Origin: Styela clava
Lineage: Eukaryota > Chordata > Ascidiacea > Stolidobranchia > Styelidae
Length of the DNA stretch: 64,000 nt
Direction: 5' to 3'
NCBI RefSeq assembly: GCF_964204865.1
Contig: NC_135263.1
Span: 684,501-748,500, forward strand
A program made the position numbers and the translations under genes. The notes beneath the pieces are model-generated. The model was not told the DNA's origin. It was given only the letters and a program-made list of their open reading frames with translations, and searched no databases. Below, piece after piece: positions 1 through 64,000 of the stretch. The stretch's first letter is position 1, and each line of letters begins with the position of its first letter.

Positions 1-46
1 TCATTTTTTAAAATTAAATATTCAATGACAACAATAATGTTTTCAG

Positions 47-872
47 ATAAGTGTGACGTCACATACAAGAAAAAATGCTACCGAGCAGTTGTGTATGATG
101 TGGCCAACGTTACCTTCACCGATGCCAAAGCAATCTGCAAATCAATGAACGGAAAAGCCGCGAATATTTACGACCTCAAGCATTACCAGCTGCTGATCCC
201 TTATCTACGTTCACTGATTCCTGCTGGTGAGCCAGGGATGTACATCTGGACTGGGATGGAGTATAAGGTCAGTTGATAGATCACAATCTCAGCAAAGTTT
301 GACTCATTTTTGTAAACTTCATTTTGGGTACAATTTACCAAAAGCGGTTTATTATTAAAAGTATCAAATGATGGGCAGGTTAACGATGCCTTATTGTTAA
401 TTTGGGCGATTAATAAAAAAAAATATTAAACATGATTTCCAAGATATTATGACGTCATATCCGAGTCGTCCGATCGCGTTTTTTTTAATTTCCAAATATT
501 TTAGCATTTTTAATTCATTAATTTCTGCTTTTTACCCATTTTTATGTAACGTTACCCCTATTACCTTTACTATGGAGCCTATTCCTACACGCAAATATTT
601 TCATTCTTCATCTAATATGTCAGTTGTATTAACATTTCAAGCAATAGATTTTAAAACTGTTTATTCAATTGTGACAGAACAATCAGCTTTTGCTGTCCAA
701 TGGAAGACCAATCACTATAGCAACAGAAGTGTGGCATCCTTCTTATCCGGGATCCGAAGCATCGCGGACAAATGTTGGTGTTGGTGTCGATAAAGATCCA
801 GAGTCTGCATATCAGGGAATGTTCAATGTTCCACCATCCTACAGAACCTACGGTGTCATCTGTGAAATATAA
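47..872 (+). CDS. C-type-lectin-like protein, 3' part (last two exons)
   Basis: Two exons, 47-267 and 678-872, correspond to exons 5 and 6 of the complete paralogue at 20464-22882; exons 1-4 lie left of the window. The first exon follows a TTTCAG acceptor and ends before GTCAGT; the second follows GTGACAG and ends in TAA at 870-872. Phases match the paralogue. The encoded part is a C-type-lectin-like fold: two closely spaced cysteines at its start, a third in an AICKS segment, an IWTGMEY segment where the family has its WIGL-type core, and a terminal VICEI cysteine. Compared with the paralogue it is 7 codons shorter in the loop before IWTG. I see no EPN, QPD or WND calcium-binding motif, so sugar binding is not assured. 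Probably secreted. Family placement is by pattern recognition only. Confidence 0.72.
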
Positions 873-1735
873 AACCAGATCAAAACCTGACAGAACTTCG
901 TTGACGATTCAATGATAAAAAAGACAAAAACAGTTAAATGACTGTTGTTATCTATATAGATTTTCATTAAAATTTTTGTTCGCTTTTCTATGGCCGTTGT
1001 TCTAAATGTTCTAGTTATGATAGGTCCATGTCTGATTACGCAAAATTTATAAGCTGCCCATAAACGATCTGAACTTAAATTACTCTTCAATTTTACTAAA
1101 TCGAATTTTTTTACAAAGTCTGTTTTTCAAGCCTTAAAACCCGATTTTATTTATGAAAGAAGTCTAAATTACGTGTTTATAAAAGTTAAATTACTAATAT
1201 TTTTACTTATGCATTTTTATTCCACACTGAAGCTGGCCTGTGAATATGATTAGACAAAGGTCATACAAGTATGTTCGTCCTAATATAAATGAAACTTGCT
1301 TTTTACTTAATATTACTCCCTTGCAGTGGCAGAATTCAAAAATCTAAGAACGGGTTCTCTATTGCATCGAACTCGCTAACAACGGGTTCTCTCATCTTAG
1401 AGAAACATGCTGAACTAAATCATGAAAAATACAGGAACGGTTTACAAGAGCCCCTTGAATCCTGCCACTGCTTACTTATATATTGTTTCTATACTATTAT
1501 TTTATTATTAACCGTATAACCCATGCCTTGAACTGGTCGCCTTGTCTATTGAAACGTATTTGCTAAGTAAATAAATTCATAGCTGTCTCCATGTGATTTC
1601 TGTATATAACCAAACATGATAATAAACATTGATTCGATCATTTTTGGGTTTCTTCGTTCTTGTTCTGAAACAGTGAGTCAGTTATTGGAGAAGCGAATGA
1701 AACCAGATATCTGGGAAATGTGTTGAATCTACCCT
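873..1735. repeat. 3' flank of lectin-like gene, segmental duplication copy A
   Basis: No coding potential. This stretch is closely similar, with small indels, to 22883-23762 downstream of the second lectin-like gene, so it belongs to the same gene duplication. Similarity fades near 1735. It holds a short internal repeat (two nearby copies of AACGGGTTCTCT at about 1348 and 1381) and AATAAA-like signals near 1570 and 1620 that could end the transcript. Confidence 0.75.
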
Positions 1736-1867
1736 CGTTCACAGATTACACTTAGAACAATATATCGAGATTCTCTGCCCAAACCTACTGTCTAATATGA
1801 CCCAACACGGTACTGGTAACTGGACGAGAGTATCGATGAACTCCCTTTGCAAAATATAAAATATTTT

Positions 1868-2090
1868 AGGACTTATGGACACCCTATATCTTCGATAGCC
1901 TAACAAACACCTTTATAAACGTTGTTATTACATCGTGTGAGGGAAAGGGGCATGACCTAGGTTGCCGCGGTTTACTAAAGATGTTACGTCATGCAGATGC
2001 ATAGAAAATATTAATAATAGGGTTTTACGAAGAGAAACCGTTTCGACAAATAATTCGTTATTGTTTGTAGTGAAACTGTGAGACAGTGAT
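1868..2090. repeat. Dispersed repeat, copy 1 of a pair
   Basis: About 220 bp matching 3414-3637 in the same orientation. It starts with a segment reading GGACACCCTATATCTT and runs through a shared GTTGCCGCGG block and TTTCGACAAATAATTCG block. A fragment of the start recurs near 4330. I cannot assign it to a family. Confidence 0.65.
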
Positions 2091-3413
2091 CGGCAAAATG
2101 CGTCCAGCAAACAATTTTTTTGCGACTAATAAAAATGTTCATAAATTTATATATTTGTATGCGCACGGATGTATGTCGTAACAATGGCTGTTGTGGGCTA
2201 TTGTTTTGTGGTAATTAGTGTAAACGAAATCACATGCCAGTGGTTTGTAGAACGCGCCTATCGTTAGTTGTGAGTAACGCAGACATAGAAGAATATGAAT
2301 AGAAAAACTGAGGTAGGAAGTTTGCCCCGAAAAAACAACAGTTTTGAAAGATTCGAAACCGTTCTATGAGCAAAACACGAACTTGAAGTACAATATAAAG
2401 TCATACATACCACTTGCTGACTAATAAAAAAAATATTCACGGTTGATTCAAATTTGCGAAGGCAGCGTTCGGCACTAAGTAATATCAATGTGCGCTGTCG
2501 TAACTGTAAGGTAATAATAGCTATAAATTGGAAAGTCGCTGAGACTAAGTTGAGGCGAGTTAGTTAAACAGGGAGAGCATGATTTAGTTACTTTGTATTT
2601 ATAGGTTCATTCAAAATTCTCGAAAGCTTTCAATCACATTTTGAAAAATAAAACACGATCCAAAATGCACTCATTTTTTTTACCGCATTTTCATTGTTTA
2701 TAAATATATAACAATAAACGCATCACTTCGGGAGAAAAATACCCGCTTTCGAGACTGAGAAAGCCCCGAAGCGGGTTGCTAAAGTCCCGAATCAGCTGTA
2801 TTACGTCATATTAAAAAATTAATTCCCCCCCCCCCTTCCTAACTCAAAAAATATAATTTTTGGCTGCCTAGAGCTTGGCGTGTAGTACTATTCCGACCGA
2901 AGTTGAAATCCTGTTCTGATGTTTAGTTTAGCACAATCCAACGCATCCGTCGAACCTGTGATAGGACTATTAGGTATTACATGTTATTAATATGCTCTAG
3001 GTGCAAAAAATTTGTCGTTTCTCGACTTCAGGAAGTGATCGACCAATCGGAAATCATAAAGGGCGCGTATATATTTCATAGCGATTGGAATATATCTTCC
3101 TGAGTATTAATATATCGCTGTGAATAATATTTTCATTGTAGTATGTATGATTTTCCAGGTCTTTCGAAACAATTTCATTTCCCTCTTTGGTATACTTATA
3201 TCACTATTCTGGGTTAGGTTAGTGAATGCACATGGTGTACATAGAGTCCCTTCACAATTCTAATTTTGTTATGCAGTCAGTTCTCAATATACCTTAACCA
3301 GGTTTGTTGTTTTTAGTCAGTAATTGTTCAAGTATTTTTACTTCTTTTAATACATTTGTGAGGCAAAACAATGTATGGTATCGATAAATTCCCTTTGGCA
3401 ATTTTAATTTTTT
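2091..3413. other. Non-coding stretch, no gene seen
   Basis: AT-rich sequence between the two copies of the dispersed repeat. I see only short chance ORFs without recognisable protein character, a C-homopolymer near 2825, and GC-rich inverted bits around 2730-2800. Nothing further can be supported. Confidence 0.5.
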
Positions 3414-3637
3414 TAGGCCGTTATGGACACCCTATATCTTGGATATCATAACAAACACCGTTATGAGCGTTGTTATTACGTCGTGTGGGGGAGGGGGCAT
3501 GACATAGGTTGCCGCGGTTCACTAAAGATGTTACGTCATATAGGTGTATAACACAGAAAATACTGATAATAGGGTTATAAATAGAGAAAACGTTTCGACA
3601 AATAATTCGTTGTCGTTTGGAGTGAACCCGTAAGGCA
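3414..3637. repeat. Dispersed repeat, copy 2 of a pair
   Basis: Second copy of the repeat at 1868-2090. It ends where a CAGTGGTTTTTAACC segment begins (about 3635). That is typical of the terminus of hAT-type elements, so another element seems to have inserted into the end of this repeat. Confidence 0.65.
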
Positions 3638-3672
3638 GTGGTTTTTAACCAGGGTTGTGATGCCCTCTGAAG

Positions 3673-4031
3673 CAAGGATGTGCAACCTTTGATACAGGAG
3701 GGCCAGATAGAAATAACTGGGTAAAAACGCGGGCTGCATCTTTATTTAACTTATAAGCTCTCTAGTAGTTCCAGGCACAAATATCTTGGATATTGATCTT
3801 GTGACATTCGTTTTTTGCACAATCTAGCTGTTGAAGCATTGTAACGTCATAGACAATAAATTGAATTCAGTTATAGACTTTGCAACGCAAAGGGATTGGA
3901 ATTGCTCGCACGTTCCAACTTAAATAAAAACTTGTTTTGCGGGCCGCACATCATTCAAAATTGGCACTTCACCGCGGGCTGCAGAATTTTTTCTTGAGGG
4001 CCACATTTGTCCCGCAGGTTGCAAACCCCTG
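3673..4031. mobile_element. hAT-like MITE (about 360 bp), nested
   Basis: A non-coding element with imperfect terminal inverted repeats (left CAAGGATGTGCAACC, right GGTTGCAAACCCCTG). A second copy with better termini lies at 50962-51323 in a THOC2 intron. The flanks CTCTGAAG and CTCTAGTG agree at 5 of 8 positions, which would fit a decayed 8-bp target duplication. It probably sits inside an older hAT-like element that starts near 3635. Confidence 0.65.
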
Positions 4032-4645
4032 CTCTAGTGCTCCGGCAATCCAGTTCAGGGTTCCGCAAGTTTACATTGAAATCCGAGAGTCAATGCTATG
4101 TAGATTGTGAGATATAGTCAGATAGGCGTGTATAATATAATTAGTGTATTTCACAAGTGTTCCGTGTTAGATTCAGGTGTTAGTTTAAATATAAGTTTAT
4201 TTCGACCTCATAATCAACATAACAGGCGATAAAATGATTGATAAAAGTAAATAAATAAAAAGTCTTGTCTGGTATGGAACGAGATGCGCGTGCATTCATA
4301 ATAAAAATTCAATTTTTTTTTAAGGCTGTATGGACACCCTTAGGGTGTTCCCAGGGTTCCGGTGCCTTTCTCGGGCAGGGGTCACCAAACTCTTTTGACC
4401 GCGGACTTTGTATGACTTAAACTGTGTTGAAACGGGCCGGGCAACTATTTTTGTCAATGCAATACAATGAATTCCCAAAAGTTGGAAAATCCATTTAATT
4501 TATCCAACAATATAAATTCTACATATCTGAAGACTTGAATATTAAATTCTATATCGCAGAATATAGATCAAGAACATCATAGAAAAACAAATATACGAGA
4601 TTTCTAGACAATTATCATGAGGTTAGCTGTTAGTAAAATAATTGC
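4032..4645. other. Non-coding, repeat fragments before the LTR element
   Basis: No gene. A CAGGGGTCACCAAACT segment near 4376 looks like the left end of another hAT-like element, but I cannot find its partner end. A fragment of the 1868/3414 repeat start lies near 4330. Confidence 0.45.
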
Positions 4646-4880
4646 TGTCATGAATATCTTCATGTAAGCAGTACAAAAGTTAACGAGACTTGTACTATTT
4701 GTAAGATGATATTTATGACGTCATTATTAATGCTATACTTGTCACCTTTGACCTTGCTTGCTTGCTCTCTCTCTCTGCTTGTGCTGCTAGATGTTGAGTG
4801 CTGTGATCTATGATGTCTATGTTATATCTATAATATACTCAAGCATCCTGAATAGTTGTGTATTTACCCACAAACAAACA
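4646..4880 (+). repeat. Candidate 5' LTR of the Gypsy element
   Basis: Bounded on the left by TGTCATGA and on the right by ...CAAACA directly before the primer-binding-site-like sequence, that is TG...CA ends. It contains a CT-rich microsatellite near 4766 and a TATA-like stretch near 4825. No second LTR exists in the window, so the left border is inferred from the TG rule only. Confidence 0.45.
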
Positions 4881-4898
4881 TGGTGTCAGAATCGGGGT
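4881..4898 (+). other. Primer binding site of the LTR element
   Basis: TGGTGTCAGAATCGGGGT directly follows the putative LTR end. TGG plus a tRNA-3'-end complement at this position is the usual minus-strand primer site of LTR retroelements. I do not assign the tRNA. Confidence 0.5.
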
Positions 4899-4959
4899 TG
4901 ATGTAAAGTTGCTTGAAAAAAATATTCTAAAAATCGCGTCAGTGAGCAATCAATTAAGG

Positions 4960-5562
4960 ATGGCTGATTCGTCGTTGAACAGACCAGATCCACTGATTTT
5001 TGATGGAAATGTTGCTGAAAACTGGAGAATATTCGTACGTGAATATGATATTTTCATCGGAGCACTGCACAGTGATAAAACTGACAAAGCTAAAGCTTGC
5101 ATATTACTTAATTTGATTGGGAAAGAGGGCAGAGAAAAAGAAGAATCTTTTACATATGAGGCAGCTGAAGGTGACGTTCCTGCTGAGTCTCGTGATGATC
5201 CAGAATGCCTGAAGAGAAAATTTGCAGAAATATGCCTACCCAAGTCAAACATAGGACTAACAAGACATCACTTCAACACAAGAGCACAGATGCCAGGTGA
5301 ATCTATCCAATCATTCGTTGTAGACTTGAAAAACAAAGCCAAGTCTTGTGAATTTGGTGATCTCAAAGATGAGTTGATTAAAGACAGATTTTTGACTGGC
5401 GTTCATAATGATAACTTGCGAAGGCAATTGCTAAAAGAAGCTAATCTTACATTGAAAAAAGCTATTGATATATGTGTAATATATGAACTTACAAATGAGA
5501 GAATGAAATCCCTATCGATGAATAGTCATAGTCAAGTTTATTTTTTCCAACCAGTAAAATAA
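4960..5562 (+). pseudogene. gag: Gypsy gag, N-terminal part, cut by LINE insertion
   Basis: The open frame begins upstream at 4858, but the ATG at 4960 gives the MADSSLNRPDPL start expected for this gag family. The encoded capsid-like region is rich in charged residues, with the typical FVREYDIFI segment near its start and LKNKAKSCEFG in the middle. True gag sequence ends at 5523; residues after that come from the inserted LINE read antisense, and a stop follows at 5560-5562. The remainder of gag, with its zinc knuckles, resumes at 15927 in the same reading frame. Role: structural protein of retrotransposon particles, now split. Confidence 0.8.
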
Positions 5563-6490
5563 TAAATGATGCAAAAAATAAGCAAAAATTCAAGAACATA
5601 ATTTTACTGGGGAAGGGAAGCCGTGGGGAACCAAAGTAGGTTATCTAGCAGCGGCACCCAAGATTCAACTATTTAATTAACATATAATTTTAGTAGATCA
5701 ATATAGCATAGAATAGTTTAGCCGTAAATATTTACTAATACGGTTTTAACGAGAAATCGTCATGACACTAGGGTGTATCTGAGAGCCACGCAATACATCA
5801 GATAGTAATTTGGGGTATTCCCCGTTTCGTAGCTTACAGGCAGTGAACAAAAGCGTGTTATGGGGAAATATTCGGGAATTTGTAGTGGCTCAGTTATCAC
5901 AACCAAATTATGATAATCATCAGTTGTAGTGGACGGACAACGGGAGACAATGAAGAAAGAACAGGTATAAATGACATAAATCTACTGAAGCAGATGTTAA
6001 CCAGCCGCACAGTACCGTACCGGTAACTCGAATATGAAATACCGTACGGTACCGGTAACGTGATGAATAATATTCTATCGTCTGTACAGACGCACTGGAC
6101 TGCACAATATAACAAAAAAGAAACAATGTGACTAGGTGTTGAAGTGTCGTTTCAAGTGTGTAATAAAAAAAGTTACTTTCAACATGACAAATGCTGAGAT
6201 TTGCAATATATCTGTATATATATAATACTAAGTTCATAGCTACTGAACTACAACAATGACTTGAGAACCCATATCTAATTCAAGTTAAGGGGAGTGGGAA
6301 TCAAATGAAACGAGTATATTTCGGTAAATCTGGCATGAGATTGGCATGTTGTAAAAAAAAAATAAATAAACACAAATAGTGTTAAAAATTTGTTAGACAA
6401 TGAACCATCAGAAGTACATACTAATATTATGGACCGAGTTAATAGCTCATATTATGTTGAATTGATTTCAGGGTTTGGAAAGACCTGTCC
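5524..6490 (-). other. LINE 3' UTR (copy 1), no gene
   Basis: About 970 bp between the gag break point and the ORF2 stop. Only shadow ORFs. It contains inverted GTACCGGTAAC motifs around 6013-6060 and a 10-bp inverted repeat (CCAGTAAAAT near 5551, ATTTTACTGG near 5601) close to the element's 3' end. There is no clear poly-A tail. The same sequence recurs at 10649-11615. Confidence 0.6.
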
Positions 6491-9400
6491 TCATTTGAGA
6501 TACTTGGACCAAAGAAATTTTTTCATCTTCATTTTAAACAGAGGATAAGACATGCTTCGCATTTCACCAGGTACGGCATTCCACATAATCGCACCTGTGT
6601 ATTTGAGTGATTTTTGTGTCTTTGAGTAGGTTTGGCGTGGTACAAAGTAGGATGACAATGCAGATGATCTAGTATTGTGATCGTGAACACTACTCTGCTT
6701 TACAAAGTATTTAGAAAATGCCTGTGGAAGGCAACAATTATGGTATTGATGCATTAATTTAAATATTTCTAGTTTGTAGATATCATCAAGTTTGAGTACG
6801 CCAGTTTTATGGTACATGGTATTCATGTTAACACGAGTGGACGGTCCATATAGGATTCTAATGGCTCTATTCTGTAAAACGTTTATAGCTCTTAAGGTCG
6901 CTTTAGTGGCAGATCCCCAGGCAGCAATTGCATATTGGATGTAAGTCTGGAAAAGTGAATAATATACCACTTTGAGTGTACTCCGGTCTGTGTAGTGTTG
7001 AAGTTTGCTTAGTATACCTATTGAGCGTGAAAGTTTTTTATGTAACTCTTTGACATGCAGATCCCACCGTAAACGGTGATCAATGTTCAATCCAAGATAT
7101 TTGTACGAGGGAACAGATTCAAGTTCAGTTTCATTCATTTTGATTATCAGAGGTGTTTTCTGATCGTTGCAACCAGGACGTATATGGACTACTTTAGATT
7201 TTTCTATATTGATAGTTAGCTTATTACAGAGCATCCAATCATAGACCTTTTTTAATTCTAGGTTGAAGCAATTTTGAAGATCAGTCGATGATTTGGAACT
7301 ACCTAGGAGACCAGTATCATCCGCGAACAATTTTGTCAACAAATTCGAACATCGTGAGATGTCGTTTATAAATACGAGGAATAATAAAGGGCCAAGTGAA
7401 GAGCCTTGGATCACACCGCAGTCAATAGGAAGAACCTCCGAACGATTATTTTCGACTTCCACATATTGGAATCGGCCATGTAGGTAATCTTTTAAAAGAG
7501 AATTAGCACAACCTCGCACACCGTAATGATGAAGTTTGCGTAAGAGTATGTTATGACTTACGGTATCGAAAGCTTTTTTCAAATCTAAGAAAGCACAGCA
7601 GACATGTTCTCCCTTTTCATATTTGTCATAGATATATTCAATTAGATCAATAATTGCATGACTTGTCGAATGATTTGTCTGAAATCCGAATTGGAATTTA
7701 TTAATTAGTTTGTTTTTTTCGAAAAATTCAGTTAATCTACAGTACAAAAGTTTTTCGAAGACAAATGCCAAACATGATAAGACAGATATAGGTCGGTAAT
7801 TAGATGGGTTAGTTTTGTCGCCGGATTTGTACAATGGAATAACTCTGGCAAGTTTCAGTGCAGATGGAAATATACCTATTCTTATAGACGTATTAAAAAA
7901 ATGTGCAATAACTGGCGAGATTATGTCAGCAATTTTCTTCAAGAAATGTGAAGAAATATCATAAGCACCGGCAGCTTTACCTATTTTTAAAGCTGAGATG
8001 GTATTGAATATCTCAGTCGCATTAGTTGACCGTAAATATAAAGAATCTTTTATAGGGGCACCGAGAAAGCTCATGAAATTTATATTCGTTTGTGGAACTT
8101 CATTTATTAAACTTTTCCCAATGTTTGAAAAAAATTTGTTAAGTTCGTTTGCGATTGTGTGGCTGTTTTTTGTTTTGAAACCATTTTCAAGTTTCAATTC
8201 AGATATTGATGAATCATTTGCTGGTTTTGTGTTTACAATCTCTTTGACAGTCTGCCATGTATGTTTAATATCACCTCTGTTATTGGCTAATTTTGATAAA
8301 TAATGAATTTGCTTTGATTTTCTTAATAAGTGAACTAGAGTGTTATGATATTTTTTGTAGAGTGCACGTTCACTTGGAGAGCCATGTAAATAATATTTTT
8401 TGTGCATTTTACTCTTACGATTGATGGATTTATGGAGACCCTTTGTAATCCAGGGCTTTGAAAGCAGTTTAGATTTTTTACGCGAGCATGCGACCATGGG
8501 GGCATGGGTATTGATTAGGTCCTTTAATGAAGATAAAAAAATACCAAAAACTTCATTGAAGTTCTCAGTTGACAGTTGTGTCAATACAAATCCATTTAAT
8601 ATATTACGAGCACTGTATCTAAATATTTCTGTGTCAAAATTGGACATTTTGCGTTTCAGGTGAGTTTTGAATTTGTATTTAGGTGCACTAGTAAAAGAAA
8701 AAGATGACATAACAGGAAAGTGATCTGATATGTCATGCAATATAATATAAGATGATGAACAACGATCAATTGCATTTGTGTAAATGTGATCAATTAATCA
8801 ATTAAAGTATGCGAAGTGGAAGTTACTCTTGTTGGACGCGTTATGGTGGGAATAGCCAGGTGAGACAGAAGCATGTCGGTGTACCGAGTTGTCAAATTAT
8901 CGTGAGCTATTAGGTTGATATTCAAATCACCTAAAATTATGAATGGGTTTCTCGAATTTTCTAATTTGTAAAGTAGCGAGTCCATTGTTTCTGTGAAATT
9001 AGAAAGGTCAGGTCTGGGATGTTTATAAATAGCACCAATAATCAATTTTTTTTGGTTGATGGTGGGCGATTCATTGACCTGAATCCACAAATCTTCACAA
9101 TGAGGAAAATTTAGATTATACTCATGGGATTCTATGAATGACACATCAGAGCGTATAAAGAGCCCAACTCCTCCAGCTTTAGTAGGAGAGGCAGAGTGAA
9201 CAAAGTTGTAGCAGTCAATATGTATAGGGCTAATAGGGGATGTGCTTAATCTGGTTTCGCTAATCGCAATAATATGGGGGAGTTTCTGAAAGTTTGTCAG
9301 CATTTGTATCAGATCATCAATATGCTTTGACAGTGATCTTACATTTAGGTGAAGAAGAATAAAATCGGTCGACTTATACTGAGATGAAACTATCCCAATG

Positions 9401-9648
9401 TTAGCGAACTCTACATATTTACTTGTAATGGGGCCTACAGTTGGAGACAAACTGAAAGATTCCCAAGAGGGCAAGACTGGACAGGTAAGGCCTTTTGAAT
9501 CAAGGCACATTTGGCAGAAGTAGCTAGAACTAGGGAATGGCAAAGTTATGCAAGTAAAGTGAAATTTAAGATTACACGATTTGCAACATATATATGAATC
9601 ACTACGATATGAAGAATGACATACTGAACATAAGGTATCAGATGTCAT
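6491..9648 (-). pseudogene. LINE ORF2 copy 1: PHD finger, endonuclease, reverse transcriptase
   Basis: Identical to the ORF2 at 11616-14773. The endonuclease part (8794-9648) and the reverse transcriptase part (6491-8740) are separated by a stop and frame change at 8789-8804, where ATCAATTA is repeated twice. Domain details are given for copy 2. As in copy 2, all recognisable catalytic motifs remain in the two frames. Confidence 0.88.
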
Positions 9649-9701
9649 GGATAATTATGGAAGTATAGAAAAAATGAAGGCATAATGAAAAATAGTCTAA
9701 C

Positions 9702-10098
9702 CTATTTGATTTTTTGAAGATCTTCTTCTTCAAGAATATCTAAGGTGTTCGTCAATTTATTCTTTCGTATTCTGACTTTGCCGTTAGTGGTCCATAAATA
9801 TGCGTAACCACACTTATTCTTTAGAGCTTTTGCTTTAAAAAATAAGTCCTTGTTGCGATTGGTCAAGTTTTCAGAAATGAAGACTTTTGAAGTGTCTTTG
9901 ATGTTTATAGTGTTTGGTGCAGACTTCAAATTTTTGCGGCCGGCGAAAATTTTTTTGGCGAATTCTCCGGTTAGTAAATCGGACAATGATGGGGGGATGG
10001 TTTTTGCGATTGCGAGTAGGGAACCGATGACTAAACGAGATGTCACTCGGATGAATGTTTACTTTTATGAGCTTTGAAATCTCCAGCACCAGCTTGTC
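9702..10098 (-). pseudogene. LINE ORF1 copy 1, C-terminal fragment
   Basis: Encodes the RNA-binding C-terminal region of ORF1 (see copy 2) and carries the same 7-nt T run that shifts the frame (9950-9956 on the + strand). Its N-terminal coiled-coil part is missing because the tandem duplication joins this point to gag sequence. Confidence 0.8.
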
Positions 10099-10687
10099 GT
10101 TGAACAGACCAGATCCACTGATTTTTGATGGAAATGTTGCTGAAAACTGGAGAATATTCGTACGTGAATATGATATTTTCATCGGAGCACTGCACAGTGA
10201 TAAAACTGACAAAGCTAAAGCTTGCATATTACTTAATTTGATTGGGAAAGAGGGCAGAGAAAAAGAAGAATCTTTTACATATGAGGCAGCTGAAGGTGAC
10301 GTTCCTGCTGAGTCTCGTGATGATCCAGAATGCCTGAAGAGAAAATTTGCAGAAATATGCCTACCCAAGTCAAACATAGGACTAACAAGACATCACTTCA
10401 ACACAAGAGCACAGATGCCAGGTGAATCTATCCAATCATTCGTTGTAGACTTGAAAAACAAAGCCAAGTCTTGTGAATTTGGTGATCTCAAAGATGAGTT
10501 GATTAAAGACAGATTTTTGACTGGCGTTCATAATGATAACTTGCGAAGGCAATTGCTAAAAGAAGCTAATCTTACATTGAAAAAAGCTATTGATATATGT
10601 GTAATATATGAACTTACAAATGAGAGAATGAAATCCCTATCGATGAATAGTCATAGTCAAGTTTATTTTTTCCAACCAGTAAAATAA
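10096..10687 (+). pseudogene. Gypsy gag fragment, duplicated copy
   Basis: Second copy of the gag segment 4971-5523 (here 10096-10648), lacking its own start codon and all upstream LTR and primer-site sequence. The open frame is continuous from 10055 because antisense LINE ORF1 sequence happens to supply an ATG and leader in frame, giving a 210-residue chimeric ORF ending at 10687. It is a by-product of the duplication; expression is not indicated. Confidence 0.82.
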
Positions 10688-11615
10688 TAAATGATGCAAA
10701 AAATAAGCAAAAATTCAAGAACATAATTTTACTGGGGAAGGGAAGCCGTGGGGAACCAAAGTAGGTTATCTAGCAGCGGCACCCAAGATTCAACTATTTA
10801 ATTAACATATAATTTTAGTAGATCAATATAGCATAGAATAGTTTAGCCGTAAATATTTACTAATACGGTTTTAACGAGAAATCGTCATGACACTAGGGTG
10901 TATCTGAGAGCCACGCAATACATCAGATAGTAATTTGGGGTATTCCCCGTTTCGTAGCTTACAGGCAGTGAACAAAAGCGTGTTATGGGGAAATATTCGG
11001 GAATTTGTAGTGGCTCAGTTATCACAACCAAATTATGATAATCATCAGTTGTAGTGGACGGACAACGGGAGACAATGAAGAAAGAACAGGTATAAATGAC
11101 ATAAATCTACTGAAGCAGATGTTAACCAGCCGCACAGTACCGTACCGGTAACTCGAATATGAAATACCGTACGGTACCGGTAACGTGATGAATAATATTC
11201 TATCGTCTGTACAGACGCACTGGACTGCACAATATAACAAAAAAGAAACAATGTGACTAGGTGTTGAAGTGTCGTTTCAAGTGTGTAATAAAAAAAGTTA
11301 CTTTCAACATGACAAATGCTGAGATTTGCAATATATCTGTATATATATAATACTAAGTTCATAGCTACTGAACTACAACAATGACTTGAGAACCCATATC
11401 TAATTCAAGTTAAGGGGAGTGGGAATCAAATGAAACGAGTATATTTCGGTAAATCTGGCATGAGATTGGCATGTTGTAAAAAAAAAATAAATAAACACAA
11501 ATAGTGTTAAAAATTTGTTAGACAATGAACCATCAGAAGTACATACTAATATTATGGACCGAGTTAATAGCTCATATTATGTTGAATTGATTTCAGGGTT
11601 TGGAAAGACCTGTCC
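10649..11615 (-). other. LINE 3' UTR (copy 2), no gene
   Basis: Duplicate of 5524-6490. It ends at the ORF2 stop codon. Only antisense shadow ORFs are present. Confidence 0.6.
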
Positions 11616-14600
11616 TCATTTGAGATACTTGGACCAAAGAAATTTTTTCATCTTCATTTTAAACAGAGGATAAGACATGCTTCGCATTTCACCAGGTACG
11701 GCATTCCACATAATCGCACCTGTGTATTTGAGTGATTTTTGTGTCTTTGAGTAGGTTTGGCGTGGTACAAAGTAGGATGACAATGCAGATGATCTAGTAT
11801 TGTGATCGTGAACACTACTCTGCTTTACAAAGTATTTAGAAAATGCCTGTGGAAGGCAACAATTATGGTATTGATGCATTAATTTAAATATTTCTAGTTT
11901 GTAGATATCATCAAGTTTGAGTACGCCAGTTTTATGGTACATGGTATTCATGTTAACACGAGTGGACGGTCCATATAGGATTCTAATGGCTCTATTCTGT
12001 AAAACGTTTATAGCTCTTAAGGTCGCTTTAGTGGCAGATCCCCAGGCAGCAATTGCATATTGGATGTAAGTCTGGAAAAGTGAATAATATACCACTTTGA
12101 GTGTACTCCGGTCTGTGTAGTGTTGAAGTTTGCTTAGTATACCTATTGAGCGTGAAAGTTTTTTATGTAACTCTTTGACATGCAGATCCCACCGTAAACG
12201 GTGATCAATGTTCAATCCAAGATATTTGTACGAGGGAACAGATTCAAGTTCAGTTTCATTCATTTTGATTATCAGAGGTGTTTTCTGATCGTTGCAACCA
12301 GGACGTATATGGACTACTTTAGATTTTTCTATATTGATAGTTAGCTTATTACAGAGCATCCAATCATAGACCTTTTTTAATTCTAGGTTGAAGCAATTTT
12401 GAAGATCAGTCGATGATTTGGAACTACCTAGGAGACCAGTATCATCCGCGAACAATTTTGTCAACAAATTCGAACATCGTGAGATGTCGTTTATAAATAC
12501 GAGGAATAATAAAGGGCCAAGTGAAGAGCCTTGGATCACACCGCAGTCAATAGGAAGAACCTCCGAACGATTATTTTCGACTTCCACATATTGGAATCGG
12601 CCATGTAGGTAATCTTTTAAAAGAGAATTAGCACAACCTCGCACACCGTAATGATGAAGTTTGCGTAAGAGTATGTTATGACTTACGGTATCGAAAGCTT
12701 TTTTCAAATCTAAGAAAGCACAGCAGACATGTTCTCCCTTTTCATATTTGTCATAGATATATTCAATTAGATCAATAATTGCATGACTTGTCGAATGATT
12801 TGTCTGAAATCCGAATTGGAATTTATTAATTAGTTTGTTTTTTTCGAAAAATTCAGTTAATCTACAGTACAAAAGTTTTTCGAAGACAAATGCCAAACAT
12901 GATAAGACAGATATAGGTCGGTAATTAGATGGGTTAGTTTTGTCGCCGGATTTGTACAATGGAATAACTCTGGCAAGTTTCAGTGCAGATGGAAATATAC
13001 CTATTCTTATAGACGTATTAAAAAAATGTGCAATAACTGGCGAGATTATGTCAGCAATTTTCTTCAAGAAATGTGAAGAAATATCATAAGCACCGGCAGC
13101 TTTACCTATTTTTAAAGCTGAGATGGTATTGAATATCTCAGTCGCATTAGTTGACCGTAAATATAAAGAATCTTTTATAGGGGCACCGAGAAAGCTCATG
13201 AAATTTATATTCGTTTGTGGAACTTCATTTATTAAACTTTTCCCAATGTTTGAAAAAAATTTGTTAAGTTCGTTTGCGATTGTGTGGCTGTTTTTTGTTT
13301 TGAAACCATTTTCAAGTTTCAATTCAGATATTGATGAATCATTTGCTGGTTTTGTGTTTACAATCTCTTTGACAGTCTGCCATGTATGTTTAATATCACC
13401 TCTGTTATTGGCTAATTTTGATAAATAATGAATTTGCTTTGATTTTCTTAATAAGTGAACTAGAGTGTTATGATATTTTTTGTAGAGTGCACGTTCACTT
13501 GGAGAGCCATGTAAATAATATTTTTTGTGCATTTTACTCTTACGATTGATGGATTTATGGAGACCCTTTGTAATCCAGGGCTTTGAAAGCAGTTTAGATT
13601 TTTTACGCGAGCATGCGACCATGGGGGCATGGGTATTGATTAGGTCCTTTAATGAAGATAAAAAAATACCAAAAACTTCATTGAAGTTCTCAGTTGACAG
13701 TTGTGTCAATACAAATCCATTTAATATATTACGAGCACTGTATCTAAATATTTCTGTGTCAAAATTGGACATTTTGCGTTTCAGGTGAGTTTTGAATTTG
13801 TATTTAGGTGCACTAGTAAAAGAAAAAGATGACATAACAGGAAAGTGATCTGATATGTCATGCAATATAATATAAGATGATGAACAACGATCAATTGCAT
13901 TTGTGTAAATGTGATCAATTAATCAATTAAAGTATGCGAAGTGGAAGTTACTCTTGTTGGACGCGTTATGGTGGGAATAGCCAGGTGAGACAGAAGCATG
14001 TCGGTGTACCGAGTTGTCAAATTATCGTGAGCTATTAGGTTGATATTCAAATCACCTAAAATTATGAATGGGTTTCTCGAATTTTCTAATTTGTAAAGTA
14101 GCGAGTCCATTGTTTCTGTGAAATTAGAAAGGTCAGGTCTGGGATGTTTATAAATAGCACCAATAATCAATTTTTTTTGGTTGATGGTGGGCGATTCATT
14201 GACCTGAATCCACAAATCTTCACAATGAGGAAAATTTAGATTATACTCATGGGATTCTATGAATGACACATCAGAGCGTATAAAGAGCCCAACTCCTCCA
14301 GCTTTAGTAGGAGAGGCAGAGTGAACAAAGTTGTAGCAGTCAATATGTATAGGGCTAATAGGGGATGTGCTTAATCTGGTTTCGCTAATCGCAATAATAT
14401 GGGGGAGTTTCTGAAAGTTTGTCAGCATTTGTATCAGATCATCAATATGCTTTGACAGTGATCTTACATTTAGGTGAAGAAGAATAAAATCGGTCGACTT
14501 ATACTGAGATGAAACTATCCCAATGTTAGCGAACTCTACATATTTACTTGTAATGGGGCCTACAGTTGGAGACAAACTGAAAGATTCCCAAGAGGGCAAG

Positions 14601-14773
14601 ACTGGACAGGTAAGGCCTTTTGAATCAAGGCACATTTGGCAGAAGTAGCTAGAACTAGGGAATGGCAAAGTTATGCAAGTAAAGTGAAATTTAAGATTAC
14701 ACGATTTGCAACATATATATGAATCACTACGATATGAAGAATGACATACTGAACATAAGGTATCAGATGTCAT
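11616..14773 (-). pseudogene. LINE ORF2: PHD finger, endonuclease, reverse transcriptase
   Basis: The upstream frame (14773 down to 13919, 284 aa) starts with a C4HC3 PHD-type finger: C7, C10, C22, C25, H30, C33, C45, C48. An AP-type endonuclease follows, with AISETRLS, GGVGLFIR, IIGAIYKHP and GDLNINL segments. After a frame break the SDHFPV catalytic motif opens the second frame (13865 to 11616, 749 aa), which carries the RT: FLDLKKAFD with D386, GVIQGSSLGP near 442-451 and FADD at 472-475. The break is a tandem 8-mer, ATCAATTA at 13914-13921 and 13922-13929 on the + strand, adding 8 nt and a stop. Role: target-primed reverse transcription of the LINE RNA. Without the 8-nt repeat the frames would join, so the lesion looks recent. 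Confidence 0.9.
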
Positions 14774-14826
14774 GGATAATTATGGAAGTATAGAAAAAAT
14801 GAAGGCATAATGAAAAATAGTCTAAC

Positions 14827-15835
14827 CTATTTGATTTTTTGAAGATCTTCTTCTTCAAGAATATCTAAGGTGTTCGTCAATTTATTCTTTCGTATTCTGA
14901 CTTTGCCGTTAGTGGTCCATAAATATGCGTAACCACACTTATTCTTTAGAGCTTTTGCTTTAAAAAATAAGTCCTTGTTGCGATTGGTCAAGTTTTCAGA
15001 AATGAAGACTTTTGAAGTGTCTTTGATGTTTATAGTGTTTGGTGCAGACTTCAAATTTTTGCGGCCGGCGAAAATTTTTTTGGCGAATTCTCCGGTTAGT
15101 AAATCGGACAATGATGGGGGGATGGTTTTTGCGATTGCGAGTAGGGAACCGATGACTAAACGAGATGTCACTCGGATGAATGTTTACTTTTATGAGCTTT
15201 GAAATCTCCAGCACCAGCTTGTCAGTATCTTCATTTGGTAATGGTGGTACTCCGTGGAACTCTAAGTTCTCAAGCCTGGAGCGTCTTTCCTGATCCTCTA
15301 CATGCTCCGTTAAATACCAAAGATCTTCTTCGAGATCCAGGACAAGATCTTCTAAATATTGAATTTTTTTGTTTTGCAATTTTAGCTGCTCATCAACTGT
15401 TTTTTGGTGTATTAACAGATCATCAAACTTCTTGGATTGAAATGTTTGAGAATTTTTGATGATTGACAGTTCATCTTTAATCTCCTTCATGGATTGGGAT
15501 TGATTATCCATAAACTCTTTTAGTCCTGGACTCATTGGTAAGTATTCCGAAGAGCTATTCAGAGTATTGAAATTTTCTGAGATACAACGAGCAATGATGC
15601 TCGGAAGTTGTATTTCTATATTTTTCTGAATGGTATTTTGAATCTTAGATAAGCATAGAGGAGATACAGTTGGTGATGAAGGCTTCGTTCCTTTATGACT
15701 CGAGGAGGATGTAGTTGCGGAATCTGGTTGAGGCAGCAGCGGCATGATTGGTGACAGCCCAGGGTCTGATAGAATATACTCGCTTGTTGGTTTGGGAGCA
15801 GCTGGTTCTTGAGATTTTTTCTTCGTTCTTGTCAT
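14827..15835 (-). pseudogene. LINE ORF1: coiled coil and RNA-binding region, frameshifted
   Basis: The start at 15835 opens a 279-aa frame: a basic N-terminus, a coiled-coil-like region near residues 105-190 (LKLQNKKIQYLEDLVLDLEE), then RSRLENLEFHGVP and IIVRFTNRR segments typical of the RRM-like core of LINE ORF1 proteins. The frame is lost at a 7-T run (15075-15081 on the + strand). The expected continuation (IFAGRKNLK, then VFISENLTNRNKDLF and YLWTTNGKVRIRK) is in the next frame, down to 14827. Role: nucleic-acid chaperone that coats the LINE RNA. The single-base difference in a homopolymer may be a real lesion or a base-call error; it is the same in copy 1. Confidence 0.82.
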
Positions 15836-15926
15836 TTTTAGATGTTGAGTATTTTATAGTAATTAAATTAATTAGATATAGCTGGAATCTTAATCAAAAC
15901 AGCAATAATCAATCAAAACAGCAATA

Positions 15927-18011
15927 ATGAATGCAACGAAAGAAGTTGATTCTGTATCTCACCATAAAAGAAACACACGCTATAGTCCGAAATTTAGACC
16001 TAACAAGTTCGAGAAGAACAATAGAACATTTCGTGCAAATAATGACAAATTTTATAAGCCTGATTGTCATTTTCAGAGTGTGTCTAAATTTAATTCTGCT
16101 TGCCAGTATTGTGGTTTAAATCATACTAAATCACGTGATTCTTGTCCAGCATTTGGCAAGAAGTGTAATTTTTGTCACAAAATGAATCATTTTCAAAGAA
16201 TGTGCTTTATTAAAAGTGGTCAATCAAAAGAATGTCATAGATCTTCATATGATGTTCATGGCAATCAAAACCAGACCCCAGTTCATGAGGTTAATGACAT
16301 GTATACTGCTGATCATTTTTATGTTGGTTCATTTGATTGTGTCAATTCAGTTAAGACTACTGGTCCTGATGAAGCTTTTGCTGGTTTATATGTGAATAAC
16401 AACCATGTCAAACTCAAAATTGATACTGGTGCTAAGTGTAATGTCCTACCATTGCATATTTTCAATTGTGTCAGATCTGATGAAAAGATTGACAAGAGAA
16501 ATCCTGCAATTTTGATTGGTTATGGGTCTAGTAATAGAATTCCTACAATTGGATCTGTTGTTATAAAATGTATTTTCCGTAGTAATGTCCCATATTTGCT
16601 TAAATTTCAAGTTGTTGATAGAAATGTCACACCTATTCTTGGAATTAATGATTGTTTAAATTTGAATGTTCTTTCTTTGAATGTGCATGAGTTGAAACCC
16701 CAAAGTGTTCCCTCTGTACTTTCGCCCGAGTCCGTTCAAAAATATGTTGAAAATAACTTTTCTGATCTGTTTGATGGTAAGCTAGGTGAATTGCCTATTA
16801 CTTATCACATGAAACTTCGATCTGATGCACAGCCAGTGATCAGACCTCCCAGAAAAGTTCCTGTTGCAATGCAGAAACTTGTGAAACAAGAGTTAGATAA
16901 AATGGTTGCCAATCAGATTATTTTACCAGTTGACGAACCAACTGAATGGGTGTCAAGCATGGTAGTCACAAAGAAAAAATCTGGTGCCATTCGTATTTGT
17001 TTAGATCCTACTTTATTGAATACATATATTTTACGTGAGCATTATCCAATGAGAAATATTGAAGATATTGTTGCCACAATGCCCAATGCTAAATATTTTG
17101 CTGTATTATATGCATCTTCTGGTTTTTGGCAGATTAAGCTTGATCATGAATCCTCACTGAAAACTACCTTTAACTCACCTGTTGGTAGATTTCGTTTTTT
17201 GCGTATGCCATTTGGAATTTCGTCTTGCCCAGAAGTGTTTCAGAAGGCTATTGATCAACTTTTTGATAAGCTACCCTGTCGTATTGTTGTTGATGACGTT
17301 CTAATTTGGGGCTCGACTGAGAAAGAATTATTTGATCGTATTTTGCTTATACTTGAAAGAGCTAGAGAAGTCAGTTTGAAATTGAATTTGTCCAAATGTA
17401 AGTTTATGACACAAGAAGTTGAATATTGTGGTCATATTTTGACTTCGAATGGTTTAAAACCATCTCCTCGAATTACCCAAGCTATTCGTAATATGCCAGA
17501 GCCTACTGATAAACATTTTTTGCATCATTTTATTGGAATGATTACTTACCTTGCTAAATTTTTGCCAAAATTGAGTGAACATACTGCTAATTTACGTTTA
17601 TTGCTTAGAAATGATGTTAAATGGTATTGGAATGAAAATGAACGTAATGATTTTCATATGCTCAAAATTATGCTTTCTAATATGCCAATTTTGAAATTTT
17701 ATGATTGTAACAAAAGTGTAACTTTAACATGTGATGCATCCCAGAAAGGGTTGGGAGCTGCTTGTTTACAAGATAATGTACCCATTGGTTATGTGTCCCG
17801 TGCATTAACCGATACTGAAACAAGGTATGCACAAATTGAAAAAGAACTTCTAGCTGTTGTTTTTGCTTGTGAAAAATTTCATCATTATATATATGGTAAA
17901 AAGATTTTAATTGAATCTGATCATAAACCCCTAGAATCTATATTGTCGAAACCTTTTCTGAGTGCACCTCTCAGATTGCAAAAAAATGATGTTACGTTTA
18001 CAAAAGTATGA
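15927..18011 (+). pseudogene. pol: Gypsy gag zinc knuckles, protease, reverse transcriptase, RNase H
   Basis: A 694-aa frame continuing gag after the LINE insertion. Residues 59-73 form a C-X2-C-X3-H-X6-C knuckle and 80-93 a canonical CX2CX4HX4C knuckle. Protease active site DTG at 166-168. RT: SGAIRICLDP near 353-361 and VVDD at 454-457. Motif A reads VLYASSGFW with Y395 (codon TAT, 17109-17111) where the family has the catalytic aspartate. RNase H: LTCDAS near 600, then the IEKELLAV and IESDHKPLE segments. The frame is lost at a 7-A run, 17980-17986; similarity continues one frame over at 17983-19182. The enzyme would be inactive even without the frameshift. Confidence 0.88.
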
Positions 18012-19182
18012 TTTGAAAATTATTTATAAAAAAGGTACTGAAATGTATATTGCTGATACATTGTCACGAGCATATGTTTCAAATGATAAACTTGTTGATA
18101 TTATGCATAATTATGATGATTTTGATATTTTGACAATTGTTTCTATTTCCCCACCAAGAGCACATGAGTTGGTTGAAAAAAACAGGACTGATCAAACATT
18201 ACAAGAACTGATTAAAATTATCAAGCATGGATGGCCTAATTCTGTAAAAAGTTTGCCAATCCAAGTTCAGAAATATTTTCCATTTCGAGATGAACTCATT
18301 GAACATGATGGTGTTGTGTACAAGTCAAATAAAGTTGTTGTTCCCGAGTCATTACAACAAGAATACATTGCACAAATACACCGAGGACATATAAATGTTG
18401 AATCCACAAAGAATCGTGCACGTGATTATTTGTTTTGGTGCAATATGTCCAAAGATATTGAAGAAGCTATTTCACATTGTTCTGTTTGCAATAGTCTGAA
18501 GAATCATCAACAGAAAGAACCATTGAAATTACATGAAATTCCTGATCGTCCATGGTCTATTCTAGCTACAGATATATTTCACTGGTATGGAAGTGAACAC
18601 TTAGTACTTGTTGACTCTTATTCTGGATGGTTTGAAATTAACCACTTGCCTGATATTTCCTCATATACTGTTATAAAGAAACTGAAAGAACATTTTGCTA
18701 GATTTGGCAGTCCAGATGTACTGTTCATTGATAGTGGTCCCCAATATTCGTCGCTTCTTTTCAAAGAATTTGCTAGAGAATGGCAATTCAAACATGTTAT
18801 GAGTAGTCCTGAATTTCCTCAAAGTAATGAACTAGCTGAAAATGCTGTAAAACAATCTAAAAATTTATTGGAGAAATGCAGACGAGATCGATCTGATCCT
18901 TACCTTGCTCTATTAAATATTCGAAATGTGCCTAGAGATAAAATACTTGGTTCTTCTGCACAACGTCTATTATCACGTCGAACAAAAGGTGACATACCTA
19001 TATCAAAGAATTTGTTGAATCCTGAAATGAGAAGTCCAAAAGAAGTGCATGATCAATTGCTGCACAAAAGAAGCCAACAAAAGAAATATTTTGACAAGTC
19101 TTCAAAACTGCTACCTAATTTGAACACTGGTGATATAGTGAGAATGCAAACTAAAAAAGGATATGACAAGAAAGGTATCATA
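17983..19182 (+). pseudogene. Gypsy RNase H end and integrase, 3'-truncated
   Basis: The open frame runs 17962-19347 but is element-derived from about 17983. After the RNase H end (YDLKIIYKKG, ADTLSRAY), the integrase begins with an HHCC zinc-binding domain (HRGH, then CSVC). A DDE core follows, with D in LATDIFHW, D in LFIDSGPQ and E in ELAENAVK. The tail reaches GDIVRMQTKKGYDKKG and then loses resemblance near 19182; the last 55 codons are unrelated downstream DNA. Role: insertion of retrotransposon cDNA. The integrase C-terminus and 3' LTR are missing. Confidence 0.85.
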
Positions 19183-19359
19183 TGCCAGAATTATCACTTA
19201 CCTCTGATTCCTCTTCTTGGGCTCGTTACCCGTGGAGGCCTGGAAGATAATTTATTGTATACCGTCTTATCGATCTCTTTTCCTCGTTTAATCCTAAATA
19301 TTTCCAGCACAACAGATATTCAGATGTCAATCGTGGAAATTTGGTGAATCAGTAATGGA

Positions 19360-19565
19360 ATGATCAGAGATTTTCTCCGGGTTAAAGGTCGTCGGAAATT
19401 GATTGATTTCCGAATTGTTTCCACGAGAAGTTTCACATCTTTACCCAAATCAAAGCTTCTTGAAATCAGACACTGAAAGCCCGATCATAATGCAAAAAGA
19501 GTTCCAAAACCTTAATTTTATATTTTGTAGAGATTTTATGGCATATGGCAGTTATAAATTGAATA
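19360..19565. repeat. Diverged repeat, copy 1 of a pair
   Basis: Resembles 19835-20025 in the same orientation: shared blocks are GGGTTAAAGGTC/GGGTCAAAGGTC, a GTTTCCA(C/T)GAGAAGTTT block, a GAAAGCCCG block and ATTTTATGGCATAT. Family unknown. No gene lies between 19183 and 20463 except these repeats and the promoter region. Confidence 0.6.
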
Positions 19566-19834
19566 GAGACAGGAATGTGTAAATCTGGTAGTTGTGATGT
19601 GAAGAAGTTCTAGTAAAAGATCGTCAGAGTGATTGCCAGGTCTGCAGTGTATGATTGATATTTGTGGTTCGCTCAGGTTAGTTCGTTGGATCATGCGTAA
19701 TTCAATCAACTTTACGAGAAGAGTAATTAAAATTGAAAGAACATTTGAGTTCCAGTAGACTTGGAATTATTTAGGTGGCTCACCAACTAATATCCTAAAT
19801 CGTTTCCTTAAATATTAATAATGTTACTGCGTCT

Positions 19835-20025
19835 TTTTCCACAAGATTTTTTCTGGGTCAAAGGTCACTGAAAATTAATTGATTTTCGGGGTGTTTCCAT
19901 GAGAAGTTTACATCTTTACCACAAAAATTCATAAAATCTGACGCTGAAAGCCCGTTCTAATGCAAAATGAAATCGAAAATCTTGATTTTTTATTTTGTAG
20001 AAATTTTATGGCATATCTAGGGGGT
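19835..20025. repeat. Diverged repeat, copy 2 of a pair
   Basis: Second copy of the 19360-19565 repeat, about 475 bp downstream. It precedes the lectin-like gene by about 430 bp. Confidence 0.6.
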
Positions 20026-20380
20026 TTAATTGGCAGCCATTTTTAAAGAAACAAATTGCCTGTGCCTGTACCATAAGACCAGAATATTTCCTTGTTTCGA
20101 TCGAGTGCGGGCTTCAATATCAAACTAATGGGCGCTCCGGATGGATGCACCTGGTTTTCTTCGCATGATGGGTGATTCATAATCACTTTTTGTCGCCAAG
20201 CAAAATGAATTTCAATGTGACAGAGGAAATGACGTAAATGATGGTTGCTACGCGAAGACGGGTTCAGGATTAAACGGTGATAAAATGCGCAGTAAGATAT
20301 TATTGATAAGACTTGAAATATGAGGACTAGCAGGAGTAGCAAATCTCAATTTAGTCATCTATTGATGGCGGCACCGAACA

Positions 20381-20388
20381 TATAAAAG
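20381..20388 (+). promoter_or_regulatory. TATA box of lectin-like gene
   Basis: TATAAAAG lies 76-83 bp before the ATG at 20464, at a distance that leaves a short 5' UTR. A GATA-type TGATAAG at 20304-20310 lies upstream. Both are read from sequence only. Confidence 0.5.
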
Positions 20389-20463
20389 CCTTAAGTATTT
20401 TTACAGATATTCACTTTATAACTAAGCCTTTAGTTGTGTCATCAAGCCTTTCTAGAAATAAAC

Positions 20464-22882
20464 ATGGACTTCGTCAAAATTATTTTGTTCATCTCTCTCA
20501 TCTATGGATTGTATGCGAAGCAAAAAGTACCCGGTAAGATTTGTTTCAGATAAAATCACTGTTATATTTTGTAACACTGAATTGCATGTCTGGTTTCTGA
20601 TACCAAGAATGCTACAATACCGGAGATTCCTAAATCATTTATTAATATCATTCTCTATCAGTGTTGCAATTGGCGCAAGATGTCGTTATATTTGACTTTA
20701 CGTTTTATTTTTGACAGCTGGAGCCTGCGTTTCCAAGATCGTGAATGGGAAACTCGTTCAAATTGGAGATTGCGAGGTAAAATTACAGTTGCTATTTTTT
20801 TAATCGGGCATTTTCACACTTCGACTCCAAACAAGGCTTTGAGCAAGCCGGCAACGATCTCTCTAATTAGCGACATCTAGAACACAAGAAGGAAAACATA
20901 AATTGTTAATTCTAAATTGTTACGTGGGTAGTAATTAGCCCCGCCAGCCGCGATTTGGGAACCACTGTTTAAGAAACGCTAATTTTTCAACTGACTGGAA
21001 GCTTTTATTTTTTTAATCGCGTAAACAATTTTAAATCCGACTTCTGCATGCATGTCACGCAAATAATAAAATCTGATACAACTTACGTGTTATAATTACT
21101 TTACCAATCGTTTGCATTTTTTATTTATTTCACAGAAAAACGATGGATCCGGTGAGTTCTTCCTACTCTATGATGTGTTTTGGGTTCACAAATAATTACC
21201 CTGCACTAAACATATGACTTTGATTCATATTTACGCACGGGTTCAAAATAAACTGTCAAAGAGTAATAGTTTTCAATTAAGACTTTTAATTCCGAATTAG
21301 ACTCTTATTTGGTGAAACGCCGCTTTCTAAAATTTTTCTGGCAATGCATTTCAATTGCCTGTAATTTTCAATCTTGTGAAAAGTTTGGCAAAACTCAGTC
21401 ACAACAATTTTTGTGACTATTATTATATATCAGGATTGATAAATTCTAGATCTGGACTTTGCTGAAAAAAAAAAATTAACAACGCTTTTATATGCTGTTG
21501 TCATATTATGGTTAGTTAAAGGTATTTAATGTCATACGAGAAAAAATAACATTGCAAGACTGATTTAAAAACGCCTTTCCTTACTCACAAATAAATCAAT
21601 TTTCTTACAGATATCGTCAGACTGATTAAGAAGAGTCGTGATGAGAAGATAAAGGCTGAAAGTAATTTATATTTTTGTTTTATGATTTGACTAAAATATG
21701 CCACACCCGCCAAGCGCTAGAAATGGATGTCGCGTGGGTTTGAAAATAGATTTAATTCACCTAATATTACAAGTATTGGAATCCTGGTCGTAGCTGCGCG
21801 ATTAACCCACCAACAGTCGGTTACGACTCCGTCCACCGCCATACATCTGAACTTGCAATCTGTTCCGCCGTTCTTAGTTCGTCTTATCGGCTTTTTTCTC
21901 CTAGAAATAATAGATGCCAAGACAAACTCGCATTGAACTAACAAACCGACTTTTATTCCCAGATTCTATGACGTCATTTACGAAATTGTCTTTTTTTTAA
22001 ATTAAATATTCAATGACTACAATAATGTTTTCAGCTAAGTGTGACGTCACATACAAGAAAAAATGCTACCGAGCAGTTGTGTATGATGTACGGAATGTTA
22101 CCTTCACCGATGCCAAAGCAATCTGCAAATCAAAGAACGGAAAACCCGCGAATATTTACGACCTCAAGCATTACCAGCTGCTGCTCCCTTATCTACGTTC
22201 ACCGATTCCTGGTGGTGGTTGGCCATATATTGCCGGTCAGATATTGATGCGGATCTGGACTGGGATGGAATATAAGGTCAGTTGATGGATCACAATCTCA
22301 GCAGAGTTTGACGCATTTTTGTAAACTTCATATTGGGTCGATTTATCAAAAGCGGTTTATTATTAAAAGTATCAAATGATGGGCAGGTTAACGATGCCCC
22401 ATTGTTAATTTGAGCGATTGATAAAAATTAAAAATATTAAATGATTTCCAAGATATTATGACGTCATATCCGAGTCGTCCGATCGCGTTTTTTTTAATTT
22501 ACAAATATTTTAGCATTTTTAATTCATTAATTTCTGCTTTTTACCCATTTTTATGTAACGTTATCCCCTATTACCTTCACTACGGAGCCTAGTCCTACAC
22601 GCAAATATTTTTATTCTCCATCTAATATGTCAGTTGCATTATCATTTCAAGCAACAGATATTTAACCTGTTCATTCAATTGTGACAGAACAATCAGCTTT
22701 TGCTATCCAATGGAAAACCAATCACTATAGCAACAGAAGTGTGGTTTCCTGATTATCCGAGTCCCGAAGCATCGCGGACAAATGTTGGTGTTGTTGTCGA
22801 TAAAGATCCAGAGTATGCAGATCAGGGAATGTTCAATCGTTCACCATCCCACTCATTCCACGGTGTCATCTGTGAAATATAA
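20464..22882 (+). CDS. Secreted C-type-lectin-like protein, 210 aa, six exons
   Basis: Exons 20464-20533, 20718-20776, 21136-21151, 21611-21661, 22035-22276 and 22688-22882 all have GT-AG borders and join in phase to 633 nt. Residues 1-18 form a hydrophobic signal peptide (FVKIILFISLIYGLYA). Cysteines sit at 27, 42, 68, 76, 96 and 208. The lectin-like domain runs from about C68 to the end: AICKS at 94-98, IWTGMEYK at 139-146, GVICEI at the C-terminus. The central disulfide pair and the EPN/QPD/WND calcium motifs of sugar-binding lectins are not visible, so ligand and calcium dependence are unknown. A paralogue's last two exons lie at 47-872; shared introns and 3' flank show a gene duplication that the Gypsy/LINE complex now separates. 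The 3' UTR probably ends after an AATAAA-like signal near 23597 or 23645. Confidence 0.82.
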
Positions 22883-23762
22883 AACCAGATCAAAACCTGA
22901 CAGAACTTTGTTGACGATTCAATGATAAAAAAGACAAAAACAGTTAAATGACTGTTGTTATCTATATAGATTTCATTAAAATTTTTGTTCGCTTTTCTAT
23001 GGCCGTTGTTCTAAATGTTCAAATTATGATAGGTCCATGTCTGATTATGCAAAATTTATAAGCTGCCCATGAACGATCCGATCTTAAATTACTCTTCAAT
23101 TTCACTAAATCGCATATTTTTACAAAGACTGTTTTCCAAGCATTAAAACCTTTAAAACGTGATTTTATTTATGAGAGGAGACTAAATTACGTGTTTATAA
23201 AAGTTAAATTACTGATATTTTTACTTATGCATTATTATTCCACACTGAAGTTGGCCTGTGATTAGAATTAGACAAAGGCCATACAAGTATGTTCGTCCTA
23301 TTATAAATGAAACTTGCTTTTTACTTATTATTACTCACTTTCAGTGGCAGAATTCAAAAAACTAAGAACGGGTTCTCTATTGCACCGAACTCGCTAACAA
23401 CGGGTTCTCTCATTTTAGAGAAACATACTGAACTAAATCATAAAAAAACAGGAACGGTTTGCAAGAGCCTCTTGAATCCTGCCACTGCTTACTTATATAT
23501 TGTTTCTATACTATTATTTTATTATTAACCGTATAACCCATGTCTTGAATTGGTCGCCTTGTCTATTGAAACGCGTTCAGTTTATATATTCAGTTAATAA
23601 ATTCATAGCTGTCTCCATGTGATTTCTGTATATAACCAAACATGATAATAAACATTGATTCGATCAGTTGTTGGTTTTTTTTGTTCTTGTTCTGAACCAG
23701 TAAGTCAGTTATTAGAGAAGCGAATGAAAACCGGATATCTGAGAAAGGCGTTGGGTCTACTT
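22883..23762. repeat. 3' flank of lectin-like gene, segmental duplication copy B
   Basis: Partner of 873-1735; non-coding. It keeps the AACGGGTTCTCT short repeat and the late AATAAA-like signals. Similarity to copy A fades near 23760. Confidence 0.75.
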
Positions 23763-23904
23763 GCCTTGGCAACACAAATCCCTTCAAGATCTGAGACGGA
23801 ATGCTTTGAACTCGAATTTTTCGTCTAAATTATTTTGTTTTAAAGATATGACATCCTCATCGCAACCAAACGCCATCATCACATTTTGCGATGAAGTCGC
23901 CCTA

Positions 23905-24045
23905 GTTTGCGGCTAATCCCATCTCCCATGCTCGACATGGACCGGTAACCGGAAGAGAGACCGTACTTTGCTATAGAATTAACTCTTTAAACCGCATTAT
24001 CGGTTTTCCTTTCTCTGGGATAAATGAGAAAATCCTATTTATTAA
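23905..24045 (+). mobile_element. SINE 3' fragment
   Basis: Diverged match to the 3' half of the SINE at 27219-27558 (CATGG.CCGGTAACCGGA, ACCG, TTATCGG.TTTCCT, GGGATAAAT...AAATCCTAT). The rest of 23763-24581 shows no gene. Confidence 0.6.
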
Positions 24046-24581
24046 TGAGTGTTACTATGCTTTAAAAAAATAAACAAAATCTCTCAATAGGGAATCCCAC
24101 GTAACACCCCTGTTACACGATCTTTTGAAACCTGTAGAAATAAAATGTTTCCAAGCACACTTCGACGTCATAGATCATAGAACCCCTAAGGCCCAATGTT
24201 ACTCAACAGCACAGCTTTCGTGCACCGATCGGCCGGTTAGGTGGGATTCTTGACAAGATCCTGAAAAGCCTGGAAACATCAGATCATAAATGACGAACGC
24301 CGATTGGTGTTAAATAAATGGTGAGTTGGCTTCTTAGTTACCTTGATATAGATTACTAAGTTGTATGAATTGAGAATCTAGAGTGAATACTGACCCGACA
24401 TACGAAGGTCTACATTTGATGTATCACCGGTGTCACATCGGGATTAGTCATACAACTAGAATAAATAAATCTGCATGTGACACCGTTGACAAAATAATTG
24501 CACGCATTCACATTATAGCCTTGGACTTCCTTTTTCTTGCTTGGTCAGGCCACTAACCATATCTATTCTTTTTTCTAGAAC

Positions 24582-26527
24582 ATGGCATCGATTGTGTCAA
24601 GCAGCTCGCGGGGAACTAGAATCGCAAGAGTGTATAATGCTAATGATATTCTTGTCATTTTCAACTGTGATGATAATGATGCTGGAGGCACTAGTAGTGG
24701 GTCAGATAGTGAATACGATATCAGAAAAGACGAAAACAACAGCTCCCAGGTTCATAATATTTTCAAATATTGATTACATAGTTTCTTCTCACGATCAATT
24801 ATCGCTCACAGACACCGAAAATAGTTTCTGACAAATATCTTTCTCACTCATTGATCGAAACCATAAATAATATTGTTTTTTGTTTTCATTTCATGATATT
24901 TCATTTTACAGGTCGAGTCCGAAAGTTCTGACGACGACATTCCTTTGACGAGTCTAGGAGTGCAAAATCAAAAACAAAGCCAAATAGAAAATGCAACCGA
25001 CCGCAATGAGTTTCGGTGGAGAAAGAAACAATTCGACAGACCTGATGCAACATTCTCCGGCCCCCAATTGGATCCTCCTGCTGACATGATTGTAGATACG
25101 CCATTGCGTTATTGCCGAGGTTTTGTGACAGAGGAAATGCTGCAACTTCTGACAGAACAAACAAATCTCTACATTGTTCAAAAGAATGGTATTTTGGTCA
25201 AAACAAACAAAAAGGAAATTGAGCAGATATTAGGAATGTATTTGCACATGGGTATAGTGCAGATGCACAGTGTTAGAATGTATTGGGAAACTTCAACATT
25301 TTTTGAACCAGTGAGTGGAGTGATGTCTCGCAACCGCTTTCAAACATTGCTGAGAATTCCGCATTTTGTAAACAATTTGACTGTGTCTGACAACGAAAAA
25401 CACTCTGACAAGCTATGGAAGATTTGTCCATGGCTAACAATGTTCAAAGATGCATGCTTACAGGTTACAGCCGAGGAATACAACTCTGTTGACGATATGA
25501 TGTGCCAGTATAAAGGCACGACAAGTTCCATACGTCAGTACCTGAAGAGTAAGCCTCATCCGTGGGGTTTTAAGATCTGGGGAAGGGGGATATGAGTGGA
25601 ATTCTATACGACTTTGATCTCTACCAGGGTGGTACCGGTGAACGCACAGAGTTAGGACAAGGTGCGGACGTTTTTCTCAAGCTGACATCAACATTGTCAT
25701 ACCATGCAAACTACAAGATATTTGCTGATAACCTTCTTAGCAGCTTTCCATTCATTCAAAAATTATCAGAGCGAGGAATGCATTATGTTGGGATCGTGAG
25801 AAAAAAACGTCTACCCAGCTGTAACCTGGACGATGAAAAAAAATTAAAGAAAAAGTCAGGGGGGATTATGACTTCAGAGTTGGGGAAAACAATAACATAG
25901 CCGTAAGATGGTATGACAACAGGGCAGTGTCACTACTATCTTCGTACGTAGGAGTGGAGCCAATTGATCAAATCAGACGATGGGACAGACGAACTAAACA
26001 GCATGTGTACATACCCATGCCTGCTATCGTGCAAGAATATAATAAGTTTATGGGAGGTATTGATAAATTGGATTCATTTCTTGCAAAGTACAGGTTTCGA
26101 ATGAAACCAAAAAAGATGGTATCTTTATCTCTTTTGGCATATAAAATAGTGACTATTGTGAATGCCTGGCTCTGGTACCGTCATGATTGTCCCCTGCTCC
26201 GTCTTCCAACGTCATATTTTATGAAACGGCGACATTTTCAAGCAGCAGTCGCAAGCGCTTTGATCTATGACCTATGTCAATACTAACACCCGTCGCGGGA
26301 GACCATCGTCTAAAGTTGAAGAAATTTGCAGCCTCTCAAGGTAATTATCCAAGGCCCCATGTGAAGATATCCGCCGAGACAAATACGCACACTGGCCAAA
26401 GAAAATTGAGAAAAGGGGAAGATGCAAATTGTGTGAACGCAATCAAATAAATACCAGCTGTTTAAAGTGTAAAGTGAGACTTTGTTTTGTCGAAGTTCGC
26501 AATTGTTTTATGACTTCCCACGCCTGA
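24582..26527 (+). pseudogene. piggyBac-type transposase, decayed
   Basis: A first exon 24582-24749 (acidic, serine-rich N-terminus) appears to join 24912 across a short intron. The DDE_Tnp_1_7-like core follows: YLHMGIVQMHSVRMYWE, MSRNRFQTLLR, then the first catalytic aspartate in SVDDMMCQYKG, then KPHPWGFKIWG. The frame shifts near 25585 and again near 25860, both in G runs. The second aspartate (FADNLLSSFPF) and third (WYDNRAVSLLS) lie in the following frames. YNKFMGGIDKLD and FRMKPKKM are typical piggyBac segments. Further breaks after 26283 precede a cysteine-rich C-terminal finger (CKLCERN, CLKC, LCF, NCF) ending at 26527. All three catalytic aspartates survive although the gene is broken. 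I found no terminal repeats. Confidence 0.85.
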
Positions 26528-26710
26528 GGAATTGGAACAATGAGTTATTCTCAGGTAATCGTTTCTGCAGTTTTTTAAGTTTTTATTTCATGCTTGCTTT
26601 ATGCGCAAATGATTCGCCGATATTGCTTTTTGAGTTCGTTCGTTAAATGTTGAAATAAAAATGTGAGACTTCAACATCAATTTTTCACATTTGTATACAG
26701 TGTAAATCCC

Positions 26711-27211
26711 ATGGACCTTTCCCCGGGCATCGACTTCCTTGTTTACTTCGTGACATTGGCCAATCAGCAAGATGCAAAAAGTGACGTGCCAATGCTCTCT
26801 TTTCGCATTCGCTCAGACACTTTTCTCACTCAGACAAATTTTCAAGCGTGGTCGTAAACATTACCTCATTTTTGCGTTTTTGAACTTTATTCGTTAGTGT
26901 TTAGTTGTGTTTCGGAAACTTAAATATAAATCAGATAATTCAATGATTACTCTGTCTTCCTACGAGTTTTCATTTAATTGCAGTTTCAAAAATTAGTGTA
27001 GAAATAGCTGTGATAGACTATGCTAAAATTCTTTACCGGTACTTTTAAAAAACAGATTGTTGTATGCGATGAATTATAATGATGGTTTAAAACACATACC
27101 CCATTTTACAGGCACCAACTCGCAAAACCACTCCTAAAATAGCCCCGAAAATTTTGCAATGGTAAAGTATAGAAAGAATTTTTGGGGGTTAAAGGTCGGG
27201 GAAAGGTCCAT
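26711..27211. mobile_element. MITE, about 500 bp, copy 1
   Basis: Non-coding, bounded by inverted ATGGACCTTTCCCCG and CGGGGAAAGGTCCAT. A second, well-conserved copy is at 54778-55280 and a diverged part at 58478-58690. The superfamily is not clear because no convincing target duplication is seen. Confidence 0.75.
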
Positions 27212-27218
27212 TGTAACA

Positions 27219-27558
27219 GCGCGGCGGTGTAGCTCAACGGGCAAAGCGTTAGAAATACGCTCGCCACCGCACCTCTAATTACTCTGCGTGGGTTCGCAGG
27301 TTTGAATCCCATGCAGGGATGGTTATGTGCGAGAGGATTGCTGGACTCCTCGCCGTCGTTGGGTGGTTCACGTAACCGCTGGTCGGTTACGGCTTCCTCC
27401 ACCACCAAGTCCATGCTTCCGAAAACAAACAATATAACTAATCCCATACGCGACTTGGAATGGTAACCGGACGAGAGGCCGTGATTCGCCATATGGATAA
27501 TCCGTCTTATCGGCTTTCTCCTCTTCCGGGATAAATATGTAAATCCTATCCTATCCTA
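27219..27558 (+). mobile_element. tRNA-derived SINE, full-length copy
   Basis: The 5' part resembles a tRNA with pol III boxes: TGTAGCTCAACGGGC (A-box-like) near 27228 and GGTTTGAATCCC (B-box-like) near 27299. A tRNA-unrelated body follows and a tail of repeated ATCCT ends it. The same body or head recurs about ten times in the window. This defines a SINE family, and it is not a functional tRNA gene. Confidence 0.78.
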
Positions 27559-27866
27559 ACACATATGTCACATTTTCAAATTAGGGTTAAATTAGTTCAA
27601 AGATCAAAATGAGATAAATGTGTGCTCAACATGGTCAAAAATGGACTAAGAATCCCAAATATCAGATTTTTCCTTCAACTTTATCATTGTCTGGGCTCCC
27701 CGTGGTTTAAAAAAATCCCCCTCGCAACTTCTTACGCGGTTGAAATAGAAAGCACATCCGGATTCGTAAATCTTGACTCTTAATTCGGTTCACTAAAACG
27801 GCATTGGATTTCGCTCTTAGTTGTTTCAGCGTTTGCGTGTGTTTACCAGCTGGTTTGTCTGGAAAC

Positions 27867-30800
27867 ATGATTCAAAACAACAAACATTTCAAGTTTGTGA
27901 CGAAAGAAATTGCTAAAGAATGGGAGAAATCTGGAAAAGCAGAAATGTAAGCTGTACTACAGTTGTTTAGTTTTGTTTATTGGTGTTTATGGCATGTTGA
28001 AACCTCATTCCTGCATTTGGGTCATTTCAAGTTTACGTAAAGTTTTTTAGTTTGTATTTATCGTTACAGCAAAACAAACAAATATACAGAAAATCGGAAA
28101 AAAGGGGCAAAATCTTAAAAAAGCTTTAGAAAGTGCACCAATAGTCAAGAGTATGCGGACTCACATACCTGTAGAGTTATCAGAGGTGTAGTGCATATTC
28201 TCTTAGCTGCTTGGGGCAATGTGGCACACCGCCTAGTCATATGTGCTGTCATATTTTGATACCATGTTTAAAATAAATTATCTATTCGTGGGTACTGATA
28301 TACCTGCTTAGTTTAAGTTTAGTGAGTTTAATTTGAACTAAACATATGTTCCAAGATTTTTATCCAGCGTCACACAGGCTTTTTTTCTTAATTACCTTTG
28401 AAATTTCAAGTCACATTTTTGTTAGGCGTTATTTAAGCAGTTAGTGTGGGATATACTGGTGTGGGCCTAGGCTGTAGGTCTTGCGTTTCTCTGCCAGTCC
28501 AGTAGAGAAAAAAATGTTTTGGGAAAATAAGAAGCGTTCTTGTTATTTCATCTCTGGCAACTAAAACAACTCTGTGCAGTTTTGCAATTTTGAATTCCTT
28601 GTTGGCTCTATATTGTCCTCGAGTAGTGTACATAACACAGTTAGTTAATTGCGAGGCCATTTATGATTAGACTGCCTCATTGGCTTTCTCTACTTTCAGG
28701 ATAAATATGAATTCTATATTACTTTGCTATTTTTTTTTTCAGAATCAGCAAATGTGAGCATTTCATCTCAGCCCAGAAAAGACCAGTAGAAGTCGTTCAA
28801 GGAAAAGGTGATATTTCGCCTTTATTTATGATAATTTTACCAAATAATCAGGCTTGGAGCTGCGCTATGCATTCTCCTCAAGAAAGTTCACTTCGCCGCT
28901 AGTCAGGTACGGCTTCCTCCATCATCAAGTCCCATGATCCCCAAAACAAATACTTAACTAATCACGTCTTGACATGGGATGGTAACAGAACGAGAGGCCG
29001 TGGTTCGCCATATAATTAACCCATCCTATCGGCTTTCCTCTCCCCTGGGATAATTATGTAAATCCTGTACTAAATCTAAACAGCAGTTTGTACTTTGTGC
29101 CTGTTATGTATGTTAACCCCAGATGTGGTCACCTATGTTTGAATTCTTTGGGGGATAAATATGCATGTCCGGAAAATTTGCTGTAGGGTTGGAAGATTTT
29201 TTATTAAAGTAAAAAGGTACTTCATATACCTGACTGATTCTATCACAAATACTTGTTTTACAGCATAATGCGGCGATTTTCATGCGATGATTTTTCCTAT
29301 GCGGCAAAATTTCCTACAACTATGAATGTCAAGGATTATAAGACTATTCACTGTTGGAGTAATTCATGCAACCGCTGGTTGATTATTATTCGCAACAATA
29401 TCTCAGTCTTTGCATCTGATAAATAGCTAACTAATCTCATACCTGGCATTGACTGGTAACTGACTGAGAGACTTTGGTTCGCCATCTGATTAAGCCACCT
29501 TATCAGCTTTCCTCTCTTCTTGATATTCATGGGAATTATATTTTAAACTATTCAAATTTTTTCAGATGTTCGTAGAATCTTTTACGAAGTCGTTCGTCAA
29601 GTTTTGGCGAAATGTCTCAAGAACGAACAGCTGGTCGGATTAATCAGTGCCCTGAAGGTTTGTTTTCTGTTTTGTTTTCACACTTTTTCCCAGCTCTGGT
29701 CAAGAAGCCACTGATATAAAGAACTACTGTTTGTGAATGAATCTTTTTGGTTTGAAATTGGTTATCTTGTGGAATGGTAACTGAATGCAGGGGCGTGGTA
29801 ACTGAATGCAGGGGCGTGGCCAGAAATTTTTGAAGGGGGGTTCTGAAATTTTTATTTGCCAAATTAGATCGAAACGACTAGTGGGGACGACCGAACGCTG
29901 GAATACGAGTGTTTTCATCAGTCTTAAGCAGACATGGGCAAAGTACGGCCCGAGGGTCAAATCCGGCCTGCTAGGTAATACAATCTGGACCGCCCAATGC
30001 TGCCACAACCAAACTAAAACCAAATTTCGATGTTTTAGAAGAAAAATAGCTGAAGGAATTTGTTAAGGTTACGATTTAATTTAGTTTGGCACGAGGCTTA
30101 TTGTTTTACACTCTTGCTTTTGTAACACTGTAAATATTCTTCATAAAATGTAACATTCACGTCGCACTTACATGGCCCGCCAGTCGAGATCGGGCAAAAT
30201 TTTTGGCCCCTTGTCCAAAACCGTGCCCACCCCTGGTCTTGAGGGTCTAGGAAGCATTCCAAGCTATGAGATATTGCTATATAGGATACACAATGATGAT
30301 TTTTTTTTACATTTCAAAAGAGTGGGGGTTAACCCCCAAAACCACACCCTTGCTACGCCCCTAACTGAATGGGAGGCTGTTGTTATTTTTAAAAATTAGA
30401 CTCCATTAACTTTTACGATCTTAAAGAAATAACTTCTTAAAGGCTTAGTTCGCGGAATGATTAAACTTATATTTTTTACCCGTTTTATCGTAGCAAAAAC
30501 AAACATGAAAATCTTCTTATTCATGATCCCACTTGATATAAAAAATAATCTTCTCGGGTTTCATTAATTACGAATGTACTTTGGGGTGTACTAGGGTATT
30601 GGTTCCCTGCTGCCCTGGATGTCCTTTTACTCATAATGGGTGCCCAGTACTGCATTTCATTACGCAAATATATGGTATTATTTTATGTTTCACACATTTC
30701 AATTTTTGTCTGGCACATTATTTGATAGTTTTTCTTCGTGGGGATATGTTTTTAAGTGTTCCTTTTATATGTATATATACACAAATATATGTTATTCTTT

Positions 30801-33800
30801 TCTGTTCCGTTCATTACTCATCGATCTTATTAAGATCGGTAAGTATGTTGATAGGTATTTGTCTATCTGTATGTCTGTTAGATGAACGCGATATCTCACG
30901 AACGCGAGGTTGAATCTGCTCCAAACTTTTCATGTGCAATCATCATATCTCAGACCAGACCTATTGATTTTGGGTTAATTATGTCGTATAATTAGTGAGT
31001 TATTAATCGGTCTCCGACTGATATTCTCGTTTCTATTTTTTGCCGGTCCGTGAGTACATTTAATTTTATCGGTCCGCCAGGGTAGAAAGATTGGGAACCA
31101 CTGTACTAGTGAATTGTTTACTGAACAGCAGTTAATATTATTGCTGTTTGATTAAGCCATAACTTGTTAGACTATCAAGTTAGACTATGATCTAACGAAA
31201 GCTCATAAATAGACTTACTATTTTGTGGAAAGAGATTCGGTCATTCTTATACAATATAGCTATGTTCGCTGATGAAACCTTTATATTTTCAGGAGAAACA
31301 TCCATCAATTTGTTCTGTTATCGTTGATATATTCTCAATGATTGACATCGAGATAACGGCTTTGCAGGAAAAAAATGTCCGAGATAAATTCCTTGTCATG
31401 GTTGCAAGTTGTAAGGTGAGTTTCTATCTGAATCAGGCCTCGAATGTTTTCAATCTGTGTACACACAGAATTAAAATTGCGGATTCTCTGATGTCACTAA
31501 CCAACGTCGAAGTCTCATACTTCTAATGGTTATAAAATTCTGGATAAAGTCAGTGAGCAAGTTGATTACTGTATAGGCTATCCTTGCATTATGTCTAGTT
31601 CGAAAATTCAAAAAAAGTTGCCAAACTAAGAGTCCTGCTTGTACCTGCATAACTCTGATCGCACTAAAACTTCGGCTTATACGTGCATAACTCTTAAAGT
31701 GTTTGACAGTGATAGTGAGGATGAATTTGAAGGGTTTTGGAATACTTCTTACCGTAATTCATGAAAGTAAAAATAATGGTTTTCATTTTCATGAGTTCTT
31801 TTCTGCAACCATTTTCTGTGGTATGACGTATTAGGATTTGTAAGGTCGGTTATTGTGAATTATATTTGTACAATGTGTACTTTCGGCATTTATAAAAAAA
31901 CTACTGACTGACTGAATTTTTATATTATTTCCCCATCAGGATGTTGTCGGGACTCAACTTCTAAAAGAACGGTTAGACGTCGACACGTTGGAATCTCTAA
32001 AACTTGTCTCGAGCACAAAGCTCTTTCAGCAAAAATACATAAAGACAAAGACAAGGCTTTTGTAAGTTATGTCCTCATATTAGGTGTATATTTCGTTACT
32101 CCACAAGTATGTAAACCAAGATGGCGGACACCGGATCGTGGTGTGTGTACCAGGTTTACTACGGGAGTCACTCGACTAGTCCTGAACTCGTATTAGAACT
32201 TAAATAAGGAATATTAGAATAAAATTATGGCTAACATTAACCTGGTACACATACTACATTCCGGTGTCCACCATCTTGGCGCACATACTTCGTGTGCGGC
32301 TATTTTTTATTAATAGTGATTAATAATAATAATTAATATTGTTTGTAGTTTGTCAAATTTTTTAACCAATTGTTTAAACTTTAAAGCATTTACCGTCTTA
32401 TGTAGACAAATTGGTATTGAGCGACACTTCAATAGCATATATAAAGTAAACAATAAAATTTACTAGAAAATGAAATAAGTTACTTTTAGGTTTTTGTTGA
32501 CAAACAGCTTACTTAAAAAGATTTTTCCCATAGGTTGAGAAACGCTATTTTAAAGTGCTGTCCAAATTAGTTTATCGGTACTCTCGTAGTATGTGTACCA
32601 AGTTTGGGTTAGGCTATAATTTTATTCCAGTTTTCCTTATTTTAGTTCCATTATAAGATCTGGACTGTCTGTGTTAGCCAAGTGAATATATCCCCTGCCC
32701 ATAGATTACAGTCCCTTTTACACAACTTGATGTAAAGTAGGGAAACAAAGTTAGTTACCTTCATATTGGTACACATACTTCTGGAGCGCCGAATACTCTG
32801 AATGCCAACCATCAAAATCATAATTCGACAGACGAAACAGTAATTTCTTTCTGTTGTAAATTGTTTACTATATACCGTATATGCTCGTTTTACCGCCCAA
32901 TCTTGATTAAGGGCTCGTTTGAATAGCCGCCTGTGTGAACAGAACATAAAAATAAATAAGTGCCGGTGCTTGAATACCCGCCCGATGTAAAAGCTGATTT
33001 TTCAGTGAAAGAGAATAATATAGGAAATAAGAAGCGCTTTTGTCACTGCGCTGTTGAATTTTAAGTGTTGGTAGAAAACACTCACGCCACAGGCATCCGA
33101 TTATATAACAGATAGCATTGATTACGTAACACCGAGGACGTGGTTCTCAGACTGGGCGACGCGACGCCCAAGTGGGTCTTTTCAATATTGATAGGGCATT
33201 GCAAAACTTTTCTTCTTTTGCGGATTTGACGTTTGACGTGAATAAATTGACATGGAAAAAGGATTAGTGTCGTCAAATATTTGTCTTCAAAGATACTGTA
33301 ATTTTTGTGTATAATTTGACTTTAAAAATACCAAGCGCCTGTGTTTGAATAAGGGCCGGTTTGAATAAGGGCCCGGTTGGTGAGTTAATATGGGCCCGGG
33401 CTACAAAACGAGCAAATACGGTAATCCATTTAAGGCTTTCTTCTTAATTTATTTTAGCTGTGTGGTTGTGTGTGTGAATTGATTCAATACTTTTAGGTGA
33501 GTGAGCACGTACCACCCCTTCCTGGCAAAACCTTCCATCTTATATACATTCTGTACATTTTAAACCTTACTCCTGGTTTTGTTCGCTCTCCTGATTTTGT
33601 AATCAGTTTTTATTTCTTTATCACATTTCATGCTGATTATGGAGTTAAAATAAACTTATTAAAACCATGAATGTAATATGTTCAGTTTAATGAAATTTGA
33701 GATAATTTTATTCAATTTTGTCATTGCAGCTAAGGTCATAACGCTAACTTTTTAAAATTAAAATATTTATTTCATTTCTAGTTACAAGCAGCAGAAATTC

Positions 33801-36800
33801 AATCTACTTCGTGAAGAGATGGAAGGATACTCAAAACTGGCAACAGAGCTTGCTCAACTGCAGAACAAGGATGAGGGGGCCGTGTACTTGCTGGAAAATA
33901 TCAAGTCGCTGATAGGTGGGCCATTACTTTCTTTCCCGATTCCTGCACTTTGCTATTTCATTTTATTTCAAAGAAACACTTTTTTTATACCGTCATGCTT
34001 GACGCTGTTTTTGTGTCAAGGTATTTGAGCGTTGCTCTTTAGATCTATTTCTTTTGCAAAGAAACAAATATTTGTGTTGATTAAAGATGAAATATTATTC
34101 GGTTTAATTATATATAAGAATGAGTTAGGATGGTTTTGTTTGTAAAGTTTTTATTTCAAGCCATTGAAGTCTATCAGTGTGGCCATAAAATGTATTCATT
34201 TAATTTCTGGAACTCTTGAAAAACAAGAATTTAATCGAATCAGTGTTCACCTCAACTTATATAAACACATTTTCGAGCATTGGTGAATGTTCCCCAAACT
34301 TCTAGAAAAATCCTTTTGAGATTGTCCTTGGTTGGTATTCACAAACTGGCTTTCATGAGCATTATTATGTTTGAAATCAACACCGTGCCATCTTCCTGAT
34401 TACCGATCAACATCGATAAGTATGTTGATAGGTGTTTGTCTGTCTGTTAGATGCACGCGATATCTCACGAAGGCGAGGTTGAATCTGCTCCAAATTTTGC
34501 ATGTGCATGCATCATGTCTCGGACCAGAACCCTATTGATTTTGGATGAATTATGTCGTATAATTAGCATGTTATTAATTAATTAGTAATGGGACATGCGG
34601 TGTCGCTATCGAGTCAAAGCGAAGGATACACGCCGCCAGATCGATAAGTCAGCGGCCTTTGATTTCTATCTCATTAGAACATTTCGATGTTTCTCATCAC
34701 ACTAGAAAATCTGTCTGAGCGTGCTGCATAAATTTGAATTGTTATATCAGAATTAACTGATGATGATTGGCCAATGCCATGGAAGGGACCTAGGAAGTCG
34801 ATGCTTTTTCCAATGTTAAATCTCATTGTTTCCTCCAGGTTGCTTCAACATTGACCCAAATCGAGTCTTGGATCTCATCCTAGAATCGTTTGAGTGTCAT
34901 CCTAAATCGCGAGTATTCGTTCCATTACTTGAGAACTATCTCGTACTCTGTGAGAAGTCAACGCTATGTCAGATGCTGGGATTCAAGTTTGCTCATTATC
35001 AGGTATTTATGTTTTTAACATCAAGCTGTCGTTGAATAAAATTACTTTTCTCCGCAACTGATGGACCTGACTTGTTTTGTTGTGCTCGGTACTTCAAACG
35101 ACTTCAAATCAACATGTAGTGGCAGTAATGTGCCACCACATATTTATATAGTTTCGATATCTTTCAGCACTTCAGTGGGTGCCCTACTCACAGTGAGCCT
35201 CACAGAGAGTCTTGTTTACCTCTGAGTGATAATTGTTTATGGTTTCAGTAACTCTTGGTATTCCACTGGTCTTCCTTAACTTAGCTCAGGGTGGGCCCTT
35301 TACCTACTGTACATTTAAACAGACATGGGCTAACTATTGTCCATAGATTAAATCTGACGTGAATTAGGTCTATTAGGCTGTCTGATGTTGTTACTTATCG
35401 ATCTTAAGATCGTTAAGTATGTTGATAGGTATTTGTCTGTTTGTTTGTTTGTCTGTTAGATACACGCGATATCCCACGAAAGCGAGGATGAATCCGCTCC
35501 AAATTTTGCATATGCATCCATCATATCTCGAATCAGAAGCCTATTGCTTTTGGATGAATTATGTCGTATAATTAGCGAGTTATTAATTAATTAGTGATGA
35601 GACACAAGGTGTCACTATGGAGTAAGAGCGCTGTTTTGGGGTATCCCCTAACTTTCGATCAATAAGTCTTTGGTCTCTGACCGATATTCTCGTTTTCCAA
35701 CTCTATATCGACAATTCCTGTCAAATTTTTCAATTGTAACAAAGTTTTTCTATACTTTCTCCAGGTGATTGGAATGAAGACTCCTGAGTCCTTGTACATT
35801 GTTTCAGCCTTGTTGATGCAGAAAGGTTTAGTTGATCTCGACGATCTGCTGGTTCATGTAAGTATCTGCGTTTGGATAATTCAGTGTTCCTCAAACTTCT
35901 GGGATCCTTGGTTTCCCAGGCATTTTCAACATTTCGCCCTGCTTTTCTATTAAAGTACCTTTTTATGTTTTGCTTTTAATAACTCATTTCTATGAGTTAT
36001 TTTATGGGTAACCTTGTAGTGTATGTACCGGGTTAAGGTTAGGGCATAATTTTATTCCGATTCTTTTTATTTTAGTCCTATTACGAGTTCAGGTACTATC
36101 TATGTTAGCCAAGTTGGTATTTCCCTGCCCATAGGCTTCAGCCCCTTTCAGATGATCTACTAGTTCATGTAAGTATCTGTGTTTCGACGCCTAGTTCCGC
36201 ATTTTCAACTTCTCGCAGCGTTCCAAGGACTCTCAGCATTTTTGTCATTCTGCTCTTCTTTAAAAAATACCATGTTCTGCTTTAGAGATAGGATAGGATT
36301 TACATATTTATCCCGGGGAGCGGAAAGCCGATAAGACAGCTTGACTATATGGCGAACCACGGCCTCTCGTCCGATTGCCAGTCCATGTAGGGTATGGTAT
36401 TAGTTAGCGAGTTATTTGTTTTGAACCTGCGAACCTATGCAGGTGGCCCAAGTATTCCAACGCACAGAACGATATGCCATACCGCCGTCGCCGTGTAATA
36501 ATCTATCAATTGTTATATGCGCCGCATTTAGTAATAACAAACCAACAAAAAATGAAAGTAAAATAATAAATGTATTGCAGTCAAACAATTAATAAACAAA
36601 TCGCATTTAATTTACATTTAACGTAACCATCACAAATGTCCTTGCTTTGGACTGTGATTGTTTGTTGTTGAGTTGTGATACCCTCATACTTTCACAGCTT
36701 GTCCCAGAGGACGAGGTTTTGACATCAGAGTGGTCGAAAATAGTGGAAGCAGCGAAAGAAAAAGTTCGGAAAATGAATATCGTGAATCTTTCTGGGACTG

Positions 36801-39800
36801 AGAAGGAAGAGAAAGAGGAAAAACCGGAACCCCCTGTGAGTGATTCATGATTTTCTTTGAGTAAACTAACAGTCTCAGTAGCTCTTTTAGTGGCCATCAG
36901 TAAATCATCTCAGATGTCAATTTCCTTAATTTCTGAGTGAGAGTAAGTAACTTCGCTTTGAACAAATTTCATCAAAAAATTGCTAATTTTAAGCGATGTA
37001 AACAGCAAATTTTAAGTGATTCAAGAATCATGCTGAGCACTAACACAAATATATCTGTAATGTTGGATCCATAATTCTTCAAGTGAGTCGTTGTGAGCAG
37101 TATCAATTTAATATATCAACTTTTATATATTTATCTTGGGAGAAGAAATTAATAATATCATGGACTGCTCTACAGTTACATTTCCTGTTGTTTTTCAAAC
37201 TTTCATGATCTTTGACCTCCTCCAAAGTCTCAACAATACATGACATACAGCCCTTCCATAAAAATATCTAATTTTGCCCAAATTAATATAGCCAGTTGAT
37301 GGGAATAGTGCTTTTATTGTTTAAGATGCAGTTTAAAGATAAGTTTATCAATGGTTCGATAGCTAAATTTTATCTGTTGGTCTTGGGGGGAAATGGATAA
37401 GGGGTTTAAATCAAGCGCCTATGCTTTCGGCCATAGGCAGGCAGAAGAAAGTCTAGGCTTTCAAAACAAATAGCTGGCTAACTAATCCCATACTCGACTT
37501 GGACTAATAAATGGTTGAAAGGCTGTGGTTCGCCATATGATTTAACCATCTCATCGGCTGTCTAATGTGTAAACCAGGGGTGGGCAACATACGGCTCGCG
37601 TCCGGCCCGTGACGAGATTTTGACCGGTCCGCTGATCGTATCCAACCAGACTCTGTAATGTGGCCCTACGCATCATTCCTGAAAGTTGCCGATCACTCTA
37701 GAGGTCGAGAACCCATGGCGGAGAAATCGAACTAGCGAAGCTCGTTTTTAAAATACCACGGTGATGCCTGAATGAAAGAAGCGTGATGAGTATCGTAGAT
37801 TTCAACTTGTGCTGCATGTGAGAAATCGTTCAAGGCCGCAGCGACAACATGCAGCATCAGAAGTCACGTTAAATGTAGATTTCCATTGTATATATATGTG
37901 TTGACCTTTGAGTAAAAATTTAAGGCCTGATTAAGTGAAGAAATGCTATATGGCTCGCACGGTAATGCAGTTGAAAATATGTACCTTTTATGGCTCTTGA
38001 CCAAATAGGTTCCCGACCCCTGCTCTACTCTCTGATAAAATAAACAATTGCCTTTGTGAACAAACAATTGCCTTAGCACTCTTGTTGAACCAACAATATA
38101 AGGTCAAAGCAGAGTGCGTTGTAAACATTCATGTTATAATCCAGCCCGCCAAGAACTTCATTTTCTCACATCCGGCCTGCCGGCTAGAGAAGTTACCCAC
38201 CCCTGGTGTAAACCCTATCTTGTCCTAAGTGGCAAAGTATGTATTATCATCTTGATAGCAGAATAGTCAACAGGGTATTTATGCCAGATGTGAGACCTCG
38301 TGTTGTGAACCACCCTGAGACAATCAAGAGTTTGCAATCTTCTTTTACATAAATTCACCCTAAAGAGTTCAGGGGAAAGGTCTGAAATTTTGACTCAATC
38401 AATTCTACACTTACAGAAACTTGAAAACCAGAAGTTCGGATTATGTGAAGGATTATTGAGAGTTGGAGATTGGGACAATGCGAAAGAGTTAATGGATCGG
38501 TATGAAACGAACTATGCGATGGCAGAAGACTCTTTCGTTCATGCGTTAAGTCAGCTGATTTCCGCAACCATTGATCCGTTCTATAGAAGGTTAGTTATAA
38601 TTTATCTCCATCCAAGCATGCAATGGCAGAATATCCATCTTGTCTTCTTCTTCAAGTCTGCTAATTTTTCATTTTGGTGGGCACGGGAACGTAGTATGTG
38701 TACCAGGTTAGGGTTAGGCCATGATATTATTCCAATTTTTTTAATTTTATTTCTATTACGAGTTCTGGGTAGTCCACTTCGCAACACAATAGTCCTCAAC
38801 AGTCCACTTCGCCCACTCCATAAAAGCCGACCATGGCTTTAATCCTGCACAGGGTTACCCAGAGTAACTCATTTTTTTTTCAGAGTTGCATCCGTGAAAG
38901 GATCCCAAGCTTTACCCCCCGCAAAGTTGAAGCATGGAGACATGGCGACACCCAGTGTCAAAGAATATGGTGATCTAACGGAAAACGTCTTCGATATGCT
39001 GAACAGACTCGGGCCGAGGTTGGCCTGCGATCCATTGCTGATGGCAAAAATCATTCGTATCGGAAGGATGTTCATTCATGAAGTGAGTTTTTTTTTTTAA
39101 TGGGGGGGAATGGGAGGGGGGAGATTTTGCTTAAGTTGTTGATCTCAATGATTGAACTGCTGCAGATCTAGGGATGGGCAATATAAAATAGTTTACTATT
39201 CTAGAATACTTGAAATCGAATCCAATTTCATTTTTATATTTAAATAGTGGGAATTCCCCACCACAATCCTAGAATAAAATTCAAACAAAATTGTAAATGT
39301 ATTACTGTCTTTATATTTCATTGGAAATGTCCTGAACATTGTATTTTATTTGATACCAAACAGGCATTCTCAAGACAATGAAATTTAAGAATTTTGACAA
39401 TAATTTTACCTCATGACTTTCATGACAAGTGGACACGGAAATATATTTTTGTGTTGTGAGCAATCCGATTTGCAAAACTTGCAAATGACGTCAATCAGGG
39501 TTGTCCCAAACGAATCGAATATTCGAATATCAAAGTATTCGAATATCTTCTCAGTCCATTTTCGAATAATTTCGAATGTATTCGAAATAGTGAAGTATTC
39601 TGCATTGGCCATCCCTGACGTCGATCATTTTGGTATTACATGACCGCTCCCAATGCCTAATCGCTTAACAATTGATTTTTTTTCCAATTTACAGTATCAC
39701 GAAGCGAACGAGGAACAACAGAAACAATGGGTGAGTAATTTTCGGGGGTACGTCTACAATTGACTTAAAAAGTTGACAACCACACACCCAATGCTATCTC

Positions 39801-42800
39801 CAACTTTTCTCATTTTTTTCTGAAATATCTCCATGTCATCAGTGTCCCATCACTAATTAATTAATAACTTGCTAATTATACGACATAATTCATCCATAAT
39901 CTATAGGCTTCTGATCCGAGATATGATGAATGCACATGCAAAATTTGGAGCAGATTCAACCTCACTTTCGTGAGATATCGCGTAACATACGAAAGTGTCT
40001 AACAGACAAATACCTATCAACATACTTCCAATCAATATCGATAAGAAATAATGATGATACAAATAATAATAAAGCAACGCATATTACAGTTTTCGGTGGA
40101 TGACTAGCCTGTAATGATGCGACAATATGCGTTCAGTCACCATCAAAGTACTTGAGAACTAAAGCAACTTTATAGTAAAATTCTTTTTTAATAGCATGCC
40201 GTATACGGTGGATTCCTTGGGGCAACTTCTAATGTATTCCTTCCTGCTCTTTCACTGCTTGAATGCAACGCCAACATGTCTGAGGAAGTCTGGGTGATGC
40301 TGAGAATGCTGCCGTACCAGAAAAGGTAATATTTCGATTTTTTTCTGGTCACACATCTCTTGTTTAAATTTTTGTTCAAGATTCTAACCCTCTCAGCATC
40401 TGTAACTCCTCACATAACACTTCCATTTGATTTTCAACAATAACTTTGAGGGGAGAAAAGGGAGCTCCCGAAGTATGTGCACCAAGATGGAGCACAACCT
40501 GAACATAGTATGTCTACCTAGTTAGGGTTGTGAACCATCTTGGTGCACATACTTCTGGAGCACTGAGAAAAGTTGATATGACAACTCATGATATGAAGTT
40601 GTGGATTGACATTTGATTTCGGCGTCTCATTGCCTCCTCTAACGTGTGGAAATCTTATCCTTCATCAAAGGTTGAATGAAAGTGCACTGAACAATGGTCT
40701 CTCATTGATTCACCCAGTCTGCATGGGCGTAGCCAGAAATTTTCAAAGGGGGGGGGGAGGGTTCTGAAATTTTTTTTTCTAAAGTTAGATCGAAACCGCT
40801 AGCGGGTCTGATCGAACGCTGGAATACGCGTGTTTCCTATTAGTCTTGAGGTCTAAAAAGCAGGTGCTCCTGAAGTATGCGAACCAAGATGGCGGACATC
40901 GGAATGTAATATGTGTACTAGGTTAGAGTTAGGTCATAATTTTAGGTATAAATACTACGGGAGGCTCTTGGCTAGTCTTCGAACTGATAATAGGACTAAA
41001 ATAAGGAAAATTGGAAAAAAATTATCGCATGCCCTAACCTGTTACCCATGTCCGCCATCTTGGTTCGCATACTTCGGGGACACCAAAAAGCATTTAAAGC
41101 TACGGAAAAATGATTAAATTTTTATCGCATTTTAAAAGGGGAGGGTTTCGACACGCAAAACCACCCCCCTGGCTACGCCACTGTCAGTCTTGGTTATGGT
41201 AATAAGGTTATGGTAATATTTAAGATATTAATCACTTCGATTTAATCTGAGACGACGATAATTTATAAATCAGCTCATTACAATTTTTACTTTCGTCAAG
41301 CGTCACTGCCTGTATTCTTTGCGGCTCTTTTCATTTTGCTACCGACTATGTTGAACATTGGGACCTCCAGAAGTATGTGCACCAAGATGGCGCACAACCT
41401 GAACATAGTATGTGTACAGGTTAGGGTTCAGGTTGTGCGTCATCTTGGTGCACATACTTCGGGAGCGCCGTGCATTGCACCTTTAAACTTTTATAATAGA
41501 CCATACCCTCATATACCATACCCAGGTACCGACTGTACGGCGAGTGGAAAAACGACGTTTACGAACGACATCCAGATACAATGCTGATGCAAGCGAAGAC
41601 TGTGGACAGAACGAAATATATTATGAGGTTAGAAATGATTTTTGTCTTTCCGAACTAAGTGTATCTTGTGTAAAACAGGGCTATATTCAAGTTATGAAGT
41701 AATAAAGCTGCAAATATAGCATATTGTAAAGGTCTGACGATGTAGCTAATCGTGCTAAGCTTTAGGAATTCGCTCGGCATCTCTGATTACTCTGCGTGGG
41801 TACGCAGGTTCCAATAGCATGCTGGGATGGTAATGTGCGAGAGGATTGCTGGACTCTTTGGCTGCTGTAGGGTGGTTCACATAATCGTTGGTCGGATATA
41901 GCTTCCTCCGTCATCAAGTCCATTTTTCCGAAAACAAATAACTGGCTAACCCATCATAGACTGGTAACATATATTATGAGTTTTAGAATGATTTTGTCTT
42001 TTCGAACTAAGTGCATCACATATAATTCATTCATGATGTATGAGTCCACTGTTATGACACTATGACTATGAATTCGAGTTTTGTAAATGCTATGATCATC
42101 AATTAATTTACAATTTTAATTAAATACACTTTGAAATAAATACATAAATTAGGGCGCTCTTGTGCTATGTGCACCAAGATGGCGCACACTGGAACGTAGT
42201 ATTTGTACCAGGTTAAGGTTAGGCTTTCCAATTTTCTTTATTTTAGTTTTATTACGAGTTCTGGGACCAGCCAAGTGACTCCTGTAGTATTTGTACCTGA
42301 AATTAAAGCCTAACCCTAACCTGGTACACATACTACATTCCTGTTTCCGCCATCTTGGTGCACATACCACGGGAGCGCCTTAAATCAGAACATTTTCAAC
42401 GAAGAACATGTAGAACACATTGTGTATCTAATGAGTTCTAATTTGAGCAGGAAAGTTATGAAGTCGAATGAAAGCATTTTTGGTCATACTGGGATTGTTT
42501 TTTGAATAAAACTGGTACTCCCGAAGTATGTGAACCATGATGGCAGACACCGGAACGTAGTATGTGTACCAGGTTGGGGTTAGGGCATAATTTTAGGTCC
42601 AGATACTACGAGAGTCACTTGGCTAGTCCCTGAACTCACAATAAAACCAAAATAAGGAAAATTGGAATAAAATTATGTCCTAACCTGGTACACACACTAC
42701 GTTCCGGTGTCCGCCATCTTGGCTCACATACTTCGGGAGCACCATAAAACTACCCAGAATTACTGGATTTTTTACTTCAATATTCCATATTTCAGGCGTT

Positions 42801-45800
42801 TGACAAAAGAGAATGTGAAACAATCAGGGAGGCAGATGGGAAAGCTGAGCCATGGAAACCCAGTGGTATTATTTGATTGTGTAAGTACTTGATAGCTTCA
42901 AGGAGCTGATTTGTTAAAATGGATTTATATGGCGCGGCGAAGTGATTGTTGTGCCATAGCGTTAGGAATACGCTCTCCGCCGCACCTATGATTACTCTTG
43001 CAGGGGTTCGTATGTTTGAATTGCATGCGATGATGGGAATGTGCGAGGGGATTGCTGTTTCCTCATGGGTGGCTCACATAACCGCTGGTCGGTAATGAAG
43101 TCCATGCTCCTGAAAACAAACTAATTTCCATACCTGACATGGACTCCTTTCCCCCAAGATAAATTTGTTAATCATATCTTATGAGACATCCATGTTTACT
43201 CGAACCCAAATTTTGCAGGATGAGACTTCTCATTTGTAGAATTCTGGCTTGTAGTCTATTGTTATGATCAAATACGTAAAAACCATCTTAATACAACCAA
43301 TAACCCCAAAGTATCAATAATCTTATTGCTATACCAGGGTGGCCCAAACCCAGGCCCGCGGGACACATGTGGCCCGCCGCTTCATTATCTGTGGCCCGTG
43401 TCGCATTCGAAGAGGATTTCAAAAATCGCATTTCTTGTTGTTCCGTCATAAAATTAACCAAAAAATCTTTTGACATATTGTTGCATCACTAATGTCACTG
43501 AATTGACTAGTGTTATGGCGAACTAGCGAAGTCAAACGAGCGAAGTTCTTGGCACTATTGTGGCCCGCGAACAATGCAAAAGTAATTTTGTGGCCCGCGA
43601 AGCTGCCAATCTTGGACCACCCTGTGCTAGACAATGAAAAGCCATCTTAATACAACCAAATACTCTTATTCGCTTATGGTATTTCATTTTCTTTATTTCA
43701 GATTCTGAACCAAATTCAGCGATACGACAACATGATAAATCCAGTAGTGGACGCCTTCAAATACTTGACGAATCTTTCTTACGATGCATTGGCCTGTATC
43801 CTTTATATTTTGAATCGGAAATTAGAAATTAAGAAATTTTATTTTTATATTTTTCTTGAGGAAAATTTGGAAAAAATTTCTTTAAAAAATTATTATTTAT
43901 TTCCATACTAAGGCTTCATCTTTTTGTACATTTTCTCGGGTTTGAGAGCCCCACTGGTCGGTTTGTTTACCTAATTCGCATATCTGACTGGCTTCCGCAC
44001 CCCATATGGACAAATTGTTTTATAGGCTTTGCTCTCCTTCCTCATAAAGAATTTAAATAGTCTAATTTTGCAAGCATGAAAGCACTATAAATGTCCTTAA
44101 CTATGACTCCATGTAACAGTTTGTATCATTGAAGCTTTGGCGAACCCTCTCAAGGAGAGAATGAAGTACGATGATACAAATATATCAGATTGGCTACAGA
44201 GTAAGTGGTTGAATAAGTTATATTTAACATAGTTCATCTAGAATTCAGATTAACTAGACTCGGCTCCGCGTGCCACTAAATTATTTTTGCATAGTTCGTG
44301 GGCCACAATAGTGCCAAGAATAGGTAAACAGTGCAATACAAAACAAACACTTTTATTGTGCAAACACATAGTTATCAGGCATAGCCATTCTAGGCTAATA
44401 GAATCCGCATTCGATTTTTAGTTTTCTATAATGCCTATATTGTTTGCATATATTCCAGACCAAAAAGTTAAAAAGCCAGATAACAATTTAGACCGCCAAG
44501 CGCATCATTCAATTTCGCTAGTTTCCCCAGCTGTCCATATTACTATTTAATTCAGTGACAATAGTGATGACAATACGTCAAAAGATTTTTCTGATAAATT
44601 TTATGACGAAACAACACAAAATGCGATTTTTTGATTACTCTCCGAATGTGGCCCGCGGGCCTGAGTTTGGACCACCCTGAACTAGACCAGTGGTTCCCAG
44701 ACGATGGGGTGTGCCTCTTTGAGGGGCTAATGAAAATTAAGGGGGCTCCCGAAGGACTTTCGCTTTATTATCTGTTATTTGTAGCTTATTGCTAGCTAGT
44801 TTTTTTTGAAGCAGAGCGCGAGCGACTTGACAAATAAGGGTGTCAAAAAATTGGAGGTTATCTCCATGTGCTATTCCTCTGATCTAGCTGTTCTGACAAG
44901 GTAATCCAATTCCTTGCCTTTAATTTATCTGGTTTTATATCCTTGTAGGCCTTGCATCCTTCAGTGGAGCCGTGTTCAAGAAATATACAATCGAGTTGTC
45001 TGGCCTCCTACAGTATGTTGCGAATCAGTTGAAAGCTGGAAAAAGGTGGAGTGTTGTCGTACGATTTTCTTATTCGTCCTAAAGGGGAGAACATCCAATA
45101 AGTTGAGTAATCACATGGCGAACCACGGCCTTTTGTCTGGTTACCATCCCATGTCTGGTATGGGGATAGATACCGATCAATTTGTCACACATGCATGGGT
45201 ACGGTCGGTCACAGATCGGCAACCTGAGGCTTTTTGTTATCGGAGCTCTGGCTCCTGTGATTCAAAGTGGCCACAGAAGTTTTTCTAGAAAAATTGAGGA
45301 TTTTATGAAAGTCTGGGAACATAAAGTCGATTACTACTCACTAAATTCCACATCACATTAGGTATAAGTCGAGAGCGGTAAAAATAGGTCGCATTCAAGT
45401 TCTTTCCATTTTGTCATGGACTGAATTATTGCATTGTTCCTATTTCATTCGTCTTCTTCTTAGTAAAAACTAGATTATTGCATCATAAGTGGTTTTCTGG
45501 GAGTTTTAATAGGCACTGACATTAGAGTAGAAGTTGCGGCATTGACAACGTTTGAGTTTGACGAAAAGAGTGCCAAATAGTTTTTTCTATCACGTGGAAG
45601 TCCTAGTATTTGTCGTATTGGATGACTTTTCAATTATTTTTCATTTTTCAGTCTTGATCTTTTGATCTTGAAGGAGGTCGTTCAGAAAATGTCAGGAATT
45701 GAGATTTCAGAAGAAGTAACGAGAGACCAATTGGAAGCCTTGGGAGGTGGAGAGCTGCTGAAAGCTGAGGTGGGTGTGACTAAAGGGCTCTTAAATGGGG

Positions 45801-48800
45801 ATAAATTCACCCCTTGGATAAAAATTTTGCGAACAAGGAAGTATATGACCAAATGCGGCTGTTAACTATATAAAAGATTTATAGTGATAAAAAATTAGAC
45901 CTGAGCTCTGAAACCAAATTAAGAGAATAACATATTGAATGCATGAAAGCCGAAATAGGCACAGAATTAATTGGAGATTGATGCTTATTTTTGGTATACT
46001 TTAATCATCCTAAGAAATCATAGTTTAGATCGAAATCTTGAAAAAGGGCTTTCTAAAATTTAATGTCAAACTAGTCAGAGCGGGCAATCCTAATTAGAGG
46101 TAAGATCGGGACCAAAAATTCCAGTCCAGCCCGACCCAGGCCTGTGGGTATTAAATCCTACCCCGACTCGACCAATTAACTGGATTTGCAGGCCCGAAAA
46201 TTCTTATTTTATTTAGGAGTTCTTTGAATTGTCATTGCAAGAGTTTAGTACAGTATGTGGCGTGTGTTGATATTGTATTATTACTTATCGATCTTAAGAT
46301 CGGTAAGTATATTGATAGGTATTTGTCTGTCTGTCTGTCTGTCTGTGTGTGTGTCTGTTAGATGCACGCGATATCTCACGAAAGCGAGATTGAATCTGCT
46401 CCAGATTTTGCATGTGCATTCATCTCATCTCGGACCAGAAGCCTATTGATTTTGGGCGAATTATGTCGTATAATTAGCGAGTTATCAATCAATTATTGAT
46501 ATAGTGATCTAGATTTTTGTAAAGCGAGAGAATTTTGAAACCCGCCGAGTGTGTGTGTGCGATGCGCAGTGCGCAAGTTACAAGAGCGGATGAATCGAAA
46601 CTGCAGTTTCTGTTTTGGGGATCCCCTAACTATCAATCGATAAGTCTTCGGATTTCCAACCGTTATTCTCGTTTGTACTATTTTGTTTCGTCTATTTCTG
46701 GCAACACTGCCTGTTAACTTCTTTCATTGTTATTGTTTTACGCTCCATTGATTTTGTATCGGCTTGTCCTTGCGAATGATGATTGCAGCATGAGTGCTGC
46801 GCAAGCTAATTATATCTATTCTGATCGTGTAATATAAGGTTGTATTATATGATAATAGTCAGTTTAACATCGTGTTGATGAGGCAACTTCTGTTTTTTTC
46901 TGCAGACAACGATCTTTCGGGGCCAAAACACGGTCGAAACGCCTCATTCAAAAAAGTCAGCGATAGAGAAGCCCGAGCCCGACCCGAAATTCGGGCTTAG
47001 ATCCTAGCTCTAATTCCAATGTATTTCTTCCTGTTTGCATGGCCAAAGTTTTTAACTACTTGGCTGTCTCAGTTGCTGTTTTGTGTTGCTTAATTAGGTT
47101 TAAATGATTTTAGGTTTCGGTTGTCAATGACCGAATATTGATTCAGATTCAGATAATTTATTTCCATCATGCAAGAATCAACACAAAAATTAAAGCACGA
47201 AAAATTGACAAACGTGTATAATGACAATCGTAAAAATGTAATTATACACAAAAGAATTCATACAAGTGAGAATTCATAGCAATAGATAAGGAGTCGCTAA
47301 AGACTGACAGTCATCGAGTCAGCGACACATGTGGGCTGAAGTTTAAGAGGGAATGACAAAAAAAAATTATACAAATTTAATCAATCAATATTAACAGAAA
47401 AACAAAATCACAACATATCACCAGAGTAATAATACACTCGACAGCGCCCTCGTGGGGTTCATAACATTACTTCTTCGAATACTTTGCTATTACCTTGAAA
47501 GTTTGATAATCAATACTCAATCAGACATTCCTTTTTCAACACTCCCGTAGTATGTGTACCAAGACGGGAGCATCCTTTTTTCTATGATATTCACAATTTT
47601 TCTGTTGGCAAAAATAGGAATTCAGACATACTAATATCATAAAATAAATAGTATTACTTTTAATCTTTAGGGAGGATACTTTGGGCAAATTCGCAACACG
47701 AAAAAGTCATCGAATAGACTCAAAGAAGCCTTGTTACTCCAGAAACTAGAATTACCGATGTGCGTTCTAATATCTCAACATAGGCATGCGATTGTCTTCG
47801 AGGAGGGAGAAGAAAAACATTTGAAATTGGTTGGGAAACTCACAGACCAGGTTGGTTTGAAGGTTCTTTTCAAGTTGTCATTGCAAGTTGAGAATCTATT
47901 TCACTTGCTACAGTTCTGTGAGTTTCATCCCATTTTAAGGGGTGGGGCATTGCTTTGATCTTAGTCATCAGCTTTGACTACAATTTTTTATGTATTGTTC
48001 AATTTGAATAAAGCTCTGTAAAAGCAACCACTGCTATTCAAGGTGCCACTAATTGTTAGAAGGGCCGTTATCTCTATGGTTTGCCATTGTTTACCCAATA
48101 GGGCAGGGTGTTGAAAGTCATATGTAATTATGATGGTGCACTCACTCAGAAGTAAAGAGGATTCATTTCACATGTGACTGCTGAGACCATATAGAATTAT
48201 TGCAGTAAATTACATGATTTATGTGATGTCTGCTATTTCTGTCCATATTATAAAAAAACTTATATTTTGTTCACAGTGCCACGATACTCTAGTCCAGTTT
48301 GGCAACTTTCTTTCAATCCAACTAAGCATGGATGAATATGTGAAGCGTTTCCCACCTATTGATGTTCTGGCGAGAGATTATCACACTCCCGTGGACGTTG
48401 CGTACTTTCTATCAAGACCGATGTACGCTAATCAGATAAGTGTAAGTTTTTAAAGATCTTTGAAGTATTTCCTTGTTTTGCCAAAATGTTGTTAAAGGGT
48501 TTCATGGTGGTAGGTTGGGGAATTACTCTTTTTTTAGTACTCCCGTAGTGTGTGTACCAGGTTAGGTTTAGGCCATAATTTTATTCCGATTTTCCTTATT
48601 CAAGTTCTATTACGAGTTCGGGGACTGTTTGTGTTAGTCAAGTGAATATATCCCCTGCCCATAGGTTCCAGTTCCTTTACACAACTTGATGTGAAGTAGG
48701 TGAACAAACTTATTTACTTCCATATTGGTACACATACTTCTGGAGCGCCATGGATTGTTGTCTGTGTGTGGATTTTTGGGGACGAGGTGTCAGATACAGC

Positions 48801-51800
48801 CCACCTTCATGTACACATATTTCAACTTTTCTCTTTAATTTAATTTTTAGTCGAAATACGATGAGATTCGACGTTCAGAAAAGTCGAAACAAAAGTCTTC
48901 CTCGCTAGAAAAGAATCAGCGATACATCACAGCATGTCAGAGTGTGATGAACCCGGTCTGTGAGATGATTAAAGGCACACAACCAGATAAGGTGGGTTAT
49001 AGGAGTGTTTCCCAACCTATGGGTTGCCTGAAATTTTTTTTGGTTGCTTGTTTTTTCAACAAAATCCTAAAAGTTACTACTTTTATTTTCTAGTACATTT
49101 TATTTTTTATTTTATATTTGTAATGAAACGTTGCTTAATAGTAATTGTATATGTAGGAAGTAGCATTGAGTTGACATCTTTGGCCTGCTCAAGTTTTTTG
49201 TTATCTGCAGTTGAATATCTCAAAGCTGGAGCTCTGTTGCTAAGCTTTTTCACCCTGAAGTCTGAGCCATATTTCAAATGGCTCAGAAACTGTAGTCAGT
49301 CCTGGGATGTAAATTTTTTTCGACACTACAGCCCTGCTATCGACTTATTCTCAGAAAAAACATTTATTCTCAAAGGTTTGGAACGATATCTCTCCTCAGT
49401 TCTACACAACATTCTGGTCTTTGAGTTTGTACGACGTTCAGGTCCCAACAGAAGCTTACGACAGAGAAATTAGCAAACTGAGGCAACAGGTTGACGGAAT
49501 GCTAATGGAAGGGGTAGGTTCATTTGATTTATAGATTTTCCTGGACAGTATCGAATTTTGAGTATTCAAACGTGTGATATTATTGTGCTATTGAAGAGAA
49601 TTCTGATCAATTTCAAATTTTTTTTTGCGTTAATTTTTCTAGACAATAAAGATTTGTATTTGTTCAAGTGTGTTGGGAAGTAAGTGTATGAGTCTGGTGT
49701 CTGTCATTTTTTCCATGTACCAAGATAATGAGTTAATGGAATTCTAATTGTCAGAATTTATGTTAATTAATTCCCGAGCAACAAAATTGTCAATATTTCC
49801 TGTTGTTGCCAGGGTTACATTTTCGTCTTATATTGGTATTGAAGTTTTCAAATTTTGTTGAGGAAGCAGCCAAAAATGAATTGATTTTGGCAGACAATTC
49901 CCAACTGAATTTAAAAAACCTACAATTTTTAGTACTCCACTTTCAGAATTTGAACTTGCTGTAAAATTATGGTTCTTGAAAATTTTTGAATAAAATGAAC
50001 CCTGATTTTTTTGTTTTTTTGTTCCAATTTTATTCTGCATCCTTTTCCCTATCAATTCAATTTCACGATACAAAGAAACCTCGTGAACACTTCTCAACTG
50101 AATTTAAAATTTAAAAAAAGGTTTTATTACCCATCCACTTTCAGAATTTAAATTTTTACTGATACCTTTATTTTAAATTTGTTTCCTGGTCTCAATGTTA
50201 TATTTTTCCTTATTCTTTCAGTCTCATGATACACGGAAACGTCGTGAACGTGAACGCTGTGAATCTCTTGCTTCAAAATTAAAAGAAGAACAAAGAAAAC
50301 AGGAGGATCACAAAGCAAGAGTTCGGGCAAGATTGAAAAGTGAGAGAGAAGGATGGTTCCTTGCAAGTGAGAGAATTTTATGGTTTAGTAGTTTTGGTTA
50401 TGCTTGAATAAAGATTTTCATGCTTCAGTGACTTGGACATGGCTGAATGATTTCAGTCATGCCGAATGAATTTATCAGAATACAAGGGTTTTTCCTTATT
50501 TTAGTTCTAATAAAAGTTTGGCGACTGTCTGTGTTAGCCAAATGAATTAACCCTTGCTGATAGGTTTCAGTCTCTTTACACAACTTGATGTAAAATAGAC
50601 GAACAAAATTATTTACCTCCATATTGGTACTCATCATACTTCTGGAGCGCCCAATTCCATAACTTCGGTTGTTTCTTGAGGGAAATACAAAATAAGAAAA
50701 ATATAATGTTCTATTTTGCTCAAGCCCTTATCTCATACCTAAGACCCCATTGTTTGAATTTTTTATATTTTTTCAGAAACTTCAAAGAATGACGCCATTA
50801 CGAAGTTTCTACAGCTTTGTGTGTTCCCAAGATGTGTTTTCTCACCACTAGACGCCATCTATTGCGCCAAGTTTATTCAGATCATGCATTTACTAAGGAC
50901 ACCAAATTTCTCTACATTGCTGTGTTTTGATCGGGTGGGTTACTTGTGATCATAATTGCTGCAGGGGTGCGCAACCTTTACTACAGAAGGGCCAAATAGA
51001 AATAACTGGGTGAAACCGCGAGCCGCATCTTTACTTAAAACATAGGCTTTCTAGTAGTTGCAGGCACAAAATTTTTAGTTTTTGATTTTATGACTTTCGT
51101 TGTTCACTTGCACAAGTTAGCTGTTGGGTCATTGTCAAGTCATAGGCATAGATAATAAATTGGACTCAGGTATAGGTTTTGCAACAAAACGGAATTGAAA
51201 TTACTAAATTAAAAATTAGTTTCATGGGCCGCACATTATTCAAACTTGTCACTTCTCTGCGCACTGCGCAAATTTTTTTTGAGGGCCGCATTTGACTCAC
51301 GGGCAGCAAGTTGCACACCCCTGATCTTCTATGTTGCACAGAAAAACAGTATTTCCAAAATTGCTGACGGTTTTGACAACATGGCATAGAAATTACATAT
51401 TTATCCTGGGGGAGAGGAGAGCCGCTAAGACGACTTAATCATATTATAAACCACGGCCTCTCATCCACTTACCAATCCATGTCCAGTATGGTATTAGTTA
51501 GCCAGTTATTTGTCTCAGATGCAAAAACTTGATATTGGAGGAAGCGGTAATCGACAAGCGGTCACGTGAAGTTGTTGGTATAAAAACATTAACCTCACTC
51601 TTATGTTGCCAGGTTTTCTCTGATATCTCCTACACAGTCGTATGTTTCAGTGAAAATGAAGCTTCAAGGTATGGAAGATTTCTGGCATCTATGCTCGAGA
51701 TTGTAATGAGATGGCACAAGGAGAAAGAAGTCTATGAAAAGGTAAAAATCAGAGATTTGCTATATAATAAGTCTGTTTTGTTCAGTCATATTGCCTCATT

Positions 51801-54800
51801 TATCTCATTAGTCTTCTATATACATCCCTGGTCATATATGGAATTATTAGGTATTGGTGGGACAATGGAGTATTAGGGGGTGTAGTCCCCATGAAGCAAG
51901 ACCTAAAGATGGTGAGATCTGACCTCCAGGGCTGTAAAGTTGAAAAGACTCTGACTCTTAGACAATCAAAAACCAGCTCCTAGTTCCGGGGAACAAAATT
52001 TTTAACTTGAAAAAACTGACTGATTTTAAGTAATTTTCAAATTTGTCCTCATAAGCCACCACTTTTTGAATCCTGTTTTTCAACTGAATCTAAATCAAGA
52101 ATCTTGATAATTCTACACAAATACCACTTTCTAAGCTTACTTTATCCCTATTCCAGGAATGCAAGAACTACCCTGGATTTGTGACGGTTCTTCGGACCAA
52201 CGCTACGGATGGTGCAAGCAAAGCAAATCATTTGGATTACGAGAACTTCCGTCATGTTTGCCACAAATGGCAGTTCAAATTGACAAAAGCTTCAGTGGTG
52301 AGGATTTTGTTATTGGAAATTGTTGATATCCTAATTGGCGCTCCAGAAGTGTGTGTACCAATAGGTGGGAACTAATTTTGTTCGCCTACTTTACATCAAG
52401 TTGTGTAAAGGGACTGAAACCTATGGACAGGAGGAATATTCACATGGCTAACACATACAGTCTCTGTAATAGAACTAAAATAGGGGAAAATCGGAATAAA
52501 AACATGGCTTAACCCTAACCTGGTACACACACGCTATGGGAGTACTCTTAAATCTGAGCAAGTTTAGGTTCTGTTCAACTTACGAATTCATATCCAAAAC
52601 TTTTCATCAAAAATTTTTTTTTTAGGTTTGCCTCGATTCTAAGGATTACTGCTCCATTAGGAATGCTCTCATCATCTTGACAAAGGTAAACTAAAAAATT
52701 AGTTTTTGTCATTCACTTGTCTTGTGAGTCACTTGCCGCCTAATTTCATGTCTGGGTGTAACTTTATGCTTGAACTTATAAGATTGTTCTAATCAACTAT
52801 ATTTTCATAAACGACATCGGGAGTCGTCTTTTTTTGTTGAAGCAGTTGAAGCTGTTATATCAGATAGTCAGAGTATTTTTTTCAATTATCATAAATAGTT
52901 TAACTTTTTTTTTATAAGTTAACGTTAGACCTATGAATTTAGGACCTCCTGAAGTATGTGCACCAAGATGACGCACAACCTGAACTCAGGTTGTGTACAA
53001 GGTTAGGGTTCAGGTTGTGCGACATCTTGGTGTGCATACTTCAGGATTACCTAAATTTATGAGTGCTTCTGCCTGATAACCAGTATTGGTTTTTCGCGTA
53101 TCCCTTCGCCCTGAAATACCGTTCGTTTATAACTTACTACTGATTGAACCGCCGATTACTGATTGTCCCATATTCCTATAAGCTACAGTTACATAATTTT
53201 TTCACTTTCCAGATCCTCCCTTTCTTTCCCATGGTAACGTCTCTTGGAAATGCTCTCGAGAAACGAGTCGAAAAAATCAAAGAAGAGAAAGAGAAAAGGC
53301 CGGATTTATATGCATTAGCAATGGGGTAGGTATAGTGCATTCTTTTCAACTGTATCTTCATTGTATTTCTGGCAACTAGCATTTTCCCAGATGGCTGAGC
53401 ATGACCAGTGATGTCATCAGTTAGATGGCTGAGCATGACCAGTGATGTCATCAGTTACAGATGGCTGAGCATGGACAGTGATGTCATCAGTTAGATGGCT
53501 GAGCATGACCAGTGATGTCATCAGTTACAGATGGCTGAGCATGGACAGTGATGTCATCAGTTACAGATGGCTGAGCATGGACAGTGATGTCATCAGTTAC
53601 AGATGGCTGAGCATGGACAGTGATGTCATCAGTTAGATGGCTGAGCATGACCAGTGATGTCATCAGTTACAGATGGCTGAGCATGACCAGTGATGTCATC
53701 AGTTGCAGATGGCTGAGCATGACCAGTGATGTCATCAGTTACAGATGGCTGACTCAAATATATGTATGTGTATTGGGCTAAAAAGCAAGATAAACAATGA
53801 ACAGAACGATATACAAAATTGTTTACCAGCGGGTCCCACATGGGACGGGGCACATTGATGTGCGCCCCGAAAATTAACAGAATTGTGTTAAACTAATTAA
53901 TGTTTGAATATTTTCCCTTTTTCTATTTATAACAAATGTTTTATTGTTTTTTATTTTAAATCAATGAATAAATTCATTTTACTTTACTTTCTGTTACATG
54001 GTGATCTGTTGCAATCACAAAACTGAGTTTTTTTCTGTCAATGCGCGGTATCATTTTTACCTGATAATTTGGCGCCGCATGAACAGAAAGTTTGGGAACC
54101 GCTATACGATAAGACAACGTTTAAAAACATTTTTTACAGAGCTCCACAATAATTTATAAAAAAACAATTTTTTCTTCTCCAGCTACTCAGGACAACTCAG
54201 AGCCCGTCGTTCAACCATGGTTCCAGAACATGAATTTCATTTCAAGGACCAGACAAAACCAGCTAACACTAAAGCTACTGGAGGTATGAGTTTTCTGTGT
54301 ATCAGGGGGTTCAGAAATTTCTAATTGAAAAGTTCACTGTATCAGCTAGCAGGTCCGACTGGGTTTTTTTCATTTCAAAAGGTGGACGTTCTGAACTGGT
54401 GTGGGCCGGTGTCTAAATAGCAGACGCAATTAAGAAAACTGACGTGCACAATGCAGTACTGCATGATACATTCTTATTTTCTACAATTTTTTTTCTTTTT
54501 CTCTAGAAAAAGCAGCCAAAGCTTCCAAATCAAGCAGTGAGAAAGTGAAGACTGATTCAGATGCGAGGTAAGTTAGGGACTTGAGGCTAAAGTTGTACAT
54601 ATACATCTAAATGGGAGGGGGGGGGGGTCGACCCCCAAAACTGCCCTGGCTATATAAATTCAATGCGACATCAACATACTCGACTTACTCCAAACTGCGA
54701 GGAGTGTGTAAAGCAATTAGAAGATACCAATTTAACATTGTACTGTAGATATATTGTGGACAAACCGACCTGATTCAATGGACCTTTCCCCGAGCATCGA

Positions 54801-57800
54801 CTTCCTTCTTTACTTCCTGACATTGGCCAATCAGCAAGATGCAAAATGTAACGTAACAATGCTCCATTTTCGCATCCGCTCAGACACTTTTTCACTCAGA
54901 CAGATTATCAAGCGTGGTCGTAAACATTACCTCGTTTCTGCGTTTTTGAACTCTATTCGTTAGTTTTCTGTTGTTTTCGGAAACTTAAATATAAATCAGA
55001 TAATTCAATGATCACTCTGTCTTCTTAGGAGTTTTAATTTAATTGCAGTTTTAAAAAATTTGTGTAGAAATAAGTGTGATAGACTAGGCTAAAATTCTTT
55101 ACCGGTACTTTTAAAAAAAACAGATTGTTGTATGCGATAAATCATAATGATGGTTTGAAACACATACCCCATATTACAGGCGCCAACTCGCAATAGCACT
55201 CTTAAAATAACCCCGAAAATTTTGCAATGGTAGAGTATAGGAAGAATTTTTCAGGGGTCAAAGGTCGGGGAAAGGTCCATGGAACATGCGGAACTTATGT
55301 ACAAATCCCCAGCCACTAATGTTAAAATGTGAGATTGTTAACTTTGAGAAAAACGTTTTAAAATACCAATTTAACATTCATTCTATTCGCTTTTCAGTCG
55401 TCGTTCAAAATCTCTTGGTAAGGAAAAGAAGGAATCAACTGAAAAGTCAAAGGATAGAGGAAGAAGTAAAGACAAGATGGCGTCAGGTGAGGATTCACGA
55501 TTTTCCTATTGGATTGTCTCATCTTCTCTTGTAATAATACTTTGAAATGGCATTTCTTTAGTGTATGTACCAGGTTAGGGTTAGGCCATAATTTTATTCC
55601 GATTTTCCTTATTTTATTTCTATTACAAGTTCGGGGGCTGTCTGTGTTACCCAAGTTTCAGTCCCTTTACACAACTTGATGTAAAGTGGGCAAACAAAGT
55701 TAGTTACCTCCATAATCTATATTGGTTCTCATACTTTTGTGGCGCTCTGTGAAATTGCTAATTGTCAAGTTAGACCCACGTGGTCCTGAGGGTCTAAAAA
55801 AATTTTCAAGCTACGAAAATTTGCTATTCATGGCACAGAAAAAAAAGCTTTTTTACATTAAAAAGGAGGGGGGAGAGGCCCCCCAACCCCTCTGACTACA
55901 CCCTGTCTTGCATTCCAAATTATTAGCTCATATGAGCTAATTAGTTTAGAAGAGCCTTGTAGGGAGTGACTTTGAGACTGTTCCTATCATGTCATATTAC
56001 AAAGTAGTGACCGTTCGGGTGTCAGTCGCTGCTTATTTAGAGACATGTTCAGAGTAAAGGTATGTAACCTATCTGTCTTTTCATTTTGTCCGAAACGAGT
56101 TTTAAAACTTTTAAACTCCCCAGGTGATGCAAGTAATCATCGTTCCAGCAGCATCGGGTTCGAATCCAAGGAATCTACTCGTAGTCGATCGATTGGGAAA
56201 TCTGGGATGAAATCTCCGCAAAAACATAGATCGGGAAGCAGTTCTCGAACTTTGGATACTGAAGAGAGAGGTAGGAGAAATGCTGATGATGATACTTAAC
56301 ATAAATAGAAAATGTCAGCCTGGCAAATTTCACACCATTCCAAATGTTAAGAGTTCTAATGCCATCCTATGTCTGACTATCCTGTGTGAGTTCGCAGGTT
56401 TGATTCCTGCAAGGGATAGTCATGTGCGAAAGTATTTCTGAACTATCTCCAAGTTCGCGTAACCGATCAGTGATGTCATCAGTTAAACTTGACTGATTGT
56501 AGGCAACCAGCTGTGACCATGTGCTCTCTTGAGTTGGGTGCGTCATCCTGCTGGAGGGCTTTCGGAGTAACTTTGGAAACTGTCCGAGGTCATGCATTCC
56601 TAACTTGACTGTGTGGCACATCGTGCTAAGCACTATAAATTCGCTCGTCACCGCACCTCTCGTTATCCTGAGTGAGTTCGCCGGTTCAAATCATGTGCAA
56701 GAGGATTGCTGGGCTTCTTCTCGTCGTAGGGTGGTTTACGCAACCGCTTGGATTACGGGCTCCTTCATTATCCAAATCGTGTCTTATGCTAATTGAGGGT
56801 TTCAAGGATGAATGTTAAAATTTCAAAAAATATTTATTTGTTAATATTACAAAGAAATTTGTGCCTATTTATAGTTTGAATCGATATTCAAATAGGTATT
56901 TCAATAATATAAAGTTTTAAAAATTAAAAATATATTCTTTCTCAATTTTCTTAAAACAGCTTTTTTGAGTTTCACGCTTTCAGTTTGAAGCCGTTGTATT
57001 GTTATAGTCAGGGCTGCCATAACGACCTTATCTCTAAGATTTGTCCTTTGAAGGTGTTTGTCTTAGAAAATAATTTTATCCTTATTTCTAGACAAAACAA
57101 TAGCCTACCGGCAAAATTCAGTTAGGGTAACTTGAATAAAAATACAGTAATGATTTAGAGCTTTGCAGTTGACTTGTAGAATAATTTAAGATCTCACGGG
57201 TTTGATGAGTGCAGCAGTAACCTACTAGAGTGACTGCCAAAGCGGTGAGATTGAACAGATAGTTCCCAAGAATAAAGAACTGCTGGAGAAATCCTTTCTA
57301 GTATCATATTCTTTGTTACTTATCGATCTTAAGATCGGTAAGTATGTTGATAGGTATTTGTCTGTTTGTCTGTTAGATACACGCGATATCTCACGAAGGC
57401 GTGGTTGAATCTGCTCCAAATTTTGCATGTGCATTCATCATAGTTCGGAACAGAAGCCTGTTGATTTTCGATGAATTATGTCGTATAATTAGCAAGTTAT
57501 TGATTAATTAGTGATGGGACACACGGTGTCACTATGGAGTAAGAGCGCTGTTTTGGGGGATCCCTCAACTTTCGATCGATAAGTCTTCGGTCTCTGACCG
57601 ATATTCTCGTTATTTTATCAATGTGTTTTCCTGATGTCCTTACTTTTGGGTTCATATCTATGCCGGCCCTGGTTATATCTGGATCATATGCATGAGGAAT
57701 CTGAAATTTACAAAGTTAAAAATTCTTGACTATTTCTTATATTACAGAACGTAAACGCCGCAAGATTGATGCTTCTGATATAAAGGTCAGTACCCAACAT

Positions 57801-60800
57801 GCCACGACTATTCAATCGTGACAGCGACACTGGGAAGTATATTTTTTTCAATCTTCGTGGTGAAATTTGTACAGAATTTTTCTGGAAATCCAAAATCTTC
57901 AGGACTTTTATATTCTTGCTTCCGCTTTCTTTTGGAAAAAAATGTTATTCAAGCGTAACCAAAGGCACTCAAGCATATCCGTTAAAGCTGTAATCAAGAC
58001 ACGAGAGTGGGAGACTTGATGGTGTTGATGTTTTGGAGACATCTAGCGGACCGAGGAAGTTTGAGAATTACGAAGCTTCAATCAGTAGCTTGTCTTGAGC
58101 CTTGTTCATTGCGGAGAGTGAACCAACTGCATTCAATTTCTTCATTTTTTATTTTCTTTGTTTCCACTGTTTTTTGTTTTTGCTAACTTGTTTCTGTGAG
58201 TTTCCTGTCCAGAAAACACACTGTGACATCACAAGGAGATGAAAACTCAACATAATATGACATCACATTCTATTTTGTCCACAACAGGCAGAGAAATTGG
58301 AGAAGAGAGAAAAATCAGAAAAGGTATAGACTTTTGATTTGTTATTTTAAGAACAAATCGCTAAAATATCACCAGGAAATTTGTATCTATGTAACAGTTT
58401 TATTATTTGTGTTTCTATTTTGGAAATTTTTGCACATAATCGATGTTTCTCTGGTCATCGGTTTACTTTTTTATTTTTGTAACAATGACCAATCAGCAAA
58501 AAGTCAACGATGATGTAACAATCGCAATTTGTTTGCTCAGACTAATGTTTAAGCATGGTTGTAAACATTGCCTAGTTTTTCCAAAAATTAGTTGTGAATA
58601 AAGTAATTTAATTGTCATAATGTCTTCCGATGAGCTCTAAAAAAAAGTTATTCCAGGAACAGCTGTGATAGATAGATAAAATCAGCTATCAGTGCCTGTT
58701 AGAGGCACTAGGTTGTATATTTTAATACAAATGATGGTTTTGATCATCAATCTTTTCTTCATTTTGTAGAGATCAAAAAGTTCATCGCGAGACATTCTGG
58801 ACGAAGAAAGAAAATCATCAAAGTCAAAAAGGGAATCGATGGGGAAGGAGTCGAAGAGAATAAAGACAGAGAATGGATCAGGTGAATAAAGTTTTTTTGG
58901 TATTCTGGAACAGAGGAGTCCATGCGAGATGTCTTTAGAGATAGATTGGCGGTTACTTGTTTTAGATTCATGATGATGAAGGAAGCCATTACTGACCAGT
59001 GATGACATGGACCACCCTACGACAGTGAGGAGTCTAGCAATCCTTCCGCGCATTTCAGCTCGCGCATATAATCCTCTTGCGGGATGGGAACCCACACAGA
59101 GTAATGGCGGAGGTATTCCTTACAGTCAGCACAATGAGTCAAACCGCCGAGCCCACCAATCCCTGTTTACCTATTTACACCCACAAGACTCTGAGCCAGA
59201 GTTTTTCGAGCCAAGGCACACTTTTTTCATTGAGAAAATCTGGCAGCGCACGATCAGCTGAAAATATGGGGAAAAGACCTAATATTCACGATATAAGTGT
59301 TATATTGTTGATATAAGCTTTTTCAACATTGAAGAAAGATGTTGAATTGGACATCTTAAATAGTAATCAAATAAAAACAAAGACAAAAAAGCAAATCGCC
59401 ACCTGATGCTGCCACCGTCTGATATAGAACAGTACTACATGATTACTCTGCCGAGCGCTACACCGCATAGACACAAAATTTGGAGAATTTCCCACGGCAC
59501 CCCTGACAATATTATGCGGCACACCGATGTGCCGCGGCACCCCGGTTGAAAAACACTGCTCTAGGCAACAAAACAAATCAGGTTATTTTAGGGCTGGACT
59601 AGTGCGCTTCCTACTTTGTTACTGTCTGTGCTAATGTTACAAATTTTTATCGGAGGGTTTCCGACCAAGCTTGCAACCTCTCTTTCGAAATATTAAAACT
59701 TTTCGTTACTTTCGTTGAGTTTGCATTTTTATGCAAGAGTGCTGCTTCTCTGATCCCATGTATTCTGTCGGAATCGTGAGATTTATGTTTCACACTAGTT
59801 TTAATAATTGTGTTTCGAATCAAATGTCTGAAAAAGTGCAATAGTATAGTACTTTGTGTAAAATTGGTGTTCTCTTTGCGACCCATAAAATTTGTTGCGC
59901 GTCCTGTGCGGTGTCACGAGTTTGGGAAGCCCTGATCCAACTTATCAAGTTCACATCTGTAGTATCTTTTGCAGCCCCATCCTCGAAATTAATTCTTGAG
60001 TAAAAGGTAAATAATTTCGAACCCATAGAGCAGACATGGTTCCTTGTGCTTTGTAAATCTTTTTCAGCAGTGATTCTCTAAATTTTCAAACCGCTCTCCA
60101 TTTTCTAGGATTTGTAAAGTTTCGCGCCCCCCCCCCCCCCCCCCCCCCTCAAAAAAAAACTAGCTGACAATAAGCTACAATTAATAAATAGTAAGGTGAA
60201 AGTATGTTTTATTCAAAAAACATGTTAAAAATACGTGGATGGAACGTAAATAATGAAATAAATGAGAATTTTCGAAATGTAAATATCCAAAATAATGCGG
60301 GCAAGATCAAATCTAACAAATATTTTTATTTTTAATCAGCGTCACTCCCCCCCCCCAAAAAAAAATTGTCTACACCCCCCTAGTTGGGCACCCCGCCATT
60401 CGAAAAATGTTTTTCTACAGCTTATTATGATCATTATTAACTGACGGTTTATTCTTTTTCAGATGAAATCAGAGTGAAAGAAAAGCACAGGAAATCCGAT
60501 GGTGGGGAGAAAGCTAAGAAGGTGGGTTACATACAAGAAAGTACCTTTTACTATGGGTTTCGTGTCGTTTCCACATCTCGTATAAAAGGCCATCCAAATA
60601 CTAGAAACCTGATACGATTCCATTTTCATGTATCTACACATTAACCGATGCGCTGTACTGTCAAGAATTATGACAGGATGTAGAATCAGCTGAATTTAAC
60701 TCACCGGCTCATTTTTTCTCATGCAATGCTTATATCATGTCTCACACTACATACAAGACCCTGCATGTGTGCCCGACGTAGTTAGGCATGTAATTCAGCC

Positions 60801-60900
60801 GTCTTAACGCCTTAGCTATTAGTTAATCGTGTTCTTTTTTTAGAGTTCTGAGAGAGAATCTCGCAAAGCAAGTAGAGAAAGGAGTCGCCATGCCCGTTGA
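27867..60900 (+). CDS. THOC2: THO complex subunit 2, 38 exons, 1,398 aa
   Basis: Large scaffold subunit of the nuclear THO/TREX complex, which binds nascent mRNP and couples transcription to export. Exons: 27867-27946, 28743-28807, 29566-29657, 31293-31415, 31940-32061, 33782-33915, 34839-35002, 35765-35857, 36698-36835, 38417-38589, 38884-39082, 39695-39730, 40195-40325, 41526-41627, 42796-42880, 43702-43795, 44120-44200, 44949-45045, 45652-45769, 47671-47850, 48277-48441, 48851-48991, 49376-49513, 50222-50366, 50777-50934, 51613-51741, 52157-52297, 52626-52685, 53213-53325, 54183-54283, 54507-54567, 55398-55486, 56124-56270, 57748-57785, 58288-58323, 58770-58881, 60463-60521, 60844-60900. 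Phases agree throughout (4,197 nt). Landmarks: [10 protein letters not shown] (exon 6), LGFKFAHYQ (7), [11 protein letters not shown] (15), [10 protein letters not shown] (19), HLKLVGKL (20), CHDTLVQFG (21), [11 protein letters not shown] (26), [13 protein letters not shown] (29-30). From about residue 1,200 the tail is lysine/glutamate/serine/arginine-rich, ending RERSRHAR. It is about 200 residues shorter than the human protein. Start codon by homology; no transcript evidence. Confidence 0.93.
28895..29070 (+). mobile_element. SINE 3' fragment, THOC2 intron 2
   Basis: Matches the body and tail of the 27219-27558 SINE (CTTCCTCCA..ATCAAGTCC, GGTAACAGAACGAGAGGCCGTGG, CTATCGGCTTTCCTCTC). A second, more diverged fragment lies at about 29345-29535. 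Confidence 0.65.
29809..30363. mobile_element. hAT-like element with 8-bp target duplication, outer
   Basis: Ends CAGGGGCGTGGCCAG and TTGCTACGCCCCTA, flanked by ACTGAATG at 29801-29808 and 30364-30371. A related element with GGCGTAGCC ends is at 40722-41184. It lies in THOC2 intron 3 and contains a second element at 29929-30235. Confidence 0.75.
29929..30235. mobile_element. hAT-like MITE, nested inner element
   Basis: Ends CAGACATGGGCAAAG and GTGCCCACCCCTG, flanked by GTCTTAAG (29921-29928) and GTCTTGAG (30236-30243), agreeing at 7 of 8 positions. Non-coding, about 307 bp, inserted into the 29809-30363 element. Confidence 0.75.
30822..31035 (+). repeat. Dispersed 'ATCGATC-palindrome' repeat, copy 1
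   Basis: Family of up to about 300 bp. It starts with a palindrome-like TTATCGATCTTAAGATCGGTAAG, then a TGTCTGTCTG microsatellite, a GCGATATCTCACGAA block, an AATTATGTCGTATAATTAG block and a GATATTCTCGTT end. Other copies: 34398-34640, 35394-35693, 39838-40048 (inverse), 46283-46676, 57317-57612, and a fragment at 62945-63056. A hAT-like end (GGGAACCACTG) follows near 31090. Class unknown. Confidence 0.7.
32098..32300. mobile_element. Palindromic MITE, degraded copy (intron 5)
   Basis: Inverted arms AAGTATGTAAACCAAGATGGCGGACACCGG and CCGGTGTCCACCATCTTGGCGCACATACTT enclose a central AACCTGGTACACATACTAC-type segment. Same family as 42514-42743. Target duplication not recognisable. Confidence 0.65.
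32575..32795. mobile_element. Long-form MITE of the GGCGCTCC family (intron 5)
   Basis: Ends GGTACTCTCGTAGTATGTGTACC and GGTACACATACTTCTGGAGCGCC. The body has the conserved ATAATTTTATTCC, GTGTTAGCCAAGTGAATATAT and ACACAACTTGATGTAAAGTAG blocks. Related copies: 48537-48751, 50460-50650, 52335-52546, 55556-55746, 61656-61859, with fragments near 36014 and 38695. Confidence 0.75.
34398..34640 (+). repeat. Dispersed 'ATCGATC-palindrome' repeat, copy 2
   Basis: In THOC2 intron 6; starts with a degraded palindromic end and carries the GATGCACGCGATATCTCACGAA and ATTATGTCGTATAATTAG blocks. Confidence 0.65.
35394..35693 (+). repeat. Dispersed 'ATCGATC-palindrome' repeat, copy 3
   Basis: Near full-length copy in THOC2 intron 7, from TTATCGATCTTAAGATCG to CCGATATTCTCGTT, ending about 70 bp before exon 8. 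Confidence 0.7.
36014..36150. mobile_element. MITE fragment (intron 8)
   Basis: Left two thirds of the long-form GGCGCTCC-family MITE, from TGTAGTGTATGTACCGGGTTA to CATAGGCTTCAGCCCCTTTCA. Its right end is replaced by a partial duplicate of the exon 8 border (36152-36190). Confidence 0.65.
36152..36168 (+). other. Candidate cryptic microexon (copy of THOC2 exon 8 end)
   Basis: A 17-nt block between a strong acceptor (CCCCTTTCAG) and donor (GTAAGTATCT) that copies the exon 8 end and following intron start at 35838-35875. In the exon 8 phase it contains TAG. It could be spliced in only as a frame-disrupting exon; usage is unknown. Confidence 0.4.
36287..36490 (-). mobile_element. SINE, inverse orientation (intron 8)
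   Basis: Reverse complement of the 27219-27558 SINE: a GGATAGGATTTACATATTTATCCC tail, a GCGAACCACGGCCTCTCGTC body and a degraded tRNA-like head ending in CCGCCGTCGCC. Confidence 0.72.
37480..37574 (+). mobile_element. SINE fragment split by hAT insertion (intron 9)
   Basis: SINE body (CTAATCCCATACTCGACTTGGA...TCGGCTGTC) that resumes after the hAT-like element at 38206 with GTGTAAACCCTATCTTGTCC. The hAT target duplication GTGTAAAC is SINE sequence. Confidence 0.68.
37575..38205. mobile_element. hAT-like element, 631 bp, exact 8-bp target duplication
   Basis: Ends CAGGGGTGGGCAAC and GTTACCCACCCCTG. GTGTAAAC flanks it at 37567-37574 and 38206-38213. Non-coding. Internal hAT-like end motifs (CGAGAACCC near 37705, CCCGACCCCTGCTCTA near 38010) suggest a second element nested inside. 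Confidence 0.82.
39838..40048 (-). repeat. Dispersed 'ATCGATC-palindrome' repeat, inverse copy
   Basis: In THOC2 intron 12; reverse complement of the family, from TAATTATACGACATAATTCATCC to TCAATATCGATAAG. Confidence 0.68.
40461..40564. mobile_element. Palindromic MITE, 104 bp, exact 8-bp target duplication
   Basis: Ends GGAGCTCCCGAAGTATGTGCACCA and TGGTGCACATACTTCTGGAGCACT. GAGAAAAG flanks it at 40453-40460 and 40565-40572. Nearly the whole element folds on itself, with a GTTAGGGTT centre. Confidence 0.85.
40722..41184. mobile_element. hAT-like element with CAGTGGCGTAGCC-type ends
   Basis: Ends CATGGGCGTAGCCAG and CTGGCTACGCCACTG; flanks CCAGTCTG and TCAGTCTT agree at 6 of 8. Related to 29809-30363. 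A palindromic MITE is nested inside at 40863-41084. Confidence 0.72.
40863..41084. mobile_element. Palindromic MITE, 222 bp, nested, exact 8-bp target duplication
   Basis: Ends GGTGCTCCTGAAGTATGCGAACCA and TGGTTCGCATACTTCGGGGACACC. AAAAAGCA flanks it at 40855-40862 and 41085-41092. It sits inside the hAT-like element 40722-41184. Confidence 0.85.
41361..41469. mobile_element. Palindromic MITE, 109 bp
   Basis: Ends GGACCTCCAGAAGTATGTGCACCA and TGGTGCACATACTTCGGGAGCGCC; flanks GAACATTG and GTGCATTG agree at 6 of 8. It ends 56 bp before THOC2 exon 14. Confidence 0.8.
41733..41970 (+). mobile_element. SINE copy (intron 14)
   Basis: tRNA-like head (GATGTAGCTAATCGTGCTAAG), the TTACTCTGCGTGGGTACGCAGGTT block and body match 27219-27558. 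The tail is truncated. Confidence 0.72.
42153..42379. mobile_element. Palindromic MITE, 227 bp (intron 14)
   Basis: Ends GGCGCTCTTGTGCTATGTGCACCA and TGGTGCACATACCACGGGAGCGCC, with a long inverted interior. Only a weak target duplication is seen. Confidence 0.72.
42514..42743. mobile_element. Palindromic MITE, 230 bp, exact 8-bp target duplication
   Basis: Ends GGTACTCCCGAAGTATGTGAACCA and TGGCTCACATACTTCGGGAGCACC. ATAAAACT flanks it at 42506-42513 and 42744-42751. It ends 52 bp before THOC2 exon 15. Confidence 0.85.
42933..43175 (+). mobile_element. SINE copy (intron 15)
   Basis: Head GGCGCGGCG..., GTTAGGAATACGCTCTCCGCCGCACC block and body (GTGCGAGGGGATTGCTG, ATAACCGCTGGTCGGTAA) match the 27219-27558 family. 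Confidence 0.72.
43335..43624 (+). mobile_element. hAT-like MITE, 290 bp, upstream of THOC2 exons 16-17
   Basis: Ends CAGGGTGGCCCAAAC and TTGGACCACCCTG. Flanks TGCTATAC (43327-43334) and TGCTAGAC (43625-43632) agree at 7 of 8. A related copy in the opposite orientation is at 44260-44679. Confidence 0.82.
44260..44679 (-). mobile_element. hAT-like MITE, 420 bp, inverse copy downstream of exon 17
   Basis: Right end TTTGGACCACCCTG; the left end lacks about 17 bp of terminal repeat. AACTAGAC occurs exactly on both sides (44252-44259 and 44680-44687). Its reverse complement matches much of 43335-43624. Another hAT-like end (CAGTGGTTCCCAG) starts near 44691. Confidence 0.8.
45108..45160 (-). mobile_element. 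SINE fragment (intron 18)
   Basis: Inverse SINE body segment (ACATGGCGAACCACGGCCTTTTGTC, CCCATGTCTGGTATGG). Too short to date or orient further. Confidence 0.5.
46283..46676 (+). repeat. Dispersed 'ATCGATC-palindrome' repeat with expanded TCTG run
   Basis: In THOC2 intron 19. It starts TTACTTATCGATCTTAAGATCGG, has an enlarged TGTCTGTCTG/TGTGTG tract at 46325-46358, and ends CCGTTATTCTCGTT. About 95 bp of extra sequence lies near its 3' half. Confidence 0.68.
48537..48751. mobile_element. Long-form MITE (intron 21)
   Basis: Ends GTACTCCCGTAGTGTGTGTACCAGG and GGTACACATACTTCTGGAGCGCC; the body matches 32575-32795. Confidence 0.75.
50460..50650. mobile_element. Long-form MITE, left-truncated (intron 24)
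   Basis: Body blocks TTTTCCTTATTTTAGTTCTAAT and ACACAACTTGATGTAAAATAG, ending ATACTTCTGGAGCGCC; the left terminus is missing. Confidence 0.65.
50962..51323. mobile_element. hAT-like MITE, second copy of 3673-4031
   Basis: Ends CAGGGGTGCGCAAC and GTTGCACACCCCTG; interior GGCCAAATAGAAATAACTGGG and GGGCCGCACAT blocks match the copy at 3673-4031. In THOC2 intron 25; no clear target duplication. Confidence 0.75.
51392..51540 (-). mobile_element. SINE, inverse (intron 25)
   Basis: Inverse SINE body: a TACATATTTATCCTGGGGGAGAGGA tail, then ACCACGGCCTCTCATCC and CCATGTCCAGTATGGTATTAG. Confidence 0.65.
52335..52546. mobile_element. Long-form MITE, inverse copy (intron 27)
   Basis: Starts GGCGCTCCAGAAGTGTGTGTACCA and ends GGTACACACACGCTATGGGAGTAC, with the long-form body in inverse orientation. 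Confidence 0.75.
52942..53051. mobile_element. Palindromic MITE, 110 bp
   Basis: Ends GGACCTCCTGAAGTATGTGCACCA and TGGTGTGCATACTTCAGGATTACC; flanks TGAATTTA (52934-52941) and TAAATTTA (53052-53059) agree at 7 of 8. Confidence 0.82.
53389..53752 (+). repeat. 34/36-bp minisatellite, about 10 units
   Basis: Ten units of AGATGGCTGAGCATG(A/G)(C/A)CAGTGATG... in two lengths, 34 bp (ending CAGTT) and 36 bp (ending CAGTTAC or, once, CAGTTGC), then a partial unit. Two internal variants (GACCAG and GGACAG) alternate among units. In THOC2 intron 29. Confidence 0.9.
54778..55280. mobile_element. MITE, about 500 bp, copy 2 (intron 31)
   Basis: Full-length partner of 26711-27211 with inverted ATGGACCTTTCCCCG ends. 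Similarity is high over the whole length. Confidence 0.78.
55556..55746. mobile_element. Long-form MITE (intron 32)
   Basis: Starts TAGTGTATGTACCAGGTTAGGG and ends CTCATACTTTTGTGGCGCTC; somewhat shortened body. A GGCGTAGCC-type hAT remnant (GAGGGTCTAAAAAAATTTTCAAGC to CTGACTACACCCTG) follows at about 55785-55905. Confidence 0.68.
56365..56790 (+). mobile_element. SINE, one or two degraded tandem copies (intron 33)
   Basis: Two heads are visible (GTTCGCAGGTTTGATTCCTGC near 56391 and GTTCGCCGGTTCAAATCATG near 56677), each followed by SINE body pieces. The first contains CAGTGATGTCATCAGTTA, also the core of the 53389-53752 minisatellite. Confidence 0.65.
57317..57612 (+). repeat. Dispersed 'ATCGATC-palindrome' repeat, full-length copy
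   Basis: From TTACTTATCGATCTTAAGATCGG to CCGATATTCTCGTT, about 296 bp, in THOC2 intron 33; the best reference copy for the family. Confidence 0.72.
58478..58690. mobile_element. Diverged fragment of the 500-bp MITE (intron 35)
   Basis: Blocks TGACCAATCAGCAAAA, GCATGGTTGTAAACATTGCCT and AGCTGTGATAGA match the first half of 26711-27211. Termini lost. Confidence 0.6.
58985..59190 (-). mobile_element. SINE 5' half, inverse (intron 36)
   Basis: Reverse-complement match to the SINE head and first body part (GGACCACCCTACGACAGTGAGGAGTCTAGCAATCC, GGGAACCCACACAGAGTAAT). Not a gene despite short ORFs here. Confidence 0.62.
60126..60149. repeat. Poly-C tract
   Basis: A run of more than 20 C residues in THOC2 intron 36, preceded by CG and followed by T and an A run. 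A second short C/A run lies at 60348-60365. Length is unreliable in most sequencing. Confidence 0.8.
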
Positions 60901-60916
60901 AATCACTGGAGCATGG

Positions 60917-60926
60917 AATAAATAAA
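60917..60926 (+). promoter_or_regulatory. Polyadenylation signal of THOC2
   Basis: Overlapping AATAAA hexamers at 60917-60922 and 60921-60926, 17 bp after the THOC2 stop codon. This implies a very short 3' UTR unless a later signal is used. Confidence 0.55.
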
Positions 60927-61112
60927 GAGCTTGAATTAAAACTATTTTGTATCATTGTAATATACTGTTTTGGCAGAATTATCAAATGAAAGAATGGCTT
61001 ATCTGTTGCCGCAATAAGATTTACAAAGATAGCACACCCTCTCTCAAGATTTAAATACAAAACAGTGCTCAAAATATGGACATGAAGAATATTGAATATA
61101 AAATTTCTCATA

Positions 61113-61466
61113 AACATGTGTTATATAGAAGTATATCTATGAATTAAAATAAAAAGGGCAAAATTTTTTGTTAGAAATATCAGGACTATAAGGAAATTAA
61201 AAAAAAAGTTTAAAGTACTAGCCTTCTAGTCGTTTTGACTGTCAAGTAACGAATTTTGACTGGCCCATTATTTGCGGAGATTTTTTGCAAACAAATAACA
61301 TAGACATGTGTTATATAGAAGTATATCAATGAATTAAAATAATTTAGTCAAAATTTTGTTAGAAATATCAGGATTATAAGGAAATTGAAAAAAAAAGTTT
61401 TGTCCGTCAAGAACCGAGAATTTAACTGGCCCATAATTTGCGAAGATTTTTTGCAAACAAATATTG
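61113..61466. repeat. Tandem duplication, about 187-bp unit, two copies
   Basis: CATGTGTTATATAGAAGTATATC... at 61116 recurs at 61303. Blocks GTTAGAAATATCAGGA, TATAAGGAAATT, ACTGGCCCAT and GATTTTTTGCAAACAAATA follow in both. The copies differ by substitutions and indels. Non-coding. Confidence 0.75.
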
Positions 61467-61655
61467 AGCAAAATGTACCATATGTACACTTTGTGTCCAG
61501 TAAAAATCGTTCAAAAAGCATATCGAGTCTTGATCTAATTGTTGAGTTAACCCAGAAAAAAATGAAAAATAAATCCTGATCTAATTTTGGATTAATATTT
61601 ATCATATTGTATAGATCGATGCCTTATGAATTCCCTCCCCAACATTAGAATTTTG

Positions 61656-61859
61656 GGTGCTCCAGAAGTGTACCAATATGGAGGTAACTTAATTTTGTTG
61701 CCTACTTTACATCAAGTTGTATAAAGGAACTGAAACCTATGGGCAGGGGGTACATTCACTTGGCTGACACTGACAGTCCCTAAAATCGTATTAAACCTAA
61801 AATAAGGAAAATCTGAATGAAATTACACCCTAACTTGGTACACACACTACGGGTGTACC
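61656..61859. mobile_element. Long-form MITE with 8-bp target duplication, downstream of THOC2
   Basis: Ends GGTGCTCCAGAAGTGTACCA and TGGTACACACACTACGGGTGTACC. Flanks GAATTTTG (61648-61655) and GAAATTTG (61860-61867) agree at 7 of 8. Inverse body of the 32575 type. Confidence 0.8.
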
Positions 61860-61867
61860 GAAATTTG

Positions 61868-62944
61868 TGGAAATCTCCAATGCACTGAATTTGTGAATGT
61901 ATCTCACTTTAATTAATGGTTGTTAGTTCGTCTGTTTACGGATAGCTATTTCAGTGTATGACAAGCTGTTAACATATAAAACCAAGAAGCTTCTAATTCT
62001 TCTATTACCAGGAACTGAAGGCGTCAGCATAGTAATTAAATTCTGTCTCAACTCAAAAACTACATCTGTCGCTTCATATACCTAAAAATGGCATGAGACA
62101 GGCGAATCCTAAAATACATACATTGGGCCTTTTTCTCGTTTATGATTTAATCTAGTTGTTTTACCATTGCTATAAATCAGTCTTTTCTCTGGTGCAGGAA
62201 AGAAGGAATGTTTAAAATGCATTAGGATTTCTTATCTCTCTGGTCTTATCATTCCTGCATCTGATTATTAAAATATGTTTGCCGTTATTTAGTCGGTTCT
62301 AATTGTATCGTCCTGCCTTGTCTTTGTGATATTAAAAAAATTGATAAATGTGTTGTTGTGATATCTAGGGCTCGGACATTGTTGGTATAAATAATGTAGT
62401 TATAGATTGATTTGTTAACCAGATACCACTAAAAATGGAAGCTCACCATTAGTGAAGAGACTATATTTTTTGGTCAAGACTTGCGGCACGACCATTCGAT
62501 CACCAAAGTGTGTGTGTTGTTGTGATACCTGGGGATCGGACATTGTTGGTATAAATATTGTAGTTTTAGATTGATTTGGTAAGACCATTCGTGAATTGTA
62601 ACTTTTTCATGTCACACCTACATGGCCCGCCAGTCTAGGTGTGCAAAAATTTTGGCCCAACCCTAACCCAGCTTAGGATCCCTGGGACTTTTCTTCCTCA
62701 GTAAAACTATATTCTTAGCATTTTCGCACATTTTTTGCGTTTGTATCATTTATTATTTTGAGAATTGGAAAAATAAAAATGGTCACGGCAACAAATAACT
62801 CTGTGGTATTTCAAGTCGGAGATAAAAAATATTATCTATCTATGTAATTTATCGTTGAGGATAATTGAACAATAATCCTACCGTATGCGTACATTTGGAT
62901 AGTGCAAGGAGCAATGTTCGAGGAAATTTACAAAATTTAGCCAT
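61868..62944. other. Non-coding; one imperfect direct repeat
   Basis: No gene seen. A block of about 70 bp (TTGTTGTGATATCTAGGGCTCGGACATTGTTGGTATAAAT...) at 62351-62418 recurs at 62517-62583. A hAT-like right-end piece (CATGGCCCGCCAGTCTAGG) lies near 62620. Confidence 0.5.
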
Positions 62945-63056
62945 CTGGTCCGTGAAATGATGAACGCACATGCAAAATTGGATTGGGTGGAGATTAATCC
63001 CCGCTTTCTTGAGATATCGCTTGCATCAGACAAACAGACAAAGATCGATAAGTAAT
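62945..63056 (-). repeat. Dispersed 'ATCGATC-palindrome' repeat, inverse fragment
   Basis: TCCGTGAAATGATGAACGCACATGCAAAATT to AAAGATCGATAAGTAA; the 5' third of the family in reverse orientation. Confidence 0.6.
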
Positions 63057-64000
63057 GATATTTTTACATCATGCACTCGGTCTATTACTGAATCTGTGAT
63101 AATATTATTTTTCGTCCTTGGTATTCATTTTTGATCCCGGTCTGTGTCCAATAACAAAAAATATGCTTTTCGTGAAAATTTTTCCATTGGACATGTCAGA
63201 CTTCAACCAACACATGACCTCTCTAAATCCTAAATTGCCCTTAGTAACTTCCATAATACCATTAAATTGCCGACTCGTTTCCTTTTTTCCTCGTATTTAT
63301 TTTTTATATATTTATATTTAATCTCATTTGTATCCACCTATGAATGAACTTATATATAGCACATACACAAGGGTCGGGAGCCTAGATGACTTTAATCGGT
63401 CTTGCACACCGACCCGCACAAAGCAATAATCAATTACTGTGGAATCTTTTCGTTATTGTATTATGTTTATATTAGTGTTGTTTTTGTGGCAATAAATCTC
63501 TCTCTCTCTCTAACTCAACACACTTCTAATGGGCGGTCCACATTTATTTTGCAATTTGTGATTGGTTGCGCCCACTCAAGCGTTTCTGAAACGCGTGGTC
63601 TCGATAGTTCGTACGATTTTATGTGTAAACATTAAATTATTCAGCGTAAATATGCCCCATTATTAGGGTTTCCTTTTGTCTGGGAGTGGAGTTTCAGCTT
63701 GGTGATTCATTCAACTCACTTTACCGGTAACGGGTTGTGGCGTTAAAGAAATATTAAATAGGGGTAGGGTATGGTAGTTGGGTTGGGTGACAGGTTAGGC
63801 GTCTGAACGTTCGTAAGTTTTGTTTTTATTACCCCTGTGACGTCACTCTGTCCCTAAGGCATTGTGTCATGTGAGTAATACCTGTAATACTGTACTTACT
63901 GACCCATGGCAGAACTCAGAAGAATGAGATATGGGTTATGCATAAGTAGCTCTCTGGCTTTATTTCTATATATTTATTTTGGGTCTGGACTGGATAGGAT
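63057..64000. other. Non-coding stretch to window end
   Basis: Only short ORFs without recognisable character. A CT microsatellite at about 63498-63512. I see no splice-linked coding exon, RNA gene or transposon terminus that I can support. Confidence 0.45.

Follow-up and report, generated by a model that had tools for sequence, protein, structure and literature searches.

Background

Among the systems closest to the one reported here, many snaclecs have lost calcium binding, and tachylectin-2 has a fold that differs from the C-type lectin fold. Published work is cited in this report from excerpts of the papers. In these, the habu svCTLPs have a mean KA/KS of 0.871 and form gene clusters of five and nine (PMC6062510); CiCD94-1, a tunicate protein, is described as having no carbohydrate-binding capability (PMC5465252); coral tachylectin-2 is an invertebrate lectin with positive selection and high amino-acid diversity (PMC2880987); the variable proteins of diversity-generating retroelements (DGR) carry hypervariable residues on a C-type lectin fold (PMC5006420); and allorecognition occurs in ascidians, where the haemocytes of Halocynthia have been studied (PMC6916515).

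The family considered here belongs to an animal that we regard as a tunicate and shares its domain type with the tunicate C-type lectins (CiCD94-1, the MBL-like lectins and the Polyandrocarpa lectin, PDB 1byf). It is the subject of no title found in the open-access literature, a scope from which subscription papers mostly fall out. We observe that specific codons of its last two coding exons, exons 5 and 6, are positively selected across paralogues, while the other codons are constrained.

Results

Gene models. We regard the animal as a tunicate because its genome has, about 2 kb from each other and on the same strand, a match to cellulose synthase (C9:16177457-16177855, E 2.2e-4) and one to GH6 (C9:16179895-16180164, E 1.5e-6); cellulose synthase combined with a GH6 part is characteristic of tunicates. 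A search for COX1, meant to give the mitochondrial code, found none. The window, that is, the whole stretch of 64,000 nucleotides that was analysed (C18:684501-748500 of a 376.6 Mb assembly), contains two paralogues, which we call A and B. Their parts are as follows.

47..267, + strand: gene A exon 5, first half of the C-type-lectin-like domain (borders and open frame)
268..677, + strand: gene A intron 5, GTCAGT...TGACAG (5.7% different from B)
678..872, + strand: gene A exon 6, final coding exon including the stop, hypervariable (A-B alignment, site models)
873..1735, + strand: gene A 3' flank, probable 3'UTR (6.9% different from B)
20464..20533, + strand: gene B exon 1, start codon and, by eye, a signal-peptide-like N-terminus (splice sites and translation checked)
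20718..20776, + strand: gene B exon 2 (splice sites and translation)
21136..21151, + strand: gene B exon 3, a 16-base mini-exon (splice sites and translation)
21611..21661, + strand: gene B exon 4, charged stretch (splice sites and translation)
22035..22276, + strand: gene B exon 5, first domain half, with a 7-codon insertion (alignment, translation)
22688..22882, + strand: gene B exon 6, final coding exon including the stop, hypervariable (alignment, site models)
22883..23760, + strand: gene B 3' flank, probable 3'UTR (comparison with A and DNA search using B)

Gene B has six exons, GT-AG introns and a single open frame of 210 residues, which reads as a signal-like N-terminus, a short two-cysteine region, the charged stretch and one C-type-lectin-like domain. 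Gene A is truncated by the left edge of the window, and its earlier exons lie outside; exons 1, 2 and 4 were located upstream by similarity to B (segment L040). The frame is open across all six exons of B and across both exons of A within the window. In the alignment the homology between A and B breaks down after about position 1735. The sequence 5' of gene B (about 19250-20140 of the window) recurs several times 5' of gene A as imperfect repeats (L040 3740-7891).

The A-B pair. The ungapped alignment of 678-872 with 22688-22882 shows 21 differing bases among 195, as originally counted, and the 15 differing codons comprise 14 that change the residue and a single silent one (CTG/CTA at 693). 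By the NG86 method this corresponds to 19.5 nonsynonymous and 1.5 synonymous differences, with dN of 0.149 and dS of 0.032. The divergence claimed for the upstream intron (6-7%) is real and slightly overstated: 23 of 407 aligned bases differ (5.7%), and in the 3' flank 59 of 861 (6.9%). The indel of seven codons before IWTG was also found, as an insertion private to B among the 34 aligned copies of exon 5. Fisher's test gives p = 0.029 for nonsynonymous against synonymous change and p = 0.003 for nonsynonymous change against intron plus flank, in both cases with rounded counts and uncorrected for the fact that the pair was picked by eye.

The family. The family that includes A and B is large, both dispersed and tandem. 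A DNA search with B produced at least 89 matching stretches (40 of the 207 candidates were scored) and a protein search at least 157 matches (150 of 927 candidates scored); the 150 protein matches listed reduce to at least 95 places once starts lying within 2 kb of each other are merged. For the analysis below 37 copies from the same genome were read, drawn from the DNA matches rather than from the whole set, and 33 of the 37 are open in both final exons. The exceptions include a stop (L018) and a frameshift (L034) in exon 5, a copy that lacks the usual end of exon 5 (L019) and one without AG at the expected acceptor (L051); a further copy, L053, was read without the beginning of its exon 5. 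In L049 the intron preceding the final exon starts with GC in place of GT. The copies L013 (C18:491 kb) and L014 (C18:377 kb) are nearly identical at a separation of more than 100 kb: 5 of 900 bases differ in the flank and 1 of 477 in the intron, exon 6 is identical, and exon 5 has four differing sites, three of them residue-changing.

Codon site models. We used our own codon models of the Goldman-Yang type (F3x4, IQ-TREE trees), with site posteriors obtained by empirical Bayes at fixed estimates. The exon 6 set held 35 distinct sequences from the 37 copies (64 codons), and the exon 5 set 33 sequences (73 codons), L018, L019, L034 and L053 being excluded. For exon 6, M0 gave 1.27, with 2dlnL of 150.5 for M7-M8 and 131.0 for M8a-M8; M8 placed 31.6% of codons at a dN/dS of 3.92, and 18 of the 64 codons exceeded a posterior of 0.95. 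The corresponding values for exon 5 were 0.72, 100.4 and 92.6, with 8.9% of codons at 4.98 and 6 of the 73 codons selected. The diversifying selection proposed originally is thus supported across the family, at specific codons, by the M8a-M8 comparison in both exons and by the checks that follow. With the FastTree tree the M8a-M8 statistic was 148.3 for exon 6 and 116.4 for exon 5; the two halves of exon 6, each with its own tree, gave 33.3 and 100.7.

Multi-base codons, in which two or three bases have changed, somewhat exceed the model's prediction (0.245 vs 0.187, sd 0.027). When multi-nucleotide changes were allowed, M8a-M8 fell to 101.9 in exon 6 and 59.0 in exon 5, and 16 and 6 sites remained; we reject a multi-nucleotide artefact on the strength of this extended model. 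The family recombines and site models ignore recombination. In 24 data sets simulated from the M8a null of exon 6, where tips were shuffled at 0, 1 or 3 imposed breaks, the statistic never rose above 24.8, which answers this concern in part only. Recombination as a source of artefact is likewise countered, in part, by the halves of exon 6 and by sites learned outside the cluster, as follows. Site inference was repeated with A and B removed (33 sequences remain) and with A, B and nine others removed (24 remain), and both sets returned the same 15 sites of exon 6. Of the 14 residue changes between A and B, 11 hit the 15 sites learned from the 24 sequences, a set free of A, B and their chromosome-18 cluster (Fisher p = 5e-7). 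The pattern in the pair is therefore more than chance.

Pairwise and whole-exon ratios. The pooled pN/pS of exon 6 is 1.08 (bootstrap 0.77-1.51), with pN above pS in 314 of 496 pairs of 32 distinct copies; it is this low because conserved codons dilute the signal. Originally a dN/dS near or below 1 over more paralogues was to count against selection, a wording that is ambiguous here: the exon as a whole lies near 1, while the 18 codons above exceed a posterior of 0.95. For exon 5 the pooled ratio is 0.62 (0.44-0.85), and pN exceeds pS in 25 of 528 pairs (33 distinct copies). Within the chromosome-18-type set dN exceeds dS for exon 6 in 52 of 55 pairs, with two reversed and one identical, the pairs not being independent. 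Nine hand-picked close pairs gave, for exon 6, pN of 0.116 and pS of 0.082, against 0.082 in the intron and 0.095 in the flank; the pooled pN/pS of these hand-picked pairs is 1.4 (p = 0.058 for nonsynonymous vs synonymous, p = 0.003 for nonsynonymous vs non-coding), and in three of them pN is below pS. The excess of pN is thus weaker across all pairs and the close pairs, and for this reason we call the A-B pair an extreme example of the site-specific effect.

For the N-terminal exons 1, 2 and 4 pN/pS is 0.36, 0.44 and 0.30 (12, 18 and 21 copies), values biased toward conserved exons by detection through similarity to B. In the 11 copies with all parts the ratio is 0.42 for exons 1 and 2 together, 0.65 for exon 5 and 1.16 for exon 6. 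The pS at selected codons compared with other codons is 0.245 vs 0.177 in exon 6 and 0.206 vs 0.282 in exon 5. Since silent divergence is little raised at the selected codons and silent change shows no clustering at the variable ones, we reject a mutational hot spot.

Domain identity and the position of the variable codons. Judged by profile comparison, the final two exons encode a C-type-lectin-like domain. Pfam Lectin_C (PF00059) scores 25.1 bits for A and 20.5 bits for B, the latter below the cut-off of 22.6, and matches 10 of 14 members at E up to 1. The family profile aligned by hhalign with six canonical C-type lectin domains of the same genome at 92.2% (E 6e-7), and these canonical domains are matched by PDB 1byf. 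Against solved structures the family profile gave no match at E up to 1; B alone gave one match (RnfC, E 0.95), which is at chance level and was discarded. Invariant in the 14 aligned members are C30, W74-T75-G76 and C142, corresponding to the helix-1 cysteine, the WIGL-like motif and the terminal cysteine. The columns facing the canonical C94 and C110, which form the second disulfide, hold no cysteine in any of the 37 copies. This second (inner) disulfide varies within the C-type lectin superfamily, so we retain the family in it despite the loss.

At the position of the EPN glutamate 33 of the 37 copies have Y and none has E; the position of the EPN asparagine is a selected site in the register of the canonical-domain alignment. 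Of WND, 35 of the 37 copies retain the asparagine, and the aspartate position is again a selected site. By alignment the family lacks the combination of EPN/QPD and WND calcium ligands, and because of the losses in EPN and WND we refrain from classing it as a calcium-dependent lectin. Several selected codons align to the calcium/sugar site of classical C-type lectins, and four of the six selected codons of exon 5 lie in the loop preceding the W-T-G motif. We presume from these alignments that the variable positions would form one recognition face.

Other elements in the window. A Ty3-type retroelement (reverse transcriptase, RNase H, integrase) occupies 4852-19347, between genes A and B. A head-to-tail repeat of 5,128 bases (4971-10098 and 10096-15223, period 5,125) shows zero differences and is of very recent origin or else an artefact of assembly; it holds a LINE-type element and a frame that we guess to be gag-like (no Pfam match). 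The LINE-type element lies inside the Ty3-type one, and its endonuclease frame also matches a PHD-finger. The DDE_Tnp_1_7 (piggyBac-type) transposase is matched by two separate frames within 24897-26286, and since the match is split between them the element is probably a broken copy. There is a minisatellite of about 10 copies of 36 bases at 53388-53752. A frame at 51502-51876 matches Tho2 (THOC2, mRNA export); another, at 38309-38842, which has no Pfam match, perhaps resembles THOC2, as we assume.

Discussion

We believe it probable that the family constitutes a repertoire, encoded in the germline, of secreted recognition proteins that act independently of calcium and evolve under arms-race selection, most likely serving humoral or mucosal recognition of microbes. 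The domain would bind variable partners without calcium, each copy would represent one germline-coded specificity, and arms-race selection, together with duplication and ectopic exchange, may keep the repertoire diverse. As to the role, which we infer, it is probably immune, with self/non-self recognition as the second choice.

Segments have evidently moved between copies. Between A and L013 the divergence is 3.8% for the flank, against 19% for the intron; for L013 and L015 the values are 2.8% (intron), 3.9% (flank) and 11.5% (exon 6); B and L015 have 7 differences in about 660 bases after the stop, yet 19 in exon 6. The intron occurs as divergent types that do not track the flank, and this discordance, with near-identical flanks beside a divergent exon 6, makes it likely that copies duplicate and undergo gene conversion or unequal exchange while exon 6 stays diverse. 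It could be argued from the same exchanges that conversion has homogenised introns and flanks and spared exon 6, so that the exon merely looks fast; the observation that exon 6 distances in the chromosome-18-type set are far less variable than intron or flank distances would agree with this. The alternative of intron conversion, raised originally, is correct in that introns and flanks have been exchanged, and it fails to explain the low silent divergence within exon 6. Altered surroundings cannot split dN from dS inside one exon of 195 bases, where the A-B dS is itself well below dN; the site models draw on exon-internal silent changes only, and the null simulations with heavy recombination stay under the observed statistic. 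We consider this explanation improbable.

The few broken copies (L018, L034, L019 and L051) might suggest relaxed constraint after duplication and a pseudogene-like drift. Such drift raises dN/dS up to 1, against the value of about 4 at fixed sites, while most copies are open in both exons and the N-terminal exons that were detected are conserved, which makes it very unlikely in our opinion. Least credible of all appears a targeted mutator, of the kind that works in diversity-generating retroelements, altering the selected codons: the changes do cluster in few codons, multi-base codon changes are in mild excess, and DGR variable proteins also use the C-type lectin fold (as the excerpt of PMC5006420 has it), but the selected codons show no concentration of silent change. 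A rather more serious competitor, still unlikely, is that the proteins serve self/non-self or gamete recognition instead of immunity, the copies differing between individuals and marking or reading identity. The same sequence pattern would be expected then, and ascidians do have allorecognition (an excerpt of PMC6916515); in our judgement, however, many copies dispersed over at least 95 places look more like a defence repertoire than like a typed locus.

A bolder form of the repertoire proposal would combine several of these roles. About 100 or more secreted lectin-fold proteins would constitute an antibody-like germline repertoire, in which a hypervariable face, made diverse by selection together with ectopic exchange, would have taken the place of the former calcium site; individuals would differ, and the repertoire would serve both microbe recognition and self/non-self recognition. 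We regard this form as doubtful. The family bears on how invertebrate chordates, in which no antibodies are known, maintain diversity in specific recognition, and it offers a concrete and testable repertoire with its variable positions mapped.

Comparison with known systems

The snake venom C-type-lectin-like proteins resemble the present family in being multicopy, secreted and subject to accelerated evolution, as far as the excerpt of PMC6062510 describes them. The present family differs in that it is a tunicate, non-venom family with more copies (at least 95 places) and a different N-terminus; it also lacks the second disulfide, and its copies visibly exchange introns and flanks. The excerpt of PMC5465252 does not present the tunicate C-type lectins as hypervariable families, a difference from the present family. 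Coral tachylectin-2 combines positive selection with diversity, as our family does, and the excerpt of PMC2880987 makes no mention of a large paralogue array. The DGR variable proteins (Mtd and its kin), again according to the excerpt cited, have the same fold with hypervariable residues; in the present family, by contrast, the variation lies among germline paralogues under selection, and the silent sites bear no sign of a targeted mutator. The family would add an independent case of a C-type lectin fold with a hypervariable face.
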